Source: Bacillus sp. V5-8f (lineage in GTDB: Bacteria; Bacillota; Bacilli; Bacillales; DSM-1321). Taken from it: a stretch of 64,000 bases of DNA. The stretch spans positions 186,001 through 250,000 of the forward strand of contig NZ_PGUW01000002.1 of NCBI RefSeq assembly GCF_002863565.1, written 5' to 3'. Positions 1-64,000 of the stretch are shown here, piece by piece (positions within the stretch are counted from its first letter, which is position 1; each line of letters starts with the position of its first letter). The translations under genes and the position numbers were made by a program. The notes below the pieces were generated by a model. The model was not told the origin of the DNA. It did not search any database and saw nothing but the letters and a program-made list of their open reading frames with translations.

Positions 1-1
1 C

Positions 2-430
2 TGGTTCATTACAGCAGCACATTCGATTATTTTTTCAATATACTCAATAAATTCTCTTGCGGTAGCCGTTGTTGAACAATTTAGCCGTAAACTTGCGACC
101 ACCAAAAAAGTTTATCTATTTTCAATGATAGCAGGGGCAATGTCTGTTGCATTTGCCAATACGTTAATGGGGCACTCCTTGCAAATCATTTTTATATATT
201 TACTTTTTTCTGCTTCTATGTCCATTCCTTCGATGGCACTCCTATTAAGAAAAGGAATTTTGCCTTCTTGGATCCCAATTGTGATGCTGTCTACACCAAC
301 AGGAACAGTTGCTTTTTATTGTTTTTATGATTCATTTGCCCTTTCTTTATATATTGGATTGATCTCGTCAATTTTCCTTGGGCTCGTCATTTATTATTTC
401 GATTTTTCTGAAAAAGATAAAATGATATAA
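2..430 (+). CDS. C-terminal part of a membrane transporter, possibly sodium:solute symporter family (cut by window start)
   Basis: The frame is open from the first bases of the window to a TAA at 428-430, so the start lies outside. The visible 142 residues hold about four hydrophobic segments separated by short polar loops, ending in a cytoplasmic-looking acidic/basic tail (DFSEKDK). The order of helices and the S-I-N-S-L-A-V stretch recall the C-terminal half of sodium:solute symporters, but no diagnostic motif is visible and other secondary carriers would fit. An ATG at 125 exists but lies inside the continuous frame without a convincing ribosome binding site, so I treat it as internal. The next gene is a formamidase on the same strand after a 77-bp gap. 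The substrate is unknown. Confidence 0.45.
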   Translation, partial: WFITAAHSIIFSIYSINSLAVAVVEQFSRKLATTKKVYLFSMIAGAMSVAFANTLMGHSLQIIFIYLLFSASMSIPSMALLLRKGILPSWIPIVMLSTPTGTVAFYCFYDSFALSLYIGLISSIFLGLVIYYFDFSEKDKMI

Positions 431-507
431 AAAGTGCACAAGATTTTATAAAATCCCTTTCGTTTTATTCTTTATAATCTAAAGAAAAATGGAAGGGTGT
501 TTTTATT

Positions 508-1413
508 ATGGCTAAGGTATTGGAGAAGAGTTCCTATATTTATGAAATGAGCGCTAAACATAAACCTGTCTTACATGCTTCAGCCGGCGACACGGTTGAA
601 ATCGAGACCTACGACTGTTTTTTGAATCAAATCCAATCAGAAGAAACTTCTTATCAAAGTATTGATTGGACACAAATAAATCCGGCTACCGGTCCAATTT
701 ACATAAACGGCGCTGAGGAGGGAGACATTCTTGTTGTGAAAATCAACAAGATTGAACTGGAAGATAGAGGTGTCATGGCAACAGGTCCTGACCTCGGTGT
801 AATGGGTCATCGGATTGATAAGTTCTCTCTTAAGATGATACAGATTGAAGGTAATGATGCAGTGTTTAATGAACAAATCCGTTTGCCATTAAATCCAATG
901 ATCGGGGTTATCGGTGTGGCACCAAAGGAAGGGGCGGTATCATGTGGCACTCCCGGAGATCATGGAGGAAATATGGATACCAAACTCATAGGTGAAGGTG
1001 CAACTTTATACTTTCCTGTGTTTCACAGTGGAGCTCTTTTTTCTTTGGGTGATGTTCACGCAGCTATGGGTGACGGTGAAGTTTGTGTATCAGGTATTGA
1101 AATCCCCGCAAAAGTTACGGTTACTCTAGATGTCATAAAAGGCGGAAACCTAAATGTTCCTGTTGTGGAAACGAGTGATAGCATGGCGTTCTTAGTTTCT
1201 AAACAAACACTTGATGAATCAGCGGAAAAAGCTGTTGAGGAAATGGTTGATTACTTACTTGAGCGGACAGATCTTACCATCGAGGACGCAACTATGCTTC
1301 TAAGTGCCGCTGGCCAGGTGCAGGTCAGCCAGATTGTAGACCCATTAAAAACAGCCCGTTGCCTAGTATCAAAAGAATTGCTCAACAAACTGGGAATAAC
1401 TAAAGTTTTTTAA
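508..1413 (+). CDS. Acetamidase/formamidase family protein
   Basis: A 301-residue protein of the FmdA/AmdA family, which hydrolyses short-chain amides to a carboxylic acid and ammonia in the cytoplasm. The family signature stretch is visible: G-P-I-Y-I-N-G-A-E-x-G-D near residue 65, M-I-G-V-I-G-V-A-P near residue 130, and the C-G-T-P-G-D-H-G-G-N-M-D-T metal/active-site block near residue 147, followed by L-x-x-G-D-V-H-A-A-M-G-D-G-E near residue 180. The length is typical of the bacterial short form. ATG 508 follows an AAGGGTG ribosome site. It lies 14 bp upstream of an APC permease and is probably co-transcribed with it. The permease may bring in an amide or amine. The product (formate, acetate or other) cannot be decided. 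If formate, it would feed the formate dehydrogenase genes around 15-18 kb, which is inference. Confidence 0.9.
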   Translation: MAKVLEKSSYIYEMSAKHKPVLHASAGDTVEIETYDCFLNQIQSEETSYQSIDWTQINPATGPIYINGAEEGDILVVKINKIELEDRGVMATGPDLGVMGHRIDKFSLKMIQIEGNDAVFNEQIRLPLNPMIGVIGVAPKEGAVSCGTPGDHGGNMDTKLIGEGATLYFPVFHSGALFSLGDVHAAMGDGEVCVSGIEIPAKVTVTLDVIKGGNLNVPVVETSDSMAFLVSKQTLDESAEKAVEEMVDYLLERTDLTIEDATMLLSAAGQVQVSQIVDPLKTARCLVSKELLNKLGITKVF

Positions 1414-1427
1414 GGAGAGATGAATGA

Positions 1428-2789
1428 GTGGAAGTTCATAAACAAAAATCAAATGGCGGACCTACTGCCAAGCCGGCTTTGAAGAGGTCTCTGACCTTTT
1501 GGGATTTGCTTATATACGGAATGGTCTTTATGGTACCGATTGCTCCATTTGGCATCTATGGAGTAGTTGCCCAAGGCTCGAATGGGATGGTTTCGCTTGC
1601 CTATCTCATTGGAATGGTTGGTATGATTTTTACCGCATTCAGCTATGCTAGAATGTCTGAGGCATTTCCTATTGCAGGCTCGGTATATTCATATGCTCAG
1701 CGGGGAATCAATGATTCTGTCGGTTTCATTGCCGGCTGGCTTATTTTATTAGATTATGTCTTCATCCCGGCATTGTTATACTTAGTGAGTGCTGCTGCAC
1801 TTGGCGATATGCTACCAGGTGTGCCGAGTTATTTGTGGATTGTTATATTCATAGCCATTAATACTGTCATTAATATTCTAGGAATCGAGTTTACAGCCCG
1901 TGCGAATAAGATTATTGTCATTGCTGAATTGATTATACTTGGTATTTTCCTTGCGGTGGGCATAACTGCTATCATACATGGGGTTAATGGTGCGGAATTT
2001 ACCATGGATCCAGTTTATAATGACAGAGAATTTAACATGAATGTTGTGATGGGGGCGGTATCCATTGCTGTACTTAGCTTCCTAGGTTTCGATGGAATAT
2101 CTACTCTTGCAGAGGAAACGAAGGATGGAACAAAATCAATAGGAAAGGCATGTGTATATGCTTTATTAACAGTCGGTGCATTGTTCATCATCCAAACGTG
2201 GGTCGCTGCGTTAATCTGGCCAGACTATAAAGCTTTTGAGAATCCTGATGTTGCTTTTTACCAAATTGCTGAAATTGCCGGCGGACCTTGGTTAAAGACA
2301 CTTACAATTGTCGCAACAGCCCTGTCCTGGGGAATTGCAAACGCACTTGTAGCACAGGCAGCGATTTCCCGTATTCTGTTCAGCATGGCGCGCGATCGAA
2401 AGCTTCCTGTCATCTTGGCCAAGATTCATCCAAAATTTAACACGCCGTACATCAGTACTCTTTTGATAGCAGTGATTTCCCTAGGAGTTACCGGATTCTT
2501 TGCTTCTCATCTAGATAAATTGGCATCCGTTGTTAATTTTGGGGCGTTGTCATCATTTTTATTTCTGCACATTTCCGTAGTGAGCTACTATATCGGGAAA
2601 AAAGGGAGCAAGGACTATTTCCGTCACTTACTTTTGCCCGCAATCGGTTTCGCTGTCATCGGTTATGTATGGTTAAACCTTGATGAACTATCAAAGCAGC
2701 TTGGTTTCACATGGCTTGGGATTGGAATTGTTTACCTGATAGTACTTAAATTAATGAAAAAAGATACTAGTCTAGAGCTTGATGCATAA
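1428..2789 (+). CDS. APC-superfamily amino acid/amine permease
   Basis: A 453-residue integral membrane protein with about 12 hydrophobic segments, beginning with the APC-type first helix (F-W-D-L-L-I-Y-G-M-V-F-M near residue 25) and the A-Y-x-x-L-I-G-M-V region. It has the conserved S-F-L-G-F-D-G-I-S-T-L-A-E-E-T block near residue 215 found in the APC family (Pfam AA_permease_2). Close families transport putrescine or amino acids, but substrate choice is not visible. The start is a GTG at 1428 preceded by TAAGGAGAG. It lies 14 bp after the amidase and ends before a strong terminator, so the two genes form a short operon, probably for uptake and hydrolysis of a nitrogen compound. Confidence 0.87.
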   Translation: MEVHKQKSNGGPTAKPALKRSLTFWDLLIYGMVFMVPIAPFGIYGVVAQGSNGMVSLAYLIGMVGMIFTAFSYARMSEAFPIAGSVYSYAQRGINDSVGFIAGWLILLDYVFIPALLYLVSAAALGDMLPGVPSYLWIVIFIAINTVINILGIEFTARANKIIVIAELIILGIFLAVGITAIIHGVNGAEFTMDPVYNDREFNMNVVMGAVSIAVLSFLGFDGISTLAEETKDGTKSIGKACVYALLTVGALFIIQTWVAALIWPDYKAFENPDVAFYQIAEIAGGPWLKTLTIVATALSWGIANALVAQAAISRILFSMARDRKLPVILAKIHPKFNTPYISTLLIAVISLGVTGFFASHLDKLASVVNFGALSSFLFLHISVVSYYIGKKGSKDYFRHLLLPAIGFAVIGYVWLNLDELSKQLGFTWLGIGIVYLIVLKLMKKDTSLELDA

Positions 2790-2807
2790 TCAGATTCTAT
2801 TTATTCA

Positions 2808-2838
2808 AAAACCCGGTTTGTGTCCCAACCGGGTTTTT
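2808..2838 (+). terminator. Rho-independent terminator after the amidase-permease pair
   Basis: A perfect inverted repeat, AAACCCGGTT then AACCGGGTTT with a short loop TGTGTCCC-like, runs into TTTTT. It lies 19 bp after the permease stop and isolates this pair from the gln operon. Confidence 0.9.
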
Positions 2839-2935
2839 CTATGTTCTCTGTTATAAATTTCAAAAGCATAATAGATAATTAAGACATACTTCTGGATTAC
2901 ATTTATATAAATGGTAACGATATACTTGGCATGAT

Positions 2936-2965
2936 TTGACTTTATTGAACATATCAGAATATAAT
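2936..2965 (+). promoter_or_regulatory. Sigma-A promoter of glnQHMP
   Basis: TTGACT at 2936 and a perfect TATAAT at 2960 are separated by 18 bp, about 100 bp upstream of glnQ. No TnrA or CodY box could be recognised with confidence in the leader. Confidence 0.65.
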
Positions 2966-3063
2966 TCTATTATAATAACCGTGTTCAGAATTTTCATACT
3001 ATCAATATTAATCTGAACGCTAGTATTTATACATACAAGTATTGTAAAAGGGAGGTTGAAAAT

Positions 3064-3792
3064 TTGATCGAATTCAAGGGGGTTAATAAGTATTACGGTG
3101 ATTTTCATGTATTGAAAGATATTAATCTAACAATTAACAAGGGAGAAGTTGTTGTTGTGATAGGGCCTTCTGGTTCAGGCAAAAGTACAATGCTCCGTTG
3201 TATTAATCACCTTGAAACCATTTCCAACGGGGAATTAACCGTCAATAATATCTCAGTCGCTGATAAAAAAACGAATATCAATAAGCTTAGACGTAACATT
3301 GGTATGGTGTTTCAGCATTTTTACCTTTATCCTCATAAATCCGTGCTTCAAAATATTACTCTTGCCCCCATCAAGGTGCTGGGAAAATCAGAGAAAGAAG
3401 CAAAGGAAACAGCATTACAATATCTTAAGAAGGTCGGCATAGCCGAAAAGGCCGATGCCTATCCATCCCAACTATCGGGAGGACAACAGCAGCGAGTTGC
3501 CATTGCACGCGGACTTGCGATGAACCCCGAAGTTATGCTGTTTGATGAGCCTACATCTGCACTCGATCCCGAAATGATTGGAGAAGTGCTTGATGTTATG
3601 AAGGCCTTGGCGAAAGAAGGTATGACGATGGTAGTCGTAACCCATGAAATGGGATTTGCCAAGGAAGTAGCGGACCGAATTGTTTTCATGGATGAGGGCC
3701 GCATCCTCGAGGAGGCAACACCGGCTGAATTTTTCGCAACCCCTCGTGAAGAGCGGGCCAAGCTATTTCTCAGCCGTATTTTAAATCACTAA
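3064..3792 (+). CDS. glnQ: Glutamine-type amino acid ABC transporter, ATP-binding protein GlnQ
   Basis: The 242-residue ATPase of a polar amino acid importer. Walker [10 protein letters not shown] lies near residue 34, the Q-loop F-Q-H-F-Y-L-Y-P-H near residue 83, the signature L-S-G-G-Q-Q-Q-R near residue 138, Walker B M-L-F-D-E-P-T near residue 158 and the switch histidine T-H-E-M-G-F-A near residue 197. The start is a TTG at 3064 with GGGAGGTTG seven to eight bases upstream. Gene order ATPase, binding protein, two permeases matches Bacillus subtilis glnQHMP, and the GlnQ sequence is very close to that protein from memory. The ATPase energises uptake through the GlnM/GlnP-type membrane pair. 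Glutamine is the likely substrate, but glutamate or aspartate cannot be excluded. Confidence 0.93.
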
Positions 3793-3807
3793 TAAAAAGG
3801 GGAGGAA

Positions 3808-4635
3808 ATGAAGTTGAAGAAAAAAAACTTGTTTAAACTGGTACTTGTTTCAATGATGGCTGTATTGATCCTAGCTGCATGCGGAAGTAATGAAAAACAA
3901 ACGAGCGGAAGCGGCAGTGAAGAAAAAAGCACGAATGCCCTGGAGCAAATTAAAGAGCGTGACAAATTTGTCATCGGCGTCAAACACGATACGCGTCTTT
4001 TTGGGTTAAAAAATCCAAGCACGGGTGAAGTAGAGGGCTTTGATATTGATATTGCCAAGCAGCTTGCCAAGGAAATTCTAGGTGATGAAAACAAAGTAGA
4101 ATTTAAAGAGGTTACATCAAAAACCAGGATTCCGCTCCTTAATAACGGAGATATTGATGCAATCGTGGCTACTATGACAATTACAGAGGAACGCAAAAAA
4201 GAAGTTGACTTTACCGATGTATATTTTGAAGCAGGCCAATCCCTTCTTGTAAAAAAGGGTAGCAGAATCAAGGGTATTGCAGATTTGAAAAAAGGCACAA
4301 AAGTCCTTGCTGTTAAAGGCTCAACTTCTGCTATCAATATTCGTGAAAAGGCACCTGAGGCACAAGTATTAGAATTTGAAAACTATGCAGAGGCTTTTAC
4401 CGCTTTAAAATCCAAGCAGGGTGACGCATTAACTACTGATGACGCAATTCTTTACGGTATGGCTGACGAAGATCCGTCCTATGAATTGGTAGGCGGCACT
4501 TTCACGGAAGAACCGTATGGTATTGCTGTTAAAAAAGGAAATACAGAACTTGTTGATGCCCTTAACGATGCACTTAAGAAGCTAAGGGATTCAGGAAAGT
4601 ACGATGAAATTCACGACAAGTGGATCAAGGAATAA
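3808..4635 (+). CDS. glnH: Amino acid ABC transporter substrate-binding lipoprotein GlnH
   Basis: A 275-residue extracytoplasmic binding protein. A lipoprotein signal peptide is clear: K-L-K-K-K-N, a hydrophobic stretch, then the lipobox L-A-A-C with the lipidated cysteine at residue 25, followed by a Ser/Gly/Glu-rich linker. The mature part is a family 3 (SBP_bac_3) fold: F-V-I-G-V-K-H-D-T-R-L-F-G near residue 50, G-F-D-I-D-I-A-K near residue 73, and V-D-F-T-D-V-Y near residue 132. Such proteins capture polar amino acids and dock on the permeases encoded downstream. ATG 3808 follows AAAGGGGAGG. It lies 15 bp after glnQ. The hairpin behind it probably raises its transcript level over the permeases. 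Confidence 0.92.
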   Translation: MKLKKKNLFKLVLVSMMAVLILAACGSNEKQTSGSGSEEKSTNALEQIKERDKFVIGVKHDTRLFGLKNPSTGEVEGFDIDIAKQLAKEILGDENKVEFKEVTSKTRIPLLNNGDIDAIVATMTITEERKKEVDFTDVYFEAGQSLLVKKGSRIKGIADLKKGTKVLAVKGSTSAINIREKAPEAQVLEFENYAEAFTALKSKQGDALTTDDAILYGMADEDPSYELVGGTFTEEPYGIAVKKGNTELVDALNDALKKLRDSGKYDEIHDKWIKE

Positions 4636-4643
4636 TATCTTCT

Positions 4644-4680
4644 TAATCAGGATGGGCGATCATTTTGCTCATCCTGATTA
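4644..4680 (+). promoter_or_regulatory. Intercistronic stem-loop between glnH and glnM
   Basis: A 14-base-pair stem, TAATCAGGATGGGC with GCTCATCCTGATTA (one G-U/mismatch), encloses a nine-base loop and is not followed by a T-run. Such a hairpin is better read as an mRNA stabiliser or partial terminator that lets the binding protein outnumber the permeases than as a full stop. Confidence 0.7.
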
Positions 4681-4698
4681 ATTAGGAGGAGGAACGAT

Positions 4699-5337
4699 GT
4701 GCTCGATTTTACAATCTTGACTGAAAACTTTGATATTTATCTTGAGGGCTATCAGACTACCATTATCGCAAGTCTTATCGCACTTATAGCAAGCTTTGTT
4801 CTTGGAACGCTAATCGCCGTCTTTAGAATCGCTCCTTTTAAGCCTCTAAACTGGCTTGGAACGGTTTATGTTGAATTCATTCGCAACATTCCTTTACTTG
4901 TTATCGTTTTTTTCTTTTTCTTTGGCCTTAGATTTAGCGGCCCTGTGGCTGGAGCATTGGGGTTAACGATTTATACGGCTGCTTTCATTGCCGAAGCAAT
5001 CCGGGCTGGAATCCTTTCTGTCCCCAAAGGCCAAATGGAAGCGGCTCGTTCTTCGGGGCTAAACTACGGACAAACCATGCGGCTTATCATTCTTCCGCAG
5101 GCAATCAAAATCGTCATCCCGCCACTAGGAAACCAATTTATTAATCTTGTAAAAAACTCCTCAATATTGGGTGTTGTTGCAGGGTTGGATTTAATGTATC
5201 ATGCTGACTTAATTTCATCCCGCACTTATGTAACATTTGATGTTTATATTTTTGTGGCACTATTTTATTTAAGCTTAACGATTCCATTAAGCCTTGGCGT
5301 TGGTTACATGGAAAAACGCCTAGCCAAAAACAATTGA
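4699..5337 (+). CDS. glnM: Amino acid ABC transporter permease GlnM-type
   Basis: A 212-residue inner-membrane permease of the His/Glu/Gln/Arg family with about five transmembrane segments. The cytoplasmic EAA loop that contacts the ATPase is visible near residue 110 (G-Q-M-E-A-A-R-S-S-G-L-N-Y). The proline-rich F-I-R-N-I-P-L-L stretch near residue 60 is typical of this family. The start is GTG 4699 after TTAGGAGGAGG. Thirteen bases separate it from the next permease, and the two should form the heterodimeric channel used by GlnQ and GlnH. Confidence 0.9.
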   Translation: MLDFTILTENFDIYLEGYQTTIIASLIALIASFVLGTLIAVFRIAPFKPLNWLGTVYVEFIRNIPLLVIVFFFFFGLRFSGPVAGALGLTIYTAAFIAEAIRAGILSVPKGQMEAARSSGLNYGQTMRLIILPQAIKIVIPPLGNQFINLVKNSSILGVVAGLDLMYHADLISSRTYVTFDVYIFVALFYLSLTIPLSLGVGYMEKRLAKNN

Positions 5338-5350
5338 GGGAGGTGTCGAG

Positions 5351-6001
5351 ATGGATTTCGCTGGAGCGCTTTCACCAGACCATCTTAGTTTTTTGCTGGA
5401 GGGTTTCTGGGTCACTATAAAGGTTGCTTTCATTTCCATAATCTTAAGCTTCCTTATCGGCGGGATTGTAGGCATCCTACGCTATGCATCCATTCCGGTC
5501 GTATCACAGGTGCTGGCGGTATTGGTTGAAACAATTCGGAACCTGCCATTGTTATTGATCATCTTCTTTACATATTTCGCATTGCCCGAAGTAGGAATTA
5601 AACTCGATATTATTTATGCGGCTATCGCTGCCTTGACCATATTTGAATCAGCGATGCTTTCGGAAATTATCCGCAGCGGCTTAAAGTCGATCGAAAAAGG
5701 ACAGATAGAGGCAGCCCGTTCATCAGGGCTTACCTATGTTCAAACTTTGTACCATATCATTCTACCGCAGGCATTAAAAAGAATGGTACCTCCAATTGTA
5801 AGCCAGTTCATTTCACTATTAAAGGACACATCGCTGGCTGTCATTATTGCCCTGCCGGATTTAATGCACAATGCACAAATCGTATATGCGCAAAAGGACG
5901 TGTACATCATTCCGATCATTGTCACCGTAGCGCTAATGTACTTTATAGTAAATTATGGCTTATCCTTAATAGCCCGTAGATTGGAAATTAAACAAGCATA
6001 G
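5351..6001 (+). CDS. glnP: Amino acid ABC transporter permease GlnP-type
   Basis: A 216-residue second permease of the importer, similar in layout to the preceding one. It has about five membrane segments, the T-I-R-N-L-P-L-L-L motif near residue 60, and the EAA loop G-Q-I-E-A-A-R-S-S-G-L near residue 116. ATG 5351 follows GAGGGAGGTG. It is the last gene of the operon and ends four bases before a terminator hairpin. Paired permeases of different sequence are the rule for gln-type systems in Bacillus. Confidence 0.9.
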   Translation: MDFAGALSPDHLSFLLEGFWVTIKVAFISIILSFLIGGIVGILRYASIPVVSQVLAVLVETIRNLPLLLIIFFTYFALPEVGIKLDIIYAAIAALTIFESAMLSEIIRSGLKSIEKGQIEAARSSGLTYVQTLYHIILPQALKRMVPPIVSQFISLLKDTSLAVIIALPDLMHNAQIVYAQKDVYIIPIIVTVALMYFIVNYGLSLIARRLEIKQA

Positions 6002-6004
6002 AAG

Positions 6005-6030
6005 GAGGCTGATCCGAGTCAGCCTCTTTT
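6005..6030. terminator. Terminator between glnP and the convergent cotSA
   Basis: The inverted repeat GAGGCTGA / TCAGCCTC with a six-base loop is followed by TTTTC on the plus strand. It closes the gln operon and sits 10 bp before the stop of the minus-strand glycosyltransferase gene. Confidence 0.8.
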
Positions 6031-6039
6031 CATGCTTTC

Positions 6040-7608
6040 TTACTTGCGCAATTTTCTTCTTGATTCCCGGAATGTCTCAGCCATTGTGGCGGTCTCAGGG
6101 AAGGAACTCATGAGTGAATTACGGATTGATTGCCTAAGCATATCTCTTAGTGATTCTCTGAATCTATCCTTTTGCGAAACAGGATCAGAACCCTTGAGCA
6201 ATCGTCCTTCGGATTTGCTAATTGAAATAGTATTTTCGACCACTGGATCAACTGTTAAATCAACCGCTCTGGTGACTGAATCAGTATTTTGTTTTTCATT
6301 TTGAACACGTGATTTTTTATTTTCTTGTTTTTTCTTCTTGTTAGTAACTGTCTTAGGGTTTAGTTCATCATTTACGATAACTGCAGTCTCTGGGATAGAA
6401 TCCTCAATATTTAAATCTTCAACAGTTTCAAGAGCTTCTTCGTCAGACAAGGCTTCGGTCGACCAATTCATCGCAGCCTTCCAAACTTCCAGTATATCAG
6501 TTGCTACCCTTTCCCAATTATATTCTTTTATTGCAAGCTGCCTTCCTTTTTCTCCCATTTGCTTCATCAATGGCTTATTTGACAGGATTGTTGAGATCTT
6601 TTCAGTGAAGGCGGCAGGATCCTCAGCATTCTCAACTACTAGTCCGTTTTCACCTGGTTGGATGACTTCGGGATTTCCGCCCCTTGCTGTGGTTATAATC
6701 GGTAGCCCGGCAGCCATGGCTTCGTAATGCACACGTGCCAGTGGTTCTTGCCATATGGAAGTACAAACGAATATATCTGCGGCCGCAAACCAATTTTGGA
6801 TTTGATCAGGTGACACAAACCCTGTTGCGACAACCGGAACTGGCAATTTTTTCGACAATGCCCGAACATAGGCAATGAAATCAGTTGTATCCTCCTGGCT
6901 GAACCACTTGCTTCCTACAATCACGAGGGCAAGGTCCTTGAATTTGTTTGAGAGTTCTGGCAAGGCCCTGACTAGTTTATCTACACCTTTATTAGGCGAT
7001 AGCCTGCCTGCAAATAAAATCACAGTCTTATTTTCCAAACCATGATCTTTTCGAAGCTGGCTGCGAATGCTTTGCATTTTTGGGTGGCTTCCCGGCAAAA
7101 ATCTGTTATGGTCTACCCCTGAATAGATGGTACGGATTTTGGAAGACGCCTGGGGATACAATTCCCGAATCACATTGCCAATATAATCACTGACCGTTAC
7201 AATTCCGGCAATTTCATTCAGTGCCTCATTCGCTTCTTCAGGATCAATTTTCTCCCTTTTAAACATGTCATTATGCATGCTGAGGGTTATCTTTGAGTGG
7301 GGTGCTGCTTTCCTGATGGGCAGAACGAGCCGAGGGCGGTTAAAAATGTGGATAAGGTCAAATTCGTTGGATTCAACATATCTCACAACAGCCTCCCGGT
7401 ATACTTCAAAGATTTGTCCTGGTACACGAACATAGTGGACACCACTTATGGTTTCCTTGTCAGGGAGGGAAGGATCAGTAATGCCTAACACCGTGATATC
7501 ATAATGTTTGCTTAAATAGGGGAGGGCTCCTGAAATATAAGTTTGAATGGCCCCACCCAGTACCGCTGGAACTGGAAGCTTTTCTGTACAAATCATCAGT
7601 ATTTTCAT
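6040..7608 (-). CDS. cotSA: Spore coat glycosyltransferase CotSA-like with long charged C-terminal extension
   Basis: A GT4/GT-B glycosyltransferase. The N-terminal K-I-L-M-I-C-T-E-K-L-P-V-P region and the donor-binding C-terminal block E-P-L-A-R-V-H-Y-E-A-M-A-A-G-L-P-I-I (EX7E type) are visible, preceded by F-A-G-R-L-S-P-N-K-G-V-D-K. I start at ATG 7608, which overlaps the cotS stop as ATGA and has AAGGGAG ten bases upstream. An upstream in-frame TTG at 7629 would put that ribosome site inside the gene. CotSA of B. subtilis is about 377 residues. This protein has 522, the extra being a charged low-complexity tail rich in Glu, Lys, Asn and Arg after about residue 385. In Bacillus the cotS-cotSA products are spore coat components. 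The acceptor is unknown. Confidence 0.85.
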   Translation of the reverse strand: MKILMICTEKLPVPAVLGGAIQTYISGALPYLSKHYDITVLGITDPSLPDKETISGVHYVRVPGQIFEVYREAVVRYVESNEFDLIHIFNRPRLVLPIRKAAPHSKITLSMHNDMFKREKIDPEEANEALNEIAGIVTVSDYIGNVIRELYPQASSKIRTIYSGVDHNRFLPGSHPKMQSIRSQLRKDHGLENKTVILFAGRLSPNKGVDKLVRALPELSNKFKDLALVIVGSKWFSQEDTTDFIAYVRALSKKLPVPVVATGFVSPDQIQNWFAAADIFVCTSIWQEPLARVHYEAMAAGLPIITTARGGNPEVIQPGENGLVVENAEDPAAFTEKISTILSNKPLMKQMGEKGRQLAIKEYNWERVATDILEVWKAAMNWSTEALSDEEALETVEDLNIEDSIPETAVIVNDELNPKTVTNKKKKQENKKSRVQNEKQNTDSVTRAVDLTVDPVVENTISISKSEGRLLKGSDPVSQKDRFRESLRDMLRQSIRNSLMSSFPETATMAETFRESRRKLRK

Positions 7609-8705
7609 TGTTGTTCCACTCCCTTCCAATCATTCTCGATTTCCTTAAGAACAGGCCACTTTGTTTGGTCAGTATTTACAATGGTTTGAATAAGCTGAGT
7701 AGTTTGCTCATTTAGAAATAATTCAGGTTCGTACACCGCTTCTTTTATATTTTTGTAAAATTCATTTGGGAGGGAAAACTCGATCATTAGAACCTCATAG
7801 AGTTGCGGGGTAATTGGATTTTCTTCATGGTAAGCTTTAATCATTTCACGTACCCATGTTACGTCCCAGTGAAATAAATCCGCCATAGTACCGGATATTA
7901 ATTTTCTTAAGTCACGGATTCCAAAGTCAAAGGCTACACCGTCTAGATCGATCACCCACATGCCGCCGGGGCCCATTTGACCGTTTGACCAGCCGTAATC
8001 CTGATGGACGAGGCCCCAGAATTGGTTACCCTGTTTGGCTAATTCAAAATAATTTGATTGATTGAGCCTCTCAATGCTTGTTCTTGCCTGTTCCTCAAAT
8101 TGATCCACGACATCTAGTATTGTCTGACAGGCAGGCATTTCCCGATAGGCATTTCCGATCGTCCGGATCCAATCCATTTTAATTAGCGTCTTTTCGAAGC
8201 TTTTCGGCCATTTATGGATTCTTGAAGCAACTTCTGCTCCGGCAGGCGGAACATAGCCTTTACTTAATCGATGGAATTCGCCCAGTGCGCGGCAGAGGTG
8301 TTTTGCGCCTTCTAAATCTTTTGTGACTGGTTCTAAAGGTTCAATCCATTCGGCTACAAACCACAATTTCCCTCCAGCTTCCACGTAATTCATGCTATCT
8401 TTTGTTTGAACGATCGCCGGGACTCTTGCAGACTTAGTTTCTACCAAGTACTCCTGGGCCCCTAAGCTAAACAAGCTTCTTGTCGGCCTGCGGTGGAGGA
8501 GTTTTAAGCTTTTCGGCCCTTTATTTGTCTCGATCTTCCAAATGGCTCCTCCTTTATCAGGCTTTGTAGTCACAACCTGGATGCTGGAAACCGACAGGTC
8601 ATAACTTTTAAGTACATCTTGTGCCATGGTTTCAATATAATCGGGCACATAAAACTCATGCGTTAGTTCGTCGACTTCCCAAGGTGTAATGATTGTGTTT
8701 TCCAC
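7605..8705 (-). CDS. cotS: CotS-family spore coat protein (kinase-like fold)
   Basis: A protein of about 366 residues of the CotS/aminoglycoside-phosphotransferase-like family. The kinase-type motif V-H-Q-D-Y-G-W-S-N (catalytic-loop HxDxxxxN) and M-W-V-I-D-L-D-G-V-A-F-D (metal-binding DxD-like) are present, so the active site may be intact. An ATG at 8738 is in frame, but AGGAGGGATAAG lies just before GTG 8705, which I choose as the start. It overlaps cotSA by four bases and is therefore translationally coupled. The family is deposited in the inner spore coat late in sporulation. A sigma-K-like promoter about 150 bp upstream (8867-8893) fits mother-cell expression. Confidence 0.85.
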   Translation of the reverse strand: MENTIITPWEVDELTHEFYVPDYIETMAQDVLKSYDLSVSSIQVVTTKPDKGGAIWKIETNKGPKSLKLLHRRPTRSLFSLGAQEYLVETKSARVPAIVQTKDSMNYVEAGGKLWFVAEWIEPLEPVTKDLEGAKHLCRALGEFHRLSKGYVPPAGAEVASRIHKWPKSFEKTLIKMDWIRTIGNAYREMPACQTILDVVDQFEEQARTSIERLNQSNYFELAKQGNQFWGLVHQDYGWSNGQMGPGGMWVIDLDGVAFDFGIRDLRKLISGTMADLFHWDVTWVREMIKAYHEENPITPQLYEVLMIEFSLPNEFYKNIKEAVYEPELFLNEQTTQLIQTIVNTDQTKWPVLKEIENDWKGVEQQ

Positions 8706-9023
8706 CTTATCCCTCCTACGTACTAAAATAATGTCCAATCTTTACGGAGTACCGTAAAAAGGTCCATCATGTATCTTCCACGACCCAACTGAGCCACTTT
8801 TTAAATTTGGCTAATGTTTATTCACCGACAGGCTAGCATTCCTGTGTGTATTTTTGTACTTTTTACTAAATTATGCTACCTTGAAACAGTTGTATAGGAC
8901 ATTGTCGGATACAATAAAGATCCGTAAGGAAAAAATGAGGATGTTTACTTAAAATATTTTGTTGTAATCACCTAACAAGCCTATCATTGCATATTTATAT
9001 AGTAAGGGTAGGGGGAATTAGAG
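8706..9023. other. Divergent intergenic region between cotS and a small plus-strand gene
   Basis: About 320 bp without a long open frame. It holds a candidate sigma-K promoter for cotS on the minus strand and the ribosome binding site of the small gene at 9024 on the plus strand. An inverted GGTACTCCGTAAA/TTTACGGAGTACC-like stretch near 8740-8760 is visible. I recognise no further element. Confidence 0.5.
8867..8893 (-). promoter_or_regulatory. Candidate sigma-K promoter for cotS-cotSA
   Basis: On the minus strand, AC, 16 bases, then CATAATTTA matches the sigma-K pattern AC-N16/17-CATANNNTA. The implied leader is about 150 bases, which is long, so the call is tentative. The downstream coat genes make it plausible. 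Confidence 0.35.
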
Positions 9024-9146
9024 ATGAAAACCATTATCATGAAAAGTAATTATTCATTCATTATAGAGACACCGGATGAAAGGGTGGAAGATGGTTCTGT
9101 TGATTATTTTGAAGAGCTCTTCTGGAAGATTTCAGCGTTAGACTAA
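9024..9146 (+). CDS. Small hypothetical protein, 40 residues
   Basis: ATG 9024 follows TAGGGGGAATTAGAG, a strong ribosome site, and the frame runs 40 codons to TAA 9144-9146. The peptide has a mixed N-terminus (K-T-I-I-M-K-S-N-Y-S-F) and an acidic middle and C-terminus (D-G-S-V-D-Y-F-E-E-L-F-W-K). It has no signal peptide and no membrane segment. A bidirectional terminator stands about 70 bp downstream. I do not recognise the family. The ribosome site, stop and terminator together support a real small gene. Confidence 0.55.
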   Translation: MKTIIMKSNYSFIIETPDERVEDGSVDYFEELFWKISALD

Positions 9147-9216
9147 GAGGAATGGGAGTCATCCATTCCTTTAAGCCCTGCTATTAGATGACAAGCCAAA
9201 GTTTTAATTACATACA

Positions 9217-9250
9217 CTAAAAAAATCCGGTTTCCTCCGGATTTTTTTAG
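9217..9250. terminator. Bidirectional terminator
   Basis: The arms CTAAAAAAATCCGG and CCGGATTTTTTTAG are perfectly complementary around a TTTCCT loop, giving a GC core flanked by A- and T-runs on both strands. It serves the small gene at 9024 and the convergent chromate-type transporter. Confidence 0.92.
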
Positions 9251-10453
9251 TCAATTTTGTAATAATGAAAGCAGCCAGCCGCCAAATGTACCTGTGATAA
9301 CTACGGCCCATGGAGGAACCTTCCAATATGCAAGCATAAAAAACATAAACGCAGAAAATGCAAAGTCTTGAGGCTTAAAAATAGAGCTAGTCCAAATCGG
9401 GTCATAGAAAGCTGCTATTAAAAGTCCTAGTACTCCTGCATTTACACCTTTTAACACACCGCCTGCATATGGATTGCGCCGAATTCGATCCCAAAATGGC
9501 AAAGTGCCAATCACGAGCAAATATGCTGGCAGAAAAATCGCAGCAGTAGCCAGCAAGCCTCCAGGCCAGCCTCCTATCACTGCACCGATATAAGAAGCAA
9601 ACGTGAATAACGGGCCCGGAACGGCCTGTGCAGCGGCATATCCTGTCAGGAAGTTATTTTCACTAAGCCATCCCCCAGGTACAAATTCGGTTTCAAGTAG
9701 CGGAAGAACTACATGTCCGCCTCCAAACACGAGTGAACCAGCCCTGTAAAAGCTGTCCACCATGGCAAGCCACTGGATGTTCGTATATGTGTTTATGAGG
9801 GGAAGGCCGAATAATAAAACAAAAAAGATTGCCAAGCAGATTAGTCCTGTTTTAAAAGAAACACTAAAATTATTATTATGTACATGATTTTCACTTGCTT
9901 CATCTTTATATAAGACAAGTCCAATAGCTCCGGCCAGCAAAATCATTACCACTTGATTAAGGGGGGAAGGCCATAGCAAAATGGCAATCATAACAAATAA
10001 GGCAATCGATTTTCTTGGCACATCAGGAACCAGCGCTTTTGACATTCCTACAATGGCATGAGCTACTACCGCTACTGCAACAAGCTTTAGACCGTGAATC
10101 CAACCTGAATTTATAACCTGGTAACCATCAATCAATAAAGCAAAGGCAATTAGTGCGATTACAGAAGGAAGGGTAAATCCAATAAAGGAAGCAACCCCTC
10201 CAAGCATTCCTCCACGCAGTGTTCCTATACTGATTCCTACTTGGCTGCTGGCAGGACCAGGAAGAAACTGGCATAAAGCGACTAAATCAGAATAGGTGTT
10301 ATCATCCAACCATTTCCTTCGCTTAACATATTCCTCACGAAAATACCCTAAATGCGCCACTGGCCCTCCAAAAGAGGTGAGTCCTAATTTAAAAGATACA
10401 AATAGTAGTTCTATCAGGGTTGAAAATGTACCATTCTTTTTTTTATTCATCAT
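9251..10453 (-). CDS. Chromate transporter (CHR) family protein, two-domain form
   Basis: A 400-residue membrane protein of the ChrA/CHR family, which exports chromate in characterised members. Both homologous halves are present. The first has F-K-L-G-L-T-S-F-G-G-P-V-A-H near residue 20 and C-Q-F-L-P-G-P-A-S-S-Q near residue 62. The second has R-A-G-S-L-V-F-G-G-G-H-V-V-L-P-L near residue 238 and A-Q-A-V-P-G-P-L-F-T-F near residue 273. These paired FGG and PGP motifs define the long form. ATG codons at 10453 and 10450 are both possible after AGGAGAAG. It stands alone between a terminator and a long intergenic region. Substrate could be chromate or another oxyanion. Confidence 0.9.
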   Translation of the reverse strand: MMNKKKNGTFSTLIELLFVSFKLGLTSFGGPVAHLGYFREEYVKRRKWLDDNTYSDLVALCQFLPGPASSQVGISIGTLRGGMLGGVASFIGFTLPSVIALIAFALLIDGYQVINSGWIHGLKLVAVAVVAHAIVGMSKALVPDVPRKSIALFVMIAILLWPSPLNQVVMILLAGAIGLVLYKDEASENHVHNNNFSVSFKTGLICLAIFFVLLFGLPLINTYTNIQWLAMVDSFYRAGSLVFGGGHVVLPLLETEFVPGGWLSENNFLTGYAAAQAVPGPLFTFASYIGAVIGGWPGGLLATAAIFLPAYLLVIGTLPFWDRIRRNPYAGGVLKGVNAGVLGLLIAAFYDPIWTSSIFKPQDFAFSAFMFFMLAYWKVPPWAVVITGTFGGWLLSLLQN

Positions 10454-10887
10454 CTTCTCCTAAATCAAAATAAACTAGATAAAATGTAGCAGAAAAGGGG
10501 GATTCATCGCAAAAATTTACGCATGAATTTACAAATTTTTAATACATTGAACAGATTTGAGCTTGAAATAAAAAACCCCTGAAGTACCGTGTAAATACCG
10601 AGGGGGATTAAATCCGTTCTAAACATTATTTATTTGTATTTAAATCGCAATCCGTTAATTTAACGATTTTTGTTTTCCTAATAAACTTATAGTCGAGCCA
10701 AAGGATTAAGAAGAGAAGGGAGGCTGATATAAGATACGATGATGCTAGTTTTCTAACTGCACGTATTATGTCAAACCATCCTGTTTTATGACGGTTTCTA
10801 TAAATATATTTCTGCTTCGTAACAATGACATGACAATTATTAAATCAAACTTTCTACCCACATAATTACCTTTTTTGTTAACGAAGT
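10454..10887. other. Gene-poor region before the sigma-B small gene
   Basis: About 430 bp with no gene I can defend. On the minus strand a frame of about 60 codons ending at TAA 10628-10626 encodes one hydrophobic segment flanked by basic residues, but has no ATG, GTG or TTG start. A C-rich/G-rich hairpin followed by TTTTTT (10573-10605, minus strand) could be its terminator. This may be a remnant of a small membrane-protein gene. Confidence 0.3.
10573..10605 (-). terminator. Weak terminator-like hairpin
   Basis: On the minus strand CCCCCT and AGGGG pair around an imperfect interior, followed by TTTTTT. The stem is short and the interior poorly paired, so this is a low-confidence call. Confidence 0.35.
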
Positions 10888-10913
10888 GTTTAACAGGAAA
10901 CCAGAAAGGGTAT
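10888..10913 (+). promoter_or_regulatory. Sigma-B-type promoter of the 38-residue peptide gene
   Basis: GTTTAA at 10888 and GGGTAT at 10908 are separated by exactly 14 bases, matching the Bacillus general-stress consensus GTTTAA-N12..15-GGGTAT. The predicted start of transcription is near 10920, about 30 bases before the AAGGAGG at 10949. Confidence 0.65.
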
Positions 10914-10962
10914 ATAAAACCGTATTACATAACATCAATCAGACATTAAGGAGGTTTTACCT

Positions 10963-11079
10963 ATGAGGAATATTGATATTGATAAATTATTGGAGGCTAC
11001 CGCGGGGATTGCCGATTTAGATCTTGATCTGAACATTGTAGACATCGACCAGCTATTAGAAAATACAAACGATTGGTAA
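10963..11079 (+). CDS. Small acidic peptide, 38 residues, with internal duplication
   Basis: ATG 10963 lies eight bases after a perfect TAAGGAGG, and the frame runs 38 codons to TAA 11077-11079, directly into a terminator hairpin. The peptide is strongly acidic and contains two related units: N-I-D-I-D-K-L-L-E-A-T at the start and N-I-V-D-I-D-Q-L-L-E-N-T near the end, joined by a D-L-D-L-D-L stretch. There is no cysteine, signal peptide or membrane segment. The sigma-B-type promoter just upstream suggests induction by general stress or entry into stationary phase. I do not recognise the family. The complete promoter, ribosome site and terminator make this a well-supported small gene. Confidence 0.72.
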   Translation: MRNIDIDKLLEATAGIADLDLDLNIVDIDQLLENTNDW

Positions 11080-11112
11080 AAAGCCGGGAATGAAAAGCTC
11101 CTGGCTTTTTTA
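11079..11112 (+). terminator. Terminator of the small peptide gene
   Basis: AAAAGCCGGGA and TCCTGGCTTTTTT form an 11-bp stem with one G-U pair around a nine-base loop, starting at the stop codon of the peptide gene. Confidence 0.85.
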
Positions 11113-11325
11113 TTTTATTGGAATTAGTACCTGATAGTATTGGACAACCATAGAATAGTTTCTACGTAGCGGGAAATTTGTATGGACCCATAATATGGAC
11201 GGAAAAAATTCAAAATCCATTTTTCAAACATAGCCAAACGACACTTCTGGACTGAAGATTGCCTGGACTTTATACGCACTGGAAAATAATTTGCAGTATT
11301 TAAAGTGAACCCCTTTATGCTCTGA

Positions 11326-11427
11326 CTATCTTTCTAAACGAATGAACCCAAGGATAATAAACATCCCAATCCAGCCTGCCGCAAGCACAGCTTGGAGAAT
11401 ACCTTCCACTAAATCATCGTACAACAT
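11326..11427 (-). CDS. Putative small membrane protein, 33 residues
   Basis: On the minus strand ATG 11427 begins a 33-codon frame ending at TAG 11328-11326. GGAG lies six bases before this ATG; another ATG six bases further upstream is too close to the same site. The peptide has an acidic start (L-Y-D-D-L-V-E-G) followed by one strongly hydrophobic segment (A-V-L-A-A-G-W-I-G-M-F-I-I-L-G-F) and a basic end (R-L-E-R), the profile of a single-span membrane peptide. The family is unknown. The opposite strand also has an open frame across this interval, but it lacks a comparable ribosome site. Confidence 0.45.
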   Translation of the reverse strand: MLYDDLVEGILQAVLAAGWIGMFIILGFIRLER

Positions 11428-11490
11428 TCTCATCTCCAAAAAATTGTCTTTAGTTTACCCAATAGCTAGTTATGGTATTCGATGGCTAAA

Positions 11491-11525
11491 AACAAAAAAG
11501 TTAACCCGAAGCAAACTGGGTTAAC
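11491..11525 (-). terminator. Terminator of the L,D-transpeptidase gene
   Basis: Read on the minus strand, GTTAACCC and GGGTTAAC pair around a ten-base loop and are followed by TTTTTTGTT. The hairpin begins about nine bases after the transpeptidase stop codon. Confidence 0.85.
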
Positions 11526-11533
11526 GTTATTTT

Positions 11534-12277
11534 TCATATCATTCCCAATACTTTTTTTGTTGCGGGGCCTACGACACCGTCGACTTTTAATCCCTTAGCT
11601 TTTTGGAACTTACGGACTGCTGAATCGGTTCCAGACCCAAAAACCCCATCAATGCCATTTGTACTGTACCCCAGATTTGTTAAAGTTCGCTGCAGTTCTT
11701 TCACTTCAGCACCGCGGCTGCCTTTCTTTAACACTGCCGAAGAATATACAGGAATGGTAATATTTGATTTTTTAACTTTATATCCTTTGGCTGTTGCAAT
11801 CGCATCAAACGTTTTTCCAGATGTCGTGATGATGACTGGAGTACCAACTTTTACCTTTGAGAAAAGCCATTGTACTTCGCTGTTATGCATCCTGACACAG
11901 CCGCTGCTTACATAACCGCCGATCGAGCTTGGATTGTTGTTGCCATGGATGGCATAAGTGGTTCCCCAAGTACCGCGTGCGTTAAGTCCCAGCCATCTGT
12001 TTCCTAATGGATTTCGAGGGCTTCCTCCAGGTATGTTTTTCTTATAATAAGGACGATTGACGATTTTGTTGACAATTTTGAAATTCCCTTCCGGCGTATA
12101 GGACGCGCTCCTTCCTGTAGCAACCCTGAAGACCTTGGTCAGCGTGCTGTTTTCATAGTAGCCTAGCTGGTTGTTACCTTTGTTGATGATGATGAATTGG
12201 CTTCCTTGTGCAAACGCAGGAGTTACCCCCATGAACATAAAACAAACCAGGAGAGCACTAAGCAAAAATTTTCTCAT
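11534..12277 (-). CDS. Secreted L,D-transpeptidase (YkuD fold) with peptidoglycan-binding domain
   Basis: A 247-residue exported cell-wall enzyme. A signal peptide is visible (M-R-K-F-L-L-S-A-L-L-V ... P-A-F-A, cleavage near residue 23). The YkuD catalytic domain spans about residues 25-150, with the active-site block H-G-N-N-N ... G-G-Y-V-S-S-G-C-V-R-M whose cysteine attacks the peptide stem. A PG_binding_1 domain follows at about residues 185-245 (L-Q-R-T-L-T-N-L-G-Y, F-Q-K-A-K-G-L-K-V-D-G-V-V-G). The domain order, catalytic first and binding second, is common in Bacillus. Likely role: 3-3 or related cross-linking of peptidoglycan. The gene is monocistronic, with its own terminator. Confidence 0.92.
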   Translation of the reverse strand: MRKFLLSALLVCFMFMGVTPAFAQGSQFIIINKGNNQLGYYENSTLTKVFRVATGRSASYTPEGNFKIVNKIVNRPYYKKNIPGGSPRNPLGNRWLGLNARGTWGTTYAIHGNNNPSSIGGYVSSGCVRMHNSEVQWLFSKVKVGTPVIITTSGKTFDAIATAKGYKVKKSNITIPVYSSAVLKKGSRGAEVKELQRTLTNLGYSTNGIDGVFGSGTDSAVRKFQKAKGLKVDGVVGPATKKVLGMI

Positions 12278-12507
12278 TTCTTCCCTTCCTTTATATCTAT
12301 GTTGATTTCTAACTCTACCATCCTATGCCGCAAGACTGGCTATTGATTACAGTAATGTATAGGTGATTTTACCTGTATTGCAGTGAGCACCTAAAACCCC
12401 TTCGATAAATCATTGAAACTCTGTGAAATCTAAAGATAAAAGTGTCAGGAAGCCCGGATACATTCATTTAATAAGATGGGAAGCTAAGCTAATAGGAGGG
12501 TATAAAA

Positions 12508-12954
12508 ATGTCAAAGAAAACGGTAGAAGAAGTGCTCCAGCAGGGGATTTATGGAGTAAAAGAAATAAAACCAGAAGAACGAAAGAAATACCTAGGTACA
12601 CTTAGAGAAAGAGTAGTTGTTGTTTTAACTAAGGGACAGGTGAGGGAAAAAACAGTTTACCCCGAAATTGCAAGCCAGCTAAAACAGAATCCCAAAGCAA
12701 CTTTATTATTAAATGGCGAAATGGAATACTCTGAAATCGCAAAATACATTGAATTGGCGACCAAACAAAACGTGTCTTTCAAAATCGTCGCAGAAAACGG
12801 AAATCAGACCGATTTAGGTCTTGTGTTGGCATACAATACAGCAATCGACAAAGAGATTATTACGGTGGAACAAAGGAGAAAAGAGGCAACAGGAAAAGCG
12901 AAAAAACAAAGTATCTTTTCTTGGCTTGGCAAAAAGCTAAAACCGAAAAGATAA
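12508..12954 (+). CDS. yueI: YueI family protein (DUF1694)
   Basis: A 148-residue cytoplasmic protein of the YueI/DUF1694 family, conserved in Firmicutes but without known function. Recognised by the start (V-E-E-V-L-Q-Q-G-I-Y-G ... K-P-E-E-R-K-K-Y-L-G-T-L-R-E-R), the L-L-N-G-E-M-E-Y-S middle and the lysine-rich tail. ATG 12508 follows AGGAGGG at 12496-12502. An overlapping frame from 12423 is a shadow. It stands alone between the divergent transpeptidase gene and a hypothetical gene. Confidence 0.85.
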   Translation: MSKKTVEEVLQQGIYGVKEIKPEERKKYLGTLRERVVVVLTKGQVREKTVYPEIASQLKQNPKATLLLNGEMEYSEIAKYIELATKQNVSFKIVAENGNQTDLGLVLAYNTAIDKEIITVEQRRKEATGKAKKQSIFSWLGKKLKPKR

Positions 12955-13053
12955 TCGCTATTAGGTAGTTTTTTTATTAGGAAAAGAAGGGAATGAGGAG
13001 AGGTAAGCTGAACTTATAAATAAATCAAACGCTGCTTACCCGGGGGGAACATT

Positions 13054-13551
13054 ATGAATTGGAAGGTATTTTCGGCAGTTTCCACAATCTTAGTTAATGG
13101 TGTTGTTTTGCTCTCCTTGCTATTTTCAGTCTTCATTTTACATGGCTATAGCGGCCAGGACACCATAAAACATACACAAGTTATCCCAAATGGATATTTA
13201 AGTACAGTCTTTAACAGCGAACAAATTCCACAAGCAAATTACCAATGGAAAAGTGAAAGCAATCAGTTGTTGTCTGAAAATATTCCTGATGTCCAGGAGT
13301 ACGCACGGAAGAATCCTGAACAAACGTTAAAGAGGGGGGCAAAAGTTCGGTTTTATATTAAGGACAAAGGACATGAACTGAATGGGAAACAAGTGCTGCT
13401 CTTCCTTAGCCAAAATGGAAAAAAGATGCAGGTGGAAAACCTGCAAGGGACATTCCATGCTCCAGATAAAGCAGGGAACTATCTATTTGAAGCAAATTTT
13501 AAGGCTGAACAGGGCACCATCCAGTATATATCTATGTTAAGAGTTAGATGA
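13054..13551 (+). CDS. Hypothetical membrane-anchored extracytoplasmic protein
   Basis: A 165-residue protein not recognised as a known family. Residues 9-29 form one hydrophobic segment (V-L-L-S-L-L-F-S-V-F-I-L) after a single Lys, so it is an uncleaved anchor or signal peptide. The rest is polar and mostly beta-like (F-Y-I-K-D-K-G, V-L-L-F-L-S-Q-N-G, G-N-Y-L-F-E-A-N-F), suggesting a small beta-sandwich outside the membrane. The end has an immunoglobulin-like feel but no motif. ATG 13054 follows CGGGGGGAAC. It ends about 100 bp before a strong terminator shared with the convergent formate channel gene. Confidence 0.7.
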   Translation: MNWKVFSAVSTILVNGVVLLSLLFSVFILHGYSGQDTIKHTQVIPNGYLSTVFNSEQIPQANYQWKSESNQLLSENIPDVQEYARKNPEQTLKRGAKVRFYIKDKGHELNGKQVLLFLSQNGKKMQVENLQGTFHAPDKAGNYLFEANFKAEQGTIQYISMLRVR

Positions 13552-13647
13552 GCCAGATATTATTTTAGAAAAGATAGGACTAGTATTATAAACGTAATCA
13601 TTTGTTATTTTCTAATGGCAGTGTTTTTATATATAGAAGAAACCGGC

Positions 13648-13687
13648 AAAATCAAACCCCCTTTCGCGAGGAAAGGGGGTTTGATTT
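13648..13687. terminator. Bidirectional terminator
   Basis: AAATCAAACCCCCTTTC and GAAAGGGGGTTTGATTT form a perfect 17-bp stem around a seven-base loop, with A/T runs at both ends. It serves the hypothetical gene and the convergent formate/nitrite transporter. Confidence 0.93.
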
Positions 13688-13689
13688 AT

Positions 13690-14463
13690 TTATTTATTCG
13701 GACGAAGGTATGCGAACCAGTAAATGAAAGCTACAAAAAGAGCTCCGCCTATAGCATTCCCAATGAAAACGGGAACAAAATTTCCTAGATAATCCATCCA
13801 AGTAAGGTGTCCTGCAAAAATGGCAGCAGGAATAATGAACATGTTTGCGACAACGTGCTGGAATCCAATAGCAACAAACCCCATGATAGGGAACCAAATA
13901 GCGAGGATCTTCCCGCCAGTATCCTCAGAGCCGTAAGATAACCAGACAGCCAATGCAACTAGCCAGTTACAGCCTATTGCGGATACTAGACTCTGTATAA
14001 AAGTAGGGTCAACCTTCGCTTGTGCTGTCGCCACTGTTTTATGAAGGAAAGGCTCCATTTCTGTTAACCCCACAATATGGCCAAAGAAATAAGCAATAAA
14101 TATAGCACCTAAAAAGTTTGCAATCGTAATCCAGAACCAATTTATGATTACCTTGGACATCGCGACTTTTTTATTTAATGCCGCGATTGGCAGCGCCATC
14201 ATGTTACCAGTAAGAAGTTCACCACCGCCAACAACTAGCAAAATCAAGCCTAAAGGGAAAACTGCTGCTCCTAAAAATTGGGTAAATGTTCCCCATTCTG
14301 CCGGCATGCCAGCGGTTACACGAATATACAAAAGATAACCTAATGAAATGTAAGTTCCACCTAAAAAGCCAAGTATCAGCATGTTAGGGAGGGATAGTGA
14401 CGCTTTTTTGACACCAGCTTCGACTGCAGTTTCTGCGATCTGTTGTGGACTGCGAAATGCCAT
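13690..14463 (-). CDS. yrhG: Formate/nitrite transporter (FNT) family channel
   Basis: A 257-residue FNT channel with six membrane segments, related to FocA/NirC and to YrhG next to the formate dehydrogenase genes of B. subtilis. Visible family blocks are G-G-T-Y-I-S-L-G near residue 35, L-L-T-G-N-M-M near residue 83, and the half-repeat C-N-W-L-V-A-L-A-V-W near residue 165 with G-F-Q-H-V-V-A-N-M-F near residue 200. Pentameric channels of this family pass formate or nitrite. The ATG has AGGAGG eight bases upstream. Its position behind the dehydrogenase and DUF1641 genes points to formate uptake or release. A terminator between it and DUF1641 suggests partial or separate transcription. Confidence 0.9.
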   Translation of the reverse strand: MAFRSPQQIAETAVEAGVKKASLSLPNMLILGFLGGTYISLGYLLYIRVTAGMPAEWGTFTQFLGAAVFPLGLILLVVGGGELLTGNMMALPIAALNKKVAMSKVIINWFWITIANFLGAIFIAYFFGHIVGLTEMEPFLHKTVATAQAKVDPTFIQSLVSAIGCNWLVALAVWLSYGSEDTGGKILAIWFPIMGFVAIGFQHVVANMFIIPAAIFAGHLTWMDYLGNFVPVFIGNAIGGALFVAFIYWFAYLRPNK

Positions 14464-14527
14464 GTTGAAATCCTCCTAATATTAAGAAAAATAATGTAAT
14501 AAGTTCCATGTATGTAGGTTGTTTACC

Positions 14528-14564
14528 ATAAAACACCCCGCCTCTAAACCTAAAAGAGACGGGG
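14528..14564 (-). terminator. Terminator after the DUF1641 gene
   Basis: On the minus strand CCCCGTCTCT pairs with AGAGGCGGGG around a loop, followed by TGTTTTATG. The T-run is moderate, so some read-through into the formate channel gene is possible. Confidence 0.7.
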
Positions 14565-14595
14565 GAGATGTTACTTTCACGTTACATCTACATTT

Positions 14596-15087
14596 TTAAT
14601 GGTTATCTTCATGTTTCAATGCTTTACCCATTCCTCGTAAGAAATGGATGCCGAAACCAACGGCACGGTTGATGTCGGGATCATTCATTGCTTTCATGAA
14701 ATCGCGGACACCTGTTTTTTTGTTGCTCTTTAAATGCTCATTTGCTTCATGCAAGCCAGCAATGCTGCTTTTCAACACAGTTTCAGTGGCTTTTGGGTCG
14801 GCACTCATCATCGCACCGGTAGCTCCCATCAGCACGTTTACCAAGTTCGTTACAGGTTCACGTGTCACTTGGCCAAGAGCAATTTTTGCAATCTTATCCT
14901 TCGCTTGAATCATTGCGTGTGCCGCTTCAAGCACTCCCAAATCATTCAGTTCGCCGGCTATGCCCATCATCTTGTCGAGTGCTTCCTTATTATCAGATAA
15001 AAGAGACTTTAGTTCTTCGAGCTTCTGCTGTTGAAGCTCTTCGGCAGTCGGTACTTTTTTCTCAATGATTTTTATTGGCTGTGCCAT
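14596..15087 (-). CDS. yrhD: DUF1641 protein (YrhD-like)
   Basis: A 163-residue protein of the DUF1641 family, encoded beside formate dehydrogenase in many Bacillaceae (YrhD). The alpha-helical N-terminus (E-L-Q-Q-Q-K-L-E-E-L-K-S-L-L) is followed by L-N-D-L-G-V-L-E-A, V-L-M-G-A-T-G-A-M-M and the C-terminal G-F-G-I-H-F-L-R-G-M-G-K. ATG 15087 follows AAAGGAGGAAAAAT, with 18 bp separating it from the dehydrogenase stop, so the two are co-transcribed. The role is not established. The consistent pairing suggests a small subunit or assembly factor of the dehydrogenase, which is inference. Confidence 0.88.
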   Translation of the reverse strand: MAQPIKIIEKKVPTAEELQQQKLEELKSLLSDNKEALDKMMGIAGELNDLGVLEAAHAMIQAKDKIAKIALGQVTREPVTNLVNVLMGATGAMMSADPKATETVLKSSIAGLHEANEHLKSNKKTGVRDFMKAMNDPDINRAVGFGIHFLRGMGKALKHEDNH

Positions 15088-15105
15088 TATTTTTCCTCCT
15101 TTCGA

Positions 15106-18096
15106 TTAGTGAGTGGTCAAATGGACGTAACCTGGACGGTTCCATTTCCGTTCAACTTCTACACCGTTTTGCGGATTGCGTTTTTTATTCCTGTGGTTAA
15201 TGGAAGGTAGAGGAGTTTCTCCATCCACTCGTATAACTTCCATACGGACCATGGTTTGCTTATAAGCAGGTGTATGAGTTCGTGCATCCATCGCAGGTCC
15301 AGTTAAGAAGTTAATAGCTGAATCTTTGTCCACCGAGTTCATCGGAAGGAACAACTCATTCTTCTTAACGCGGTCTGTGACAAGAGCGTTTAATTTAACC
15401 GCACCATAAGGTGAGACAAGTCTTACTAGAGAACCGTCTTGTATGCCGCGTTCTTGTGCAAGTTCTGGTGAAACTTCCACGAAAATTTCCGGCACTTTGG
15501 ACTGGATACCAGTAGACTTATTGGTCATATTTCCTTCATGGAAATGCTCAAGCATACGGCCATTATTGATATGAAGGTCGTATTCTTCAGGGAACTCAAC
15601 AGGTTTAGACCAGTCAGAAAGTGCAAAGCGGGCTTTTTTATCAGGGAAGTTAAAGCCATCTACATAAAGAAGTGGAGTACTTTCCCCAGAGTGGCTGCCC
15701 CATAGGAAACTGTTCCAGCCTTCAAGATTGTCATAAGTTGCTCCTGCAAATAGAGGAGAAAGGCTTGCCATTTCCGCCATAATTTCACTTGGGTGGCTGT
15801 AGTTCCAGTTCGCTCCTAAACGGTTTGCAATCTCTTGTGTGATCCACCAGTCTTGTTTCGCATTTCCTAATTCAGGAAGAGCTTGGTACAATCTTTGAAC
15901 ACGGCGTTCAGTATTCGTAAATGTTCCATTTTTCTCAAGAGAAGGGACACCCGGTAGGATTACATCTGCATATTGAGCTGTTCTTGATAAGAAAATATCC
16001 TGGACAACGAAGAAATCAAGCTTCGATAAAATATCATGTACATGGTTGGCATTGGAATCCACTAATGCCATATCTTCACCAACAAGATACATGGCTCTCA
16101 TCTTGCCTTCATCGATTGCATGAAGCATTTGGATGTTATCAAGGCCTGGTGTGCCATCAATAGTGACACCGTATGCTTTTTCAAACTTTGCACGTGCAAC
16201 GTCGTCTGTAACATGCTGATATCCTGGAAGCCATCCTGGAAGAGTACCCTGGTCACACGCACCTTGAACATTGTTATGTCCGCGAAGTGGGTAAGCTCCA
16301 GCCCCTGGGCGACGGTAGTTTCCTGTTGCAAGAAGCAGGTTGGAAATAGCTGCGGAAGTATCAGAACCGCCAACATTTTGAGTAACACCCATACCCCAAA
16401 GTACACAAGTGCCATCTGCATCACGAATCATTTCAGCGATTTCAACGAGAGTATCTCGCTTAATGCCCGTATGTTTTTCAGCATAATCCAATGTGTATTT
16501 GTCTAGAACTTCATGGAAATCGTCGAAGAAGTTGACGTTCTCTTCAATAAATTTCTGGTCATGCCAGCCTTGGTCAATCATGTACTTTGTAACAGCCATT
16601 AACCAAACCTGGTCTGTTCCTTGCTTAGGACTGATAAAGATATCAGAACGCTCAGCCATTTCATTTTTACGTAAGTCAGCAACAATTAGTTTTTGGCCAT
16701 GATATTTATGCGCACGTTTTACGCGAGTCGCTAAAACTGGATGGCCTTCCGCTGGGTTTGCACCAACAATGATTACAAGACCTGCTTGTGCGATATCCTT
16801 AATAGTTCCGGCATCGCCGCCCATACCTACAGTACGGAATAAACCATCTGTTGCAGGGGATTGACAGTAACGTGAACAGTTATCTACATTGTTTGTTTCA
16901 AAAATTTGGCGTGCCATTTTTTGAATAACATAGTTTTCTTCGTTCGTAATCTTAGAAGAAGAAATAAATCCAACTGATCCCTTGCCATATTGCTCTTTGA
17001 TACCACCTAAGTTTTTAGCGACTAAATCAAGAGCCTCATCCCAGCTCGCTTCAACGAAAGCACCGTTTTTACGGATGAGAGGGGTAGTGATACGTTCCTG
17101 AGAGTTTACGAAATCCCAGCCGAATTTACCCTTAACACAGGTAGAAATAGCATTAACTGGTGCATCGTGTGAAGGCTGGATCTTAAGAACTTTACGGTCC
17201 TTAGTCCAAACTTCAAATGAACAGCCGACACCACAGAAAGTACAAACTGTTTTCGTTTTCTTCGTACGTGTATCACGCATAGCAGCTTCGACTTCAGACA
17301 CAGCAAAAATTGTTGTGTAGTCAGGCTCAACCTCTTTAACTAGATCGATCATTGGAGTTAACATTTCATCATCAAGCCCAGTCATGTAGCCAGCTTCACC
17401 AAGCATTGATTTTTCCATTAACGCGTTACATGGGCAAATTGTTACACATTGGCCGCAGCCTACACATGAAGAATCATTGATAGCTACGCCGTCATCCCAG
17501 ATAACACGTGGAATTTCCGCTTCCCAATCAATAGAAATAGTCTCGTTGACCTGAAGGCTTTGGCACACTTCAACACATTGTCCGCAACCAATACATTGGT
17601 TAGGATCATAACGGTAGAATGGATGTGACATATCTACTTGATCAGTTGTGACCTTAGGTCTGTATGGATACTTCTGATGTGCGATTCCCATCATTTCTGC
17701 GGTATTGTGTAATTTACAGTTACCGTTGTTGTTATCGCAAACCGTGCAGTATAATAGATGATTTTCAAGAATCCGGTCCATAGCTTCCGTACGTGCTGCT
17801 TCAGCAGGGCTTGAACCAAGATCGATGAACATGCCGTCCTCAGCAACAGTTGAGCAAGAACGAACAAGTTTCCCATCCACTTCAACAATACATGTATCAC
17901 ATGTTTGAATCGGATCAACTTCGGGTACGTAACAAATCTGCGGATGCTCAATATTGTTTTCATTGATAATCTGCAGAATTGTCTTTCCTTTGTCAGCAGT
18001 GTATAGCTGATTATTAATCGTAACACTTATGGTGTCTCTGGCCAGAATGTTCAGCGAGCCATCTTTTCCTATCAGGCTTATCGTATCAATAGCCAT
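15106..18096 (-). CDS. fdhF: Molybdopterin formate dehydrogenase, catalytic subunit with N-terminal iron-sulfur domains
   Basis: A 996-residue enzyme oxidising formate to CO2. N-terminal domains resemble the NuoG type: a 2Fe-2S domain at about residues 20-100 (C-Y-V-P-E ... C-D-T-C-I-V ... R-S-C-S-T), a His-Cys3 cluster near residue 115-135 (C-x-x-C-x-x-x-x-x-x-C), and two 4Fe-4S motifs near residues 170-230 (C-I-G-C-G-Q-C-V-E-V-C; C-V-G-C-G-Q-C-V-T-I-C). The molybdopterin part starts near residue 285 with C-T-F-C-G-V-G-C. The catalytic position carries cysteine, not selenocysteine (S-R-Y-C-Q-S-P). No separate small subunit is encoded beside it except DUF1641. The layout equals YrhE of B. subtilis. 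FdhD, needed for sulfuration, is encoded nearby. Expression is likely attenuated by the leader upstream. Confidence 0.95.
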   Translation of the reverse strand: MAIDTISLIGKDGSLNILARDTISVTINNQLYTADKGKTILQIINENNIEHPQICYVPEVDPIQTCDTCIVEVDGKLVRSCSTVAEDGMFIDLGSSPAEAARTEAMDRILENHLLYCTVCDNNNGNCKLHNTAEMMGIAHQKYPYRPKVTTDQVDMSHPFYRYDPNQCIGCGQCVEVCQSLQVNETISIDWEAEIPRVIWDDGVAINDSSCVGCGQCVTICPCNALMEKSMLGEAGYMTGLDDEMLTPMIDLVKEVEPDYTTIFAVSEVEAAMRDTRTKKTKTVCTFCGVGCSFEVWTKDRKVLKIQPSHDAPVNAISTCVKGKFGWDFVNSQERITTPLIRKNGAFVEASWDEALDLVAKNLGGIKEQYGKGSVGFISSSKITNEENYVIQKMARQIFETNNVDNCSRYCQSPATDGLFRTVGMGGDAGTIKDIAQAGLVIIVGANPAEGHPVLATRVKRAHKYHGQKLIVADLRKNEMAERSDIFISPKQGTDQVWLMAVTKYMIDQGWHDQKFIEENVNFFDDFHEVLDKYTLDYAEKHTGIKRDTLVEIAEMIRDADGTCVLWGMGVTQNVGGSDTSAAISNLLLATGNYRRPGAGAYPLRGHNNVQGACDQGTLPGWLPGYQHVTDDVARAKFEKAYGVTIDGTPGLDNIQMLHAIDEGKMRAMYLVGEDMALVDSNANHVHDILSKLDFFVVQDIFLSRTAQYADVILPGVPSLEKNGTFTNTERRVQRLYQALPELGNAKQDWWITQEIANRLGANWNYSHPSEIMAEMASLSPLFAGATYDNLEGWNSFLWGSHSGESTPLLYVDGFNFPDKKARFALSDWSKPVEFPEEYDLHINNGRMLEHFHEGNMTNKSTGIQSKVPEIFVEVSPELAQERGIQDGSLVRLVSPYGAVKLNALVTDRVKKNELFLPMNSVDKDSAINFLTGPAMDARTHTPAYKQTMVRMEVIRVDGETPLPSINHRNKKRNPQNGVEVERKWNRPGYVHLTTH

Positions 18097-18117
18097 TTTT
18101 TACCCTACCTTTCAAAA

Positions 18118-18177
18118 TAAAAAAACCACCACAAAACACAGCTCTCCTTGACAAAAGAGAGTGCGCTTCCATGGTGG
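18118..18177 (-). promoter_or_regulatory. Attenuator-like terminator in the fdhF leader
   Basis: On the minus strand CCACCA and TGGTGG close a long hairpin whose interior pairs CTCTCTT with AAGGAGAG, followed directly by TTTTTTT. It lies only about seven bases upstream of the fdhF ribosome site (GAAAGGTAGGG), so transcripts must pass it to express the gene. A competing small hairpin, TTCCA-CCA-TGGAA, overlaps the left arm. This arrangement suggests conditional termination. I cannot assign it to a known riboswitch class. Confidence 0.6.
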
Positions 18178-18277
18178 AATAGTCAATTAGCAAACCTTAC
18201 TAAGTTACCAATCCATTTTTATGTAATCGTCCGATAGATCCATAACAAATCAGTTATTACGGGTCCAACATTGAAAC

Positions 18278-18306
18278 ATTATAAACCTGTTTTTTTAAAT
18301 ACACAA
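18278..18306 (-). promoter_or_regulatory. Sigma-A promoter of the fdhF operon
   Basis: On the minus strand TTGTGT, 17 bases, TATAAT. The resulting leader is about 170 bases long, ending in the attenuator hairpin. Three direct repeats of ATTGTG flank and precede the -35 region. Confidence 0.6.
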
Positions 18307-18332
18307 TATGTTCACAATTAAAAATTCACAAT
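18302..18332 (-). promoter_or_regulatory. Three direct repeats ATTGTG(AA) at the fdhF promoter
   Basis: On the minus strand ATTGTGAA occurs at 18332-18325 and 18318-18311, and ATTGTG at 18307-18302, with spacings of 14 and 11 bases. Direct TTGTGAA repeats recall ResD-type sites of Bacillus, so this may be a redox- or oxygen-responsive activator site. This is suggestive only. Confidence 0.4.
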
Positions 18333-18460
18333 TTGTTTACATTTTAATATGTCTTGCTTTTTTTTTTGCAATAATTCCTTTATGATTAACAATGGAAAGA
18401 GAACAAACTTATGTCGATAAAATAGAGAGAGACGTAAATTGATTTACAGGGGATAGGAGT

Positions 18461-18805
18461 ATGTCAAAAAAAATTCATGAGTTTAATGACATTCTCAGAA
18501 AGCTGAGAAAGGAATTGTTTGGCAAGGGACCGGAAAAAATACAGACGATATTTGTGGAAAATAAAGCGATTTCGACGCTGTACGGTAATCTTACGCCAAC
18601 AGAAAAATTTATAGCAAGGACCCCGGAAGGCCGGGATATGGTGCACGCAGCCAGGACGAAGCTTATCCAAGATGTCTACAAAAGCGGTACTCCGGAAGGG
18701 ATGAATGAATTGGTCGGGGCAACCCTTGTCCATTTGTTCTCTGATATAAAGGTCGAAGAGGATATCGGCATCTCTGTCTTTATTTTCGACAAGGATATTA
18801 CTTGA
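18461..18805 (+). CDS. DUF2294 domain protein
   Basis: A 114-residue protein of the DUF2294 family, seen beside formate dehydrogenase and formate-use genes in Bacillaceae. Visible blocks: an N-terminal helix (K-K-I-H-E-F-N-D-I-L-R-K-L-R-K), G-K-G-P-E-K-I-Q-T-I-F near residue 22, L-T-P-T-E-K-F-I-A near residue 44 and the V-H-A-A-R-T-K block. ATG 18461 follows GGGGATAGGAGT. It overlaps the TTG-start version of fdhD and is clearly co-transcribed with it. The biochemical role is unknown. Confidence 0.85.
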   Translation: MSKKIHEFNDILRKLRKELFGKGPEKIQTIFVENKAISTLYGNLTPTEKFIARTPEGRDMVHAARTKLIQDVYKSGTPEGMNELVGATLVHLFSDIKVEEDIGISVFIFDKDIT

Positions 18806-18819
18806 GAAGGGATACGATC

Positions 18820-19695
18820 ATGAAGGAACTTGAAATTAAAAGGGAAATCCTCCACTTTTCTACCACGGGCGCCGAATGGATTGAGGATTCGATCGTCACA
18901 GAGTACCCGGTAACGGTCAAAATCAACGGTGAAGAATTTGTTACAATGGTTTGTACGCCTGAATATATAGAAGATATGGTCGTTGGCTATCTGGCTTCTG
19001 AGGGAATTATTAAGAAGTTTGAAGACATCGATGATATATGGATCCAGGAAAAAGATGGCGTAGTAAATGTCAAAACCAACAAAATCAACCCGTATTATCA
19101 AAAGCTGTCAAATAAGCGCTACATTACTTCCTGCTGTGGAATGAGCAGACAAGGCTTTGTGTTCGTAAATGATGCCCTTACCGCAAAAAAGATGAAGGAA
19201 GTAAGTGTTAAAGTTACTCCCGAAGATTGCTTCCGGTTAATGAATGAATTACAGGGTTCTGCTGAGATGTTCAAAAGGACAGGCGGTGTCCATAATGCCG
19301 CATTATGCGATTTAAAAGGCACAATGCTTAGCAGAATGGATATAGGCAGACATAACGCATTGGATAAAATTTACGGATATTGCCTCCGAAACAACATCTC
19401 GATTCGTGATAAGGTGCTCGTTTTCAGCGGGCGTATTTCTTCAGAAATATTATTGAAGGTGGCAAAGATCGGCTGCGAAATCGTTATTTCTAAATCAGCA
19501 CCGACCGAGCTGGCGCTTCAAGCAGCAGAGGAGCTAGGGATCACTACGATCGGTTTTGTCAGGAACCAGTCATTAAATGTGTATACCCATCACGAACGCA
19601 TCGAGTTAAAACAAAGCCATGAAAAGCTGGTTTGTGAAGGTATCATCAATAAGACAAGAGAAAATGACCAAGGACAATCTTCTTGTTCAATTTAA
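18820..19695 (+). CDS. fdhD: Formate dehydrogenase accessory sulfurtransferase FdhD
   Basis: A 291-residue cytoplasmic protein that transfers sulfur from a cysteine desulfurase to the molybdenum cofactor of formate dehydrogenase. Visible blocks: V-T-V-K-I-N-G-E-E near residue 32, the loop Y-I-T-S-C-C-G-M-S near residue 105-112, F-K-R-T-G-G-V-H-N-A-A near residue 150, and the M-D-I-G-R-H-N-A-L-D-K block near residue 172. The cysteine loop has C-C-G rather than the C-x-x-C of E. coli FdhD. ATG 18820 has AGAAGGGA eight bases upstream and is preferred over an in-frame TTG at 18802. A terminator follows. It is transcribed divergently from the fdhF operon it serves. Confidence 0.93.
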   Translation: MKELEIKREILHFSTTGAEWIEDSIVTEYPVTVKINGEEFVTMVCTPEYIEDMVVGYLASEGIIKKFEDIDDIWIQEKDGVVNVKTNKINPYYQKLSNKRYITSCCGMSRQGFVFVNDALTAKKMKEVSVKVTPEDCFRLMNELQGSAEMFKRTGGVHNAALCDLKGTMLSRMDIGRHNALDKIYGYCLRNNISIRDKVLVFSGRISSEILLKVAKIGCEIVISKSAPTELALQAAEELGITTIGFVRNQSLNVYTHHERIELKQSHEKLVCEGIINKTRENDQGQSSCSI

Positions 19696-19700
19696 AGTAT

Positions 19701-19738
19701 AAATGTCAAAGGGTGTTAGAATCCCTTTGACATTTTTT
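19701..19738 (+). terminator. Terminator after fdhD
   Basis: AAATGTCAAAGGG and CCCTTTGACATTT form a perfect 13-bp stem around a nine-base loop, followed by TTTT. Confidence 0.93.
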
Positions 19739-19776
19739 ATGTTATAAAAATTTGTGCAAAAGTTTAGAAACTATTC

Positions 19777-19806
19777 TTGGTAAAATTTTATAATTGATAG
19801 TATAAT
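19777..19806 (+). promoter_or_regulatory. Sigma-A promoter of the acyl-CoA ligase operon
   Basis: TTGGTA at 19777 and TATAAT at 19801, with an 18-bp spacer. It is followed within 12 bp by an 18-bp palindrome and then by a catabolite-response element, both placed to block transcription. Confidence 0.6.
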
Positions 19807-19817
19807 AACTATGAAAC

Positions 19818-19835
19818 ATACCGAATGGTTAGTAT
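19818..19835 (+). promoter_or_regulatory. TetR-type operator, site 1 of 3
   Basis: ATACCGAATGGTTAGTAT, an imperfect 18-bp palindrome overlapping the predicted transcription start. It aligns with sites at 47103 and 61402 to give the consensus ATACYRAMTRGTTRGTAT. Confidence 0.6.
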
Positions 19836-19853
19836 ATTAGCTAGTCGTAATTA

Positions 19854-19867
19854 TGTAAGCGCATTCA
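19854..19867 (+). promoter_or_regulatory. Catabolite-response element (CcpA box)
   Basis: TGTAAGCGCATTCA agrees with the Bacillus cre consensus TGWAANCGNTNWCA at all but one position and is nearly palindromic. Its place downstream of the promoter fits road-block repression when sugars are available. Confidence 0.6.
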
Positions 19868-19954
19868 TTACTTTTCATACTGTTAAATCTGTTCTTCGAC
19901 CATTATAGTTTTTGAAGCATGAATGTTAAATAAAGATATTCAGGAGGGAAGCAT

Positions 19955-21643
19955 ATGAACAAAAACCATTTTGCCTACTGGCCAAAACGAGTCACAAAAA
20001 CACTTACAGTTCCAGAAACCACCTTATTTGACAACCTTGAGGTTTCAGCAAGACGGTATCCCAAAAAAGCAGCTCTATATTACTATGGTGCTGAGTATTC
20101 GTATCAAGAGCTCCTACATGAAGTGGAAGCAATTGCAGGCTACCTACAACAGAAACTGAATGTAAAAAAGGGAGACCGGGTAGCTTTATTCATGCAAAAT
20201 TCACCGCAGTTCCTGATCACGTATTATGCCATTGTACGCACAAGGGCTATTGTCGTACCCATTAATCCAATGAATACCGAAAATGAGCTTTCTTTCTACA
20301 TAAAAGATTGCGAAATTCAAACTGCCATTGTTGGGCAGGAGCTTTTCGGGCACGCCCAGCCGCTCCAAAACACTACTTCCTTAAAAAATATCCTGGTTGC
20401 TGCCTATTCCGATTATTTGCCGCAGCAAGATTCACCTCAATCCATTCCTTCAGAAGTTGCCGCACCAAGAAATACATATTCAGGGGAAAACCAATATTTA
20501 TGGAAAGAAGCAATCGAAGAGAAATTAGCGCCATCCCAATATACAGGCCATGCAGATGATGTGGTCGTTTTACCTTATACCTCCGGGACCACCGGACTTC
20601 CGAAAGGCTGTATCCATACAAACCGTACTGTACAGGCGAATGTCCTAAGCGCCTACTATTGGAGTGGCACTACAAGTGATTCTGTATCATTGACCACCTT
20701 GCCTCTATTTCATGTGACAGGAATGGTCCACAGCATGCATGCGCCGATTTATGCCGGTGCAGCGATGGTGATGCTTACCAGATGGGACCGGAATACCGCC
20801 GTGGAAGCTATACAAAAGTATAAATGTTCCCATTGGGTCAATATTAGTACGATGTTGATTGACTTTTTGGCGAATCCGAATCTTATAGATTATGATATTT
20901 CATCTTTATCGAGTATCTCAGGCGGCGGAGCACCTTTGCCGGAAGCAGTCGGGGAGAAGCTTTTTAAACTGACAGGTTTGAAATTCGTGGAGGGCTACGG
21001 ACTATCTGAAACCATTTCCCAGACACATTTTAATCCGCCTGACCGTCCAAAAATGCAGTGTCTGGGCATTCCGGCATTTGACGTTGATGCGAAAATCATT
21101 GATCCGGCTTCCTTAGAAGAATTACCGCCTGGATCAATCGGAGAGATTATTGTCCATGGCCCGCAGGTTTTTAAAGGCTATTATAACCGTCCTGAAGAAA
21201 CGGAACAGGCTTTTATTGAAAAAGGCGGAAAACGCTTCTTCCGGACTGGCGATATCGGGAAAATGGATGAAGAAGGCTATTATTTTATGGTTGACCGTGT
21301 TAAACGGATGATCAACGCCTCAGGTTATAAGGTGTGGCCAACTGAAGTGGAGTCTCTGTTATACAAGCATCCTGCCGTAGAGCAGGCATGTGTCGTTGGA
21401 GTTCCTGATGCGAAAAGAGGGGAAACGGTCAAGGCTTTCATTATCCTGAACCAAGAGTTTAAAGGAAAAGTCTCTGAAGACGAAATTATAAGCTGGGCGA
21501 AAACACAAATGGCAGCTTACAAGTATCCTAGATTCGTGGAGTTCAGGGATTCATTCCCAACTACGGCGAGCGGGAAGATCCTTTGGCGTAAGCTGCAAGA
21601 AGAAGAAAAGGAAAAAGCGGGGACGGTGGCAGGAAATGAGTAA
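19955..21643 (+). CDS. Acyl-CoA ligase (AMP-forming), long/medium-chain fatty acid type
   Basis: A 562-residue ANL-superfamily enzyme: carboxylate + ATP + CoA to acyl-CoA + AMP. The AMP-binding P-loop Y-T-S-G-T-T-G-L-P-K-G lies near residue 208. The G-Y-G-L-S-E-T motif lies near residue 346, the hinge F-R-T-G-D-I-G near residue 429 and the C-terminal catalytic lysine block T-A-S-G-K-I-L-W-R near residue 542. ATG 19955 follows CAGGAGGG. The next gene starts eight bases inside this one, so the two are coupled. The promoter carries a TetR-type operator and a CcpA box, fitting a fatty-acid or related acid catabolic gene. The exact acid is unknown. Confidence 0.9.
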   Translation: MNKNHFAYWPKRVTKTLTVPETTLFDNLEVSARRYPKKAALYYYGAEYSYQELLHEVEAIAGYLQQKLNVKKGDRVALFMQNSPQFLITYYAIVRTRAIVVPINPMNTENELSFYIKDCEIQTAIVGQELFGHAQPLQNTTSLKNILVAAYSDYLPQQDSPQSIPSEVAAPRNTYSGENQYLWKEAIEEKLAPSQYTGHADDVVVLPYTSGTTGLPKGCIHTNRTVQANVLSAYYWSGTTSDSVSLTTLPLFHVTGMVHSMHAPIYAGAAMVMLTRWDRNTAVEAIQKYKCSHWVNISTMLIDFLANPNLIDYDISSLSSISGGGAPLPEAVGEKLFKLTGLKFVEGYGLSETISQTHFNPPDRPKMQCLGIPAFDVDAKIIDPASLEELPPGSIGEIIVHGPQVFKGYYNRPEETEQAFIEKGGKRFFRTGDIGKMDEEGYYFMVDRVKRMINASGYKVWPTEVESLLYKHPAVEQACVVGVPDAKRGETVKAFIILNQEFKGKVSEDEIISWAKTQMAAYKYPRFVEFRDSFPTTASGKILWRKLQEEEKEKAGTVAGNE

Positions 21644-22637
21644 GATGGTTGAAACGGTAACAGGTCCAATCCCAATCGAATCCTTGGGAAAAACATTAAT
21701 TCATGAGCATTTTATCTTTGGCTATCCCGGCTTCCAGGGGGATGTAACATTAGGTCCTTTTATTGAGGAAGAAGCTTTGGAGGCTTCCATTAACATAGCC
21801 CGGCAAATGATGAGTTACGGCATCAGAACCGTAGTAGATCCAACTCCAAATGAGTGTGGAAGGAATCCGGCATTTTTAAAGAAGATTTCCGAGGCCACCG
21901 GACTACAGATTATTTGTGCGACCGGTTATTACTATGAAGGTGAGGGAGCACCTCCTTATTTTAAATTCAGGCAGGCGCTAGGGTCAGCCGAGGAAGAAAT
22001 CTATCAAATGTTTAAAAAGGAAATTACAGACGGAATTGGTGGTACAGGGATCAAACCTGGAATCATTAAGCTTGCATCCAGCAAGGATACCATTACTGAG
22101 TATGAAAAAATGTTTTTCCGCGCTGCAGCAAGTATCCAGCAAGAAACGGGCACCGTTATCTTGACACACACACAGGAAGGGACAATGGGACCCGAACAGG
22201 TTGGGTTCCTAACAGAACAAGGAGCAGATCCTTCCCGGATCATTATCGGGCATATGTGTGGAAATACCAATCCGGAATATCACAGAAACGTGTTGGACCA
22301 AGGAGTAAGGATCGGATTTGACAGGTTTGGTATTCAGGGTTCGGTAGGGGCACCGTATGACCATGAGCGTATTGAAACACTTTTAACATTATTGGAAGCA
22401 GGATACGAAGATCAAATCCTGCTTGCTCATGACTCTGTAAACATCTGGCTTGGAAGGCCGCCGGTCATGCCTGAGCCTGTAATGAAATTGATGGAAAACT
22501 GGCATCCAGGGCATTTATTCGAAAGTATCATTCCTGAGCTACGGCAGCGAGGGGTGACAGAACAGCAGATTGATAAACTAATAGGGAAAAATGCAGCTGA
22601 TCTATTCGCAGGTGAAGCTGTTAAGATACGTTCATAG
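21636..22637 (+). CDS. Phosphotriesterase-family metal hydrolase (PTE/lactonase-like)
   Basis: A 333-residue amidohydrolase-fold protein. Metal ligands of the family are visible: H-E-H at residues 23-25, the carboxylated lysine in G-I-I-K-L-A near residue 145, H in I-L-T-H-T-Q-E-G near residue 178, H in I-I-G-H-M-C-G-N near residue 205, and the aspartate in L-L-A-H-D-S near residue 267. Relatives include phosphotriesterase-like lactonases and PhP proteins. The ATG overlaps the ligase end, so a joint pathway is likely, for example hydrolysis of a lactone or ester before CoA activation. That link is inference. A bidirectional terminator follows. Confidence 0.87.
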   Translation: MSKMVETVTGPIPIESLGKTLIHEHFIFGYPGFQGDVTLGPFIEEEALEASINIARQMMSYGIRTVVDPTPNECGRNPAFLKKISEATGLQIICATGYYYEGEGAPPYFKFRQALGSAEEEIYQMFKKEITDGIGGTGIKPGIIKLASSKDTITEYEKMFFRAAASIQQETGTVILTHTQEGTMGPEQVGFLTEQGADPSRIIIGHMCGNTNPEYHRNVLDQGVRIGFDRFGIQGSVGAPYDHERIETLLTLLEAGYEDQILLAHDSVNIWLGRPPVMPEPVMKLMENWHPGHLFESIIPELRQRGVTEQQIDKLIGKNAADLFAGEAVKIRS

Positions 22638-22657
22638 TTAGTTCACTAGGGAAATAA

Positions 22658-22710
22658 TAAAAAAGGCTGTCCAAATGTCAGTTTAACTGACTTTCAGGAC
22701 AGCCCTTTTT
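22658..22710. terminator. Bidirectional terminator
   Basis: AAAAAGGCTGTCC and GGACAGCCCTTTTT form the outer stem, with an inner TCAGTTTAACTGA palindrome. It separates the hydrolase gene from the convergent AI-2E-family gene. Confidence 0.88.
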
Positions 22711-22723
22711 GTTCACCTGAGTA

Positions 22724-23821
22724 TTAGCCGGTGTTTTCATTCATTGCCTTGCGGTTGCTTCTATGGCGAAGCTGGTAAAACCGCCTGAAATTTTTGACTA
22801 GAGTTTTAATCACGGAATAGAGCGGAATGGCAATCAAGATGCCGATGAAACCGTAAATGGAGCCTGCAATAAGCAGGAGGAAGATGATTGTCAGCGGGTG
22901 AATGTCAAGCCGCTTTCCCATTACATTAGGCGTCACAAAATTTCCCTCCAGTTGTTGGACAACAAGTAAAACTGCCAATACCTTTATCGCCATTATCGGT
23001 TCTTGCTGCAAAGCGACAAAGAGAGCGGGAATGATTCCAATAAAGGGACCAAGGAAAGGAACAACCGTTAAACACATCGCAAACAGGGCCAGGATAATCG
23101 CATAATCAAGGCTAATCACTCTATAACCAATATACATTAATACTCCATCTACCATAGCAATAATGAATTGGCCTACAATGTAGGCTGATAAGGTTTTGTC
23201 AACATCCTTTAAAATCTTGTTCCCTTCACTTTCAACTTCCTCGGGAATGTATTTTAGCAAAAAAGGCCTCAGTTTATGGTCATCCTTGAGAAAATAAAAA
23301 AGAATGAATGGGACGATAATTAATACTGTTGCTATATTCGTGATTATAGAAATAATGGTTATTAAATTTCCACTGATTTTTGTTGAGAGCGATTCTAAGT
23401 ATCCCGATGCTTTTTCTTCTATATTCTCGCTATTTTTGACCATACCAAAATCATTTTCTTTTATCGTATCCTCTGACTTTGAGGAAATTTCTTTTACTTT
23501 ATCAGGAAACTGGCTGGACAATTTATGCATTTGTTCAGATATAGTCGGTGCGGAAACATGGATAGCAAGGTATACTAACCCGATTATTGCCGCAAAGAAT
23601 AATAAGATACTTACTGTTTTTGGCATAAAGCGCGAGAGAAACTTGACAAGCGGCCGGGCGATATAGTAAAACAGTCCCGCGATCAGAACCGGAAAAAAAA
23701 TCGTGCCGATTATTTTTTGAAACGGCCACAAAAAGTAATCAATCTTGCCCATTAAAAAAATAATTAAAATAACTAACAACACTGCTGTTGCATATTTAAA
23801 AAATGGTTTATGAATCCACAA
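22724..23821 (-). CDS. AI-2E family transporter
   Basis: A 365-residue membrane protein of the AI-2E (former UPF0118/DUF20) family. It has paired N-terminal helices, a long polar segment near residues 85-150 (P-D-K-V-K-E-I-S-S-K-S-E-D), then several helices with the family blocks V-P-F-I-L-F-Y-F-L-K-D near residue 170, L-T-V-V-P-F-L-G-P-F-I-G near residue 250 and Q-L-E-G-N-F-V-T-P-N-V-M-G near residue 287. Members export small molecules or exchange Na+ for H+; function here is open. It is monocistronic. Confidence 0.9.
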   Translation of the reverse strand: MWIHKPFFKYATAVLLVILIIFLMGKIDYFLWPFQKIIGTIFFPVLIAGLFYYIARPLVKFLSRFMPKTVSILLFFAAIIGLVYLAIHVSAPTISEQMHKLSSQFPDKVKEISSKSEDTIKENDFGMVKNSENIEEKASGYLESLSTKISGNLITIISIITNIATVLIIVPFILFYFLKDDHKLRPFLLKYIPEEVESEGNKILKDVDKTLSAYIVGQFIIAMVDGVLMYIGYRVISLDYAIILALFAMCLTVVPFLGPFIGIIPALFVALQQEPIMAIKVLAVLLVVQQLEGNFVTPNVMGKRLDIHPLTIIFLLLIAGSIYGFIGILIAIPLYSVIKTLVKNFRRFYQLRHRSNRKAMNENTG

Positions 23822-24050
23822 TGTATAACCCCCCCAAAACCCTATGCTACCTTGCCTTGTTACTACATTCCTTATTTACGATGACATTAAACGTTTTTTG
23901 CATGGATTTTTTACTATATAAAGGAAGATGATATGATTGTGACTTCCAGTACAAAACAAGCTGAATTGCTTGAACACAGTATAATCAAGCGTTACTATTA
24001 ATTTGCAAACGTATAATAGGTAAAATTAACAATAAAGAGGCGATTAATGT

Positions 24051-24926
24051 ATGAAAAGCACTGGGCTGGTTTTAGAAGGCGGCGGCATGAGGGGTGTTTT
24101 TACGGCAGGTGTGATTAGATATTTGATGGAGCAGGGGATTTATATCCCCTATGTAATCGGCGTTTCTGCCGGGGCTTGTAATGGGTCTTCGTACATTTCT
24201 AGGCAAATAGACCGCAACCGGATTACGAATATTGACTTCGTCCGGCACCCGGAATATATCTCTTTGAAACGTTTTTTTAAAAAAAGGGAGTTATTCGGCA
24301 TGGATTTTATTTTTGATAAAATGCCGAATGAGCTAGCTCCTTTTGACTTTGAAACATTTAACCAGGCGCAGGAAGAATTCGTGGTGGGAACCACTGATTG
24401 CAAAAGCGGTGAGCCGGTTTATTTTGAAAAGTCTTCCTCTAGGAACGATATACTCACCATTCTCAGGGCATCAAGTTCACTTCCTCTAATGGCGCCTATC
24501 ATAAATTTCCAAGGGAAATATTTAATGGATGGGGGCATTTCCGACCCGATTCCAATCCGAAAATCTGAGCGGGACGGAAATGTTAAAAATGTAGTGATTT
24601 TAACAAGAAATAAGGGATACAAAAAAACAGAGCAATCCATGAAATGGCTATTGCAACGTAAATACGGCCAATACGAAGGGCTAGTGAACGCAATATTTAA
24701 CCGTCATAAAGTATATAACGACACAATCGACTATTTAGAGGATCAAGAAGCAAAAGGGAATGTGCTGATCATCCGTCCGTCAGAAAAACTGGAAGTAGGC
24801 AGGGTGGAACGCAATCCAAAAAAACTCGGTCGACTGTACCAACAAGGCTATGAAGAAGCAAAACGAAACAATGAAAACCTAATCGAATTCCTTTCGGGTC
24901 AGACTCCCGCTGCTACACTGGTGTGA
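24051..24926 (+). CDS. Patatin-like phospholipase family protein
   Basis: A 291-residue cytoplasmic lipid hydrolase of the bacterial patatin family (YjjU-like). The oxyanion hole G-G-G-M-R-G lies at residues 10-15, the nucleophile motif G-V-S-A-G has its serine at residue 39, and the catalytic aspartate lies in M-D-G-G-I-S-D-P near residue 160. ATG 24051 follows AAAGAGGCG. The 3' end lies inside a long imperfect palindrome (24896-24950) that also acts as terminator. It is convergent with ylbJ. Substrate lipids are unknown. Confidence 0.9.
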   Translation: MKSTGLVLEGGGMRGVFTAGVIRYLMEQGIYIPYVIGVSAGACNGSSYISRQIDRNRITNIDFVRHPEYISLKRFFKKRELFGMDFIFDKMPNELAPFDFETFNQAQEEFVVGTTDCKSGEPVYFEKSSSRNDILTILRASSSLPLMAPIINFQGKYLMDGGISDPIPIRKSERDGNVKNVVILTRNKGYKKTEQSMKWLLQRKYGQYEGLVNAIFNRHKVYNDTIDYLEDQEAKGNVLIIRPSEKLEVGRVERNPKKLGRLYQQGYEEAKRNNENLIEFLSGQTPAATLV

Positions 24927-24950
24927 TGTGCGGGGGCCTGACCCCGTTTT
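24896..24950. repeat. GC-rich palindromic element at the end of the patatin gene, also a terminator
   Basis: GGGTCAG-A-CTCCCGC at 24896 pairs with GCGGGGG-C-CTGACCC ending at 24944, enclosing the last codons and stop of the patatin gene. Inside it CGGGG/CCCCG followed by TTTTC acts as a terminator. Its high GC content contrasts with the surroundings, and it looks like a dispersed intergenic repeat of Bacillaceae. Confidence 0.6.
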
Positions 24951-26149
24951 CATATATTAGCCCCCTTATAGATTTTCCTTGCAAAAATGATGATGTAGAT
25001 GCTCAGGGCTGATATTGTAATGATTGGGCCAATATTCATCATACTGAAGAGTGCTTGCTGTTCGTCTCTTCCAAACAGGAAAACGGGTAAGGCATTCGTC
25101 GCACTTGCCTGGTATACAGGTGTCCAAAGAAGGTAAGTAAAGAAACTGGATAAGAATCCATGCAGAATACGAGCAAAGAAAAAAGGTTTAAAACTAATAT
25201 CAGTTGGGGCTAAAATGCTTGCTACTTGCGCTTGCACGCTGAAACCACTGAACGCGAGAATAAAACTTACTATAATAGCTTGATGCATTAGATTTGCATT
25301 CTGAAGGGCGCTTGTCATCTGGCTGCCAGTCGTAATTTCCATTAACCCGGCAATCAATGGGACAGTCAACGCATCCTCAAATCGGAAAAGTTTCAGGATA
25401 TGAGTAACAAAGGAGGCCAGATATTCAGTGATATGGAGATGAATCAACAGTCTATTAATAACGGAAAACAAGATAATGAATCCGCCTACCATTAATAAGG
25501 TATTTATTGAAGAGAGAACAGCATCTCCTAATAGAGTCCCAAAAGGCCTTTTATCTTTCAATCGTGTCTGGTGGAGTACAGACAGGGCATGTTTGATGGA
25601 AAAGGAACTTCCTTTTATCTTTGTTGTTTTTTTGTCATTACCGTAAAAGCGCATGATCAAACCAATGCTGATATTCCCTAAATAATGGGACAGGGCTAGA
25701 ATCGCACCAAGCTCTGGATTTTCGAAAAATACGACCGAAACCGCACCAAAGATAAAAAGGGGATTCGATGAATTCGTAAAAGAAACTAAGCGTTCCGCTT
25801 CGATTTTCGTTATCTTTTTTTCAAGTCTTAACCTTGCTGTTAACTTTGCACCTGTTGGGAACCCTGACGCCATTCCCATCGCCCAAACAAATCCACCGAC
25901 TCCCGGAACCCTGAATAAAGGTTTCATTAAAGGTTCCAATATTACTCCCAAAAACCCCACTACCCCAAAGCTTATTAGGATCTCACATATAATAAAAAAC
26001 GGCAGTAACGAAGGGAACACGATTTCCCACCACATCTCCAATCCCCGTCTGGAGGCGTCTACGGATTCCTGTGGAAAGGAGATTAGCGAGACTGCCAAGG
26101 TAGTTATGATCATAGCCAAGATAATTGACTTGAATTTAGAAGGAACCAC
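24950..26149 (-). CDS. ylbJ: Sporulation integral membrane protein YlbJ
   Basis: A 399-residue membrane protein with about eight to ten hydrophobic segments and two nucleoside-recognition (GATE) domains. Recognised by W-W-E-I-V-F-P-S-L-L-P-F near residue 40, G-M-A-S-G-F-P-T-G-A-K near residue 92 and F-T-N-S-S-N-P-L-F-I near residue 124. In B. subtilis YlbJ is needed for sporulation at the engulfed forespore stage. The start is a GTG at 26149 with AAAGGAGG eleven bases upstream. It is divergent from uvsE, so the pair shares one intergenic region. Confidence 0.92.
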   Translation of the reverse strand: MVPSKFKSIILAMIITTLAVSLISFPQESVDASRRGLEMWWEIVFPSLLPFFIICEILISFGVVGFLGVILEPLMKPLFRVPGVGGFVWAMGMASGFPTGAKLTARLRLEKKITKIEAERLVSFTNSSNPLFIFGAVSVVFFENPELGAILALSHYLGNISIGLIMRFYGNDKKTTKIKGSSFSIKHALSVLHQTRLKDKRPFGTLLGDAVLSSINTLLMVGGFIILFSVINRLLIHLHITEYLASFVTHILKLFRFEDALTVPLIAGLMEITTGSQMTSALQNANLMHQAIIVSFILAFSGFSVQAQVASILAPTDISFKPFFFARILHGFLSSFFTYLLWTPVYQASATNALPVFLFGRDEQQALFSMMNIGPIITISALSIYIIIFARKIYKGANI

Positions 26150-26330
26150 TCCTTAATCCTCCTTTAAAAAGTAAATGTCCTGCAAAATCTTCGACCTTGT
26201 CCGCATATAACACAATATATTTATTAATAATTTCGTTTAGAACACTGGTTTCAAAGTCATATTTCTTAGGTAGAAATTCAATCTCAAGGGAATAATAATG
26301 CTTAACATACTTAATAGGGGAGGGTTTTCT

Positions 26331-27302
26331 TTGACTAGAGTCCGCCTGGGTTATGTAGCAATGAGTACTCATGTAAAAAATTGTTCTCCTTCGCAAACGA
26401 TGACCTTTTCACAGTTTTCCAGGATTCGAGATCGTGATGCTGCCGTTCGAAAACTGGAAAGGATCGCAGCCTCTAATCTTGAAAACTGTCTGAGACTGCT
26501 GCGGCATAACGCGGCCCATGACATCTCTTTTTTTCGGCTGACTTCTAAAATGATTCCGCTTGCCAATCACCCTGAATTGCCGGAATGGGATTTTGTTTCT
26601 CCATTGAAAGAAGAGCTTACTAACATAAAAAAATTTTTAATTGAACATCCCGACATGAGGGTCGATTTTCACCCTGACCATTTCGTTATTCTAAATACAT
26701 CAGATTCCGATACGCTGAAAACATCCGTAAAGACATTGAAAATGCACTATTCCCTGCTAAGAGGGATGGGGATCGATCCAGAACATCGATGCGTCATGCA
26801 TGTAGGCGGGGGGTATAACGATCATGAAAAAGCACTGGAGCAATTTATCCATAATTGGGGGCTCGTACCCGCATCTCTTCAAAAAATGGTCATGCTTGAA
26901 AACGACGATACCACCTTTTCACTATCTGAAACCCTTTATCTATGTGAAAAACTCGGTATTCCCCTCGTTTTTGATTATCACCATTACCTGGCCCACCATT
27001 CCCAAGGCGAAAACTGGGCCGAAATTTGGGACAGGGTTAGCAGTACCTGGAATCATGCAAAACTTCCAATTAAAATGCATATTTCTAGCCCGCGTTCCGA
27101 ACGGGATTTCCGCGCCCACGCTGATTATGTGTCAGCCCAAATGTTCATGGACTTTTTGGAAGAGATAAAAGGCAGCGTCTCACAAATAGACTGTATGATT
27201 GAAGCGAAACAAAAGGATGATGCCCTATTTACGTTGATGGAAGATTTAAAGCAGTTTTCTAATATCGAAATCACTGACGGAGCAAGTTTTTATATTCATT
27301 GA
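26331..27302 (+). CDS. uvsE: UV damage endonuclease UvsE
   Basis: A 323-residue TIM-barrel endonuclease that nicks DNA 5' of UV photoproducts. Recognised by R-V-R-L-G-Y-V-A at the start, V-D-F-H-P-D-H-F-V near residue 122, M-H-V-G-G-G-Y near residue 160, V-M-L-E-N-D-D near residue 185 and F-D-Y-H-H-Y near residue 213, which carry the histidine and acidic metal ligands. TTG 26331 has GGGGAGGG six bases upstream and is preferred to an in-frame ATG at 26298. In Bacillus this enzyme protects germinating spores, consistent with the sporulation gene beside it. Confidence 0.93.
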   Translation: MTRVRLGYVAMSTHVKNCSPSQTMTFSQFSRIRDRDAAVRKLERIAASNLENCLRLLRHNAAHDISFFRLTSKMIPLANHPELPEWDFVSPLKEELTNIKKFLIEHPDMRVDFHPDHFVILNTSDSDTLKTSVKTLKMHYSLLRGMGIDPEHRCVMHVGGGYNDHEKALEQFIHNWGLVPASLQKMVMLENDDTTFSLSETLYLCEKLGIPLVFDYHHYLAHHSQGENWAEIWDRVSSTWNHAKLPIKMHISSPRSERDFRAHADYVSAQMFMDFLEEIKGSVSQIDCMIEAKQKDDALFTLMEDLKQFSNIEITDGASFYIH

Positions 27303-27380
27303 ATAGTGCAGGGGAGTTCATATTTATAGCCGTCCAGGGAAAACTTTTTATTAAAATTAATGCCGAAAAGGGGGGATACT

Positions 27381-28340
27381 TTGAAGCTGGTATACCGGAT
27401 CATTATATTTTCTTCAGCAATGCTCTTTATCGCTATAAATCCTAACGCGACCGCGTACCCGGCAAAAGAAGTGCCCATTCTTCAATTTCCTGTGATGAGT
27501 GATGTACATATATGTGGAGAACCGCGCGTCATCGATAGGATTCCAATCTGCTGGAATAATACCGATCATAAATTTCTGAAAGCATTGGAGGACTATCAGC
27601 GGATTGCACCTTCTTATCAAGCAATCGCGGTTGTGGGCGACCTTACGAACCATGGACTTGAGGAGCAATACGACCGGTTTATGGACCTTTTGTTTACCGG
27701 ATCAAATCCTGGTGCTGAACGAATTCTTGCAATGGGAAACCATGAGTTCTTCGAAATGAAGCTATGGAACCGGCCTTTGCTTACTAATGAGATGCTGCTA
27801 ATGCGTTTTTTAATGAAAACCGGTATGGAAAATGTTTATTATGATAAATGGATTGCAGGTTATCATTTTATAACACTGGGAAGCGAAAGAATGATGCCTG
27901 AAAATCCAAATGCCCCATATATTTCAGATACGCAATATCGGTGGTTGGAGCTTAAACTAAGCTTGAATGCTGCCTCAAATAAACCGATCTTTGTTTTTCT
28001 CCATCAGCCGATAAAGGATACCGTATATGGCACAGAAAGAAATTATATTGATTTTGATGGGAAAAGGCTCAAAAATATTCTGCGGAAATATCCACAAGCA
28101 ATTCTTTTTAGCGGTCATACTCACTACACCCTGGACCATCCCAAAACAGTGTACCAAAAGGAGCTTACCATAGTTAACACATCATCCGTAAGCTATGTAA
28201 CAAGCCGGGAAGGGAGAAAAAGAGGCTTATCTCAAGGACTGCTCGTTAATGTATATAAAGATAGAGTGGAAATCAAAGCTAGAGAATTCAGCAACAACAC
28301 ATGGATTAGGAGCTTCACAATTCAAAATAGAAGGAATTAG
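27381..28340 (+). CDS. Secreted metallophosphoesterase (calcineurin-like)
   Basis: A 319-residue exported phosphoesterase. An N-terminal signal peptide (K-L-V-Y-R-I-I-I-F-S-S-A-M-L-F-I-A) is clear. The metal motifs are V-M-S-D-V-H (DxH) near residue 36, V-V-G-D-L-T-N-H-G (GDxxxxG) near residue 85, M-G-N-H-E-F-F (GNHE) near residue 113, F-L-H-Q-P near residue 203 and L-F-S-G-H-T-H (GHTH) near residue 240. TTG 27381 follows AAGGGGGG; an ATG at 27360 would bury that site. It lies 78 bp after uvsE on the same strand. The substrate is unknown; family relatives hydrolyse phosphomonoesters or diesters outside the cell. Confidence 0.88.
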   Translation: MKLVYRIIIFSSAMLFIAINPNATAYPAKEVPILQFPVMSDVHICGEPRVIDRIPICWNNTDHKFLKALEDYQRIAPSYQAIAVVGDLTNHGLEEQYDRFMDLLFTGSNPGAERILAMGNHEFFEMKLWNRPLLTNEMLLMRFLMKTGMENVYYDKWIAGYHFITLGSERMMPENPNAPYISDTQYRWLELKLSLNAASNKPIFVFLHQPIKDTVYGTERNYIDFDGKRLKNILRKYPQAILFSGHTHYTLDHPKTVYQKELTIVNTSSVSYVTSREGRKRGLSQGLLVNVYKDRVEIKAREFSNNTWIRSFTIQNRRN

Positions 28341-28394
28341 CATGTCGTCGGAAATAGAGCATTGGACTTAGTAAAAATAGAATACAACAAGAAA

Positions 28395-28409
28395 AAATTT
28401 CTGAAATTT
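28395..28409 (+). promoter_or_regulatory. CodY-box-like sequence upstream of the branched-chain aminotransferase
   Basis: AAATTTCTGAAATTT matches the CodY consensus AATTTTCWGAAAATT at 13 of 15 positions. CodY represses branched-chain amino acid genes in Bacillus when isoleucine and GTP are plentiful, which fits the gene 100 bp downstream. Confidence 0.6.
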
Positions 28410-28504
28410 TTAATAATTAGGCTTGAAGGTAGATAGTTATAGGAGTAAAATGGCTTTTATAGATTTATGTATATACATTAACTTAATAATGAGGAGTTAC
28501 CGGA

Positions 28505-29605
28505 ATGAAAACACAAAATATAACTATCACCTTGAGCGAGACAAAAAAAGAGAAACCTCAATCCGATCAGCTAGAGTTCGGCAAATTTTTTACGGACCAT
28601 ATGTTCATAATGGATTATGGCACTGAACTTGGCTGGCATGACCCTCGTATCGTACCTTACCAGCCGCTCACTATGGATCCGGCTTCTATGATATTTCATT
28701 ACGGCCAATCAGTTTTTGAAGGATTGAAAGCATATGAAACAGAAGATGGAAGAGTCTTGCTTTTCCGTCCCGAAAAGAATTTCAGTCGATTGAACCAGTC
28801 AAATGAGAGGCTATGTATTCCTGAAATTGATGAGGAATTCGTTCTTGAAGCCCTCAAAAAACTCATTGAAGTCGACCGGGAATGGATTCCAAAGGCAGAT
28901 GGCACATCCCTTTATATCAGGCCGTTTATTATATCAACAGAACCATTTCTTGGGGTTCATCCTTCCAGTTCCTACAAATTTATGATTATCCTGTGTCCTG
29001 TAGGTTCCTACTATAAAGAAGGGATCCATCCGGTAAAAATAGCTGTTGAAAACAAGTTTGTGCGTGCTGTAAATGGCGGAACAGGTACAGCGAAAACAGG
29101 CGGAAACTATGCGGCAAGCCTAAAGGCTCAAGAAGTTTCAGAAAAGAATGGATACACCCAGGTCCTCTGGCTCGACGGTGTTGAGAAGAAATATATAGAA
29201 GAAGTCGGAAGTATGAATGTTTTCTTCAAGATCAATGGTGAGGTTATTACTCCGGCATTGAACGGAAGTATCCTTGAAGGTGTAACCAGGTCATCCATAA
29301 TTGAATTATTGAAGCATTGGAATCTCCCTGTAACGGAACGCAAAATCTCTATGGAAGAGGTTCGACAGGCTCATGTGGATGGAACGTTGGAGGAAGCTTT
29401 CGGTACCGGTACCGCTGCTGTTATTTCCCCTATTGGAGAATTCTTCTGGAATAATGAGAAGATTGTCATTAACGATGGAAAAACAGGAGAACTTTCCAAA
29501 AAGTTGTTTGATACTTTGACCGGAATCCAGCGCGGAAAACTAGAAGATCCACTTGGCTGGGTGGTAGAAGTGACTAAGGAAAATACATTTTCAGTTGCCC
29601 GTTAA
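28505..29605 (+). CDS. ilvE: Branched-chain amino acid aminotransferase (IlvE/IlvK type)
   Basis: A 366-residue class IV PLP aminotransferase that interconverts leucine, isoleucine and valine with their 2-oxo acids. Family blocks: M-I-F-H-Y-G-Q-S-V-F-E-G-L-K near residue 60, R-P-F-I-I-S-T-E near residue 138, the PLP lysine region T-G-G-N-Y-A-A-S-L-K near residue 197-206, and the phosphate-binding G-T-G-T-A-A-V near residue 300. ATG 28505 follows AATGAGGAG. It is single-gene with its own terminator and a CodY-like box. Its oxo-acid products can enter branched-chain acyl-CoA metabolism. Confidence 0.93.
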   Translation: MKTQNITITLSETKKEKPQSDQLEFGKFFTDHMFIMDYGTELGWHDPRIVPYQPLTMDPASMIFHYGQSVFEGLKAYETEDGRVLLFRPEKNFSRLNQSNERLCIPEIDEEFVLEALKKLIEVDREWIPKADGTSLYIRPFIISTEPFLGVHPSSSYKFMIILCPVGSYYKEGIHPVKIAVENKFVRAVNGGTGTAKTGGNYAASLKAQEVSEKNGYTQVLWLDGVEKKYIEEVGSMNVFFKINGEVITPALNGSILEGVTRSSIIELLKHWNLPVTERKISMEEVRQAHVDGTLEEAFGTGTAAVISPIGEFFWNNEKIVINDGKTGELSKKLFDTLTGIQRGKLEDPLGWVVEVTKENTFSVAR

Positions 29606-29642
29606 TAGCAAGTTTACAGAATTAATGTTATAGTAATAGAAT

Positions 29643-29678
29643 AAAAAAAGCTCAATCTTCCATTGATTGAGCTTTTTT
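29643..29678 (+). terminator. Terminator after ilvE
   Basis: AAAAAAAGCTCAATC and GATTGAGCTTTTTT form a perfect stem around a seven-base loop, with T-runs on both strands. Confidence 0.93.
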
Positions 29679-29713
29679 ATTGTTCAGTTTTTAGTTAAAA
29701 GGAAGGGTACAAT

Positions 29714-31957
29714 ATGACCTCAACTTTAGCATACTTAAAAGAATGGCAAAAAGCATTGCAAATAGAAATTCAGCATTTTAAAAAACATGGAAGCAGTAAA
29801 TATTCGGTTAAGGACGGACGACTGGTTTCCGATCGAGATGGGTTTACCTATTATTTCGAAACAGACTTTTCTATTAGGATTCCGGTCGGGTCAATAGTCA
29901 GATTGGAACAGGGTTCTGAGAGGAAGAACGGTCGTATCCTTTCATCAGAGGGAAAAAGCATCATCCTCACAACGGAGCATTTCCTAGGGGATTTTGTCTC
30001 AGAAGCATTCCTTTACCATGATCCATGGGAACTTTTAGAACAGCTAATTCTAAGACTCGATGAAATAAAAAAAAGTAAACGGAAACGTTTAAGAATAAAA
30101 AAACTGTTGGATCCTTCTATGCCTGCAAAACATCCGGCCGAAAAAAGTAAGAGTAATGTCCATGAGTTATTTTTACGCTCCAAGTATAATCCTGTTACAT
30201 ACGTCTGGGGCCCTCCGGGTACTGGAAAAACCTATACACTTGCAAGGGTAGCCGCAAACCATCATTTTAAAGGTAAGAACGTATTGATTTTATCGCACAG
30301 CAACCAGGCTGTGGATATATTGATGGATGAAACCGCACAATATGTAAAGAAAAAAAAACGCTTCCGTGCAGGAGGCATAATCCGTTACGGAACAATCGGA
30401 ACTGATTCATCTCATAAGGGCAGACCTTTAACGACCACCGAACTGATTGAAAAAGGAGAACCCAAACTAGCGGAGAACAAAAAACAATTGATCGAAGCAA
30501 GACGAAACATTAAAAACGATTTATTGAGTTCTTTTAGTAAACGAGATTCAGATTATCTGCTTGAATTGGAAACAAAGCTGGCAAAGGTTTTGGAAAAATA
30601 CCGCCAAAAAGAGATGCAACTCCTGAAGGAGGCAAGCATAATCGGAACAACCCTCGCTAAGGCGGCAAGCGACTCATCGATATATGAAAAACAATTTGAT
30701 GTTGTGATTGTGGATGAGGCTAGCATGGCTTTTATTCCCCAGGTTGCCTTCGCTGCATCGTTAGGAGAGAGAGTCATCATCTGCGGAGACTTTAAACAAT
30801 TGGCGCCTATTGCCATTTCCCGTCATGCGCTCGTTAATCAATGGTTAAAAGAAGATATTTTTCACGCATCTGGAGTTGTTGAACGGACAACAAAGGAAAA
30901 ACTGCACGTCCATTTATTTTTACTAAATGAACAGAGACGAATGCATCCTGAAATTTCAGCCTTTACCAATAAATATGTTTATCAATCATTAGTAGAGGAC
31001 CATGAAAGTGTGTATACAAGCCGAAATAAAATCGTCGAACAAGCGCCATTTCCTGGACGTGCTTCCATCTTGCTGGATAGTAGCCATAGTGGAAAATTTT
31101 GTTTTACACAACCTGCTTCACACTCCAGAATAAATATATGGCAGCTTCTGCAGTCCTTCCAGTTAATCCACGAAAGCTATCTTGCCGGGGCACGATCAAT
31201 TGGGTATGTAACACCGTACCGCGCTCAGGCATCAATGATGGAACTGCTTCTTTCGTCGCTGTATGAAAGGGAGCGAACGCACTGCGATATATTGGCCTCT
31301 ACCGTTCACCGATTCCAGGGAAGCGAGCGGGATGTTATCATTTTTGATACGGTTGACAGCCACCCTATGGAACGTGCCGGTTATTTAGTGGCAGGTCAAG
31401 AAAGCGAAAGGCTAATCAACGTAGCCATCACAAGGACAAGAGGCAAGTTTATCCATGTGGGAGACGCTTCTTTCATACAGGATTCAGTCTACCAAAACAA
31501 GACAATCAGGCAATTGGTTGAACACCAAAAAACCCAAGGCCAGTCTATACAGAAGCATGAAATCGGCACATGGGTGAAAAATCAGCTTCCCCGACTGCAA
31601 TGGATGCATGCCAAAAAGCTGGAACAGGCATTTCAAGACATTTCTTTGGCAAAATCCTCCGTTATCCTGTCTTTACCAAACGGTACGGGACTACCGGAAG
31701 ATTGGCTGGAACGCTTGAAAAAAAGACCCTATAATGTTTCGCTCACTATTATGTCTGATAGACCTATACATGAAGTTCAACCAGATTTAAATATGTCAGC
31801 GAAAGTTGACTTTCCATTTATGATAATTGATGAATGCTTGCTTTGGCTGGGTCACCCATGGGAAGCCATGATTGGTTCAAGGCCTCCGCATGTAGCCGCC
31901 CGCCTTGATTCAACTCTAATTGCAAAACACTTGATTTCTCTCTTCGAAGGGAAATGA
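29714..31957 (+). CDS. Superfamily 1 helicase (AAA_11/AAA_12, Upf1-like) with extra N- and C-terminal regions
   Basis: A 747-residue SF1B helicase. Walker A G-P-P-G-T-G-K-T lies near residue 166, Walker B V-I-V-D-E-A-S-M near residue 336, motif III G-D-F-K-Q-L-A-P near residue 358, L-N-E-Q-R-R-M-H-P near residue 405, and the C-terminal motifs Y-V-T-P-Y-R-A-Q near residue 497 and H-R-F-Q-G-S-E-R-D near residue 533. About 120 N-terminal residues precede the motor, and about 130 residues follow motif VI (from V-A-I-T-R-T-R near 575). The tail resembles no family I can name, although position and length would suit a PLD-like domain. ATG 29714 follows AAAAGGAAGGG. It is probably monocistronic. Its nucleic-acid target is unknown. 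Confidence 0.88.
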   Translation: MTSTLAYLKEWQKALQIEIQHFKKHGSSKYSVKDGRLVSDRDGFTYYFETDFSIRIPVGSIVRLEQGSERKNGRILSSEGKSIILTTEHFLGDFVSEAFLYHDPWELLEQLILRLDEIKKSKRKRLRIKKLLDPSMPAKHPAEKSKSNVHELFLRSKYNPVTYVWGPPGTGKTYTLARVAANHHFKGKNVLILSHSNQAVDILMDETAQYVKKKKRFRAGGIIRYGTIGTDSSHKGRPLTTTELIEKGEPKLAENKKQLIEARRNIKNDLLSSFSKRDSDYLLELETKLAKVLEKYRQKEMQLLKEASIIGTTLAKAASDSSIYEKQFDVVIVDEASMAFIPQVAFAASLGERVIICGDFKQLAPIAISRHALVNQWLKEDIFHASGVVERTTKEKLHVHLFLLNEQRRMHPEISAFTNKYVYQSLVEDHESVYTSRNKIVEQAPFPGRASILLDSSHSGKFCFTQPASHSRINIWQLLQSFQLIHESYLAGARSIGYVTPYRAQASMMELLLSSLYERERTHCDILASTVHRFQGSERDVIIFDTVDSHPMERAGYLVAGQESERLINVAITRTRGKFIHVGDASFIQDSVYQNKTIRQLVEHQKTQGQSIQKHEIGTWVKNQLPRLQWMHAKKLEQAFQDISLAKSSVILSLPNGTGLPEDWLERLKKRPYNVSLTIMSDRPIHEVQPDLNMSAKVDFPFMIIDECLLWLGHPWEAMIGSRPPHVAARLDSTLIAKHLISLFEGK

Positions 31958-32129
31958 GGTTCAAGAAAAATATTGTAAATATTGCGAAAGCTCGAATAAT
32001 AATGGAAAATATTCCCTTATTTTAAAACAATTCCATTTCACCAATATAGCTAGCATCCTCTTGGGGTTGTTGGTACTTATGGAAAAATGTATTATTCGGT
32101 TCCTTCATAACAATGCGATTTTTTCATAC

Positions 32130-32150
32130 TGTGTACTCGCCTAGTATACA
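32130..32150 (+). promoter_or_regulatory. Imperfect palindrome upstream of the DMT exporter
   Basis: TGTGTAC and GTATACA, separated by seven bases, form a 21-bp inverted repeat with one mismatch in the arms, about 90 bp before the gene. This size and symmetry suit a dimeric repressor site. The regulator is unknown. Confidence 0.35.
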
Positions 32151-32236
32151 ATTCAGAATATTTAAGCATATGATTGCTATTATTGGATTTCCAGGTACAA
32201 TAATGCATATAGCTTTGCAAGAAAAGAGGTGGACCC

Positions 32237-33220
32237 ATGCGTCCAATTGCACTTGGTGTTTTCGCTGCCTTCTTTTTCGCTTTTACCTTCATATTAAACC
32301 GCATGATGGACCTTTCTGGAGGGAGCTGGCTTTGGAGTGCGTCTTTGCGTTATTTTTTCATGGTGCCAATGCTCCTAATCATTGTCATGTCACGAAAGAA
32401 CTTGATTCCCTTATTAAAGGAAATGCAGTCACGCCCATCTTATTGGCTCGTGTGGAGTTTTGTCGGGTTCGGGTTATTTTACGCTCCCATTTGTTTTTCG
32501 GCAGCATATGGTCCTGGTTGGTTAATTGCGGGAACATGGCTGATCACGATCATCTCTGGTTCATTGCTTGTACCGTTTTTTTATGAGACGAAGCAGACTG
32601 CCCACGGCATGGTCCAAATTAAAGGAAAAATTCCATACCGCGGATTAATGATGTCCATGGTGATTCTTCTTGGAGTCGCACTTATGCAGTATGAGCATGC
32701 AAACGAAATTTCACTATTAGAAACACTTTTATGCGTAATCCCCCTCATTGTGGCCTCGTTTGCTTATCCGCTCGGGAATCGAAAAATGATGGAGGTCTGT
32801 TCAGGAAGGCTAGATGCCTGGCAGCGAGTTTTGGGAATGACGATCGCAAGTCTGCCATTTTGGCTTATCCTTTCTGTTTTCGCTTTTACCACATCAGGTC
32901 CTCCAGCCCCAGGACAAATTTGGCAGTCGGCAGCTGTCGCCCTGTTTTCAGGTGTATTTGCCACCGTGCTATTTTTCGCGGCAACCGATTTGGTAAAAGG
33001 AAATATGCAAAAATTAGGTGCGGTTGAAGCTACACAATCTTTAGAGGTTTTATTTGCTGCCGCAGGGGAGATTATCATACTCTCGGGTGATTGGCCATCC
33101 GCTGTTTCATGGACTGGAATGATGCTCGTCATACTTGGCATGGTGCTCCATAGCTATGTTTCATCAAAACCTGAAAAAACAATGATCCAAACTGTTAAAG
33201 AAGAGAAATTTACAGGATAA
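32237..33220 (+). CDS. Multidrug resistance efflux transporter, EmrE/DMT-like (PF13536 type)
   Basis: A 327-residue membrane protein with about ten hydrophobic segments, a two-repeat DMT-superfamily carrier. The start F-A-A-F-F-F-A-F-T-F-I-L-N-R-M-M and the W-L-I-T-I-I-S-G-S-L-L-V-P-F-F block near residue 100 resemble the multidrug resistance efflux transporter family annotated in Bacillus. ATG 32237 follows AAGAGGTGG. Its end overlaps by 11 bp the 3' end of the convergent LuxR-type regulator. Substrate unknown. Confidence 0.82.
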   Translation: MRPIALGVFAAFFFAFTFILNRMMDLSGGSWLWSASLRYFFMVPMLLIIVMSRKNLIPLLKEMQSRPSYWLVWSFVGFGLFYAPICFSAAYGPGWLIAGTWLITIISGSLLVPFFYETKQTAHGMVQIKGKIPYRGLMMSMVILLGVALMQYEHANEISLLETLLCVIPLIVASFAYPLGNRKMMEVCSGRLDAWQRVLGMTIASLPFWLILSVFAFTTSGPPAPGQIWQSAAVALFSGVFATVLFFAATDLVKGNMQKLGAVEATQSLEVLFAAAGEIIILSGDWPSAVSWTGMMLVILGMVLHSYVSSKPEKTMIQTVKEEKFTG

Positions 33221-33896
33221 TTCCTTTCCTCATACCTACCGCGATGGCCTCAGCTCGGTGATTAACGCCGAGCTTTCTCATGCTTGCACTGATATAATCC
33301 CTTACTGTAAATTCACTTACATTCATCATGGATGCCATTTCCTTCATAGAGTATCCATTTGCCAGGTGTTGCAGGACCTCTGTTTCCCTTTTGCTCAAGG
33401 AAGGCTTTTCTTCTGAATTGTGTGACAGGGGGGACAGTGCCTTTTTAATATAATGGGATAAAAGCGTTAAATAGTTTTTTTCAAAGGGATATTCACCCAT
33501 GTATCTGTCAACCAAAACAAATCCGACCACTATATTCAATAGGCTGATGGGGATAATCGCAAGAGATGAAAGTTGAAAATGGCGGACATATTTATCAGGA
33601 AACGATTCAAGTATATCTTCACGGTGGATTAATACTGGTTTATTTCTGGTGACGGCCTGATAAAGCGGAAAAATGGTACGGATGTCGTCTTTCACATGCT
33701 GAAGCGAAATGACTTTACTGTTCTCAATCAGAAAAATACCTTCACCAAAATGGCTTAATGGCGAATATGTGAACAGAGAAGCACGCTCGAATGGAAAAAA
33801 GTCAACACAACCTCGCAGCATTTGTTCAGCCTTTTTTCGAATATCATTTACTTCAGCCACTGTCTTTATATACTCATTTACAGCGTTCTCCATCAT
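33210..33896 (-). CDS. LuxR-family transcriptional regulator with N-terminal GAF-like domain
   Basis: A 228-residue regulator. An N-terminal sensory part of about 155 residues (F-E-R-A-S-L-F-T-Y-S-P-L, I-P-I-S-L-L-N-I-V-V-G-F-V-L-V-D) has a GAF-like pattern. The C-terminal GerE/LuxR helix-turn-helix spans about residues 165-225 (L-S-K-R-E-T-E-V-L-Q-H-L-A-N-G-Y-S, V-S-E-F-T-V-R-D-Y). The start is an ATG pair at 33896 behind GGGGGGG. It is transcribed away from the R2lox operon, with 148 bp between the starts, so it is the obvious candidate regulator of that operon. No autoinducer synthase is encoded nearby, and the ligand is unknown. Confidence 0.85.
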   Translation of the reverse strand: MMENAVNEYIKTVAEVNDIRKKAEQMLRGCVDFFPFERASLFTYSPLSHFGEGIFLIENSKVISLQHVKDDIRTIFPLYQAVTRNKPVLIHREDILESFPDKYVRHFQLSSLAIIPISLLNIVVGFVLVDRYMGEYPFEKNYLTLLSHYIKKALSPLSHNSEEKPSLSKRETEVLQHLANGYSMKEMASMMNVSEFTVRDYISASMRKLGVNHRAEAIAVGMRKGIIL

Positions 33897-34044
33897 TCGA
33901 CATTTTCCCCCCCTATATTTTCAGGAATGTTTTTTATGCTAAATCCATCGTACTATAGATTGAAAGCCCTTACAATTTTTAAAGCATTTACCTTGCTTGG
34001 TCTGACTGGTTTTTTGGGCTTGATATGTTCGAAGGAGGTTATTT

Positions 34045-34932
34045 ATGGAGAAGAGAACGATTTTAACGACGAGTAAAAGAGGGCTCTTGCTGGATTCGCT
34101 CCCGTTTCGCCTATATCAAAAGGCTAAGCGGTTCGGTATCTGGAATCCTGCTGATTTTGACTTTACCCAGGATGTGAAGGACTGGAATAACTTTACAAAT
34201 GAACAAAGAGAAGCAATCTTGAGGCTGATTTCACAATTCCAGGCGGGCGAGGAAGCAGTAACAAGGGATTTACTTCCGTTAATGATGGTCATTGCAAAAG
34301 AAGGCCGTCTGGAAGAGGAAATGTTCCTGACAACCTTTTTATTCGAGGAAGCAAAGCATACGGAATTTTTCAGGCTCCTGCTGAATGCTCTCGGGGTAAC
34401 AGGAGATCTGTCCATCTATCATTCAAATACTTATAACACTATATTTAATGAAATACTTCCAACTTCATTGGAACGGCTTGAGCATGACCATTCCCCTGAA
34501 GCCTTGGCTGAAGCATCGACCGTCTATAATATGTTCGTGGAGGGAGTCCTTGCGGAGACCGGATATTACTCGTTTTATAAATCATTAGAAGGTATTGATG
34601 CCATGCCATCATTATTGAAGGGAATCGGATACCTGAAAAAGGATGAAGGGCGCCACATTGCCTACGGTACATTTTTACTGCAGCGCTTGATCAGCGAACA
34701 TCCTCATATCTTTGACATTGTATCAAAGAAAATGGAGGAACTGACTCCTCTAGCCATACAGCTTAACCAGGAGGGCAGGGTGGAGGAATCTCCATTTGGC
34801 GTTGACTTTGAAGATACGATGAATTTTACGATGAAACAGCTAACCGTAAGGATGGACATCCTCGCAAAATCAAGGGGCCAGAAATTGGATGATATCTACA
34901 AGCAGCAGGAAAGTGAATTCGGGGTTGTCTAA
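34045..34932 (+). CDS. R2-like ligand-binding oxidase (R2lox)
   Basis: A 295-residue ferritin-like protein of the R2lox group, closest in residue numbering to the Geobacillus kaustophilus protein. The Mn/Fe ligands are all present: E69, E102 and H105 (E-E-A-K-H), E166 (F-V-E-G), E201 and H204 (D-E-G-R-H). The pair that forms the Val-Tyr ether cross-link is also present (V72 in E-E-A-V-T-R and Y161 in T-V-Y-N-M). These exclude a classical ribonucleotide reductase R2, which needs the radical tyrosine and an R1 partner gene. R2lox binds a fatty-acid-like ligand and performs two-electron oxidation; its natural reaction is unknown. ATG 34045 follows GAAGGAGG. An aldehyde and an alcohol dehydrogenase follow on the same strand. 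Confidence 0.92.
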   Translation: MEKRTILTTSKRGLLLDSLPFRLYQKAKRFGIWNPADFDFTQDVKDWNNFTNEQREAILRLISQFQAGEEAVTRDLLPLMMVIAKEGRLEEEMFLTTFLFEEAKHTEFFRLLLNALGVTGDLSIYHSNTYNTIFNEILPTSLERLEHDHSPEALAEASTVYNMFVEGVLAETGYYSFYKSLEGIDAMPSLLKGIGYLKKDEGRHIAYGTFLLQRLISEHPHIFDIVSKKMEELTPLAIQLNQEGRVEESPFGVDFEDTMNFTMKQLTVRMDILAKSRGQKLDDIYKQQESEFGVV

Positions 34933-35010
34933 TTCAAAAAACAAAACGATATACAGCAAAAAGGAAAGTTAGCCTTTTCTGTTTGGCCGAATCTAAAAGG
35001 AGGATGAAAA

Positions 35011-36543
35011 ATGACTGTTCAAGTAGATATTCAAACGTTCCCGTTATTTATTAATGGGAATTGGGAGCCGGCATCAGGAGGGGAAACCTTCGATGTTATA
35101 AATCCGGCAAATGGTGATTTGGCTGCCAGAGTCGCGAAAGCGACGGCTTCAGACGTGGATAAAGCTGTACAGGCTTCACGGGATGCATTTGACAAAACTG
35201 ATTGGAAGGAAATGCTGCCAAAAGACCGGGCCAAAGTATTAAATGCAATTGCGCATGGGATTGCGACAAATGCTCAGGAGCTTGCTTTTCTTGAAACGAT
35301 TTCCAGCGGAGGAACAATCCGCAGGGTTGCCTCCAATGATATTCTACAAATGGTTGACCTATTTAACACAATGGCTAAATTTGTACAAACGTACCCATTT
35401 TCGGAGACTCTTCCGTCACCGCCATTTCCAGGACCAGCCCATAATTTTATCTGGAGAGAACCGATAGGTGTTTGCGCGGCCATTACACCATGGAATATGC
35501 CAATGTTGATTGCGACATGGAAAATAGCTCCGGCTCTTGCAATGGGGAACACGGTAGTCATTAAGCCGGCAAGCTACACTCCGCTATCTACACTGAAACT
35601 CGCAGAAATCATTTCACAATTTGTTCCTCCAGGCGTCATCAATGTGGTCACCGGTCCAGGTGCCGAGGTTGGGGAAGCTTTGGTGCGTCACCCAAAAGTC
35701 GATAAAGTTGCTTTTACCGGCTCCACCGAAGTTGGACGGAAAATTATGGCCCTTGCTTCTACTACAATTAAGCACACCACTCTTGAGCTCGGCGGAAAAT
35801 CGCCGAACATAGTTCTTGAGGATGCAGACATGGATATTGCAATCCCGGGCAGTCTTTTTGGAGTGTTCTTACACTCGGGCCAGCTTTGTGAATCAGGTAC
35901 CCGGTTATTTGTTCCGGACAAGCTACACGATGAAATTGTTGAACGTCTCGTTGCGCTTGCAAAGAGCTTGAAACCGGGCAACCCGCTTGATCCGAATACC
36001 ACTATCGGCCCAGTGATTTCAAAGCGGCAAAAGGAAACGATCCTTTCCTATATCGAATCCGGGAAGCAGGAAGGGGCAACTTTGGTATGTGGCGGGAATG
36101 CAGTAACGGTTCCAGGCTGTGAGGGAGGCCACTTTATTGAACCGACAATTTTCACGAATGTCACAAATGATATGAAGATAGCGCAAGAGGAAATCTTCGG
36201 TCCTGTCTTATCGGTTATTCGTTATTCTGATGTTGACGAAGCCATTGCTATGGCGAATGACACGATCTACGGACTTGCTGCAGGAGTATGGACTCGGGAT
36301 GTGAATAAAGCGTACGTTATTGCCAGAAAGCTGCAGGCGGGAGTGATTTGGATCAATGACTGGCATATGCTCCGCAATGACGCTCCGTTTGGAGGCTACA
36401 AGCAGAGCGGAATTGGCCGGGAAATGGGAAAACATTCCCTCGATGCGTATACACAGCTAAAACATGTTCATACATCCATGGTTCCAGAGCTTCATAAACG
36501 GAACTGGTATCAAATTTTATTCCAAAATTCCAATGAATCTTAA
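35011..36543 (+). CDS. Aldehyde dehydrogenase (NAD(P)-dependent)
   Basis: A 510-residue ALDH-superfamily enzyme oxidising an aldehyde to the acid. Blocks: T-P-W-N-M-P near residue 160, F-T-G-S-T-E-V-G near residue 237, the general base E in L-E-L-G-G-K-S-P near residue 260, and the catalytic cysteine in G-Q-L-C-E-S-G-T-R near residue 293 (the usual x-C-x-A is C-E-S here). The C-terminal block [13 protein letters not shown] lies near residue 465. ATG 35011 follows AAAGGAGGATG. It lies 78 bp after R2lox and 21 bp before the alcohol dehydrogenase start, so the three likely act on one chemical route. Confidence 0.92.
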
Positions 36544-36564
36544 AAAAAGGCAGGGGTGATTTCG

Positions 36565-37776
36565 ATGCTTACAACGACAATGTCCAGTTATTGGCTGCGC
36601 ACAGCCATTCACAGCGGTTCAAATACAAGGGCGCTCGTACCCGATTTATTCAGGGGACTAGGTGCAAAAAGGGTGGTTCTTTTTAGTGACAGAGGATTGG
36701 AGAAGGCAGGAATCGTGGAAAAAGTAGCACAAATTTTCAGCCTTACCCCGCATGGGACCGGTCCAGAGCTAGCAGGCATTTTTCTTGATATCACACAGGA
36801 CGCCGAAAGCAGCTGTGTGAATGCTGCCGCACGCTACGCAAGAGAAGTGGGAGCAGATGCATTGCTTGCCGTCGGGGGAGGCAGCGTGCTCGATACAGTT
36901 AAAGGGGTAAAATACTCCTTGTTTAAAGGGTTAACTGACATTAATGAAGCGATACCAGGTGGTTTTGTAATGGAATCGTTCCCGCAAGCCGAGCATATCC
37001 CGATTCCCCATATTTCAATCCCTACAACAGCTGGTACAGGATCGGAAGTTTCGCCGATTGCGGTTATTTACAATGAAGAAATAAAGCTGAAAACAAATAT
37101 AATCAATCCATTTATTAGTGCAGATATGGCGATTTTAGATCCGGACTTGACCACTGGACTGCCGCCGCTCATTACTGCCTTTACCGGAATGGATGCATTG
37201 ACCCATGCAATTGAGGCACTGGCCTCGCCGAATGCCACTTCTTTGACAGATTCCTTTGCTCTCCATTCTATCCGTCTCATTGAGAAAAACCTTCCGCTGG
37301 CTGTCAGCAACGGATCAAATGTCGAGGCACGGATGGAAATGCTGCATGCCAGCCTGATGGGAATCACTGCATTTAGCTTCGCATTGAATGCTATTCCAGT
37401 GCACAATCTGGCTCATGCTTACGGTGCTATGTTCCGAATTCCACACGGCCTTGCAAACGCTGTATTTTTGCCTGTCGTTATGGAATATATTCCTGACCTT
37501 TACCTTCCTAAAGCAAAACAATTGGCAGAAGCATTAGATATCAAAGTCGACACTGATGACCAGAAGGCCTTACTTGCCAAGGCGGTAGAAAAGATCCGGT
37601 CGCTACAGGTTAAAATCGGGCTGCCTGCTGACTTTACACAATACAATATTTGCGAGGAAGACCTTCAAAGAGCAACAGGGGCTGTCGCATCTGACCCGGC
37701 AGCCATCAACTTCCCAATGCCCGCCCAATTAATTGAGGCAATTGGTCAAAGGGTAGTTCCTGTGCCTGTTAAATAG
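36565..37776 (+). CDS. Iron-containing (group III) alcohol dehydrogenase
   Basis: A 403-residue Fe-ADH family enzyme. The nucleotide-binding G-G-G-S-V-L-D block lies near residue 108, I-P-T-T-A-G-T-G-S-E-V-S near residue 152, F-T-G-M-D-A-L-T-H-A-I-E-A near residue 207, and P-V-H-N-L-A-H-A-Y-G near residue 276 with I-P-H-G-L-A-N-A near residue 290; these carry the metal-binding aspartate and histidines. ATG 36565 has AGGGGTG six bases upstream; an in-frame GTG at 36556 lies within that site. It is the last gene of the R2lox-ALDH-ADH operon before a terminator. Direction (alcohol oxidation or aldehyde reduction) is not visible. Confidence 0.92.
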   Translation: MLTTTMSSYWLRTAIHSGSNTRALVPDLFRGLGAKRVVLFSDRGLEKAGIVEKVAQIFSLTPHGTGPELAGIFLDITQDAESSCVNAAARYAREVGADALLAVGGGSVLDTVKGVKYSLFKGLTDINEAIPGGFVMESFPQAEHIPIPHISIPTTAGTGSEVSPIAVIYNEEIKLKTNIINPFISADMAILDPDLTTGLPPLITAFTGMDALTHAIEALASPNATSLTDSFALHSIRLIEKNLPLAVSNGSNVEARMEMLHASLMGITAFSFALNAIPVHNLAHAYGAMFRIPHGLANAVFLPVVMEYIPDLYLPKAKQLAEALDIKVDTDDQKALLAKAVEKIRSLQVKIGLPADFTQYNICEEDLQRATGAVASDPAAINFPMPAQLIEAIGQRVVPVPVK

Positions 37777-37780
37777 CCAT

Positions 37781-37811
37781 AAAGACGGCTCCACCCTGGA
37801 GCTGTCTTTTT
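37781..37811 (+). terminator. Terminator of the R2lox-ALDH-ADH operon
   Basis: AAAGACGGCTCCA and TGGAGCTGTCTTT pair, with one G-U, around CCC and run into TTTTT. Confidence 0.88.
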
Positions 37812-37839
37812 ATGTAATAAGTCATTTCAATCAGACAAT

Positions 37840-38463
37840 TTAGTGAATCTCATGGTTATTACTGATTGGATAAAGCGTCCCATTTAAGGCAAAGGAAATT
37901 TTTCCTGTTTCTTCCGATACCACCAAAACAAGAGCATCGGTTAGATCTGATAAACCCAGTGAAGCCCGATGTCTTGTGCCCAGTTTTTTTCCAGTGATTA
38001 CTTGGGAAGTGAGTGGTAGTACATTTGCTGCTGAAATGATTGTATTTTCCTTTACCAAAACGGCACCATCGTGAAGGGGATTTCCTGGATAAAAGATGGC
38101 CTCTAGCAAAGAAGGAGTCAATAAGGCTCCTATGGGAACACCTTTTTGGATAAAGGTATCTACTGGAACTGTCCGTTCTATTACAATGATCGCTCCATGT
38201 TTTTTCTTGCTGAGATTCTGCACGCTTTTCGCAATTTCCTCATATTTATTCGTAAATTCTGATAGATAGCAGGTCAAATAGAAGGAAGAGGCAATGGCTT
38301 CCATTTTCACGCATTCTTTTCTTATTTCTTCCAATTTACATAATAAGCAGTTCTCCTCATCATTAACCGCTTCAATGTTTGTGGTCAAATCATCCCGAAT
38401 CGAACGCATTGTTTCTTTCAATTTGATTTTGAGCGGGGAATAATCACAATCGATTTCTTTCAT
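37840..38463 (-). CDS. cdaS: Sporulation-type diadenylate cyclase CdaS
   Basis: A 207-residue c-di-AMP synthase. The DAC domain starts after a helical N-terminal regulatory part (about residues 1-75, YojJ-like). The catalytic D-G-A motif lies in P-L-H-D-G-A-V-L-V near residue 133, and the R-H-R motif in G-T-R-H-R-A-S-L-G near residue 164. Length and the helical N-terminus match CdaS, which in B. subtilis is made in the forespore, and not the membrane-bound CdaA or DNA-scanning DisA. The ATG has AAAGGACG upstream. It is monocistronic on the minus strand, downstream of two tiny genes that end in their own terminator. Confidence 0.92.
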   Translation of the reverse strand: MKEIDCDYSPLKIKLKETMRSIRDDLTTNIEAVNDEENCLLCKLEEIRKECVKMEAIASSFYLTCYLSEFTNKYEEIAKSVQNLSKKKHGAIIVIERTVPVDTFIQKGVPIGALLTPSLLEAIFYPGNPLHDGAVLVKENTIISAANVLPLTSQVITGKKLGTRHRASLGLSDLTDALVLVVSEETGKISFALNGTLYPISNNHEIH

Positions 38464-38548
38464 TTCTTCTGGGCGTCCTTTCTTAAAAAAGTCGGTTTGT
38501 TATATCATTTCCACGAAAAGGAAGCTTATTCAGTCCGAATCATTACAA

Positions 38549-38596
38549 ACCAAAAGCCCCTGCCTGAGGAGCGGTCATTCCTTAGGCAAGGGCTTT
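38549..38596 (-). terminator. Terminator after the SPGDH-motif small genes
   Basis: AAAGCCCCTGCCTGAGGA and TCCTTAGGCAAGGGCTTT form a long stem with two non-Watson-Crick positions, starting five bases after the stop of the first small gene. A moderate T-run (CTTTTGGTTT) follows on the minus strand. Confidence 0.75.
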
Positions 38597-38600
38597 CCAT

Positions 38601-38780
38601 TTACATACTATTTAATGCAGTTCCATTTAAATCGAATTCTGGCGTGTCTTCCCTTAACTGGGCCATTTCAAACGTATTAGCACCTAATAAATTCTTTGAA
38701 AGTCCGTTATGATCATGATCACCTGGACTTCTAACGGCTTCGTCGTTTTCCATATTCCAGAGGCTGAGAATCTTGGACAT
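38601..38780 (-). CDS. Small protein with WNxENDEAxxSPGDH motif, 59 residues
   Basis: On the minus strand ATG 38780 opens a 59-codon frame ending at TAA 38603-38601. AAAGGAG lies ten bases and AGGTG two bases upstream. The N-terminal third contains W-N-M-E-N-D-E-A-V-R-S-P-G-D-H-D-H-N-G, and the C-terminus is polar (M-A-Q-L-R-E-D-T-P-E-F-D-L-N-G). There is no signal or membrane segment. The same motif occurs in the next small gene upstream, which argues strongly that both are real coding genes. A terminator follows directly. The function is unknown. A plus-strand frame covering this region has no ribosome site and is a shadow. Confidence 0.75.
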   Translation of the reverse strand: MSKILSLWNMENDEAVRSPGDHDHNGLSKNLLGANTFEMAQLREDTPEFDLNGTALNSM

Positions 38781-38840
38781 TCACCTTCAACTCCTTTAGT
38801 CTCAATATGGTTTTTAGCGTTTAACGAAATCAAATTCCAA

Positions 38841-38933
38841 TCATTTATCTTTTTCAGTGGCTAATGTATGATCACCCGGACTATTGATCGCTTCATCATT
38901 CTCTTTATTCCAATGGCAGCAGTTCATACACAT
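38841..38933 (-). CDS. Small cysteine-containing protein with WNxENDEAxxSPGDH motif, 30 residues
   Basis: On the minus strand ATG 38933 opens a 30-codon frame ending at TGA 38843-38841. AAAGGAG lies about eleven bases upstream; a second ATG two codons later is also possible. The peptide begins M-C-M-N-C-C-H and continues W-N-K-E-N-D-E-A-I-N-S-P-G-D-H before a charged tail. The W-N-x-E-N-D-E-A-x-x-S-P-G-D-H core is shared with the 59-residue protein 60 bp downstream, so the two are paralogues in one transcript. The three cysteines and the histidine near the start could bind a metal, which is inference. Confidence 0.7.
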   Translation of the reverse strand: MCMNCCHWNKENDEAINSPGDHTLATEKDK

Positions 38934-38971
38934 TGCAGAATCATCTCCTTTGGTTTTTGAGAATGTCTTAC

Positions 38972-39006
38972 ATTATAGTAGTACCCTCCCAAAATAGAGG
39001 ACAAAC
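38972..39006 (-). promoter_or_regulatory. Promoter of the SPGDH-motif small genes (sigma-B-like, with overlapping sigma-A -10)
   Basis: On the minus strand GTTTGT, 14 bases, GGGTAC resembles the sigma-B pattern with the same spacing as the promoter at 10888. A perfect TATAAT follows a few bases downstream and could serve sigma-A instead. The choice cannot be made by eye. Confidence 0.4.
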
Positions 39007-39158
39007 CATTAATGAGAAATTTTTTCATATTTTAAAGAGCTTACTAGAAAATTAACTATTCTAAAAGCAGCTTCATTTTCTTTAAAATGGGAATAGGATA
39101 ATATAGACATTATATGATTATGGAAAATACCATTGTAGGAAAAGGGGAGTTATTTACA

Positions 39159-40955
39159 TTGAAAACATACAATTCCCGGGAGGAAGTACCCGAACAAGAG
39201 CGATGGAATTTGGCGGATATATATGAAAACAAGAGCGCCTGGGAACAGGATTATAGCCGTATCGGTAAAATGGCAGAAGAATTGAAGAGTTTTGATGGCC
39301 GTTTAATTAATGCGATGACACTGTATTCATACTTGAGCAAAAGTGAAGAATTATCTTTTCTTTACCGAAAAGTATATGCGTACGCCATGCTTCAGGTGGA
39401 CTGTAACACCAGGGAGGCAGAACATCAGGCATTACTTGACAGGGCGAGCCAGCTCGGGCAAAAAATAAGTGCTGCTAATTCCTTTTTTATGCCGTTTCTC
39501 CTAAGCCTAGAAGAAGAAACCCTTAAGCGTTATATAGCGGAAGTGGAAGGATTGAAATATTTTGAAGAGGACCTGCTCGATTCTTTCCGTTACAAACCGC
39601 ATGTTTTGGGAAAGGATCAGGAAGAAATATTATCACAAATGGGGGAGACTCTATCATCCCCGCAAAAAACATTCGGCATGCTGAACAACGCAGATATAAA
39701 ATTTGGAGAGGTTACAGATGAACATGGCAATAAAGTGGAACTGACCCGCGGAATGTATTCAAAATTAATCGAACACGAAGACCGTGAAAAAAGAAGAGAG
39801 GCCTATAAAGCTTATTACAAACCATATATCCAGATGAAAAACACAATTGCTTCCACATTGTCCTCTGCAGTGAAGAATAATGTCCTCCTTTCAAAATTGC
39901 GGAATTATCCTTCTGCTATAGAAAAATCACTTTTTTCTGATGAGGTACCGTTAGAAGTATACGAAAACCTAATCAAAGCGACCAAGGATAATATCGAACT
40001 GATGCATAAATACCTGCTTCTGCGGAAGAGAACGCTAGGCTTGGAGGAAGTCCGCCAGTATGATCTTACCGTCCCGCTGGTAAAAGGGATAAAACTGGAA
40101 ATTTCGTATCATGATGCGTATGAAACAATGTTAAATGCCCTGAAGCCTCTCGGCAACGAATATATAGACACGTTATCTTACTTTAAAGAAAAGCGCTATA
40201 TTGATGTAAGAGAAACCCCAGGCAAGCGTTCCGGGGCTTATAATTTGGGGATTTACGGGGTACATCCATACATTCTCCTGAACCATCAGGATGATTTGGA
40301 CAGCCTGTTTACCCTTGCTCATGAATGCGGACATGCTATGCACTCTTACTTTAGTTCAAAGCACCAACCTCAAATTACTGCTGGGTATTCCATTTTTGTT
40401 GCCGAAGTTGCATCAACTGTCAATGAAATTCTGTTGATCCGTTATTTGTTAAATACAACGGAAGATAAGGAGATGAAAAAACATCTACTGAACCATTTTA
40501 TTGATAGCTTTAAAGGGACATTTTTTACCCAAGTAATGTTTGCTGAATTTGAAAAAATCGTCCACGAAAAAGCGGAGCGCGGTGAACCGCTGCATAGCGA
40601 GGCATTCAATTCCATCTATGAAAACCTGTTTAAGGAATATAATGGTTCAAACCTTCTTGTTCTGGATGAGGAAGTAAAATACGGGTGGTCGCGGATCCCG
40701 CATTTTTATCGTCCTTTTTATGTTTATAAGTATGCAACTGGGTATGCGTCCGCCCTCAGTATTGCTGACAAGATCCTTTCAGGTGACCAAGCAACCTTAA
40801 ATAGCTATTTGGAGTTCCTCAAAAGCGGAAGCTCCGACTATCCGCTTGAGCTGTTAAAGAAAACCGGTGTTGACTTGACTAAACCGGAACCCATACAGCA
40901 GGCCCTTGCAATCTTCGGAGAATTGGTGGAAGAATTTGCTTTGCTTATGGAATAA
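39159..40955 (+). CDS. pepF: Oligoendopeptidase F (M3 family zinc peptidase)
   Basis: A zinc metallopeptidase of about 598 residues cleaving oligopeptides in the cytoplasm. The HExxH motif is in L-A-H-E-C-G-H-A-M-H-S near residue 387, with the third ligand glutamate in V-A-E-V-A-S-T-V-N-E near residue 416. The N-terminal block R-W-N-L-A-D-I-Y and the C-terminal Y-A-T-G-Y-A-S-A-L are standard for PepF. TTG 39159 has GGGGAG nine bases upstream and gives the usual N-terminus; an in-frame ATG at 39114 would add 15 residues that do not look conserved. It appears monocistronic. Confidence 0.92.
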   Translation: MKTYNSREEVPEQERWNLADIYENKSAWEQDYSRIGKMAEELKSFDGRLINAMTLYSYLSKSEELSFLYRKVYAYAMLQVDCNTREAEHQALLDRASQLGQKISAANSFFMPFLLSLEEETLKRYIAEVEGLKYFEEDLLDSFRYKPHVLGKDQEEILSQMGETLSSPQKTFGMLNNADIKFGEVTDEHGNKVELTRGMYSKLIEHEDREKRREAYKAYYKPYIQMKNTIASTLSSAVKNNVLLSKLRNYPSAIEKSLFSDEVPLEVYENLIKATKDNIELMHKYLLLRKRTLGLEEVRQYDLTVPLVKGIKLEISYHDAYETMLNALKPLGNEYIDTLSYFKEKRYIDVRETPGKRSGAYNLGIYGVHPYILLNHQDDLDSLFTLAHECGHAMHSYFSSKHQPQITAGYSIFVAEVASTVNEILLIRYLLNTTEDKEMKKHLLNHFIDSFKGTFFTQVMFAEFEKIVHEKAERGEPLHSEAFNSIYENLFKEYNGSNLLVLDEEVKYGWSRIPHFYRPFYVYKYATGYASALSIADKILSGDQATLNSYLEFLKSGSSDYPLELLKKTGVDLTKPEPIQQALAIFGELVEEFALLME

Positions 40956-41022
40956 AGACAATAAACATAAATAGCTTGTAGGAATATGACGAATTTTAAT
41001 TAATTCTATCCTTTTTTTTATC

Positions 41023-41051
41023 TTGCTTACTAAATTGTACAGTCCTATAAT
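41023..41051 (+). promoter_or_regulatory. Sigma-A promoter of the rsbS-like gene
   Basis: TTGCTT, 17 bases, TATAAT, ending 65 bp before the GTG start. Confidence 0.55.
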
Positions 41052-41116
41052 AAGTGCATATAAACTCGTCTGTTGCTCCACCGCTGGTTATCCCTGTTTT
41101 GCAAAGGAGTGCTTAT

Positions 41117-41458
41117 GTGAGGATCCCAATATTAAAGTTATACGATCTCTTACTGATTTCCATTCAAGTTGATCTTGATGACCAAAGTGCCATAGAGCTT
41201 CAGGAGGATTTATTAAACAAAATCCACCAAACATCCCCAAAAGGAGTGGTTCTTGAACTTACTTCGATGGATATCATTGATTCTTACATCGCCAGGATCC
41301 TTGGTGAAATTGTTTCTATGTCTGAATTGATGGGGGCAAAAGTGATTTTAACAGGAATTCAGCCCGCAGTCGCCATCACTTTGATTGAACTGGGGATACA
41401 GTTAAATGGAGCGAACACAGCGCCTAATCTTGAAAAGGGAATAGAACTTTTCAACTAG
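41117..41458 (+). CDS. rsbS: RsbS-like STAS-domain antagonist, without rsbR/rsbT partners
   Basis: A 113-residue single STAS-domain protein very similar to RsbS of the stressosome. The order [15 protein letters not shown] near residue 3, the [10 protein letters not shown] block, and [12 protein letters not shown] with the phosphorylatable serine near residue 57 are retained, then [18 protein letters not shown]. In the usual locus rsbS lies between rsbR and rsbT and controls sigma-B. Here neither neighbour exists: the next gene encodes a 2TM protein. GTG 41117 has AAAGGAG seven bases upstream; an earlier in-frame ATG at 41054 adds unrelated residues. Confidence 0.85.
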
Positions 41459-41546
41459 GCTCCATAATTCCGCGTGTGTATAACTTGTTTTATATTCCAT
41501 TTTCTTCCTAACGCCCGTATCATTAGTAAAAAAGGGATGTGGGACG

Positions 41547-41783
41547 ATGGAATTATATCCAAATGAACAGGAAGAATATCAGGCAGCCAAAAAAAGAGTC
41601 ATGCTTCTTAAGTCGTTTATTGTACATGCATTTGTTTATGTCATGGTTAATATATTTTTATTTACCATTGATATGTTGGATGACTCCTCTAACTTTTGGT
41701 TCTTCAGGCCGTTGTTAGGATGGGGTATAGGCCTGACAGCACATGGCTTAACACTATTATTTTCCGGAGGCTTTATTTTCTAA
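41547..41783 (+). CDS. 2TM domain protein
   Basis: A 78-residue membrane protein with two transmembrane helices (about residues 20-42 and 52-76) of the 2TM (PF13239-type) domain. In larger proteins this domain sits beside histidine kinases or other signalling modules; here it stands alone. The N-terminus is charged (E-E-Y-Q-A-A-K-K-R-V). ATG 41547 follows AAAAGGGATGTGGG. It lies 88 bp after the rsbS-like gene on the same strand. Function unknown. Confidence 0.78.
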   Translation: MELYPNEQEEYQAAKKRVMLLKSFIVHAFVYVMVNIFLFTIDMLDDSSNFWFFRPLLGWGIGLTAHGLTLLFSGGFIF

Positions 41784-41918
41784 TAATTGGGAATAAAGAA
41801 AGATCTACGAGTACATGGAGAAAAATAAGAGAAAACATTGATTATTAGACGATTCGCTGATGATACAAGGCGGAGCTGTAATAAATGCAGCAGGAAGGAT
41901 AATATACCTAGAGCTGCC

Positions 41919-41963
41919 AAAAGAGGCCTGAAAATGGGTACCCTACCCTTTTCAGGTCTTTTA
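41919..41963 (+). terminator. Terminator before mug
   Basis: AAAAGAGGCCTGAAAATGGGTA pairs with TACCCTTTTCAGGTCTTTT around CCC, with a few wobble positions, followed by an A/T-rich stretch. It closes the rsbS-like/2TM unit. A 64-codon frame running through the hairpin is not considered a gene. Confidence 0.75.
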
Positions 41964-42015
41964 ATATTAGGTTACCTTTTCAAAAATTATAAAGGAGAAA
42001 GGGGAATCGGGCAGA

Positions 42016-42534
42016 ATGAACTCAATCAGTGACCACATAAGAACGAATATGGATATTTTGTTTTGCGGCTTTAATCCAAGCATACGTTCTGGTGAAACAG
42101 GACATCATTACGCTAATCCTAATAACAGATTTTGGAAAATTCTTAATGAAGCAGGGCTAACCGATAGGAAATACCGCCCAGAAGAGGATTATACATTAAT
42201 GGAGCTCGGATATGGCTTTACGAACATTGTATCAAGGTCCACCAAAGCTGCGGACGAAATCACAAAGGGAGAATACCGGGAAGGCAGAGTGGAATTAAAA
42301 AGAAAAATTGTCCATTACAAACCTAGAATCGTGTGTTTCGTTGGAAAAGGTGTGTACCAACAATATAGCGGCAAAAAATCTGTTCCGTGGGGACCCCAGG
42401 AGGATTCTGTCATACCGGGCACTATAGATTTTGTTGCTCCATCTTCCAGTGGGTTGGTAAGAATGAAAATAGAAGAAGTCATCGAAATATACCGCCAGCT
42501 GCCTGAGGTTCTTAAGAACCTTAAGGAAAAATAA
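42016..42534 (+). CDS. mug: Mismatch-specific (G:U/T) uracil DNA glycosylase Mug
   Basis: A 172-residue DNA repair glycosylase of the MUG/TDG family, removing uracil or thymine mispaired with G. The catalytic region I-L-F-C-G-F-N-P-S-I-R-S-G near residue 14-25 with its asparagine, H-H-Y-A-N-P-N-N-R-F-W near residue 30, and the C-terminal P-S-S-S-G-L near residue 145 define the family. ATG 42016 follows AAAGGAGAAAGGGG. It lies 109 bp before exoA, an AP endonuclease that acts next in base excision repair, on the same strand. Confidence 0.9.
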   Translation: MNSISDHIRTNMDILFCGFNPSIRSGETGHHYANPNNRFWKILNEAGLTDRKYRPEEDYTLMELGYGFTNIVSRSTKAADEITKGEYREGRVELKRKIVHYKPRIVCFVGKGVYQQYSGKKSVPWGPQEDSVIPGTIDFVAPSSSGLVRMKIEEVIEIYRQLPEVLKNLKEK

Positions 42535-42643
42535 CAAACCGACGGCTAAATACGAAGGTCCATTACTTTAACGAAATCTTTTATAAGTGTATAGTATTAT
42601 CAAAGCTTAATAGATTCACCAGCAAGGAGCAGATTATATTTTT

Positions 42644-43402
42644 ATGAAATTGGTATCTTGGAATGTTAATGGAATCCGTGCCTGTGTCGGCAAAGGATTT
42701 CTCGATTATTTTAACGAAATGGATGCAGATATCTTCTGCATACAGGAATCTAAATTGCAGGAAGGCCAAATCAATTTAGAGCTCCCGGGCTATCATCAAT
42801 ATTGGAATTACGCCAAACGAAAAGGCTATTCAGGAACAGCAATTTTCACTAAGAAAAAACCATTATCAGTAAGCTATGGCGTTGGTCCGTCTGATGAGGA
42901 AGAAGAAGGCAGGATCATCACCCTGGAATTTAAGAAATTCTACATGGTCACTGTGTATACACCGAATTCACAAAGGGATTTAGCTAGAATATTATACAGG
43001 CTTTCCTGGGAGGACCAGATCAGGGATTATCTTAGGGAGTTGGATGAACATAAGCCGGTAATCCTGTGCGGGGATTTAAATGTTGCACACAATGAAATAG
43101 ATTTAAAAAACCCAAAATCCAACCGCAAGAATTCTGGTTTCACCATGGAAGAACGAGGAAAAATGACTGAATTGCTTGGTTCGGGTTTTATCGATACTTT
43201 TAGGCATCTTTATCCTGATAAAGAAGGTGCTTATACATGGTGGTCCTACATGAACAAGGTGAGGGAAAGGAATATTGGGTGGCGGATCGATTACTTTATT
43301 ATATCATCGAGGTTGGCAGAATCCATACAGGCAGCCGAAATCCATTCACATGTGTTAGGAAGTGACCATTGTCCTGTAATGCTAGACATTGAGATGGATT
43401 AA
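42644..43402 (+). CDS. exoA: Exodeoxyribonuclease III / AP endonuclease ExoA
   Basis: A 252-residue metal-dependent nuclease that cuts DNA 5' of abasic sites. Conserved blocks: L-V-S-W-N-V-N-G-I-R-A near residue 3, I-F-C-I-Q-E-S-K (metal glutamate) near residue 33, Y-T-P-N-S near residue 104, L-C-G-D-L-N-V-A-H near residue 144, and the C-terminal L-G-S-D-H-C-P-V near residue 243 with the catalytic histidine. The length equals B. subtilis ExoA. The ATG follows AAGGAG about eighteen bases upstream, a rather long spacing. Together with mug it forms a base excision repair pair. Confidence 0.93.
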   Translation: MKLVSWNVNGIRACVGKGFLDYFNEMDADIFCIQESKLQEGQINLELPGYHQYWNYAKRKGYSGTAIFTKKKPLSVSYGVGPSDEEEEGRIITLEFKKFYMVTVYTPNSQRDLARILYRLSWEDQIRDYLRELDEHKPVILCGDLNVAHNEIDLKNPKSNRKNSGFTMEERGKMTELLGSGFIDTFRHLYPDKEGAYTWWSYMNKVRERNIGWRIDYFIISSRLAESIQAAEIHSHVLGSDHCPVMLDIEMD

Positions 43403-43512
43403 AGTTTTTAAAAAGAGGATATAAAGAATATTGGAACCAATATTTACGTGCGGGAATGGGAATAATTGAATGTGGCAGGAATTTATTTCTTTATATGAAC
43501 AAGGAGGGAACT

Positions 43513-43914
43513 ATGAAATCTTTCATTGTAAGTTTTCACCAGGAAGATAATGTGGATGCGATGCAGGTCCAAAAGATAAACCAGGAAGAATTCGAAAAGT
43601 CAACCAGCGGTGGAACACGCCGCTTATTCGAACTCGATACAAATGTTGGATTTTTCGTTTTTCTGGATGCGGAAGATGAGGATGGTGACATTTCTTATCT
43701 CGTGCTGCAATATGAAGGGGAAAATGAGGAACCAACCGGATGCTACTCATTTGAACTGAAGGACTTTTATGAATTCATGGCTCTTTTCTTGCAGGATGCT
43801 TATTTTTATGAGGAAAGTGAAGATGGTGACGAAGAGGAACAATATGGTCCACTGCACCACCTTGCCCATTTGTTATTTCACATCGTGGAAAATGGAGCAG
43901 ATCTTAACCCTTAA
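43513..43914 (+). CDS. Hypothetical acidic cytoplasmic protein
   Basis: A 133-residue protein rich in Asp and Glu (D-A-E-D-E-D-G-D near residue 58 and E-S-E-D-G-D-E-E-E near residue 105), with no signal or membrane segment. The start resembles small Bacillus proteins of unknown function (K-S-F-I-V-S-F-H-Q-E-D-N-V-D-A). ATG 43513 has a perfect AAGGAGG; an in-frame ATG at 43456 lacks one. A terminator follows within ten bases. I do not recognise the family and offer no function. Confidence 0.7.
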   Translation: MKSFIVSFHQEDNVDAMQVQKINQEEFEKSTSGGTRRLFELDTNVGFFVFLDAEDEDGDISYLVLQYEGENEEPTGCYSFELKDFYEFMALFLQDAYFYEESEDGDEEEQYGPLHHLAHLLFHIVENGADLNP

Positions 43915-43921
43915 TGAAACC

Positions 43922-43953
43922 GAAAGTGCCTCTTTTACTTGAGGCACTTTTTT
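43922..43953 (+). terminator. Terminator after the acidic protein gene
   Basis: AAAGTGCCTC and GAGGCACTTT form a perfect ten-base stem around TTTTACTT, followed by TTT. Confidence 0.92.
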
Positions 43954-43970
43954 AAATTTTACGAATATTG

Positions 43971-43999
43971 TTGACAAATAGATTAATCTTTTGTATTCT
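43971..43999 (+). promoter_or_regulatory. Sigma-A promoter of the CoA-transferase/acyl-CoA dehydrogenase unit
   Basis: A perfect TTGACA at 43971, a 17-bp spacer and TATTCT at 43994. It is followed by about 175 bases of structured leader before the gene. Confidence 0.7.
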
Positions 44000-44007
44000 G
44001 TCATTAA

Positions 44008-44160
44008 TTCACTCCTAGAAAGTAAACCGCTTTCATGACCAGTGAATTTTATCAAAATTTTTATATGAATGTAAACTGAGAAATCTATTTGACTTCGCCA
44101 GCCCGAAGCAGCGTAATAGATTAAAGCCAGTTGTATCTTTTTGATATGGCTGGCTTTTTT
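44008..44160 (+). promoter_or_regulatory. Structured mRNA leader ending in an intrinsic terminator
   Basis: Three stems can be read. Stem 1: TTCACT (44008) with AGTGAA (44041), enclosing GAAAG/CTTTC. Stem 2: AATCTATT (44082) with AATAGATT (44115), enclosing CTTCG/CGAAG. Stem 3: a 12-bp terminator stem (44126-44154) followed by TTTTTT. The loop of stem 2, GCCAGCC (44097-44103), is exactly complementary to GGCTGGC (44148-44154), the right arm of the terminator. That gives an alternative pairing that would disrupt termination. The shape is that of an attenuator or riboswitch. No known class is recognised. Confidence 0.55.
44022..44035 (+). promoter_or_regulatory. Possible catabolite-response element in the leader
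   Basis: GTAAACCGCTTTCA matches the cre pattern at 12 of 14 positions, missing the first TG. It lies about 20 bases after the predicted transcription start. It overlaps hairpin 1 of the leader, so only one of the two readings may be functional. Confidence 0.35.
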
Positions 44161-44174
44161 GTTCTTTAAAGGAG

Positions 44175-45368
44175 GTGTTGGCTATTGGCGCCTTAAAAGG
44201 ATTGCGCGTATTGGACTTAACGCGGGTTTTGGCTGGTCCGTACTGCACGATGATTTTAGGTGACATGGGAGCTGATGTTTTAAAAGTGGAAGCTCCTGGC
44301 GGAAGTGATGATACACGAGAATGGGGACCACCTTACGCAGAAAATGTAAGTGCTTACTATCTTAGTGCGAATCGCAACAAAAGGGCCATGACACTGAATT
44401 TAAAGTCGGAGCCCGGAAAGGAAATCATCAAAAAGCTGATTGCTGAATCAGATGTTGTGATTGAGAACTTCAAGACAGGTACTTTGGAGAAATTAGGCTT
44501 AGGTTATGAGGATCTAAGGAAGGTCAATCCAGGTATCGTTTACTGTTCGATCACAGGCTTTGGCCAGACTGGACCCTATAAGGACCTTCCTGGATATGAT
44601 TTCATTATTCAGGCAATGTCAGGCTTAATGAGCATAACCGGAGAAAAACAATCCGGGCCCATGAAAGTGGGAGTTGCCATCTCTGACGTAATTACCGGTT
44701 TATATGCGGCGGTTGGAATACTAGCTGCCTTAAATGAGAGGCAAACATCCGGTGTGGGGCAGAGCATTGATATTTCTCTCTTCGATTCTCAGCTAAGCGC
44801 TTTGGTGAATGTAGCGAGCAATTTTCTAGTGTCGGAATTAATTCCTGAACCTCTGGGGAATGAACACCCTAATATTGTACCCTATCAAACTTTCCAAGCC
44901 AGTGATAGGCAGCTGGCAATCGCTGTCGGAAACGACCGCCAATTCAAAAATCTCTGCCTTGTGCTAGGCAAAGAACAGCTAGCAAGTGACGAAAGGTTTG
45001 CCACTAACTCACAGAGAGTAAAAAATAAGGAGCTATTAATCAACATACTCTCCGATGCAATAAAAGAAAAACCGGCAGTCGAATGGGTTGGACTTTTGAA
45101 TGATCAAGGTATTCCATGCGGCCCAATCAATAATTTAAAACAAGTCTTTCAGGATCCACAGATCAAGGAAAGAAATCTTGTATGGAACTGTAAGCATCCA
45201 ACTGCAGGAGATGTAAGTTTGGTTGGCAGCCCATTAAAGTTTTCCAGAACACCTACAGAACTAAGCAAGCATCCGCCAACTGCCGGTGAACATACAGTGG
45301 ATATTCTAAGGGAATTGGACTACAGCGAAGAACAAATCAACGAATACAAAAAAGCGAAAATAATTTAA
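44175..45368 (+). CDS. CaiB/BaiF (family III) CoA transferase
   Basis: A protein of about 395 residues that moves CoA between acyl-CoA and free acid. Family blocks: G-L-R-V-L-D-L-T-R-V-L-A-G-P near residue 9, G-A-D-V-L-K-V-E near residue 35, the catalytic aspartate in L-P-G-Y-D-F-I-I-Q near residue 139, and D-I-S-L-F-D-S-Q near residue 200. AAAGGAGGT lies at 44168-44176. The in-frame GTG (44175) and TTG (44178) overlap or nearly touch it. The conserved N-terminus fits an ATT codon at 44184, eight bases after GGAGG. The start is therefore uncertain. It lies 13 bp before an acyl-CoA dehydrogenase. Confidence 0.9.
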   Translation: MLAIGALKGLRVLDLTRVLAGPYCTMILGDMGADVLKVEAPGGSDDTREWGPPYAENVSAYYLSANRNKRAMTLNLKSEPGKEIIKKLIAESDVVIENFKTGTLEKLGLGYEDLRKVNPGIVYCSITGFGQTGPYKDLPGYDFIIQAMSGLMSITGEKQSGPMKVGVAISDVITGLYAAVGILAALNERQTSGVGQSIDISLFDSQLSALVNVASNFLVSELIPEPLGNEHPNIVPYQTFQASDRQLAIAVGNDRQFKNLCLVLGKEQLASDERFATNSQRVKNKELLINILSDAIKEKPAVEWVGLLNDQGIPCGPINNLKQVFQDPQIKERNLVWNCKHPTAGDVSLVGSPLKFSRTPTELSKHPPTAGEHTVDILRELDYSEEQINEYKKAKII

Positions 45369-45381
45369 GGAGGAAAAACTC

Positions 45382-46590
45382 ATGGATTTTCATTTATCTG
45401 AAGAACAAGAAATGGTGCGCAAGGTTGTCAGGAGCTTCGTCGATAAGGAAATTATGCCATACATAGCCGAATGGGACAGAAAGGGCCACTTTGAATCTAA
45501 CATTATGAAACGGCTGGCTGAACTGGACTTAATGGGTGTTTGTATTCCTGAAGAGTATGGCGGAAGCGGGATGGACTATAATACACTGGCTATCGTTTGT
45601 GAAGAGCTGGAGCGCGGGGACACAGCATTCCGGACAGCGGTTTCCGTACATACCGGCTTGAATAGCATGACTTTACTACAATGGGGGAACGAAGAACAGA
45701 AGCAAAAGTATTTAGTTCCACAGGCAAAAGGTGTAAAAATCGGAGCCTTCGGGCTGACTGAGCCTAATGCCGGGTCGGATGTGGCTGCCTTAAAAACGAC
45801 TGCCGTACGGGATGGGGACGATTACATCATTAACGGTCAAAAAACATGGATTTCTCTTTGCGATGCTGCCGACCATTTCATCGTTTTTGCTTACACTGAT
45901 ACAAGCTTAAAGCATAAAGGCATTTCTGCATTTATCGTTGAACGTACGATGCCAGGCTTCTCCTCAAAAGCAATCAAAGGAAAGCTTGGTATCCGTGCAG
46001 GAAATACAGGCGAATTATTTTTTGACAATGTAAGAGTTCCAAAAGAAAATCTTTTGGGTGAAGAGGGAGAAGGCTTCAAAATCGCAATGTCCGCGCTGGA
46101 TAATGGCCGGTTCACTGTTGCAGCAGGTGCTTGCGGCCAAATCATGGCTTGCTTGGAAGCAAGCGTAAAGTATTGCCATGAGCGCAGCACCTTCGGAAAA
46201 GAAATCGGTAAACATCAGCTAGTTCAGCAAATGATTGCCAAAATGGAGGCAGGTCTACAAATTTCCAGGCTCCTTGTTTTTAAAGCTGGCTGCCTGAAAA
46301 ATGAGGGTAAACGTAATTCACGGGAAACATCACTTGCAAAATGGCAAGCCTGTGATTATGCCAATGAAGCAGCAAACGATGCTGTTCAAATCCATGGTGC
46401 ATATGGCTACTCTGATGAGTACCCGGTAGAAAGATACCTTCGTAACTCAAAAGCGCCTGTAATTTATGAGGGCACAAGGGAAATCCACACAGTCATGCAA
46501 GCTGAATATGTGCTTGGCTACCGGGAAGATAAGCCATTGAATAAAAACCTACCGGCCTGGAATGAAAAGGTATCGACTGCGAATAGATAA
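45382..46590 (+). CDS. Acyl-CoA dehydrogenase (FAD)
   Basis: A 402-residue flavoprotein that introduces a trans-2 double bond into an acyl-CoA. The N-terminal helical domain, the beta-domain signature F-G-L-T-E-P-N-A-G-S-D near residue 128, the W-I-S-L motif near residue 156, and the C-terminal Q-I-H-G-A-Y-G-Y near residue 338 are present. The catalytic glutamate is retained in V-I-Y-E-G-T near residue 361. ATG 45382 follows AAGGAGGAAAAAC. It is co-transcribed with the CoA transferase, which suggests one acid activated by CoA transfer and then dehydrogenated. Glutarate- and short-chain-type dehydrogenases share this pairing, but the substrate is not decided here. Confidence 0.92.
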   Translation: MDFHLSEEQEMVRKVVRSFVDKEIMPYIAEWDRKGHFESNIMKRLAELDLMGVCIPEEYGGSGMDYNTLAIVCEELERGDTAFRTAVSVHTGLNSMTLLQWGNEEQKQKYLVPQAKGVKIGAFGLTEPNAGSDVAALKTTAVRDGDDYIINGQKTWISLCDAADHFIVFAYTDTSLKHKGISAFIVERTMPGFSSKAIKGKLGIRAGNTGELFFDNVRVPKENLLGEEGEGFKIAMSALDNGRFTVAAGACGQIMACLEASVKYCHERSTFGKEIGKHQLVQQMIAKMEAGLQISRLLVFKAGCLKNEGKRNSRETSLAKWQACDYANEAANDAVQIHGAYGYSDEYPVERYLRNSKAPVIYEGTREIHTVMQAEYVLGYREDKPLNKNLPAWNEKVSTANR

Positions 46591-46605
46591 TTGATTATTT
46601 AGAAA

Positions 46606-46646
46606 ACTCCATATACTATTAAAGAAAAGAATCTAGTATATGGGGG
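46606..46646 (+). promoter_or_regulatory. Stem-loop covering the DUF3870 ribosome binding site
   Basis: CTCCATATACTA and TAGTATATGGGG form a 12- to 13-bp stem with a 15-base loop. The right arm contains the G-run that serves as ribosome site for GTG 46654. The fold may hide the site, act as a weak terminator (TTTTC follows), or both. Confidence 0.5.
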
Positions 46647-46653
46647 ATTTTCT

Positions 46654-46977
46654 GTGCCAAATAACACTTTATTCATCGCTGGACATGCCAGGCTCCCACA
46701 GGGAATGGCAGCAAAAAGTGTCTTTGAATCGTTGACAATCACTGTTGAGGTGGATTGCAAATATGGAGTGATACTTGAAGCTTCCTGCACTCTTGCAACC
46801 GAGCATGGGCGGAATTTTGTCCGCAGCCTTCTTAGGGGACACAGCTTGCGTGATGGAATCGAGGCTCCAATGCAGCTCGTTCAGACCCATTATCGGGGCA
46901 AGGCAACAAATGCATTAATTGCAGCACTTAAAGATTTATACGCCCAGTTCGAATTGACAAAAGGATTGGTGAAGTAG
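46654..46977 (+). CDS. DUF3870 domain protein
   Basis: A 107-residue protein of the DUF3870 family, found near acyl-CoA and CoA-transferase genes in Firmicutes. The N-terminus T-L-F-I-A-G-H-A-R-L-P and the central C-K-Y-G-V-I-L-E-A-S-C-T-L-A near residue 45 are visible. The start is GTG 46654, with GGGGGA eight bases upstream, embedded in a hairpin. It lies 63 bp after the acyl-CoA dehydrogenase on the same strand. Function unknown. Confidence 0.82.
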   Translation: MPNNTLFIAGHARLPQGMAAKSVFESLTITVEVDCKYGVILEASCTLATEHGRNFVRSLLRGHSLRDGIEAPMQLVQTHYRGKATNALIAALKDLYAQFELTKGLVK

Positions 46978-47102
46978 CCAGCTCAGCGGTTGTACTTCAA
47001 GACAATAGTCCACTGTACACCGCTGGATTGGTCAATAAAAAATATATATAAAGTAAAAAAAACTTGTTTTTTCCGAACATTCTAAATAAACTAGTATTGT
47101 AC

Positions 47103-47120
47103 ATACTAACTGGTTGGTAT
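47103..47120 (+). promoter_or_regulatory. TetR-type operator, site 2 of 3, over the promoter of the second acyl-CoA operon
   Basis: ATACTAACTGGTTGGTAT overlaps a TATAAT -10 element (47118-47123) and so would block RNA polymerase when bound. See sites at 19818 and 61402 for the shared consensus. Confidence 0.65.
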
Positions 47121-47179
47121 AATGACAGAAACAAGAAATACCTACATTTTTTAACAAATTAAGGGATGGAGTTGAGTGT

Positions 47180-48355
47180 ATGTATTTACGCCTTACAGAT
47201 GAACAAAAAATGGTTCAAAAAACGATCAGAAGATTCGTAGAAAAAGAGTTAATGCCACTTGAAAACGATGTTTTGAGAAATGAGAGAGAAGGAAAACCAA
47301 GCCTTCCGCCAGGAAAATTAAAGGAACTCCAATTAAAAGCCAAGGAAGCTGGCTTCTGGGGCATCAATACACCTGAGGAATACGGCGGGGCAAACCTTGG
47401 ACAGATGATGCTGGCACTTGTATACATGGAGGTTTCAAAAACATTCGTTCCTTTCCAATTTGGGGGATCTGCTGATAACATCCTCTATTATGCAAATGAA
47501 GACCAAAAGAAAAAATATCTGATCCCTACTATTAACGGGGAAAAGAAATCCTGCTTTGCGATGACAGAACCAGGGGCAGGCTCCGATACAAGAAATATCA
47601 AAATGACGGCAGTAAAAGATGGCAATGAGTGGGTATTGAATGGGGAAAAGACGTTTATTACCGGCGGAAACGAAGCTGATTTCGTTATGGTTATCGCTAT
47701 TACCGACAAAGAACAGCATCAGGCTACAGGCCGTGACGGGGTAACATGCTTTATTGTCGACAGGGATATGGGCTGGAGATCAGAATATATTGACACGATG
47801 GGTGAATGGGGACCTGCAGGGCTGGTATTCGAAAACGTCCGCGTGCCGGAAGAAAACATTTTGGGTGAGGTAAATAAGGGCTATCAGCTCGGGCTCGAGT
47901 GGATCGGCTTTGCCAGATGGATTGTGGGTGCGCGTGCTATCGGTTCGGCTGAGCGCCTTCTGCAAATGGCCATTGATTATGCGAAAGAACGCGTGACTTT
48001 CGGCAAGCCAATCGCAGAAAGACAAGCCATCCAGTGGCAAATCGCTGATTCCGCTGTTGAAATCGAAGCGGCGCGCTGGTTAGTTCTCAATGCTGCATTT
48101 GCCCTAGACAATGGCGAAGATAACCGTCATTTAGCATCGATTGCAAAGCTGTATGGAGCTAACATGGGTAATAATGTAGTAGACCGAGTAATGCAAATCC
48201 ATGGTGGAATGGGCTATACAAGAGAGCTGCCGATCGAACGCTGGTACCGGGAAGCAAGACTTTGGAGAATTTATGACGGTACAGATGAAATCCAAAGAAT
48301 GATCATCGCAAGAAACCTGATCAAAGGACATGTTAAAGTAGGCCAAATTGGTTGA
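47180..48355 (+). CDS. Acyl-CoA dehydrogenase family protein with Asp at the catalytic-base position
   Basis: A 391-residue flavoprotein. Visible are F-A-M-T-E-P-G-A-G-S-D near residue 129, the W-V-L-N-G-E-K-T-F-I-T block near residue 151, and the C-terminal Q-I-H-G-G-M-G-Y near residue 336. The motif that normally reads Y-E-G-T is R-I-Y-D-G-T-D-E-I-Q here, placing aspartate where medium-chain enzymes use glutamate. This occurs in the ACAD10/11-like branch, so activity or substrate may differ. ATG 47180 follows AGGGATGGAG. It heads an operon with an SDR and two MaoC-fold genes, under the TetR-type operator. Confidence 0.9.
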   Translation: MYLRLTDEQKMVQKTIRRFVEKELMPLENDVLRNEREGKPSLPPGKLKELQLKAKEAGFWGINTPEEYGGANLGQMMLALVYMEVSKTFVPFQFGGSADNILYYANEDQKKKYLIPTINGEKKSCFAMTEPGAGSDTRNIKMTAVKDGNEWVLNGEKTFITGGNEADFVMVIAITDKEQHQATGRDGVTCFIVDRDMGWRSEYIDTMGEWGPAGLVFENVRVPEENILGEVNKGYQLGLEWIGFARWIVGARAIGSAERLLQMAIDYAKERVTFGKPIAERQAIQWQIADSAVEIEAARWLVLNAAFALDNGEDNRHLASIAKLYGANMGNNVVDRVMQIHGGMGYTRELPIERWYREARLWRIYDGTDEIQRMIIARNLIKGHVKVGQIG

Positions 48356-48422
48356 TAACCTATTTGACAGTTAAAAGATCACTACCTAGTAAACTATAAA
48401 AAATTGTTGGGAGGAAATCACA

Positions 48423-49187
48423 ATGGCTGGACGTTTTGATGGCAGAGTTGCTTTTGTAACAGGAGGAAGCCGGGGAATCGGGAAAGGAATCGTGGAATAC
48501 TTCGCACAAGAGGGAGCGAAGGTGGCTTTCATCGATATGAATGAAGAAGCACTAGCTCAAACAACAAGCGAGCTAAAAGAAAAAGGATATGAAGTATATT
48601 CAAAGGTAGCTAGTGTAACGGAAGCCGATCAGGTTGAAGCAGCGATCAAGGAAGCATATGAAACATTCGGTTCAGTGGATATCCTAGTAAACAATGCCGG
48701 TGTTATCCGTGACAATCTATTGTTCAAAATGACGGATTCAGACTGGCAGATGGTTATGGATGTTCATTTAAAAGGTTCATTTAATGCAGCACGCGCTGCC
48801 CAAAAATACATGGTAGAGAAAAAGTACGGCCGGATTATCAACATTTCTTCTACATCAGCACTAGGCAATAGAGGCCAGGCAAACTATGCAACCGCCAAAG
48901 CAGGCCTTCAAGGGTTTACCAAGACTCTGGCTATTGAGCTTGGAAGATATGGAATTACTGCAAATGCAGTTGCTCCCGGCTTTATTGAAACAGACATGAC
49001 GAAAGAAACAGCTGCAAGAATCGGAATTTCTTTCGATGATTTAATTAATGCAAGCGTAAGCAATATTCCAGTTGGCCGCAGCGGGAAGCCTGCCGATATC
49101 GCGAATGCCGTAGCCTTTTTCGCTGATGAAAAGTCCTCTTTCGTTAACGGCCAGGTCATCTATGTAGCTGGCGGACCAAAAGCTTAA
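48423..49187 (+). CDS. Short-chain dehydrogenase/reductase (3-hydroxyacyl type)
   Basis: A 254-residue classical SDR. The cofactor motif T-G-G-S-R-G-I-G lies near residue 14, N-N-A-G near residue 90, and the catalytic S (I-N-I-S-S-T near 142) with Y-x-x-x-K (N-Y-A-T-A-K near 160). The aspartate at the end of beta-2 (A-F-I-D-M-N) points to NAD(H). It is FabG-like and here is likely a 3-hydroxyacyl-CoA dehydrogenase, because the neighbours are acyl-CoA dehydrogenase and hydratase genes. ATG 48423 follows GGGAGGAAATCAC. It lies 67 bp after the dehydrogenase and 23 bp before the hydratase pair. Confidence 0.9.
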   Translation: MAGRFDGRVAFVTGGSRGIGKGIVEYFAQEGAKVAFIDMNEEALAQTTSELKEKGYEVYSKVASVTEADQVEAAIKEAYETFGSVDILVNNAGVIRDNLLFKMTDSDWQMVMDVHLKGSFNAARAAQKYMVEKKYGRIINISSTSALGNRGQANYATAKAGLQGFTKTLAIELGRYGITANAVAPGFIETDMTKETAARIGISFDDLINASVSNIPVGRSGKPADIANAVAFFADEKSSFVNGQVIYVAGGPKA

Positions 49188-49210
49188 TAGATAAAGAGAG
49201 GTGGAATACT

Positions 49211-49660
49211 ATGTTTACTGATGCAATTGGAAAGAAGTCAAACAAAGTAAAAAATACCGTCGAAAGAGGCGCAGTGCGAAAGTTTGCAGAATCGATCGGC
49301 GACATGCATCCCATTTATCTTGATGAGGAGACAGGAGAAAAATCAAGATACAAACGGAATATCGCACCTCCCACTTTCCCGCGGGTTTTTGATTACGGGG
49401 TGATTGATGGCTTAAAATTGCCTAATAAGGGGCTAATACACGGAGAACAGAACTATCACTACGAAAGACCTCTATTTGTAGGTGAAGAGATCTATTGTTA
49501 TGCAACTGTCAAGGATTACTATGAAAAACAAGGAAGTAACGGCAGCATGGGATTTTTAGTGTTAGAAAATAACGGTGTAGACCTGGCTGGAAATACCATT
49601 TTCACTTCAACCTCTGCCGTAATCATAACTGAAGCTGTCAGGAAGGGGCTGAAGGTATGA
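49211..49660 (+). CDS. MaoC-like/FAS1-type dehydratase subunit (hotdog fold, N-terminal type)
   Basis: A 149-residue hotdog protein of the FAS1-like dehydratase (MaoC_dehydrat_N) type. The N-terminal blocks V-E-R-G-A-V-R-K-F-A-E-S-I-G-D and P-I-Y-L-D and A-P-P-T-F-P-R-V-F are typical. The canonical D-x-x-P-x-H catalytic pair is not seen in order here. Such proteins usually form a heterodimer with a catalytic MaoC partner. ATG 49211 follows AAGAGAGGTGG. It overlaps the next gene by four bases (ATGA), which indicates tight coupling with that partner. Confidence 0.87.
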   Translation: MFTDAIGKKSNKVKNTVERGAVRKFAESIGDMHPIYLDEETGEKSRYKRNIAPPTFPRVFDYGVIDGLKLPNKGLIHGEQNYHYERPLFVGEEIYCYATVKDYYEKQGSNGSMGFLVLENNGVDLAGNTIFTSTSAVIITEAVRKGLKV

Positions 49661-50058
49661 CAAAGCTAGCTGAATTGCAGGTTGGTGAATCTCTTAAAGA
49701 AGTTCAGCTTGAGCCTGTGTCAAGATTGGATTTAATCAAGTACGCAGGGGCTTCCGGAGATTATAATCCCATCCATACAATCGATGACGAAGCTGCAAAA
49801 GCCGGTTTGCCAGGGATCATCGCCCATGGAATGTGGACGATGGGAAATTTGGCAAAGCTATTTACAGCTCATTATGAAGAAGGCTTCATCCAGGATTACT
49901 CAATCCGATTTAAAGGGATGGTTTTTCTAAATGATGTGATCACCCTCAGGGCCTCACTAAGTGAAAAAACAGAAAACCAACTGAATTTCGACGTTGCGGC
50001 GGTCAATCAGGCAGGCAAGGAAGTCATTAAAGGCAAGGTAGTTTACCACCAGTATTAA
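49657..50058 (+). CDS. MaoC-family (R)-enoyl-CoA hydratase subunit
   Basis: A 133-residue hotdog protein with the hydratase 2 motif A-G-A-S-G-D-Y-N-P-I-H (Asp and His catalytic) near residue 30-42, then G-L-P-G-I-I-A-H-G-M-W-T-M-G near residue 50. It overlaps the preceding hotdog gene by four bases, so the two are probably the non-catalytic and catalytic halves of one enzyme. In context it hydrates the trans-2-enoyl-CoA made by the dehydrogenase of the operon. The operon ends here with a terminator. Confidence 0.9.
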   Translation: MTKLAELQVGESLKEVQLEPVSRLDLIKYAGASGDYNPIHTIDDEAAKAGLPGIIAHGMWTMGNLAKLFTAHYEEGFIQDYSIRFKGMVFLNDVITLRASLSEKTENQLNFDVAAVNQAGKEVIKGKVVYHQY

Positions 50059-50123
50059 TAATAAACGGCAAAATGCAAGCGTTTTCCATATGTTTGTTTT
50101 TGTAGCTAAAGCTGTATCACACG

Positions 50124-50174
50124 AAATAAAACCCAATGACATAAAGGAACATCCTTTGTCGCTGGGTTTTATTT
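50124..50174 (+). terminator. Terminator between the hydratase operon and the sigma-54 activator
   Basis: AAATAAAACCCA and TGGGTTTTATTT form a 12-bp stem, with further pairing inside (AAGGA/TCCTT). It ends just before an in-frame ATG at 50173, which argues that the activator starts later. Confidence 0.8.
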
Positions 50175-50211
50175 GTTTTACATAATATTAAGCATAAAAG
50201 TGGTGTTTTCC

Positions 50212-51909
50212 ATGGTTTCTTCCATATTAGAAGAATTTACAATTCCCGCAATTGTTTTAAGCGATGACGATAGCTTAATTGATTCCAATCAAGGTTTTAG
50301 GAATCTATTGGATCATCAACCTCTGCCGCATTCAAAAATTCAGCATGTGGTCTCAGAGTGGAAATACTTGAACAAAGATAAAGCCGCCATAGTAACTATC
50401 GGAACTAGAAAATTTGCATTTTTTAAGAACAAAGGGAAGAATGAAGCTGCTCATTCTACCATATATATTGGAGTTGAGACGGAATTTTTAGATGATTTGG
50501 CCAAGCATGTCAGGTCACTGGAAAAACAAAAACGTGCATACGATGCTATTATTGAAAATTCATATGACGGGATCTATATTACCGACCGGGAAGGGATCAC
50601 CATCCGGACAAATTCCGCGATTGAAAGAATAACCGGCATCCCGAAAGAATATTATGTCGGAAAATCCGTGGACCAGTTAATAAAAAGGGGAATTTTGTCT
50701 TCAAGTGTTACCCATAAGGTTGTAAAGCAAAGGAGGACCGTTTCCCTTGTCCAGCCCAATTATGCTGGTAAAGAGACGCTCATTACCGGTAGCCCAGTGT
50801 TTAATGAGGAAGGCGAAATCGAGAGGATCGTTACCAATATCCGCGATTTATCCGACCTGAATGACCTGATGCGCGAGTTAAAAAAGGCGAATGATCTAAA
50901 TAATAAATACAAGAAAGAAATCGAAAAGCTGAAAACGGCTGCCCCCAAGGACGGCATTATCTTTGTCAGTGATAAAATGAGAGATATCTACCATATGATT
51001 GGAAGGATTTCAGATGTGGATGCAACTGTTTTGCTGCTGGGTGAAACAGGGGTAGGGAAAGATGTGATTGCGCGCAATCTTTACACCAGGAGTAATCGTT
51101 CTTCAAAAGGGGAATTCATCAAGATTAATTGCGGGGCAATTCCGCCTGATCTTTTAGAGTCTGAATTGTTTGGTTATGAAACCGGTGCTTTTACAGGCGC
51201 TAACCGTAAAGGTAAACCTGGAATGTTTGAAATGGCCGACGGCGGGATTCTATTTCTCGATGAAATAGGAGAGCTTCCACTATCATTACAAGTTAAATTG
51301 CTACGCGTCCTACAAGAAAGGGAGATACAACGGATAGGCGGGACAACGCCTAAAAAGGTTGATGTCCGGATCGTTTCAGCAACTAACCGCAATTTAAAAG
51401 AAATGGTACAAAATGGAGAATTCCGTGAAGATTTATACTACCGCCTCCATGTCATTCCGATTACAATCCCTCCTTTGCGGGAAAGAAAGGATGACATTTT
51501 GCCATTGGCGGATTTATTTTTGCAGACGATGAACCAACGCTATCATTACCAAAAAAACTTTCATCCCCACCTGCGTGATTTCTTTAACCACTTTGATTGG
51601 CCGGGGAATGTAAGGGAGCTGCAAAACTTAATTGAACGTCTTGTACTAACCACGCCGGATAACACCATTACGGTTGACAGCCTTCCTGAAGATTATAAGG
51701 AAGCGTATGAAATAGAAAGCGGCCAATCATTAGATACGTTGTCATTGAAAGAAGCGGTTGAACAAGCTGAAAGAAACGTTTTGGTCTCAGCCGCACAAAG
51801 ATACCACACTACATACGAAATCGCGGAAGCCTTAGATTCAAGTCAAGCTACAATTGTGAGGAAGTTGAAGAAATACAATATTGAGGTGAAAGAAAAGACG
51901 AAGCTGTAA
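50212..51909 (+). CDS. Sigma-54-dependent transcriptional activator (PAS, AAA+, Fis-type HTH)
   Basis: A 565-residue bacterial enhancer-binding protein. A sensory N-terminus with a PAS-like region (Y-D-A-I-I-E-N-S-Y-D-G-I-Y-I-T-D near residue 105) is followed by the AAA+ core: Walker A G-E-T-G-V-G-K-D near residue 276, the sigma-54 contact loop G-A-F-T-G-A near residue 325, and Walker B I-L-F-L-D-E-I-G-E near residue 345. A Fis-type HTH closes the protein (Y-E-I-A-E-A-L-D-S-S-Q-A-T-I-V-R-K). ATG 50212 is preferred because an upstream ATG at 50173 falls in the terminator. It needs no receiver domain, so a small ligand or acyl-CoA may be sensed. The sigma-54 promoters at 53042 and 54135 are likely targets. 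Confidence 0.92.
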   Translation: MVSSILEEFTIPAIVLSDDDSLIDSNQGFRNLLDHQPLPHSKIQHVVSEWKYLNKDKAAIVTIGTRKFAFFKNKGKNEAAHSTIYIGVETEFLDDLAKHVRSLEKQKRAYDAIIENSYDGIYITDREGITIRTNSAIERITGIPKEYYVGKSVDQLIKRGILSSSVTHKVVKQRRTVSLVQPNYAGKETLITGSPVFNEEGEIERIVTNIRDLSDLNDLMRELKKANDLNNKYKKEIEKLKTAAPKDGIIFVSDKMRDIYHMIGRISDVDATVLLLGETGVGKDVIARNLYTRSNRSSKGEFIKINCGAIPPDLLESELFGYETGAFTGANRKGKPGMFEMADGGILFLDEIGELPLSLQVKLLRVLQEREIQRIGGTTPKKVDVRIVSATNRNLKEMVQNGEFREDLYYRLHVIPITIPPLRERKDDILPLADLFLQTMNQRYHYQKNFHPHLRDFFNHFDWPGNVRELQNLIERLVLTTPDNTITVDSLPEDYKEAYEIESGQSLDTLSLKEAVEQAERNVLVSAAQRYHTTYEIAEALDSSQATIVRKLKKYNIEVKEKTKL

Positions 51910-51926
51910 GAGCCTTCGTCTTTTTC
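51896..51926 (+). terminator. Terminator of the sigma-54 activator gene
   Basis: AAGACGAAG and CTTCGTCTT pair around a loop containing the stop codon, followed by TTT. Confidence 0.85.
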
Positions 51927-51963
51927 ATTACAAATCATGCATTTCTCCAGGCAAACTCTGATT

Positions 51964-52127
51964 TACCGGCACATCCCGGTGATATCCTAAATCGCAGAGA
52001 TATCGGCTAAATTCAAATTATATCAGCTGAATTTCAAATATACCGGCCAAAACTAAAATATATCAGCCAAATACAAAATATATCGAAAAATCCCGGAGAC
52101 ATCAGTCTAATCTCAGATATTCAGTTA
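51964..52127. repeat. Degenerate tandem repeat with 20-bp period
   Basis: Units beginning TATC/TACC follow one another. From 52001 to 52080 four units are exactly 20 bp each: tatcggctaaattcaaatta, tatcagctgaatttcaaata, taccggccaaaactaaaata, tatcagccaaatacaaaata. Shorter, more diverged units of 18-19 bp lie on both sides. The consensus is TATCRGCYAAATWCAAAWTA. It fills the space between the activator gene and the aldolase-like gene and does not encode protein. Confidence 0.8.
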
Positions 52128-52135
52128 GTAATCAT

Positions 52136-52903
52136 TTAATTCAGTAAATCAGGCTGTTCCTTCACAATACGGTTCCACAATGGCTGGAATTGAAACCAGC
52201 CGGCCTGGGTAGTCCCGACTTGGCCTCTGGTAACCTCAGCATTTTCAGGGTCAATTAACACAGGAGTGCCCGCTGATTCGGCAAGCAGCTGCGCCTGGCA
52301 TGAACGTTCCATCGTAATAAACCACCAGGCAGCTTCATCGACCGTTTTCCCGACTGTCAGCAAGCCATGGTTCCTTAATATGCACGCTTTATTATTTGAG
52401 AGCGCTTTCCCGATTCGCCGCCCCTCTTCAATGTCGTGAACAACACCTGTATAATCATCGAATAAGGAGTGATCATCGTAAAAAGCACAGGCATCCTGCG
52501 TGATCGGATCAAGCAAGCGGCCGAGGGAAGACCAAGACTTCCCATAAACTGAATGGGCATGGGCTGCAGCTATTACATCCGGACGGGCGGCATGCACCTG
52601 TGAGTGGATTGCGAAAGCCGCACGGTTAACAGGCATGTTTCCTTCCACAACCTCTCCTTCATGATTACAAAGGATCAAATCCGATGCCTTAATCAGGCTA
52701 AAATGCACACCAAACGGGTTAACCCAGAAGTGATCCTTTTTTTCAGGATCTCTTGCAGTGATATGTCCGGCAACCCCTTCATCAAAACCAAACTTAGAAA
52801 ATAAACGAAATGCCGCAGCCAGCTTTTGTTTCAAGTGCTGCCTTTCCTCTTCCGCTGAAGAAAAAACAGGCGGGTGCATGCTCACCAACAAATTTGAAGC
52901 CAT
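52136..52903 (-). CDS. Class II aldolase/adducin family protein
   Basis: A protein of about 255 residues of the fuculose-aldolase/adducin fold. Zinc histidine motif: A-A-A-H-A-H-S-V-Y-G near residue 125, with a further histidine in L-R-N-H-G-L-L near residue 187. The acidic residue in N-R-A-A-F-A-I-H-S near residue 105 differs from the usual E-x-x-x-H order. ATG 52903 has AAAGGAATG upstream and is preferred to an in-frame ATG at 52948, which lies inside the divergent control region. It may be a lyase or decarboxylase acting on a hydroxy acid. It is divergent from the ketopantoate-reductase-like gene. Confidence 0.85.
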   Translation of the reverse strand: MASNLLVSMHPPVFSSAEEERQHLKQKLAAAFRLFSKFGFDEGVAGHITARDPEKKDHFWVNPFGVHFSLIKASDLILCNHEGEVVEGNMPVNRAAFAIHSQVHAARPDVIAAAHAHSVYGKSWSSLGRLLDPITQDACAFYDDHSLFDDYTGVVHDIEEGRRIGKALSNNKACILRNHGLLTVGKTVDEAAWWFITMERSCQAQLLAESAGTPVLIDPENAEVTRGQVGTTQAGWFQFQPLWNRIVKEQPDLLN

Positions 52904-52924
52904 TTTCTCATTCCTTTCTCTAAA

Positions 52925-52946
52925 GCTTATCGAACCTGCGATAAGC
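52925..52946. promoter_or_regulatory. Perfect 8-bp-arm inverted repeat in the divergent aldolase/reductase region
   Basis: GCTTATCG-AACCTG-CGATAAGC. It lies about 96 bp upstream of the sigma-54 -24 element at 53042 and 22 bp before the aldolase start, a position that suits an enhancer-binding site or an operator. Confidence 0.5.
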
Positions 52947-53041
52947 ATTTTATGTTCTACATTTCTATTTATTTTCCATAACCCTACTAAAACCCTCCTG
53001 TTATTTTCTTATTTTTTCGAATTTTTGATTTTCTTAGTATC

Positions 53042-53057
53042 TGGCACGAAAATTGCA
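53042..53057 (+). promoter_or_regulatory. Sigma-54 promoter of the ketopantoate-reductase-like gene
   Basis: TGGCAC-GAAAA-TTGCA fits the sigma-54 consensus TGGCAC-N5-TTGCW perfectly. Transcription would start about 12 bases after it, near 53069, and the TTG start codon is at 53097. Confidence 0.85.
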
Positions 53058-53096
53058 TTTAAAAATGTTGAAGATATTAAAAATGGAGGGATCGGT

Positions 53097-54032
53097 TTGA
53101 AAATTGGAGTTGCAGGGGCAGGAGCCGTGGGAGGTTATTTCGGAGCTAAATTGGCTAATGCAGGACATTCTGTTGTTTTTTTAGCCAGGGGTAGGCACTA
53201 TGAAAAAATGCATGAAAAGGGGCTTCAGATTAAAAGCGAAACAGAGAATTTTCACGTGGACGGGACGTTTACTGATCAGTATGAGGACTTTGAGGGAGTA
53301 GATTTGGTTTTATTCTCTGTAAAATCCATAGATACGCAAGAAACTGCCAGGAAGCTGCTTCCCTATTTGAAGGAAGACACCCTCATTTTGACGCTCCAAA
53401 ATGGAGTAGATAATGAGGAAACCTTAAGTGAGATTTTTGGAAAGGAACGAATATTGTCAGCTGCTACCTATATTCAGAGCTCTATCAAAGAGCCAGGAGT
53501 CGTCGAACATATTGGGATGATTCCTCGCTTGGTGATCGGTTCTTTGGAAAGTAATGGACTAAACCATGCCGAAAAAGTAGCCACCCTTTTTCAAAACGCA
53601 GGAATCGAAACATATCAATCTAGCAATATCATGAATCAAAAGTGGAAGAAATTACTTTGGAATGTCACATTCAATCCATTGTCCGCGGTTGCTGGGACCC
53701 AAGTTGGAGAAATATTGGACGATGCGGGCTTACGAGTCACCGCCGAAAGCATATGTAAAGAAGCTATCTCAGTCGCTAACCGGATGGAAAATGATTTCGA
53801 CGTAAATTTTTATGAAACCATTATGGAACAAGGAAAAATCGCGAGAAATCATAAAACCTCTATGCTTCAGGATAAGCTGAGTGGAAAACAGATGGAGTAT
53901 GAATCAATTTGTGGCTACATCGTTAAAAAAGGGCAGGAGTTAGACGTTTCGACACCAGTACTAGAAACCATCTATTCTCTTTTAAAGTTCTCTGACTCTG
54001 CTAAATTAGAAAAAAATCAAAAAGTAAATTAA
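53097..54032 (+). CDS. Ketopantoate reductase family (ApbA/PanE) protein
   Basis: A 311-residue NAD(P)H-dependent 2-oxoacid reductase. The Rossmann motif G-A-G-A-V-G-G-Y-F-G lies at residues 7-16 and the catalytic lysine block K-K-L-L-W-N-V-T-F-N-P near residue 180 (KxxxNxxxNP). TTG 53097 has GGAGGG five to six bases upstream; a longer open frame from 52758 crosses the sigma-54 promoter and is not used. PanE homologues outside pantothenate loci often reduce other 2-oxo acids. With a sigma-54 promoter and acyl-CoA genes around it, a catabolic role is likelier than pantothenate synthesis. Confidence 0.9.
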   Translation: MKIGVAGAGAVGGYFGAKLANAGHSVVFLARGRHYEKMHEKGLQIKSETENFHVDGTFTDQYEDFEGVDLVLFSVKSIDTQETARKLLPYLKEDTLILTLQNGVDNEETLSEIFGKERILSAATYIQSSIKEPGVVEHIGMIPRLVIGSLESNGLNHAEKVATLFQNAGIETYQSSNIMNQKWKKLLWNVTFNPLSAVAGTQVGEILDDAGLRVTAESICKEAISVANRMENDFDVNFYETIMEQGKIARNHKTSMLQDKLSGKQMEYESICGYIVKKGQELDVSTPVLETIYSLLKFSDSAKLEKNQKVN

Positions 54033-54034
54033 CC

Positions 54035-54050
54035 AATTCAAAAATGAATC
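54035..54050 (+). promoter_or_regulatory. Inverted repeat, enhancer candidate 1 of the sigma-54 promoter at 54135
   Basis: AATTCA-AAAA-TGAATC. A second copy, AATTCA-ATAA-TGAATT, lies 44 bp downstream. It begins three bases after the preceding stop codon. Confidence 0.55.
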
Positions 54051-54078
54051 ACGATATAATGGGGATTTCGACAAAATT

Positions 54079-54094
54079 AATTCAATAATGAATT
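54079..54094 (+). promoter_or_regulatory. Inverted repeat, enhancer candidate 2 of the sigma-54 promoter at 54135
   Basis: AATTCA-ATAA-TGAATT, perfectly palindromic in its 6-bp arms. Its centre lies 44 bp, about four helical turns, from that of the first copy, so both sites face the same side of the helix. Confidence 0.55.
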
Positions 54095-54134
54095 ATTTCT
54101 GTGTGAAAACCCATTCAATTATAGATATTATCAT

Positions 54135-54150
54135 TGGCACGAAACTTGCA
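54135..54150 (+). promoter_or_regulatory. Sigma-54 promoter of the acyl-CoA dehydrogenase-MFS-ligase operon
   Basis: TGGCAC-GAAAC-TTGCA, a perfect -24/-12 element 41 bp before the ATG at 54191. Confidence 0.9.
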
Positions 54151-54190
54151 TAATAAATTGTCGTAAATACATAGAAAAGGAGATAGAAAA

Positions 54191-55339
54191 ATGGCAGTAG
54201 AACTTTCAAATGAATTAGACCAAATGAAATGGATGATCCGCAATTTTGTAGACAACGAGGTTGAACCGTATGCGGCCCAAATCGAAGAAGAGGATGCGAT
54301 TCCGCAGCATCTTGTTGAAAAGGCAAAAGAACTCGGACTTTTTGGAATGAGTATTCCTGAGGAATACGGTGGAATCGGCCTCGGGGCAGTCGGAAAAGCG
54401 GTTGTATTGGAGCAATTAGGCCGGACACATAATGGATACGTATCCCTCATAAGTGCCCACACAGGTATCGGAAGTACCGGTTTAGTAAAGCTGGCTTCAG
54501 AATCCTTGAAGAGAAAATATTTGCCCGACATGGCGGCCGGGAACAAAATCGCAGCTTTTGCTTTATCTGAACCTGGTGCCGGCTCTGACGCCACGAATCT
54601 ATCAACTGTTGCTGAGAAAAAAGGCGATCAATGGATTGTAAACGGTACCAAGCATTTTATTACCAATGGGCCGGTTGCCGATGTGTTTACGGTCTTTGCC
54701 GTAACAGATAAAGAGAAGGGCGCAAAAGGCGGGATTACAGCCTTCTTGATTGAAAAGGACTTCCCTGGATTGATTGTCGGCAAAAAAGATAAAAAAATGG
54801 GTCTGCGCGGTTCTTATACAAGCCAGATAATCTTTGAAGATTGTATCGTTCCCGACTCCAACGTCATCGGGGAAGTAGGCATGGGTTATATGTCCGCCTT
54901 GAAAATATTAGCTGAAGGGCGAGTAGGCCTGGCTGCCCGCTCTGTTGGTTCCAGCGAGAAACTAATTGAGCTCTCTGCTTCTTATGCAAAAGAAAGGATC
55001 CAATTTGGTAAACCGATTGCCTCAAACCAGGCCATTCAATGGATGCTGGCAGACATGGCAACGGAAACCGCTGCTGCAAGGGCCCTTACGATGGAAGCAG
55101 CAAAAATGATCGATGAAGGTAAGAAAGTCATAAAAGAAGCATCAATGGCCAAATTGTTTGCTTCCGATGTATTTAATAGGGTAGCAGACAAGGCTGTTCA
55201 AATTCATGGCGGCATGGGATACATGGCTGAATACCCGGTTGAACGTTTTTACCGTGATGCAAGGATTACCAAAATCTATGAAGGCACAAATGAAATCCAA
55301 CGCCTAATCATTGCGCGAAATGTCTTGGAGGAAAATTAA
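54191..55339 (+). CDS. Acyl-CoA dehydrogenase (FAD)
   Basis: A 382-residue enzyme with F-A-L-S-E-P-G-A-G-S-D near residue 122, W-I-V-N-G-T-K-H-F-I-T near residue 148, and Q-I-H-G-G-M-G-Y near residue 336. The catalytic glutamate is present in K-I-Y-E-G-T-N-E-I-Q near residue 361. ATG 54191 follows AAGGAGATAG. It heads a sigma-54-controlled operon with an MFS carrier, an acyl-CoA ligase, a second dehydrogenase and a thiolase. That set suffices to import an acid, activate it and begin beta-oxidation. Confidence 0.92.
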   Translation: MAVELSNELDQMKWMIRNFVDNEVEPYAAQIEEEDAIPQHLVEKAKELGLFGMSIPEEYGGIGLGAVGKAVVLEQLGRTHNGYVSLISAHTGIGSTGLVKLASESLKRKYLPDMAAGNKIAAFALSEPGAGSDATNLSTVAEKKGDQWIVNGTKHFITNGPVADVFTVFAVTDKEKGAKGGITAFLIEKDFPGLIVGKKDKKMGLRGSYTSQIIFEDCIVPDSNVIGEVGMGYMSALKILAEGRVGLAARSVGSSEKLIELSASYAKERIQFGKPIASNQAIQWMLADMATETAAARALTMEAAKMIDEGKKVIKEASMAKLFASDVFNRVADKAVQIHGGMGYMAEYPVERFYRDARITKIYEGTNEIQRLIIARNVLEEN

Positions 55340-55389
55340 TCCCTTTGATACTAGATTGATAAATCAACAAAAAATAGGAGGGATTCTTC

Positions 55390-56652
55390 ATGCGTTGGGC
55401 CATCCTGGTACTCTTATTTTTAGGCATGATTATAAACTTTGCAGATAAATCCATTATCGGGCTTGCAGCTGTTCCCATCATGAAGGAATTTGGCCTTTCG
55501 AATGTGCAATGGGGCCTTGTTGGCAGCAGTTACTACTGGTTGTATCCCGTGACGGGGATTGTCGGGGCTGCGTGGGCTGACCGGATTGGCGCTAAAAAAA
55601 TGTTGGGGCTCCTTATGCTTACTTGGGCAGTATTGCAGTTTGGAGTCCTGGGGATTACAGGGCTGGCACTTTTGGTTGTCTATCGAGTGTTTCTGGGTGC
55701 GTTTGAAGGACCATTCAGTCCAATCGCTTATAGCCATGCAAACAACTGGTTTCCGCCGAAGCTGAGAGCCTTTGCCAATTCTGTTGTTGTTTCTGGTGCG
55801 ACAGTTGGAGCAATGGTAGTTGCACCCCTGCTTGTGGCAGCGATAAGTATATTTGGTTGGCGTTGGGCTTTTGCATTTCTAGGAATTGCGAGCATCGTTT
55901 GGTTCGCGTTGATTCAAATTACGCCGGAGATACCCAAGGATCTAGAAGAAAAGCAGTCAGCGTCTAAGAAAAAGCTGGAGAAGCTTAATCTCAAGTCTTT
56001 TCTCATTTTGCTTTCTTCTCCTTCGGCTCTTTTTACAACACTAGCCTATTTTTCCACTTACATTTTTGTAGTGTGGATTTCCGTTTGGCTGCCCGTTTAT
56101 TTAGTAAAAGTAATTAAGATGTCTTCCGTACAGATGGGATATGCCATTGCCGGTATCGGAATTGCATCAGTAGCGGTATACGTTGGTATTTCCATGATTT
56201 CAGACCGCCTATTCAAGCGCAATCAGAACTGGAGAATTTCAAGAGTTTATGTAGTTGGCGGATCCATGATAGCGGGAGCTTTAATAATGGCTTCAGTAAT
56301 CATTTTCCCTAATCCTGTTTGGGTGGTAACGGCTATGTGCCTAGCGAAGGGTTTGACTTACGCTATTTTACCGATCGGTCCGACCATCGTCATTCATTTA
56401 ATGCCGGAACGGGGCAGTTTGATGACAAGCATTTTAACCTCCTCAGGCAATATTGCCGGAATTATTGGGCCAATGCTGACCGGGTTCGTTATCGATCTGG
56501 CGGGGGATAATACGGCACTTGGCTTTAACCAGTCCATATTATTCATGGGTGTAATGATTTTGTTATTTTCCGTACTGTTTTCTGTGTATGTAAATCCGGA
56601 TCGAACCAACATGGCGGCTGCAAATGATTCGGGCAGGAGAATGGATGCATAG
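55390..56652 (+). CDS. Major facilitator superfamily transporter (anion:cation symporter type)
   Basis: A 420-residue carrier with 12 hydrophobic segments and a central polar loop near residues 180-200 (D-L-E-E-K-Q-S-A-S-K-K-K). The start N-F-A-D-K-S-I-I-G-L-A near residue 17 and the loop 2-3 motif W-A-D-R-I-G-A-K-K near residue 62 are typical of the MFS; the G-A-F-E-G-P-F-S-P block fits the ACS branch that imports organic acids. It lies 50 bp after an acyl-CoA dehydrogenase and 30 bp before the ligase, so it probably brings in the acid that the ligase activates. Confidence 0.88.
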   Translation: MRWAILVLLFLGMIINFADKSIIGLAAVPIMKEFGLSNVQWGLVGSSYYWLYPVTGIVGAAWADRIGAKKMLGLLMLTWAVLQFGVLGITGLALLVVYRVFLGAFEGPFSPIAYSHANNWFPPKLRAFANSVVVSGATVGAMVVAPLLVAAISIFGWRWAFAFLGIASIVWFALIQITPEIPKDLEEKQSASKKKLEKLNLKSFLILLSSPSALFTTLAYFSTYIFVVWISVWLPVYLVKVIKMSSVQMGYAIAGIGIASVAVYVGISMISDRLFKRNQNWRISRVYVVGGSMIAGALIMASVIIFPNPVWVVTAMCLAKGLTYAILPIGPTIVIHLMPERGSLMTSILTSSGNIAGIIGPMLTGFVIDLAGDNTALGFNQSILFMGVMILLFSVLFSVYVNPDRTNMAAANDSGRRMDA

Positions 56653-56682
56653 TTTTGAATAAATAAAGGAGGAGGGTTTTCT

Positions 56683-58305
56683 TTGCAGCAACTCACACAC
56701 CGTCCATGGTATAAGTTCTATCAAAGTATTGATTTATTTCAACTGCCTGAGATATCTGTTTATTCCTTATTAGAACAAACAGTAATGAAATATGGGGACA
56801 AAACAGCAATTATTTTTGAAGACAACAGGATTACATACAAGGAATTAAAGGACCAGGTAGATTGCCTGGCAGGAAAGTGGAAGGAAATGGGATTTAAAAA
56901 AGGGGAGCGTATCGGACTCATGCTTGCCAACCATCCCCACTATATTATTTCCTATTATGCGGCCCAGGCACTAGGCTTAGTTGTTGTACAAGTAAACCCA
57001 ATGTATACCACAAGGGAATTGCTTCAAATCGTAAATGACTCGCAAATCAATTTCATTGTGGCAGACACGCTAGCATGCAAAGCAATCAAACAGGTGGAAA
57101 ATGTTCATTCTTTTTCCTATTTATTTGGATCGGAATTAGCTGAAGAAGAAGGGAAAGAGTTCATTGATATCGAAAGACTGATTGGAGAAGGTATCCGCCT
57201 GGATACTCCTGAACAGATAAATGCCCGTGATGATGTTGCAGTCATTCAATATACCGGCGGAACGACAGGTAAAATGAAAGGGGCGATGCTGACCCACTTT
57301 AATTTAACCTCGAATGTTGTCCAAAGCTTTCAGATGTATGGCTCAGCAATGGTTCCTGGAAACGAAACTGTTTTGGTCGCCACTCCTTTGTACCATGTTT
57401 ATGCCATGACTAGCGGAATGAACCTGGGAATTTACATTGGGGCAGATCTGCTGTTGTTCAGGAAATTCGAGATAGAAAATGTATTAGAAAATATTAAAAA
57501 GTATAAACCTACATTTTTTCCTGGTGTACCGAAGATGTATAACGCTTTTGTGAATCATCCTAAAGCGGATCAATATGGACTCGAGTGCCTAAAGATGTGT
57601 TCATGCGGTTCTGCACCGCTTCCCATAGAAATAATTAAGCGTTTTGAAGATCTGACAGGGACCAGGATTGCAGAAGGATTTGGGTTGTCTGAATCTTCCC
57701 CTTCAACACATCGCAATCCCGCATTCGGGAAAAAGAAGATTGGCAGCATTGGCATACCCGTTCCGCAAACGGATTGCATTATCGTTGATGAAAACGATAA
57801 CGAGCTTGGCCCCAACAGTGTTGGAGAATTGCTTATCAGGGGTCCGCAAATTATGAAGGGTTATTGGAATAACGAAGCTGAAACAGCTAAAGCCCTCCAA
57901 AATGGCTGGCTGTATACAGGTGACCTTGCCACTATGGATGATGAAGGATACTTCTATATCGTTGGCCGCAAAAAAGAAATGATTATTGTAGGCGGTTTCA
58001 ATATATATCCCCAGGAAGTGGAAGATGTATTGTATTCCCACCCTGATGTAAAGGAAGCCGCTGTGGTAGGCATCCCTCATGAAGAAGAGGGCGAAATAGT
58101 TAAAGCCTATGTGGTGCCAAAGGATGGAAGAGAAATAGATTTAGAGGAACTAAGAGGCTTTTGTTATACCAAATTAACACCATATAAGGTACCGAAGAGA
58201 TTCGATGTAAGAGAAACATTGCCAAGAAATACAGTTGGAAAATTGTTGAAACGATTGCTGATTAAAGAAGAAATGGAAAAAGGCGAACAAGAAAGAACCA
58301 ATTAA
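56683..58305 (+). CDS. Acyl-CoA ligase (AMP-forming)
   Basis: A 540-residue ANL enzyme with P-loop Y-T-G-G-T-T-G-K-M-K-G near residue 186, E-G-F-G-L-S-E-S-S near residue 328, the hinge Y-T-G-D-L-A-T near residue 411 and the C-terminal lysine in N-T-V-G-K-L-L-K-R near residue 525. The start is TTG 56683 behind AAAGGAGGAGGG. The position after an MFS importer and before a dehydrogenase suggests that it activates the imported acid to its CoA ester. It differs from the ligase at 19955, so two acids or chain lengths may be handled. Confidence 0.9.
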   Translation: MQQLTHRPWYKFYQSIDLFQLPEISVYSLLEQTVMKYGDKTAIIFEDNRITYKELKDQVDCLAGKWKEMGFKKGERIGLMLANHPHYIISYYAAQALGLVVVQVNPMYTTRELLQIVNDSQINFIVADTLACKAIKQVENVHSFSYLFGSELAEEEGKEFIDIERLIGEGIRLDTPEQINARDDVAVIQYTGGTTGKMKGAMLTHFNLTSNVVQSFQMYGSAMVPGNETVLVATPLYHVYAMTSGMNLGIYIGADLLLFRKFEIENVLENIKKYKPTFFPGVPKMYNAFVNHPKADQYGLECLKMCSCGSAPLPIEIIKRFEDLTGTRIAEGFGLSESSPSTHRNPAFGKKKIGSIGIPVPQTDCIIVDENDNELGPNSVGELLIRGPQIMKGYWNNEAETAKALQNGWLYTGDLATMDDEGYFYIVGRKKEMIIVGGFNIYPQEVEDVLYSHPDVKEAAVVGIPHEEEGEIVKAYVVPKDGREIDLEELRGFCYTKLTPYKVPKRFDVRETLPRNTVGKLLKRLLIKEEMEKGEQERTN

Positions 58306-58342
58306 GTTTATTTCAGAATAATTTATACAACGAGGTGGGAGT

Positions 58343-59491
58343 ATGGATTTTCGTGTAAGTGAAGACATTGAATTTTTAAAAAGAAATGTACGCGACTTTG
58401 TTCAAACAGAAGTAGAAGCAGTTGCGATGCAAATTGAGGAAGAGAATAAAATTCCTTCTAAGATCATCGAGATGTCAAAAGAGCTGGGTCTGTTCGGTTT
58501 GAGCATACCTGAAGATTATGGCGGCCTTGGCATAGGAATGGTTGGAAAATGCGCCCTTTATGAAGAGATTGGTGCAACACATAACGGCTATACTACATTG
58601 ATTGGAGCCCATACCGGAATAGGGACAGTAGGCATTGTTGAAATGGGCAATGAAGAACAAAAGCAGAAATACTTGCCAAGTATGGCACGCGGCGAAAAAA
58701 TTGGCGCTTTTGCCCTGACAGAGCCTAGTGCAGGATCAAATGCGACCAACTTGAAGACGACAGCCGTAAAAAAAGGCGACAAATATATTCTTAACGGAAC
58801 AAAGCATTATATTACCAATGCTACGGAAGCCGACGTTTTTACTGTAATGGCCGTGACGGATTCAACAAAAGGCGCAAAAGGAATCACATCATTTATAGTA
58901 GAAAAGGATTTTCCCGGGTTCCAGGTAGGAGCAGTGGAAAAAAAGATGGGCTTAAGAGGTTCTCACTCTGCTGAAGTGATTATGGAAGACTGCGAGGTCC
59001 CGACAGAAAATGTTCTGGGAACTGAGGGACAGGGGTATGTAAATGCATTGAAGATTTTGGCCAACGGACGGGCTGGTCTGGCAGCCCGCAATCTGGGTTC
59101 CTGCCAGAAACTCCTTGATTTATCTATGGCGTATGCCAATGAACGGGTGCAATTTAACGTACCAATCATTGAACATCAGGCAGTGGCCCACATGATATCG
59201 GAGATGGCTATGGATATTGAAGCGTTGCGCTCGTTCACTTATCGAGTAGCGTGGATGGTTGATGAAGGCATGAAGGTAATCAAGGAAGCAGCGATGCTAA
59301 AGCTATTCGGATCCGAGGTATATAACCGTGTTGCCGACAAGGCCGTTCAAGTACATGGCGGCATCGGCTATATTTCTGATTATCCAATTGAACGATTCTT
59401 CCGTGATGCACGTATCACCAGAATTTATGAGGGAACATCGGAAATCCAGAAAAACATTATTGCAGGCCAATTGAAAAAGGAATACAGCTGA
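58343..59491 (+). CDS. Acyl-CoA dehydrogenase (FAD)
   Basis: A 382-residue paralogue of the dehydrogenase at 54191. [11 protein letters not shown] lies near residue 122, where the last aspartate of the usual G-S-D is asparagine. [11 protein letters not shown] lies near residue 148, Q-V-H-G-G-I-G-Y near residue 336 and the catalytic glutamate in [10 protein letters not shown] near residue 361. ATG 58343 follows CGAGGTGGGAG, 37 bp after the ligase. Two dehydrogenases in one operon suggest action on two chain lengths or on two positions of a branched chain. Confidence 0.92.
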
Positions 59492-59513
59492 GATAAGAAA
59501 GGGGAACATGTTT

Positions 59514-60710
59514 ATGAATAATGAAGAGATTGTGATTGTCAGCGCAGTGCGGACACCAATTGGCCGATACGGAGGGTCATTAAAAAACCTAAACTCCGGC
59601 TTTTTGGCTAGCCATGTTATTAAAGAAGCAATCAACCGGGCAAACGTTAATCCAGATCAGGTTGATGAAGTAATCATGGGCGAAGTGAGGCAAAGCACGG
59701 AATCCTCAAACGTGGCCAGGGTAGCTGCGTTGCGTGCCGGTCTTCCCGAAACAACTCCGGCATTTACTGTAAACCGGCTTTGTGCATCTGGTATGCAAGC
59801 AATCGCTTCTGGGGTCCAACAAATACAATCCGGCCAGGCTGACATCGTGGTTGCAGGAGGAACAGAGAGCATGAGCTGTTCTCCCGTTTATTTGAGGGGT
59901 TCCCGTTTCGGAGGAGACGGTGCGCATCTGGTTGATTCAAATACAGAGGCCGGCCAACAGCCGAAAGAATTATATGGCAATAATCTGGGGATGGGCATAA
60001 CAGCAGAAAACGTTGCTGAACGGTACAACATATCCCGTGAGGATCAGGATGCTTTTGCAATTGAAAGCCAGAAGAGAGCTGGGCAAGCGATTGCCGAGGG
60101 AAAATTTCAAGAAGAAATCGTTCCTATTGAAGTAAAGGAAAAGAAAAATTCTTTTCTATTTGATACAGATGAACATCCTCGGCCTGAAACAACATATGAG
60201 AAGTTATCATCCTTAAAGCCCGCATTTAAAAAGGATGGTACTGTTACAGCAGGAAATGCGTGTGGACGCAATGATGGAGCATCAGCATTAGTGCTCATGA
60301 GCGCCGCGAAAGCCAACGAATTAAATCTGCAGCCATTAGCCAAGGTAGTGGATTGGGCGGCAGTAGGTGTATCACCGGAAATTATGGGTATCGGCCCGGT
60401 ACCGGCTGTTAAGAAATTATTGGAACGTACAGGCAAGAACCTGGAGGAAATAGAATTGTTTGAGCTTAACGAAGCATTTGCTTCCCAGGCTTTGGCTGTG
60501 ATACGAGAATTGGGCATCGACCAGAACAAAGTAAATGTAAATGGCGGAGCAATCGCTCTAGGGCATCCGGTTGGTTCTACGGGAGCTAGAATTGTAACTT
60601 CGCTGATTTATGAAATGAAACGCAGAAACAATCAATTCGGAATTGCAACCCTTTGTGTTGGAGGCGGACAGGGGATGGCCATCCTGATTGAGAACCTGTC
60701 CAACAAATAA
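59514..60710 (+). CDS. Thiolase (acetyl-CoA C-acyltransferase)
   Basis: A thiolase of about 398 residues, the cleavage step of beta-oxidation. The nucleophilic cysteine lies in N-R-L-C-A-S-G-M-Q near residue 88, the C-terminal histidine in [10 protein letters not shown] near residue 350 and the second cysteine in L-C-V-G-G-G-Q-G near residue 380. AAAGGGG at 59498-59504 favours ATG 59514; an in-frame ATG at 59508 is only three bases away from that site. It ends the sigma-54 operon that starts at 54191. Confidence 0.92.
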
Positions 60711-60824
60711 TCCAGCTTGATTTTATTATTTTAAAATTTTAAGTAAGCACCATGATCACTGTTTTGCCTGTTAGAATTCTACTCGAAAATTAACAAAAAA
60801 ATTACGCGAGCTTCCTGTGAGAGG

Positions 60825-61238
60825 GTGAGAAAACTGTTGGAAGGAATTGAATTGGTAAAGGACAGTTTTCTCAACAGTCCTTTTTATAACCATTTAGGCC
60901 TTGAAATCATTCATTTTGAAGATAATGATGTAAAAATTAAGCTTAGAATACAGGAAAACCTTTTGAATGCGAACGGAACCTTGCATGGCGGCGTCCTTGC
61001 AAGCATGATGGATTTTATCCAAGGGATGCTGCTGCGCTCTGTGACAAAAACAAGATGTGTTACGATCAGCCTAAACACCCATTTTCTGTCTAGCATTTCC
61101 GAAGGAGAAGTATTTGCAGAAGCAAAAATCCTCCAGCTTGGATATAAAATCGCTACACTTGAATCGGAGATTAAAGACAACCGAAACAATGTAATCGCAA
61201 AGGGAATGGGAACCTTTAAAATTCTCAGAGATTCATAG
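60825..61238 (+). CDS. PaaI-type hotdog thioesterase
   Basis: A protein of about 137 residues of the 4HBT/PaaI family that hydrolyses acyl-CoAs. The core H-L-G-L-E-I near residue 23 and the signature L-N-A-N-G-T-L-H-G-G-V-L-A-S-M-M-D near residue 47-63, with H and the catalytic Asp, are clear. The start is uncertain: GTG 60825, CTG 60834 and TTG 60837 all lie near AGAGGGTGA, and I use the first. It lies between two thiolase genes and may release CoA from dead-end intermediates. Confidence 0.85.
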   Translation: MRKLLEGIELVKDSFLNSPFYNHLGLEIIHFEDNDVKIKLRIQENLLNANGTLHGGVLASMMDFIQGMLLRSVTKTRCVTISLNTHFLSSISEGEVFAEAKILQLGYKIATLESEIKDNRNNVIAKGMGTFKILRDS

Positions 61239-61359
61239 GCATAGCAGCCTAAACATTATTTTTAAAAATATTCTATGTCAGTATGAAGATGAAATAACAG
61301 CAAGAATGAAAAAGTTGCAAAAGGTTTTACACTTAGTCAAAAAACGACAAAATCTTTTC

Positions 61360-61388
61360 TTGAATATTCTGAATTTATCATTTACTAT
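61360..61388 (+). promoter_or_regulatory. Sigma-A promoter of the second thiolase operon
   Basis: TTGAAT, 17 bases, TACTAT, followed by the TetR-type operator at 61402, which would cover the transcription start. Confidence 0.55.
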
Positions 61389-61401
61389 CGACTTAAGGTA
61401 C

Positions 61402-61419
61402 ATACCAACTAGTTAGTAT
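61402..61419 (+). promoter_or_regulatory. TetR-type operator, site 3 of 3
   Basis: ATACCAACTAGTTAGTAT, the most symmetrical of the three sites, downstream of the -10 element and 42 bp before the thiolase ATG. Confidence 0.65.
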
Positions 61420-61460
61420 GCGCACTAATCGAGAAGGATTCCAGAAGGAGTTGGGAGAGC

Positions 61461-62630
61461 ATGAACAGAGATGCAGTAATCGTATCAGCAGTAAGAACTG
61501 CAATTGGCAGGCAAGGCAGTGCACTTGCGGGCATTCCGGCCCATGTTTTTGGTGCCGAAACAATAAAAGAAGCGGTAAAAAGGGCAAAGATCGATCCTGA
61601 ATCCATTGATGATGTGATATTTGGAAACGTTCTCAGCGGTGGAGGAAATATTGCAAGATTGACAGCACTCCAAACAGGCTTGTCCATTAATATTCCTGGG
61701 TTGACTGTAGACCGGCAATGCGGCTCCGGACTGAATGCCATAAACCTGGCAGCGCAGGCAATCAAGGCAGGCGACGGTGACATCTATGTCGTCGGCGGAA
61801 CAGAAAGCATGAGCCGTGCCCCTTACTTAATGGACCGTCCAGAAAAAGCCTATAACTCTGCTCCGCCTTCATTTAGAAAATCCCAGCTTTCCCCGAAGGA
61901 AATTGGGGATCCACCGATGGGGATCACAGCGGAAAATCTCGTTGAGAAGTATAGCATTAGCAGGGAAGAACAGGATGAATTTGCACTAAAGAGCCAGCAC
62001 AACATGGCAAGGGCAATGGAAGAGGGACGTTTTGATGAGCAAATCGTTCCAATCAGCATTCCAGTAAGAAAAGGGGATCCAATCGTTTTTAAAGCGGATG
62101 AACATCCTCGCCCCCAGACTACAATCGAAGCACTTTCCAAACTGCAGCCAGCCTTCCTTAAAGGCGGCACAGTGACAGCGGGCAACAGCTCAGGCTTAAA
62201 TGATGCAGCATCTGCACTTGTGATTATGTCGAGGGAAAAGGCAGAAGAATTGGGGCTTACTCCACTGGCAACTGTCCGTTCGTATGCTGTATCTGGAGTG
62301 GACCCTAATATCATGGGAATTGGTCCTGTTCCAGCTACGCGAAAAGTGTTGGAAAAAGCAGGATTGACTATGGCAGATATAGATGTAATTGAAATAAATG
62401 AAGCATTTGCCGGTCAGGTACTGGCTTGCAACAGAGAGCTTGAGATGGATTTAGACAAAGTGAATGTTAATGGCGGTGCCATTGCTCATGGACATCCACT
62501 CGGCGCAACCGGAGCCATTCTTGCTACCAAAGCTGTATATGAAATGAAGCGGTCGGGAGGAAAGTATTCCCTGATCACTGCTTGTATCGGTGGCGGCCAA
62601 GGAATCGCAACCATTCTAGAAAGAGAGTAG
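61461..62630 (+). CDS. Thiolase (acetyl-CoA C-acyltransferase)
   Basis: A 389-residue thiolase with the cysteine in D-R-Q-C-G-S-G-L-N near residue 86, histidine in N-G-G-A-I-A-H-G-H-P near residue 343 and cysteine in A-C-I-G-G-G-Q-G near residue 373. ATG 61461 follows AAGGAGTTGGGAG. It is distinct from the thiolase at 59514 and stands under a promoter with the TetR-type operator, so the two thiolases are controlled by different systems, sigma-54 and a TetR-type repressor. Confidence 0.92.
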   Translation: MNRDAVIVSAVRTAIGRQGSALAGIPAHVFGAETIKEAVKRAKIDPESIDDVIFGNVLSGGGNIARLTALQTGLSINIPGLTVDRQCGSGLNAINLAAQAIKAGDGDIYVVGGTESMSRAPYLMDRPEKAYNSAPPSFRKSQLSPKEIGDPPMGITAENLVEKYSISREEQDEFALKSQHNMARAMEEGRFDEQIVPISIPVRKGDPIVFKADEHPRPQTTIEALSKLQPAFLKGGTVTAGNSSGLNDAASALVIMSREKAEELGLTPLATVRSYAVSGVDPNIMGIGPVPATRKVLEKAGLTMADIDVIEINEAFAGQVLACNRELEMDLDKVNVNGGAIAHGHPLGATGAILATKAVYEMKRSGGKYSLITACIGGGQGIATILERE

Positions 62631-62646
62631 AGATACCCCTAACAAA

Positions 62647-62685
62647 GCCTAGGGCCATGCTTGTACACTCCAATTGGCCTTAGGC
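62647..62685 (+). promoter_or_regulatory. Intercistronic stem-loop between thiolase and thioesterase genes
   Basis: GCCTAGGGCCA and TGGCCTTAGGC form an 11-bp stem with one mismatch and a 17-base loop, without a T-run. It probably stabilises or partly terminates the transcript. Confidence 0.55.
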
Positions 62686-62722
62686 AAAAAACACCTTACA
62701 CTTTCGGGAAAGGGGACCCTAC

Positions 62723-63133
62723 ATGACTACAGAATACATAGTCAATGTGTATGTGAGGATTTGTGAAACAGATCTAACAGGTTATGCAAATAGTACAAGC
62801 TTTATGATCTACTTTGAAGAAGCTCGTTCCAAATTTTTTAATGCAATTGGATATAGCCCCGACAAGCGGGACGTTGGCTTTATATTGGCTTCCACATCAT
62901 GCAGATTTAAGGGGGCTGCCAAATTTAATCAGTCTCTTAAAATCAGATCGACAGTATCGCGAATTGGAAAGAAAAGCTTTCAACTATCACACCAAATGGA
63001 AGATGGAGAATCGGGTATCGCGATTGCTGAGGGTGAAGCCGTAATTGTGTGCTTTGACTTTGAAAAGCAAGAGACGATACCAATTCCTGGAGCCTTATTG
63101 TCTGTATTGGAAAACCATTTAGTTAACGCATAA
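62723..63133 (+). CDS. Hotdog acyl-CoA thioesterase (4HBT family)
   Basis: A 136-residue YbgC/4HBT-like protein. The N-terminal V-Y-V-R-I-C-E-T-D-L-T-G-Y-A-N-S near residue 10 corresponds to the usual V-R-x-x-E-T-D-x-x-G-x-x-x-H, but the histidine is replaced by serine/threonine. The aspartate is retained. I-Y-F-E-E-A-R-S-K-F-F follows. ATG 62723 follows AAAGGGGACC. It is between a thiolase and a hydrolase on the same strand. Activity is likely but not certain, given the changed motif. Confidence 0.82.
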   Translation: MTTEYIVNVYVRICETDLTGYANSTSFMIYFEEARSKFFNAIGYSPDKRDVGFILASTSCRFKGAAKFNQSLKIRSTVSRIGKKSFQLSHQMEDGESGIAIAEGEAVIVCFDFEKQETIPIPGALLSVLENHLVNA

Positions 63134-63167
63134 GTGTAGCTCCGTTTACGAAAGGAGGAAGAAAATA

Positions 63168-64000
63168 ATGACTCTGCATCCTCAAGCAAGAGCATTGCTC
63201 GACATGTTTGAAAACAGTTCTGCTCCATCACTTGATCAGCTGTCTGTCCCGGAAGCAAGAGCTGCATATGCCAAAATGTGCAAGCTTTTAAACAAGCCCC
63301 AAGAGATTTATAAAGTAGAAGATATGAGAATAAAAGGGTACCAGGATGATATTTCCATTAGAATATATACCCCGAAAGAAGAAAATATACTCCCTGCACT
63401 TGTTTATTTTCATGGCGGGGGCTGGGTGATCGGAAATTTAGAAACCCATGATGCTCTTTGCCGGGCGTTAGCTAATGAATCAGGATGTAAGGTAATATCT
63501 GTGGATTATAGCCTTTCACCTGAAGAAAAATTTCCTGTTGCAGTAGAGGATGCCTATCTGGCTGTCCAATGGACATCAGATCATGCCGAACAATTAGGGA
63601 TTGATAAAACAGCAATTGCAGTTGGAGGAGATAGTGCAGGAGGTAACCTTGCAGCCGTTGTTTGTTACCTAGCCAACCAAAGGAAAGGCCCTTCCATCAA
63701 GTATCAAATGCTATTTTATCCTTCGACCGGCTACGCCAGAACCTCTTCCTATGAAAAATATGGAGAAGGATACCATTTGACAAAAGCAACGATGAACTGG
63801 TTTCAAATGCATTACTTGAACTCGATCGAAGACAGAAATAACCCTTTAGCTGCCCCGATGAACATTCCAGACTCTCAAACAAGCAAATTGCCGCCAGCTT
63901 ATATTATGACCGCAGGATATGACCCTTTATGCGACGGAGGAGAAATGTATTCACAGAAACTAGAAAAAGCAGGTGTTGAAAGTACTTATGTATGTTACGC
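63168..64000 (+). CDS. Alpha/beta hydrolase of the hormone-sensitive-lipase family (cut by window end)
   Basis: A frame of at least 277 codons, open at the window edge. The oxyanion-hole motif F-H-G-G-G-W-V-I-G lies near residue 83, D-Y-S-L-S-P-E-E-K-F-P near residue 114 and the nucleophile elbow G-G-D-S-A-G-G-N near residue 155. The aspartate region Y-D-P-L-C-D-G-G-E lies near residue 252; the catalytic histidine would be beyond the window. ATG 63168 follows AAAGGAGGAAG. It likely hydrolyses short-chain esters. It follows the thioesterase by 34 bp and probably belongs to the same unit. Confidence 0.88.
   Translation, partial: MTLHPQARALLDMFENSSAPSLDQLSVPEARAAYAKMCKLLNKPQEIYKVEDMRIKGYQDDISIRIYTPKEENILPALVYFHGGGWVIGNLETHDALCRALANESGCKVISVDYSLSPEEKFPVAVEDAYLAVQWTSDHAEQLGIDKTAIAVGGDSAGGNLAAVVCYLANQRKGPSIKYQMLFYPSTGYARTSSYEKYGEGYHLTKATMNWFQMHYLNSIEDRNNPLAAPMNIPDSQTSKLPPAYIMTAGYDPLCDGGEMYSQKLEKAGVESTYVCY

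Follow-up and report, generated by a model that had tools for sequence, protein, structure and literature searches.

What does an R2-like ligand-binding oxidase (R2lox) do for the cell, and which enzymes work with it? The structures and metal chemistry of this family are well studied, and we found one direct report of a role, published in 2024 from crude lysates (PMC10867098, in the part available to us). The question is raised anew by the window analysed here, a 64,000 nt stretch of the Bacillus sp. V5-8f genome, in which an R2lox gene is followed by genes for an aldehyde dehydrogenase (ALDH) and an iron-type alcohol dehydrogenase (ADH).

The R2lox gene lies at 34045..34932 on the + strand. 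The preliminary description had recognized it from its metal ligands and a Val72/Tyr161 pair, and its identity as a Mn/Fe-type R2lox was confirmed: the protein scored 337.8 bits against profile NF006202 (cut-off 315), all six metal ligands (E69, E102, H105, E166, E201 and H204) were present in the alignment, V72 and Y161 occurred in 102/102 aligned rows, and the top 34 PDB matches of the structure model were R2lox proteins. Judged from the alignment, the active-site residues are intact. An AurF identity (PF11583) was rejected; the search of the strain's own genome was empty, and the window protein belongs to PF00268/NF006202. The window R2lox falls outside the orthologue group of GkR2loxI, with 230 bits to 4hr0 compared with 314 for the R2lox of locus L067, which by sequence is likely the true GkR2loxI orthologue of the genus.

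The ALDH (35011..36543, Aldedh profile, 591.8 bits) and the ADH (36565..37776, Fe-ADH and ADH_Fe_C profiles) follow on the same strand, with gaps of 78 bp between R2lox and ALDH and 21 bp between ALDH and ADH. The ADH ORF opens at a GTG at 36556. Fold calculation placed one hairpin 3' of the ADH (37778..37814; -20.2 kcal/mol on the + strand, z -6.4), a terminator common to the unit and the convergent gene cdaS. This hairpin appears on the - strand in the terminator consensus scan, and the sole + strand site listed by that scan is within the ADH. The layout described previously was reproduced, and the three genes may be co-transcribed. Over the region, the sigma-70 and terminator consensus scans stayed at shuffle level (7 hits against 8.7 expected, and 5 against 5.1), so no promoter is claimed. 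Rfam gave nothing above gathering score in 31000-52000. An 84-aa ORF at 33822-34076, overlapping the starts of R2lox and the divergent regulator gene, was taken as spurious.

Both dehydrogenases keep the residues that we take to be functional. The presumed catalytic-motif residues of the ALDH, Cys293 and Glu259, were present in 54/54 and 53/54 aligned rows, respectively; in the ADH, D210, H280 and H294 (74/74 rows) and H214 (73/74) are presumably metal ligands. A specific enzyme name was withheld for both, because the listed NCBIfam matches were all under cut-off: among the best 25 of 43 for the ALDH, the top was betaine-aldehyde dehydrogenase (558.6 against 668.6), and among the 18 listed for the ADH, it was ErcA (228.9 against 550). 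Searches of PDB sequences gave no substrate clue: at E 1e-150 the ALDH had no match, and at 1e-50 the ADH matched a single 886-aa chain, described as 'aldehyde dehydrogenase family'.

From 336 confirmed relatives, the best 80 (at least 61% identity) were taken to look for the R2lox-ALDH-ADH order, so that the fractions given here apply within this clade. Eight loci were excluded because of short flanks, and in the remaining 72 named loci, with orthologue thresholds that we set at 48 to 62% identity, here and in the acyl-CoA neighbour counts below, an ADH adjoined R2lox in 61 and an ALDH orthologue in 51. Both did so in 51 loci, across nine named genera, and neither did in 11. The preliminary description had held that lack of conservation in related genera would count against its reading; the order is conserved. 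What did not hold is a constant ALDH within the genus of the window, in which 24/27 loci had the ADH and 6/27 the ALDH, the latter being absent from 21/27. Ten genus loci with R2lox paralogues (53-62% identity) were without all three partners, in neighbour lists that extend up to six genes upstream and up to eight genes downstream. Two architectures were mutually exclusive among the 72 loci: a divergent LuxR gene was present in 23 and a CoA ligase gene directly upstream in 34, never together.

A CoA ligase would connect the unit to acyl-CoA metabolism. In the window, no CoA ligase adjoins R2lox; one is encoded on the + strand at 19955-21643, followed by a phosphotriesterase-family protein (PTE) at 21636-22637, both identified by Pfam and both with orthologues beside R2lox in other genera. 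An island of acyl-CoA genes identified by Pfam (45382..50058, + strand: ACAD1, DUF3870, ACAD2, a FabG-like SDR, a FAS1-type dehydratase and MaoC) lies 6-8 kb from the unit, with cdaS between. The preliminary description had suggested that the oxidation product feeds into these genes, and codirectional orthologues beside R2lox in relatives support this: in 26/68 loci (the same 80, minus 12), at least one of five island genes had the same direction as R2lox and lay no more than 8 kb from it. We also set apart 16 of the 80 loci as Peribacillus, five of them by kinship judgement and not by title. Among the 64 others, the only window genes to recur at least five times with 60% identity or higher were R2lox, ADH (49), ALDH (47), SDR (17), the two dehydratases (17 each), ACAD2 (14), ACAD1 (11), a thiolase (9), the CoA ligase (7/64) and PTE (6/64). 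The 13 upstream CoA ligases compared form one family, 64-84% identical. Island genes occur on both sides of R2lox, downstream or upstream depending on the locus, and a quick tree of modest support implies at least 12 linkage changes.

Linkage of R2lox to ALDH and ADH is not a new idea. The part of PMC10867098 available to us describes such clusters in Geobacillus kaustophilus and alkane oxidation by GkR2loxI (GK2771; PDB 4hr0), which is encoded with ALDH GK2772, ADH GK2774 and beta-oxidation genes; the lysate depletes C10-C22 alkanes. GkR2loxI resembles the window R2lox in fold, metal ligands, Val/Tyr pair and neighbouring ADH, ALDH and acyl-CoA genes, but the two are about 42% identical and of different clades. 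The GkR2loxI-type loci of the genus (L067 and L068) carry a Zn-type ADH, an SCP2-like gene and an ALDH, in contrast to the Fe-ADH and divergent GAF-LuxR gene of the window. The L067 SCP2-like protein had no Pfam match, and was named from 31% identity to a Rhodococcus SCP2 protein.

Other R2lox clades have their own dehydrogenases. The genome of the window contains a second R2lox cluster, with ALDH, ADH and aromatic-acid-type genes, which is orthologous to that of GkR2loxII (GKP26, plasmid pHTA426; R2lox 62.7% identical). GkR2loxII is likewise encoded with an Fe-ADH, ALDH and CoA ligase, but it and its orthologue L069 are only 30-31% identical to the window R2lox. Loci of this type had their own ADH/ALDH in 7/7 cases. 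The UbiD and molybdenum-hydroxylase genes of the GkR2loxII and L069 clusters, to which L069 adds a UbiX-like flavoprotein, point to aromatic substrates. On Rhodococcus and Mycobacterium plasmids, R2lox also has its own ADH/ALDH, with ferredoxin and FAD reductase genes in 3/4 distinct contexts (from four of eight actinobacterial records, the other four matching the query at equal identity). The Rhodococcus clusters (pROB01, pR8L1 and pRB11) share R2lox and an ADH with the window, and two of the three have ALDH and a fatty-acid CoA ligase; they differ in an NDMA-dependent Zn-type ADH and in the ferredoxin and reductase genes. The window unit has neither a reductase nor a ferredoxin gene. When other Bacillota loci were searched for the Rhodococcus pair, the one homologue to appear was of the reductase (30%), and lay 3' of the L129 unit. 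Linkage of R2lox to a ferredoxin gene was not found in the open-licence papers searched. AlkB and CYP153 alkane hydroxylase operons encode an oxygenase, ADH, ALDH and acyl-CoA synthetase. The window unit follows the same logic, but its oxygenase is of the ferritin-like R2 family, not a membrane di-iron enzyme or P450.

The divergent gene at 33210..33896 (- strand) encodes a LuxR-type regulator, as initially described, with a GerE HTH domain (58.2 bits, cut-off 23.5) and an N-terminus with a GAF fold. It was found in exactly the 27/36 genus genomes that carry the window-type R2lox. The best whole-length Foldseek matches were quorum-sensing receptors (TraR, CviR and QscR), with TM-scores mostly of 0.35-0.47, and no quorum-sensing role is claimed. 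Between the two genes, and kept across genus loci, lies the palindrome TGAAAGCCCTTACA (33961..33974), a candidate operator. With identical upstream stretches merged and near-identical ones kept separate, TGWAAGNNCTTWCA was found within one mismatch in 33/38 distinct loci with the divergent LuxR gene (0.13 expected from shuffles). The corresponding 4/60 for loci without it (0.14 expected) is weak evidence, as many of these loci sit inside longer operons. Four further exact sites occur in the genome (two inside genes, one past a gene end and one directly before a start codon); because none is at a divergent promoter, a LuxR regulon could not be drawn. The palindrome could instead be a CcpA (cre) site, placing the unit under carbon catabolite control and not mainly under that of LuxR. 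The window site matches 13/14 positions of a cre consensus, two LuxR-less Robertmurraya loci match 14/14 with the central CG, and the second R2lox cluster has TGTAAACGCTTTCA. Against this, the window site has a central CC, the CG being lost there and in most Peribacillus sites while the outer arms are kept, and the site tracks the LuxR gene, with the caution just given for LuxR-less loci. We consider cre control somewhat unlikely.

Beside the observed gene content, residues, fold, conservation and linkage of the unit, we infer its chemistry, order of steps, regulation and electron source. It is probable that the R2lox unit carries out the opening steps of a catabolic pathway. With O2 activated at its Mn/Fe (or Fe/Fe) site, R2lox would hydroxylate a hydrophobic substrate at a C-H bond. 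The resulting alcohol would be converted to an aldehyde by the Fe-ADH, and the aldehyde to an acid by the ALDH, with another ALDH standing in at loci that lack it. A CoA ligase would then form the acyl-CoA, which the nearby island would break down with its acyl-CoA dehydrogenases, dehydratase pair, FabG-like SDR and thiolases. The GAF-LuxR protein would control the unit via the palindrome, which lies in the promoter region common to both genes. A general ferredoxin and reductase would probably supply the electrons; in Rhodococcus, genes of this kind are part of the cluster.

Several observations weigh against this catabolic pathway: the window unit includes no electron-transfer genes, the ALDH is missing from most genus loci and both partners from some of the wider set, the paralogue loci are partnerless, and the island and CoA ligase of the window stand apart from R2lox. 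The ADH and ALDH could instead serve a desaturase or detoxification. Furthermore, the available part of PMC10867098 reports crude lysates only, and a two-ligand GkR2loxI mutant that lost only part of its activity. The same source lends support to n-alkanes as the substrate, through the C10-C22 activity and an analogous cluster with an equal order of steps. We regard a simple alkane-degradation operon as unlikely, given that the window R2lox belongs to another clade, sharing 43% identity with the GkR2loxI orthologue of its own genus, and that its ADH is non-homologous. In Bacillus sp. 7884-1 (L121), a branched-chain-type ABC importer directly precedes a ligase-R2lox-ALDH-ADH operon, an arrangement that would be more in keeping with a soluble substrate than with an alkane.

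That R2lox produces or desaturates a lipid or signal of the cell, sensed by LuxR, with the dehydrogenases acting on the product and no catabolism, is consistent with the desaturase role proposed in the part of PMC4118035 available to us and with a GAF-LuxR regulator and conserved palindrome, but appears improbable given that the neighbours elsewhere (CoA ligase, acyl-CoA dehydrogenases, dehydratases and thiolase) are degradative by family. The three genes might also be neighbours through shared descent with no functional link: the loci have common ancestry and do not count as independent cases, both dehydrogenase families are large, and R2lox paralogues exist without partners. This is very improbable, since distinct R2lox clades adjoin distinct ADH/ALDH families in two phyla, and island genes lie on either side of R2lox, with the linkage changes implied by the quick tree of modest support.

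Our analysis adds to the published clusters the ALDH/ADH linkage across nine named genera (among the best 80 of 336 relatives), the two exclusive architectures, acyl-CoA linkage elsewhere, LuxR co-occurrence with a palindrome, the second R2lox cluster and the ferredoxin/reductase linkage in Rhodococcus. More tentatively, and with less than an even chance of being right, R2lox could be a general ferredoxin-fed Mn/Fe monooxygenase module that takes the first step of several catabolic routes. Two such routes would be present here: that of the window, leading to acyl-CoA, and that of the GkR2loxII type, in which oxidation of an aryl substrate, perhaps at an aryl methyl group, would lead towards an aromatic acid for UbiD and 4-hydroxybenzoyl-CoA-reductase-like enzymes to process. 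The conserved context provides testable partners for R2lox: in Bacillaceae the ADH, ALDH and CoA ligase, and in Rhodococcus the ferredoxin and reductase. With these, its reaction could be reconstituted together with the likely sources of electrons. If the proposal is true, hydroxylation of C-H bonds by Mn/Fe cofactors would be in wide catabolic use, and would extend beyond a single round of self-modification.

Re-analysis of the window reproduced the four genes of the preliminary description, with their coordinates and gaps: the LuxR gene (33210-33896, minus strand) and, divergently, R2lox (34045-34932), ALDH (35011-36543) and Fe-ADH (36565-37776). The R2lox protein scored above the NCBIfam cut-off, the best 34 PDB matches of its structure model were all R2lox, and an alignment of 102 rows kept the six metal ligands and the Val72/Tyr161 pair throughout, E166 giving the one exception. 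In the LuxR protein, the sequence identifies a GerE domain, and the predicted fold a GAF domain. A single strong hairpin lies 3′ of the ADH gene, a terminator common to the convergent cdaS (37840-38463), which encodes a sporulation-specific diadenylate cyclase and was observed at this place in only some of the closest relatives. The host genome is 4.43 Mb, and the nearest named relative at the locus, among the best 80 of 336, is Peribacillus glennii (89% at R2lox).

The concept of an R2lox with an ALDH/ADH cluster is already in print, since a 2024 paper (PMC10867098) describes GkR2loxI of Geobacillus kaustophilus adjoining ALDH, ADH and beta-oxidation genes, and the plasmid-borne GkR2loxII likewise accompanied by ADH, ALDH and CoA ligase. 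The same paper reports that crude GkR2loxI lysate depleted alkanes, and that a two-ligand mutant lost activity only partially. By sequence comparison, the window R2lox is a member of neither group: it scores 230 bits against GkR2loxI, whereas the probable GkR2loxI orthologue of the genus reaches 314, and is only 30-31% identical to GkR2loxII and its orthologue at L069, the second R2lox locus of the same genome. Among clusters of this published type, the window unit is a new form.

The L069 cluster (G000:C11:5000-24900; R2lox at 9982-10812) is of aromatic type and orthologous to that of GkR2loxII. Its order is ALDH, Fe-ADH, R2lox, UbiD and UbiX-like flavoprotein, and upstream of these lie genes for molybdenum-hydroxylase-type subunits, a CoA ligase and an enoyl-CoA hydratase; ALDH-ADH-R2lox is kept in 7/7 such loci of the genus. 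At the GkR2loxI-type loci (L067, the one scanned for domains, and L068), R2lox is accompanied by a Zn-ADH, an SCP2-like gene and an ALDH on the opposite strand. Four distinct actinobacterial plasmid contexts were opened, two of them with domain scans: an NDMA-dependent ADH was present in all four, a fatty-acid CoA ligase in three, an ALDH within 6 kb in two, and a ferredoxin with FAD reductase in three. That different R2lox clades have recruited unrelated ADHs as neighbours would make little sense if R2lox neither produced an alcohol nor depended on its removal. The Fer4-type ferredoxin and FAD reductase of the Rhodococcus plasmids (L198 4798-12216, L199 3364-6939, L201 3369-12816) are plausible electron donors for R2lox, and would fill a gap left by the Bacillaceae unit. 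Among the Bacillota loci searched, no homologue of this Rhodococcus ferredoxin was found, and one of its reductase (30%) only at L129 of Geobacillus thermocatenulatus (13184-14380). There it is codirectional with R2lox and begins about 1.5 kb beyond the ADH, from which an ORF on the opposite strand separates it.

Window-clade R2lox occurred in 27 of 36 genus genomes searched (26 above the cut-off and one whose frame is broken), and exactly these held a LuxR orthologue (E < 1e-90), always divergent from R2lox; in G014 stops interrupt the LuxR frame. An ADH lay 3′ of R2lox in 24/27 loci and an ALDH was present in 6/27, one of each in two pieces. Of the broken R2lox frames (G012:C18:832777-833626, G008:C3:77383-78239), one species carries an in-frame stop, another a split frame; the latter accompanies split ADH and PepF frames and probably reflects assembly quality. 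Ten genus paralogue loci (53 to 62% identity) had no LuxR, ALDH or ADH orthologue among their nearest genes, so the partner link is a trait of some clades, not of every R2lox.

More widely, 72 of 80 named loci (the best 80 of 336) had enough flank: ALDH was near R2lox in 51, ADH in 61, both in 51 and neither in 11, while a divergent LuxR occurred in 23, a CoA ligase directly upstream in 34, the two together in none and neither in 15. By record names, this set places the R2lox-ALDH-ADH triad in Peribacillus, Mesobacillus, Neobacillus, Shouchella, Metabacillus, Pseudalkalibacillus, Alkalihalobacillus, Geobacillus and Alicyclobacillus. In a quick phylogeny of 88 R2lox proteins, at least seven changes were needed for the LuxR trait, eight for the ligase and ten for the ALDH.

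A 14-bp palindrome at 33961-33974 recurred (≤1 mismatch) in 33/38 distinct upstream regions where LuxR is divergent, for which shuffled sequence would give 0.13, and in 4/60 that lack it. It is a candidate LuxR operator or cre site; it resembles the latter except at the central CG, which is missing in the window and kept in Pseudalkalibacillus hwajinpoensis-type and Robertmurraya sites. Separately, TGTAAACGCTTTCA at position 12926 of L069 perfectly matches the cre consensus. Longer proteins (frame of about 490-530 aa) matched the GAF-LuxR profile at G027:C82:24437, G035:C18:56663, G009:C19:976712 and G011:C1:2293857, two of them within 7 kb of GkR2loxI orthologues.

The acyl-CoA island of the window (45382-50058) sits 6-8 kb from the R2lox unit. 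Three loci, L088 of Neobacillus terrae, L083 of Bacillus sp. T33-2 and L130 of an Alkalihalobacillus MAG, have the order CoA ligase, R2lox, ALDH, ADH, ACAD1, ACAD2, SDR, FAS1-type dehydratase, MaoC; L087 and L102 share it except that both lack ACAD1 and L102 also a recognised ligase, and other Mesobacillus and Neobacillus loci contain parts of it. In L088, the five island proteins share 72 to 92% identity with their window counterparts. Within the best 80 of 336, 26 of 68 loci had at least one of five island genes within 8 kb, every time codirectional with R2lox: downstream in 12, upstream in 8, and as ACAD1 alone in 6. Window genes recurring often near R2lox outside Peribacillus (≥60% identity, 64 loci from the same 80) were catabolic only; the commonest other was a uracil-DNA-glycosylase-family gene (42016), in four. 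A 59% homologue of the R2lox-linked CoA ligase lies elsewhere in the window's genome.

In Bacillus sp. 7884-1, the genes of an ABC importer of branched-chain type (L121 1706-6334), consisting of two permeases, two ATPases and a binding protein, lie directly upstream of ligase-R2lox-ALDH-ADH, hinting at a soluble substrate. In N. terrae, a metallo-beta-lactamase-fold hydrolase and a phosphotriesterase-family protein are encoded (L088 4375-6424) just upstream of the R2lox operon; the window has a phosphotriesterase-family gene at 21636-22637, with orthologues near R2lox in six loci among the best 80 of 336. Because both folds include lactonases, the pathway may include an ester or a lactone.

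The earlier proposal that an acid product feeds the island gains its best support from the orthologues linked to R2lox in other genera. On the observed basis of genes, residues, folds, conservation and linkage, we consider it fairly probable that the unit serves a route, its reaction, electron source and regulation being what we infer, in which R2lox would act as an oxygenase converting C-H to an alcohol, the alcohol would pass through aldehyde and acid to acyl-CoA, and the GAF-LuxR protein would control the unit.
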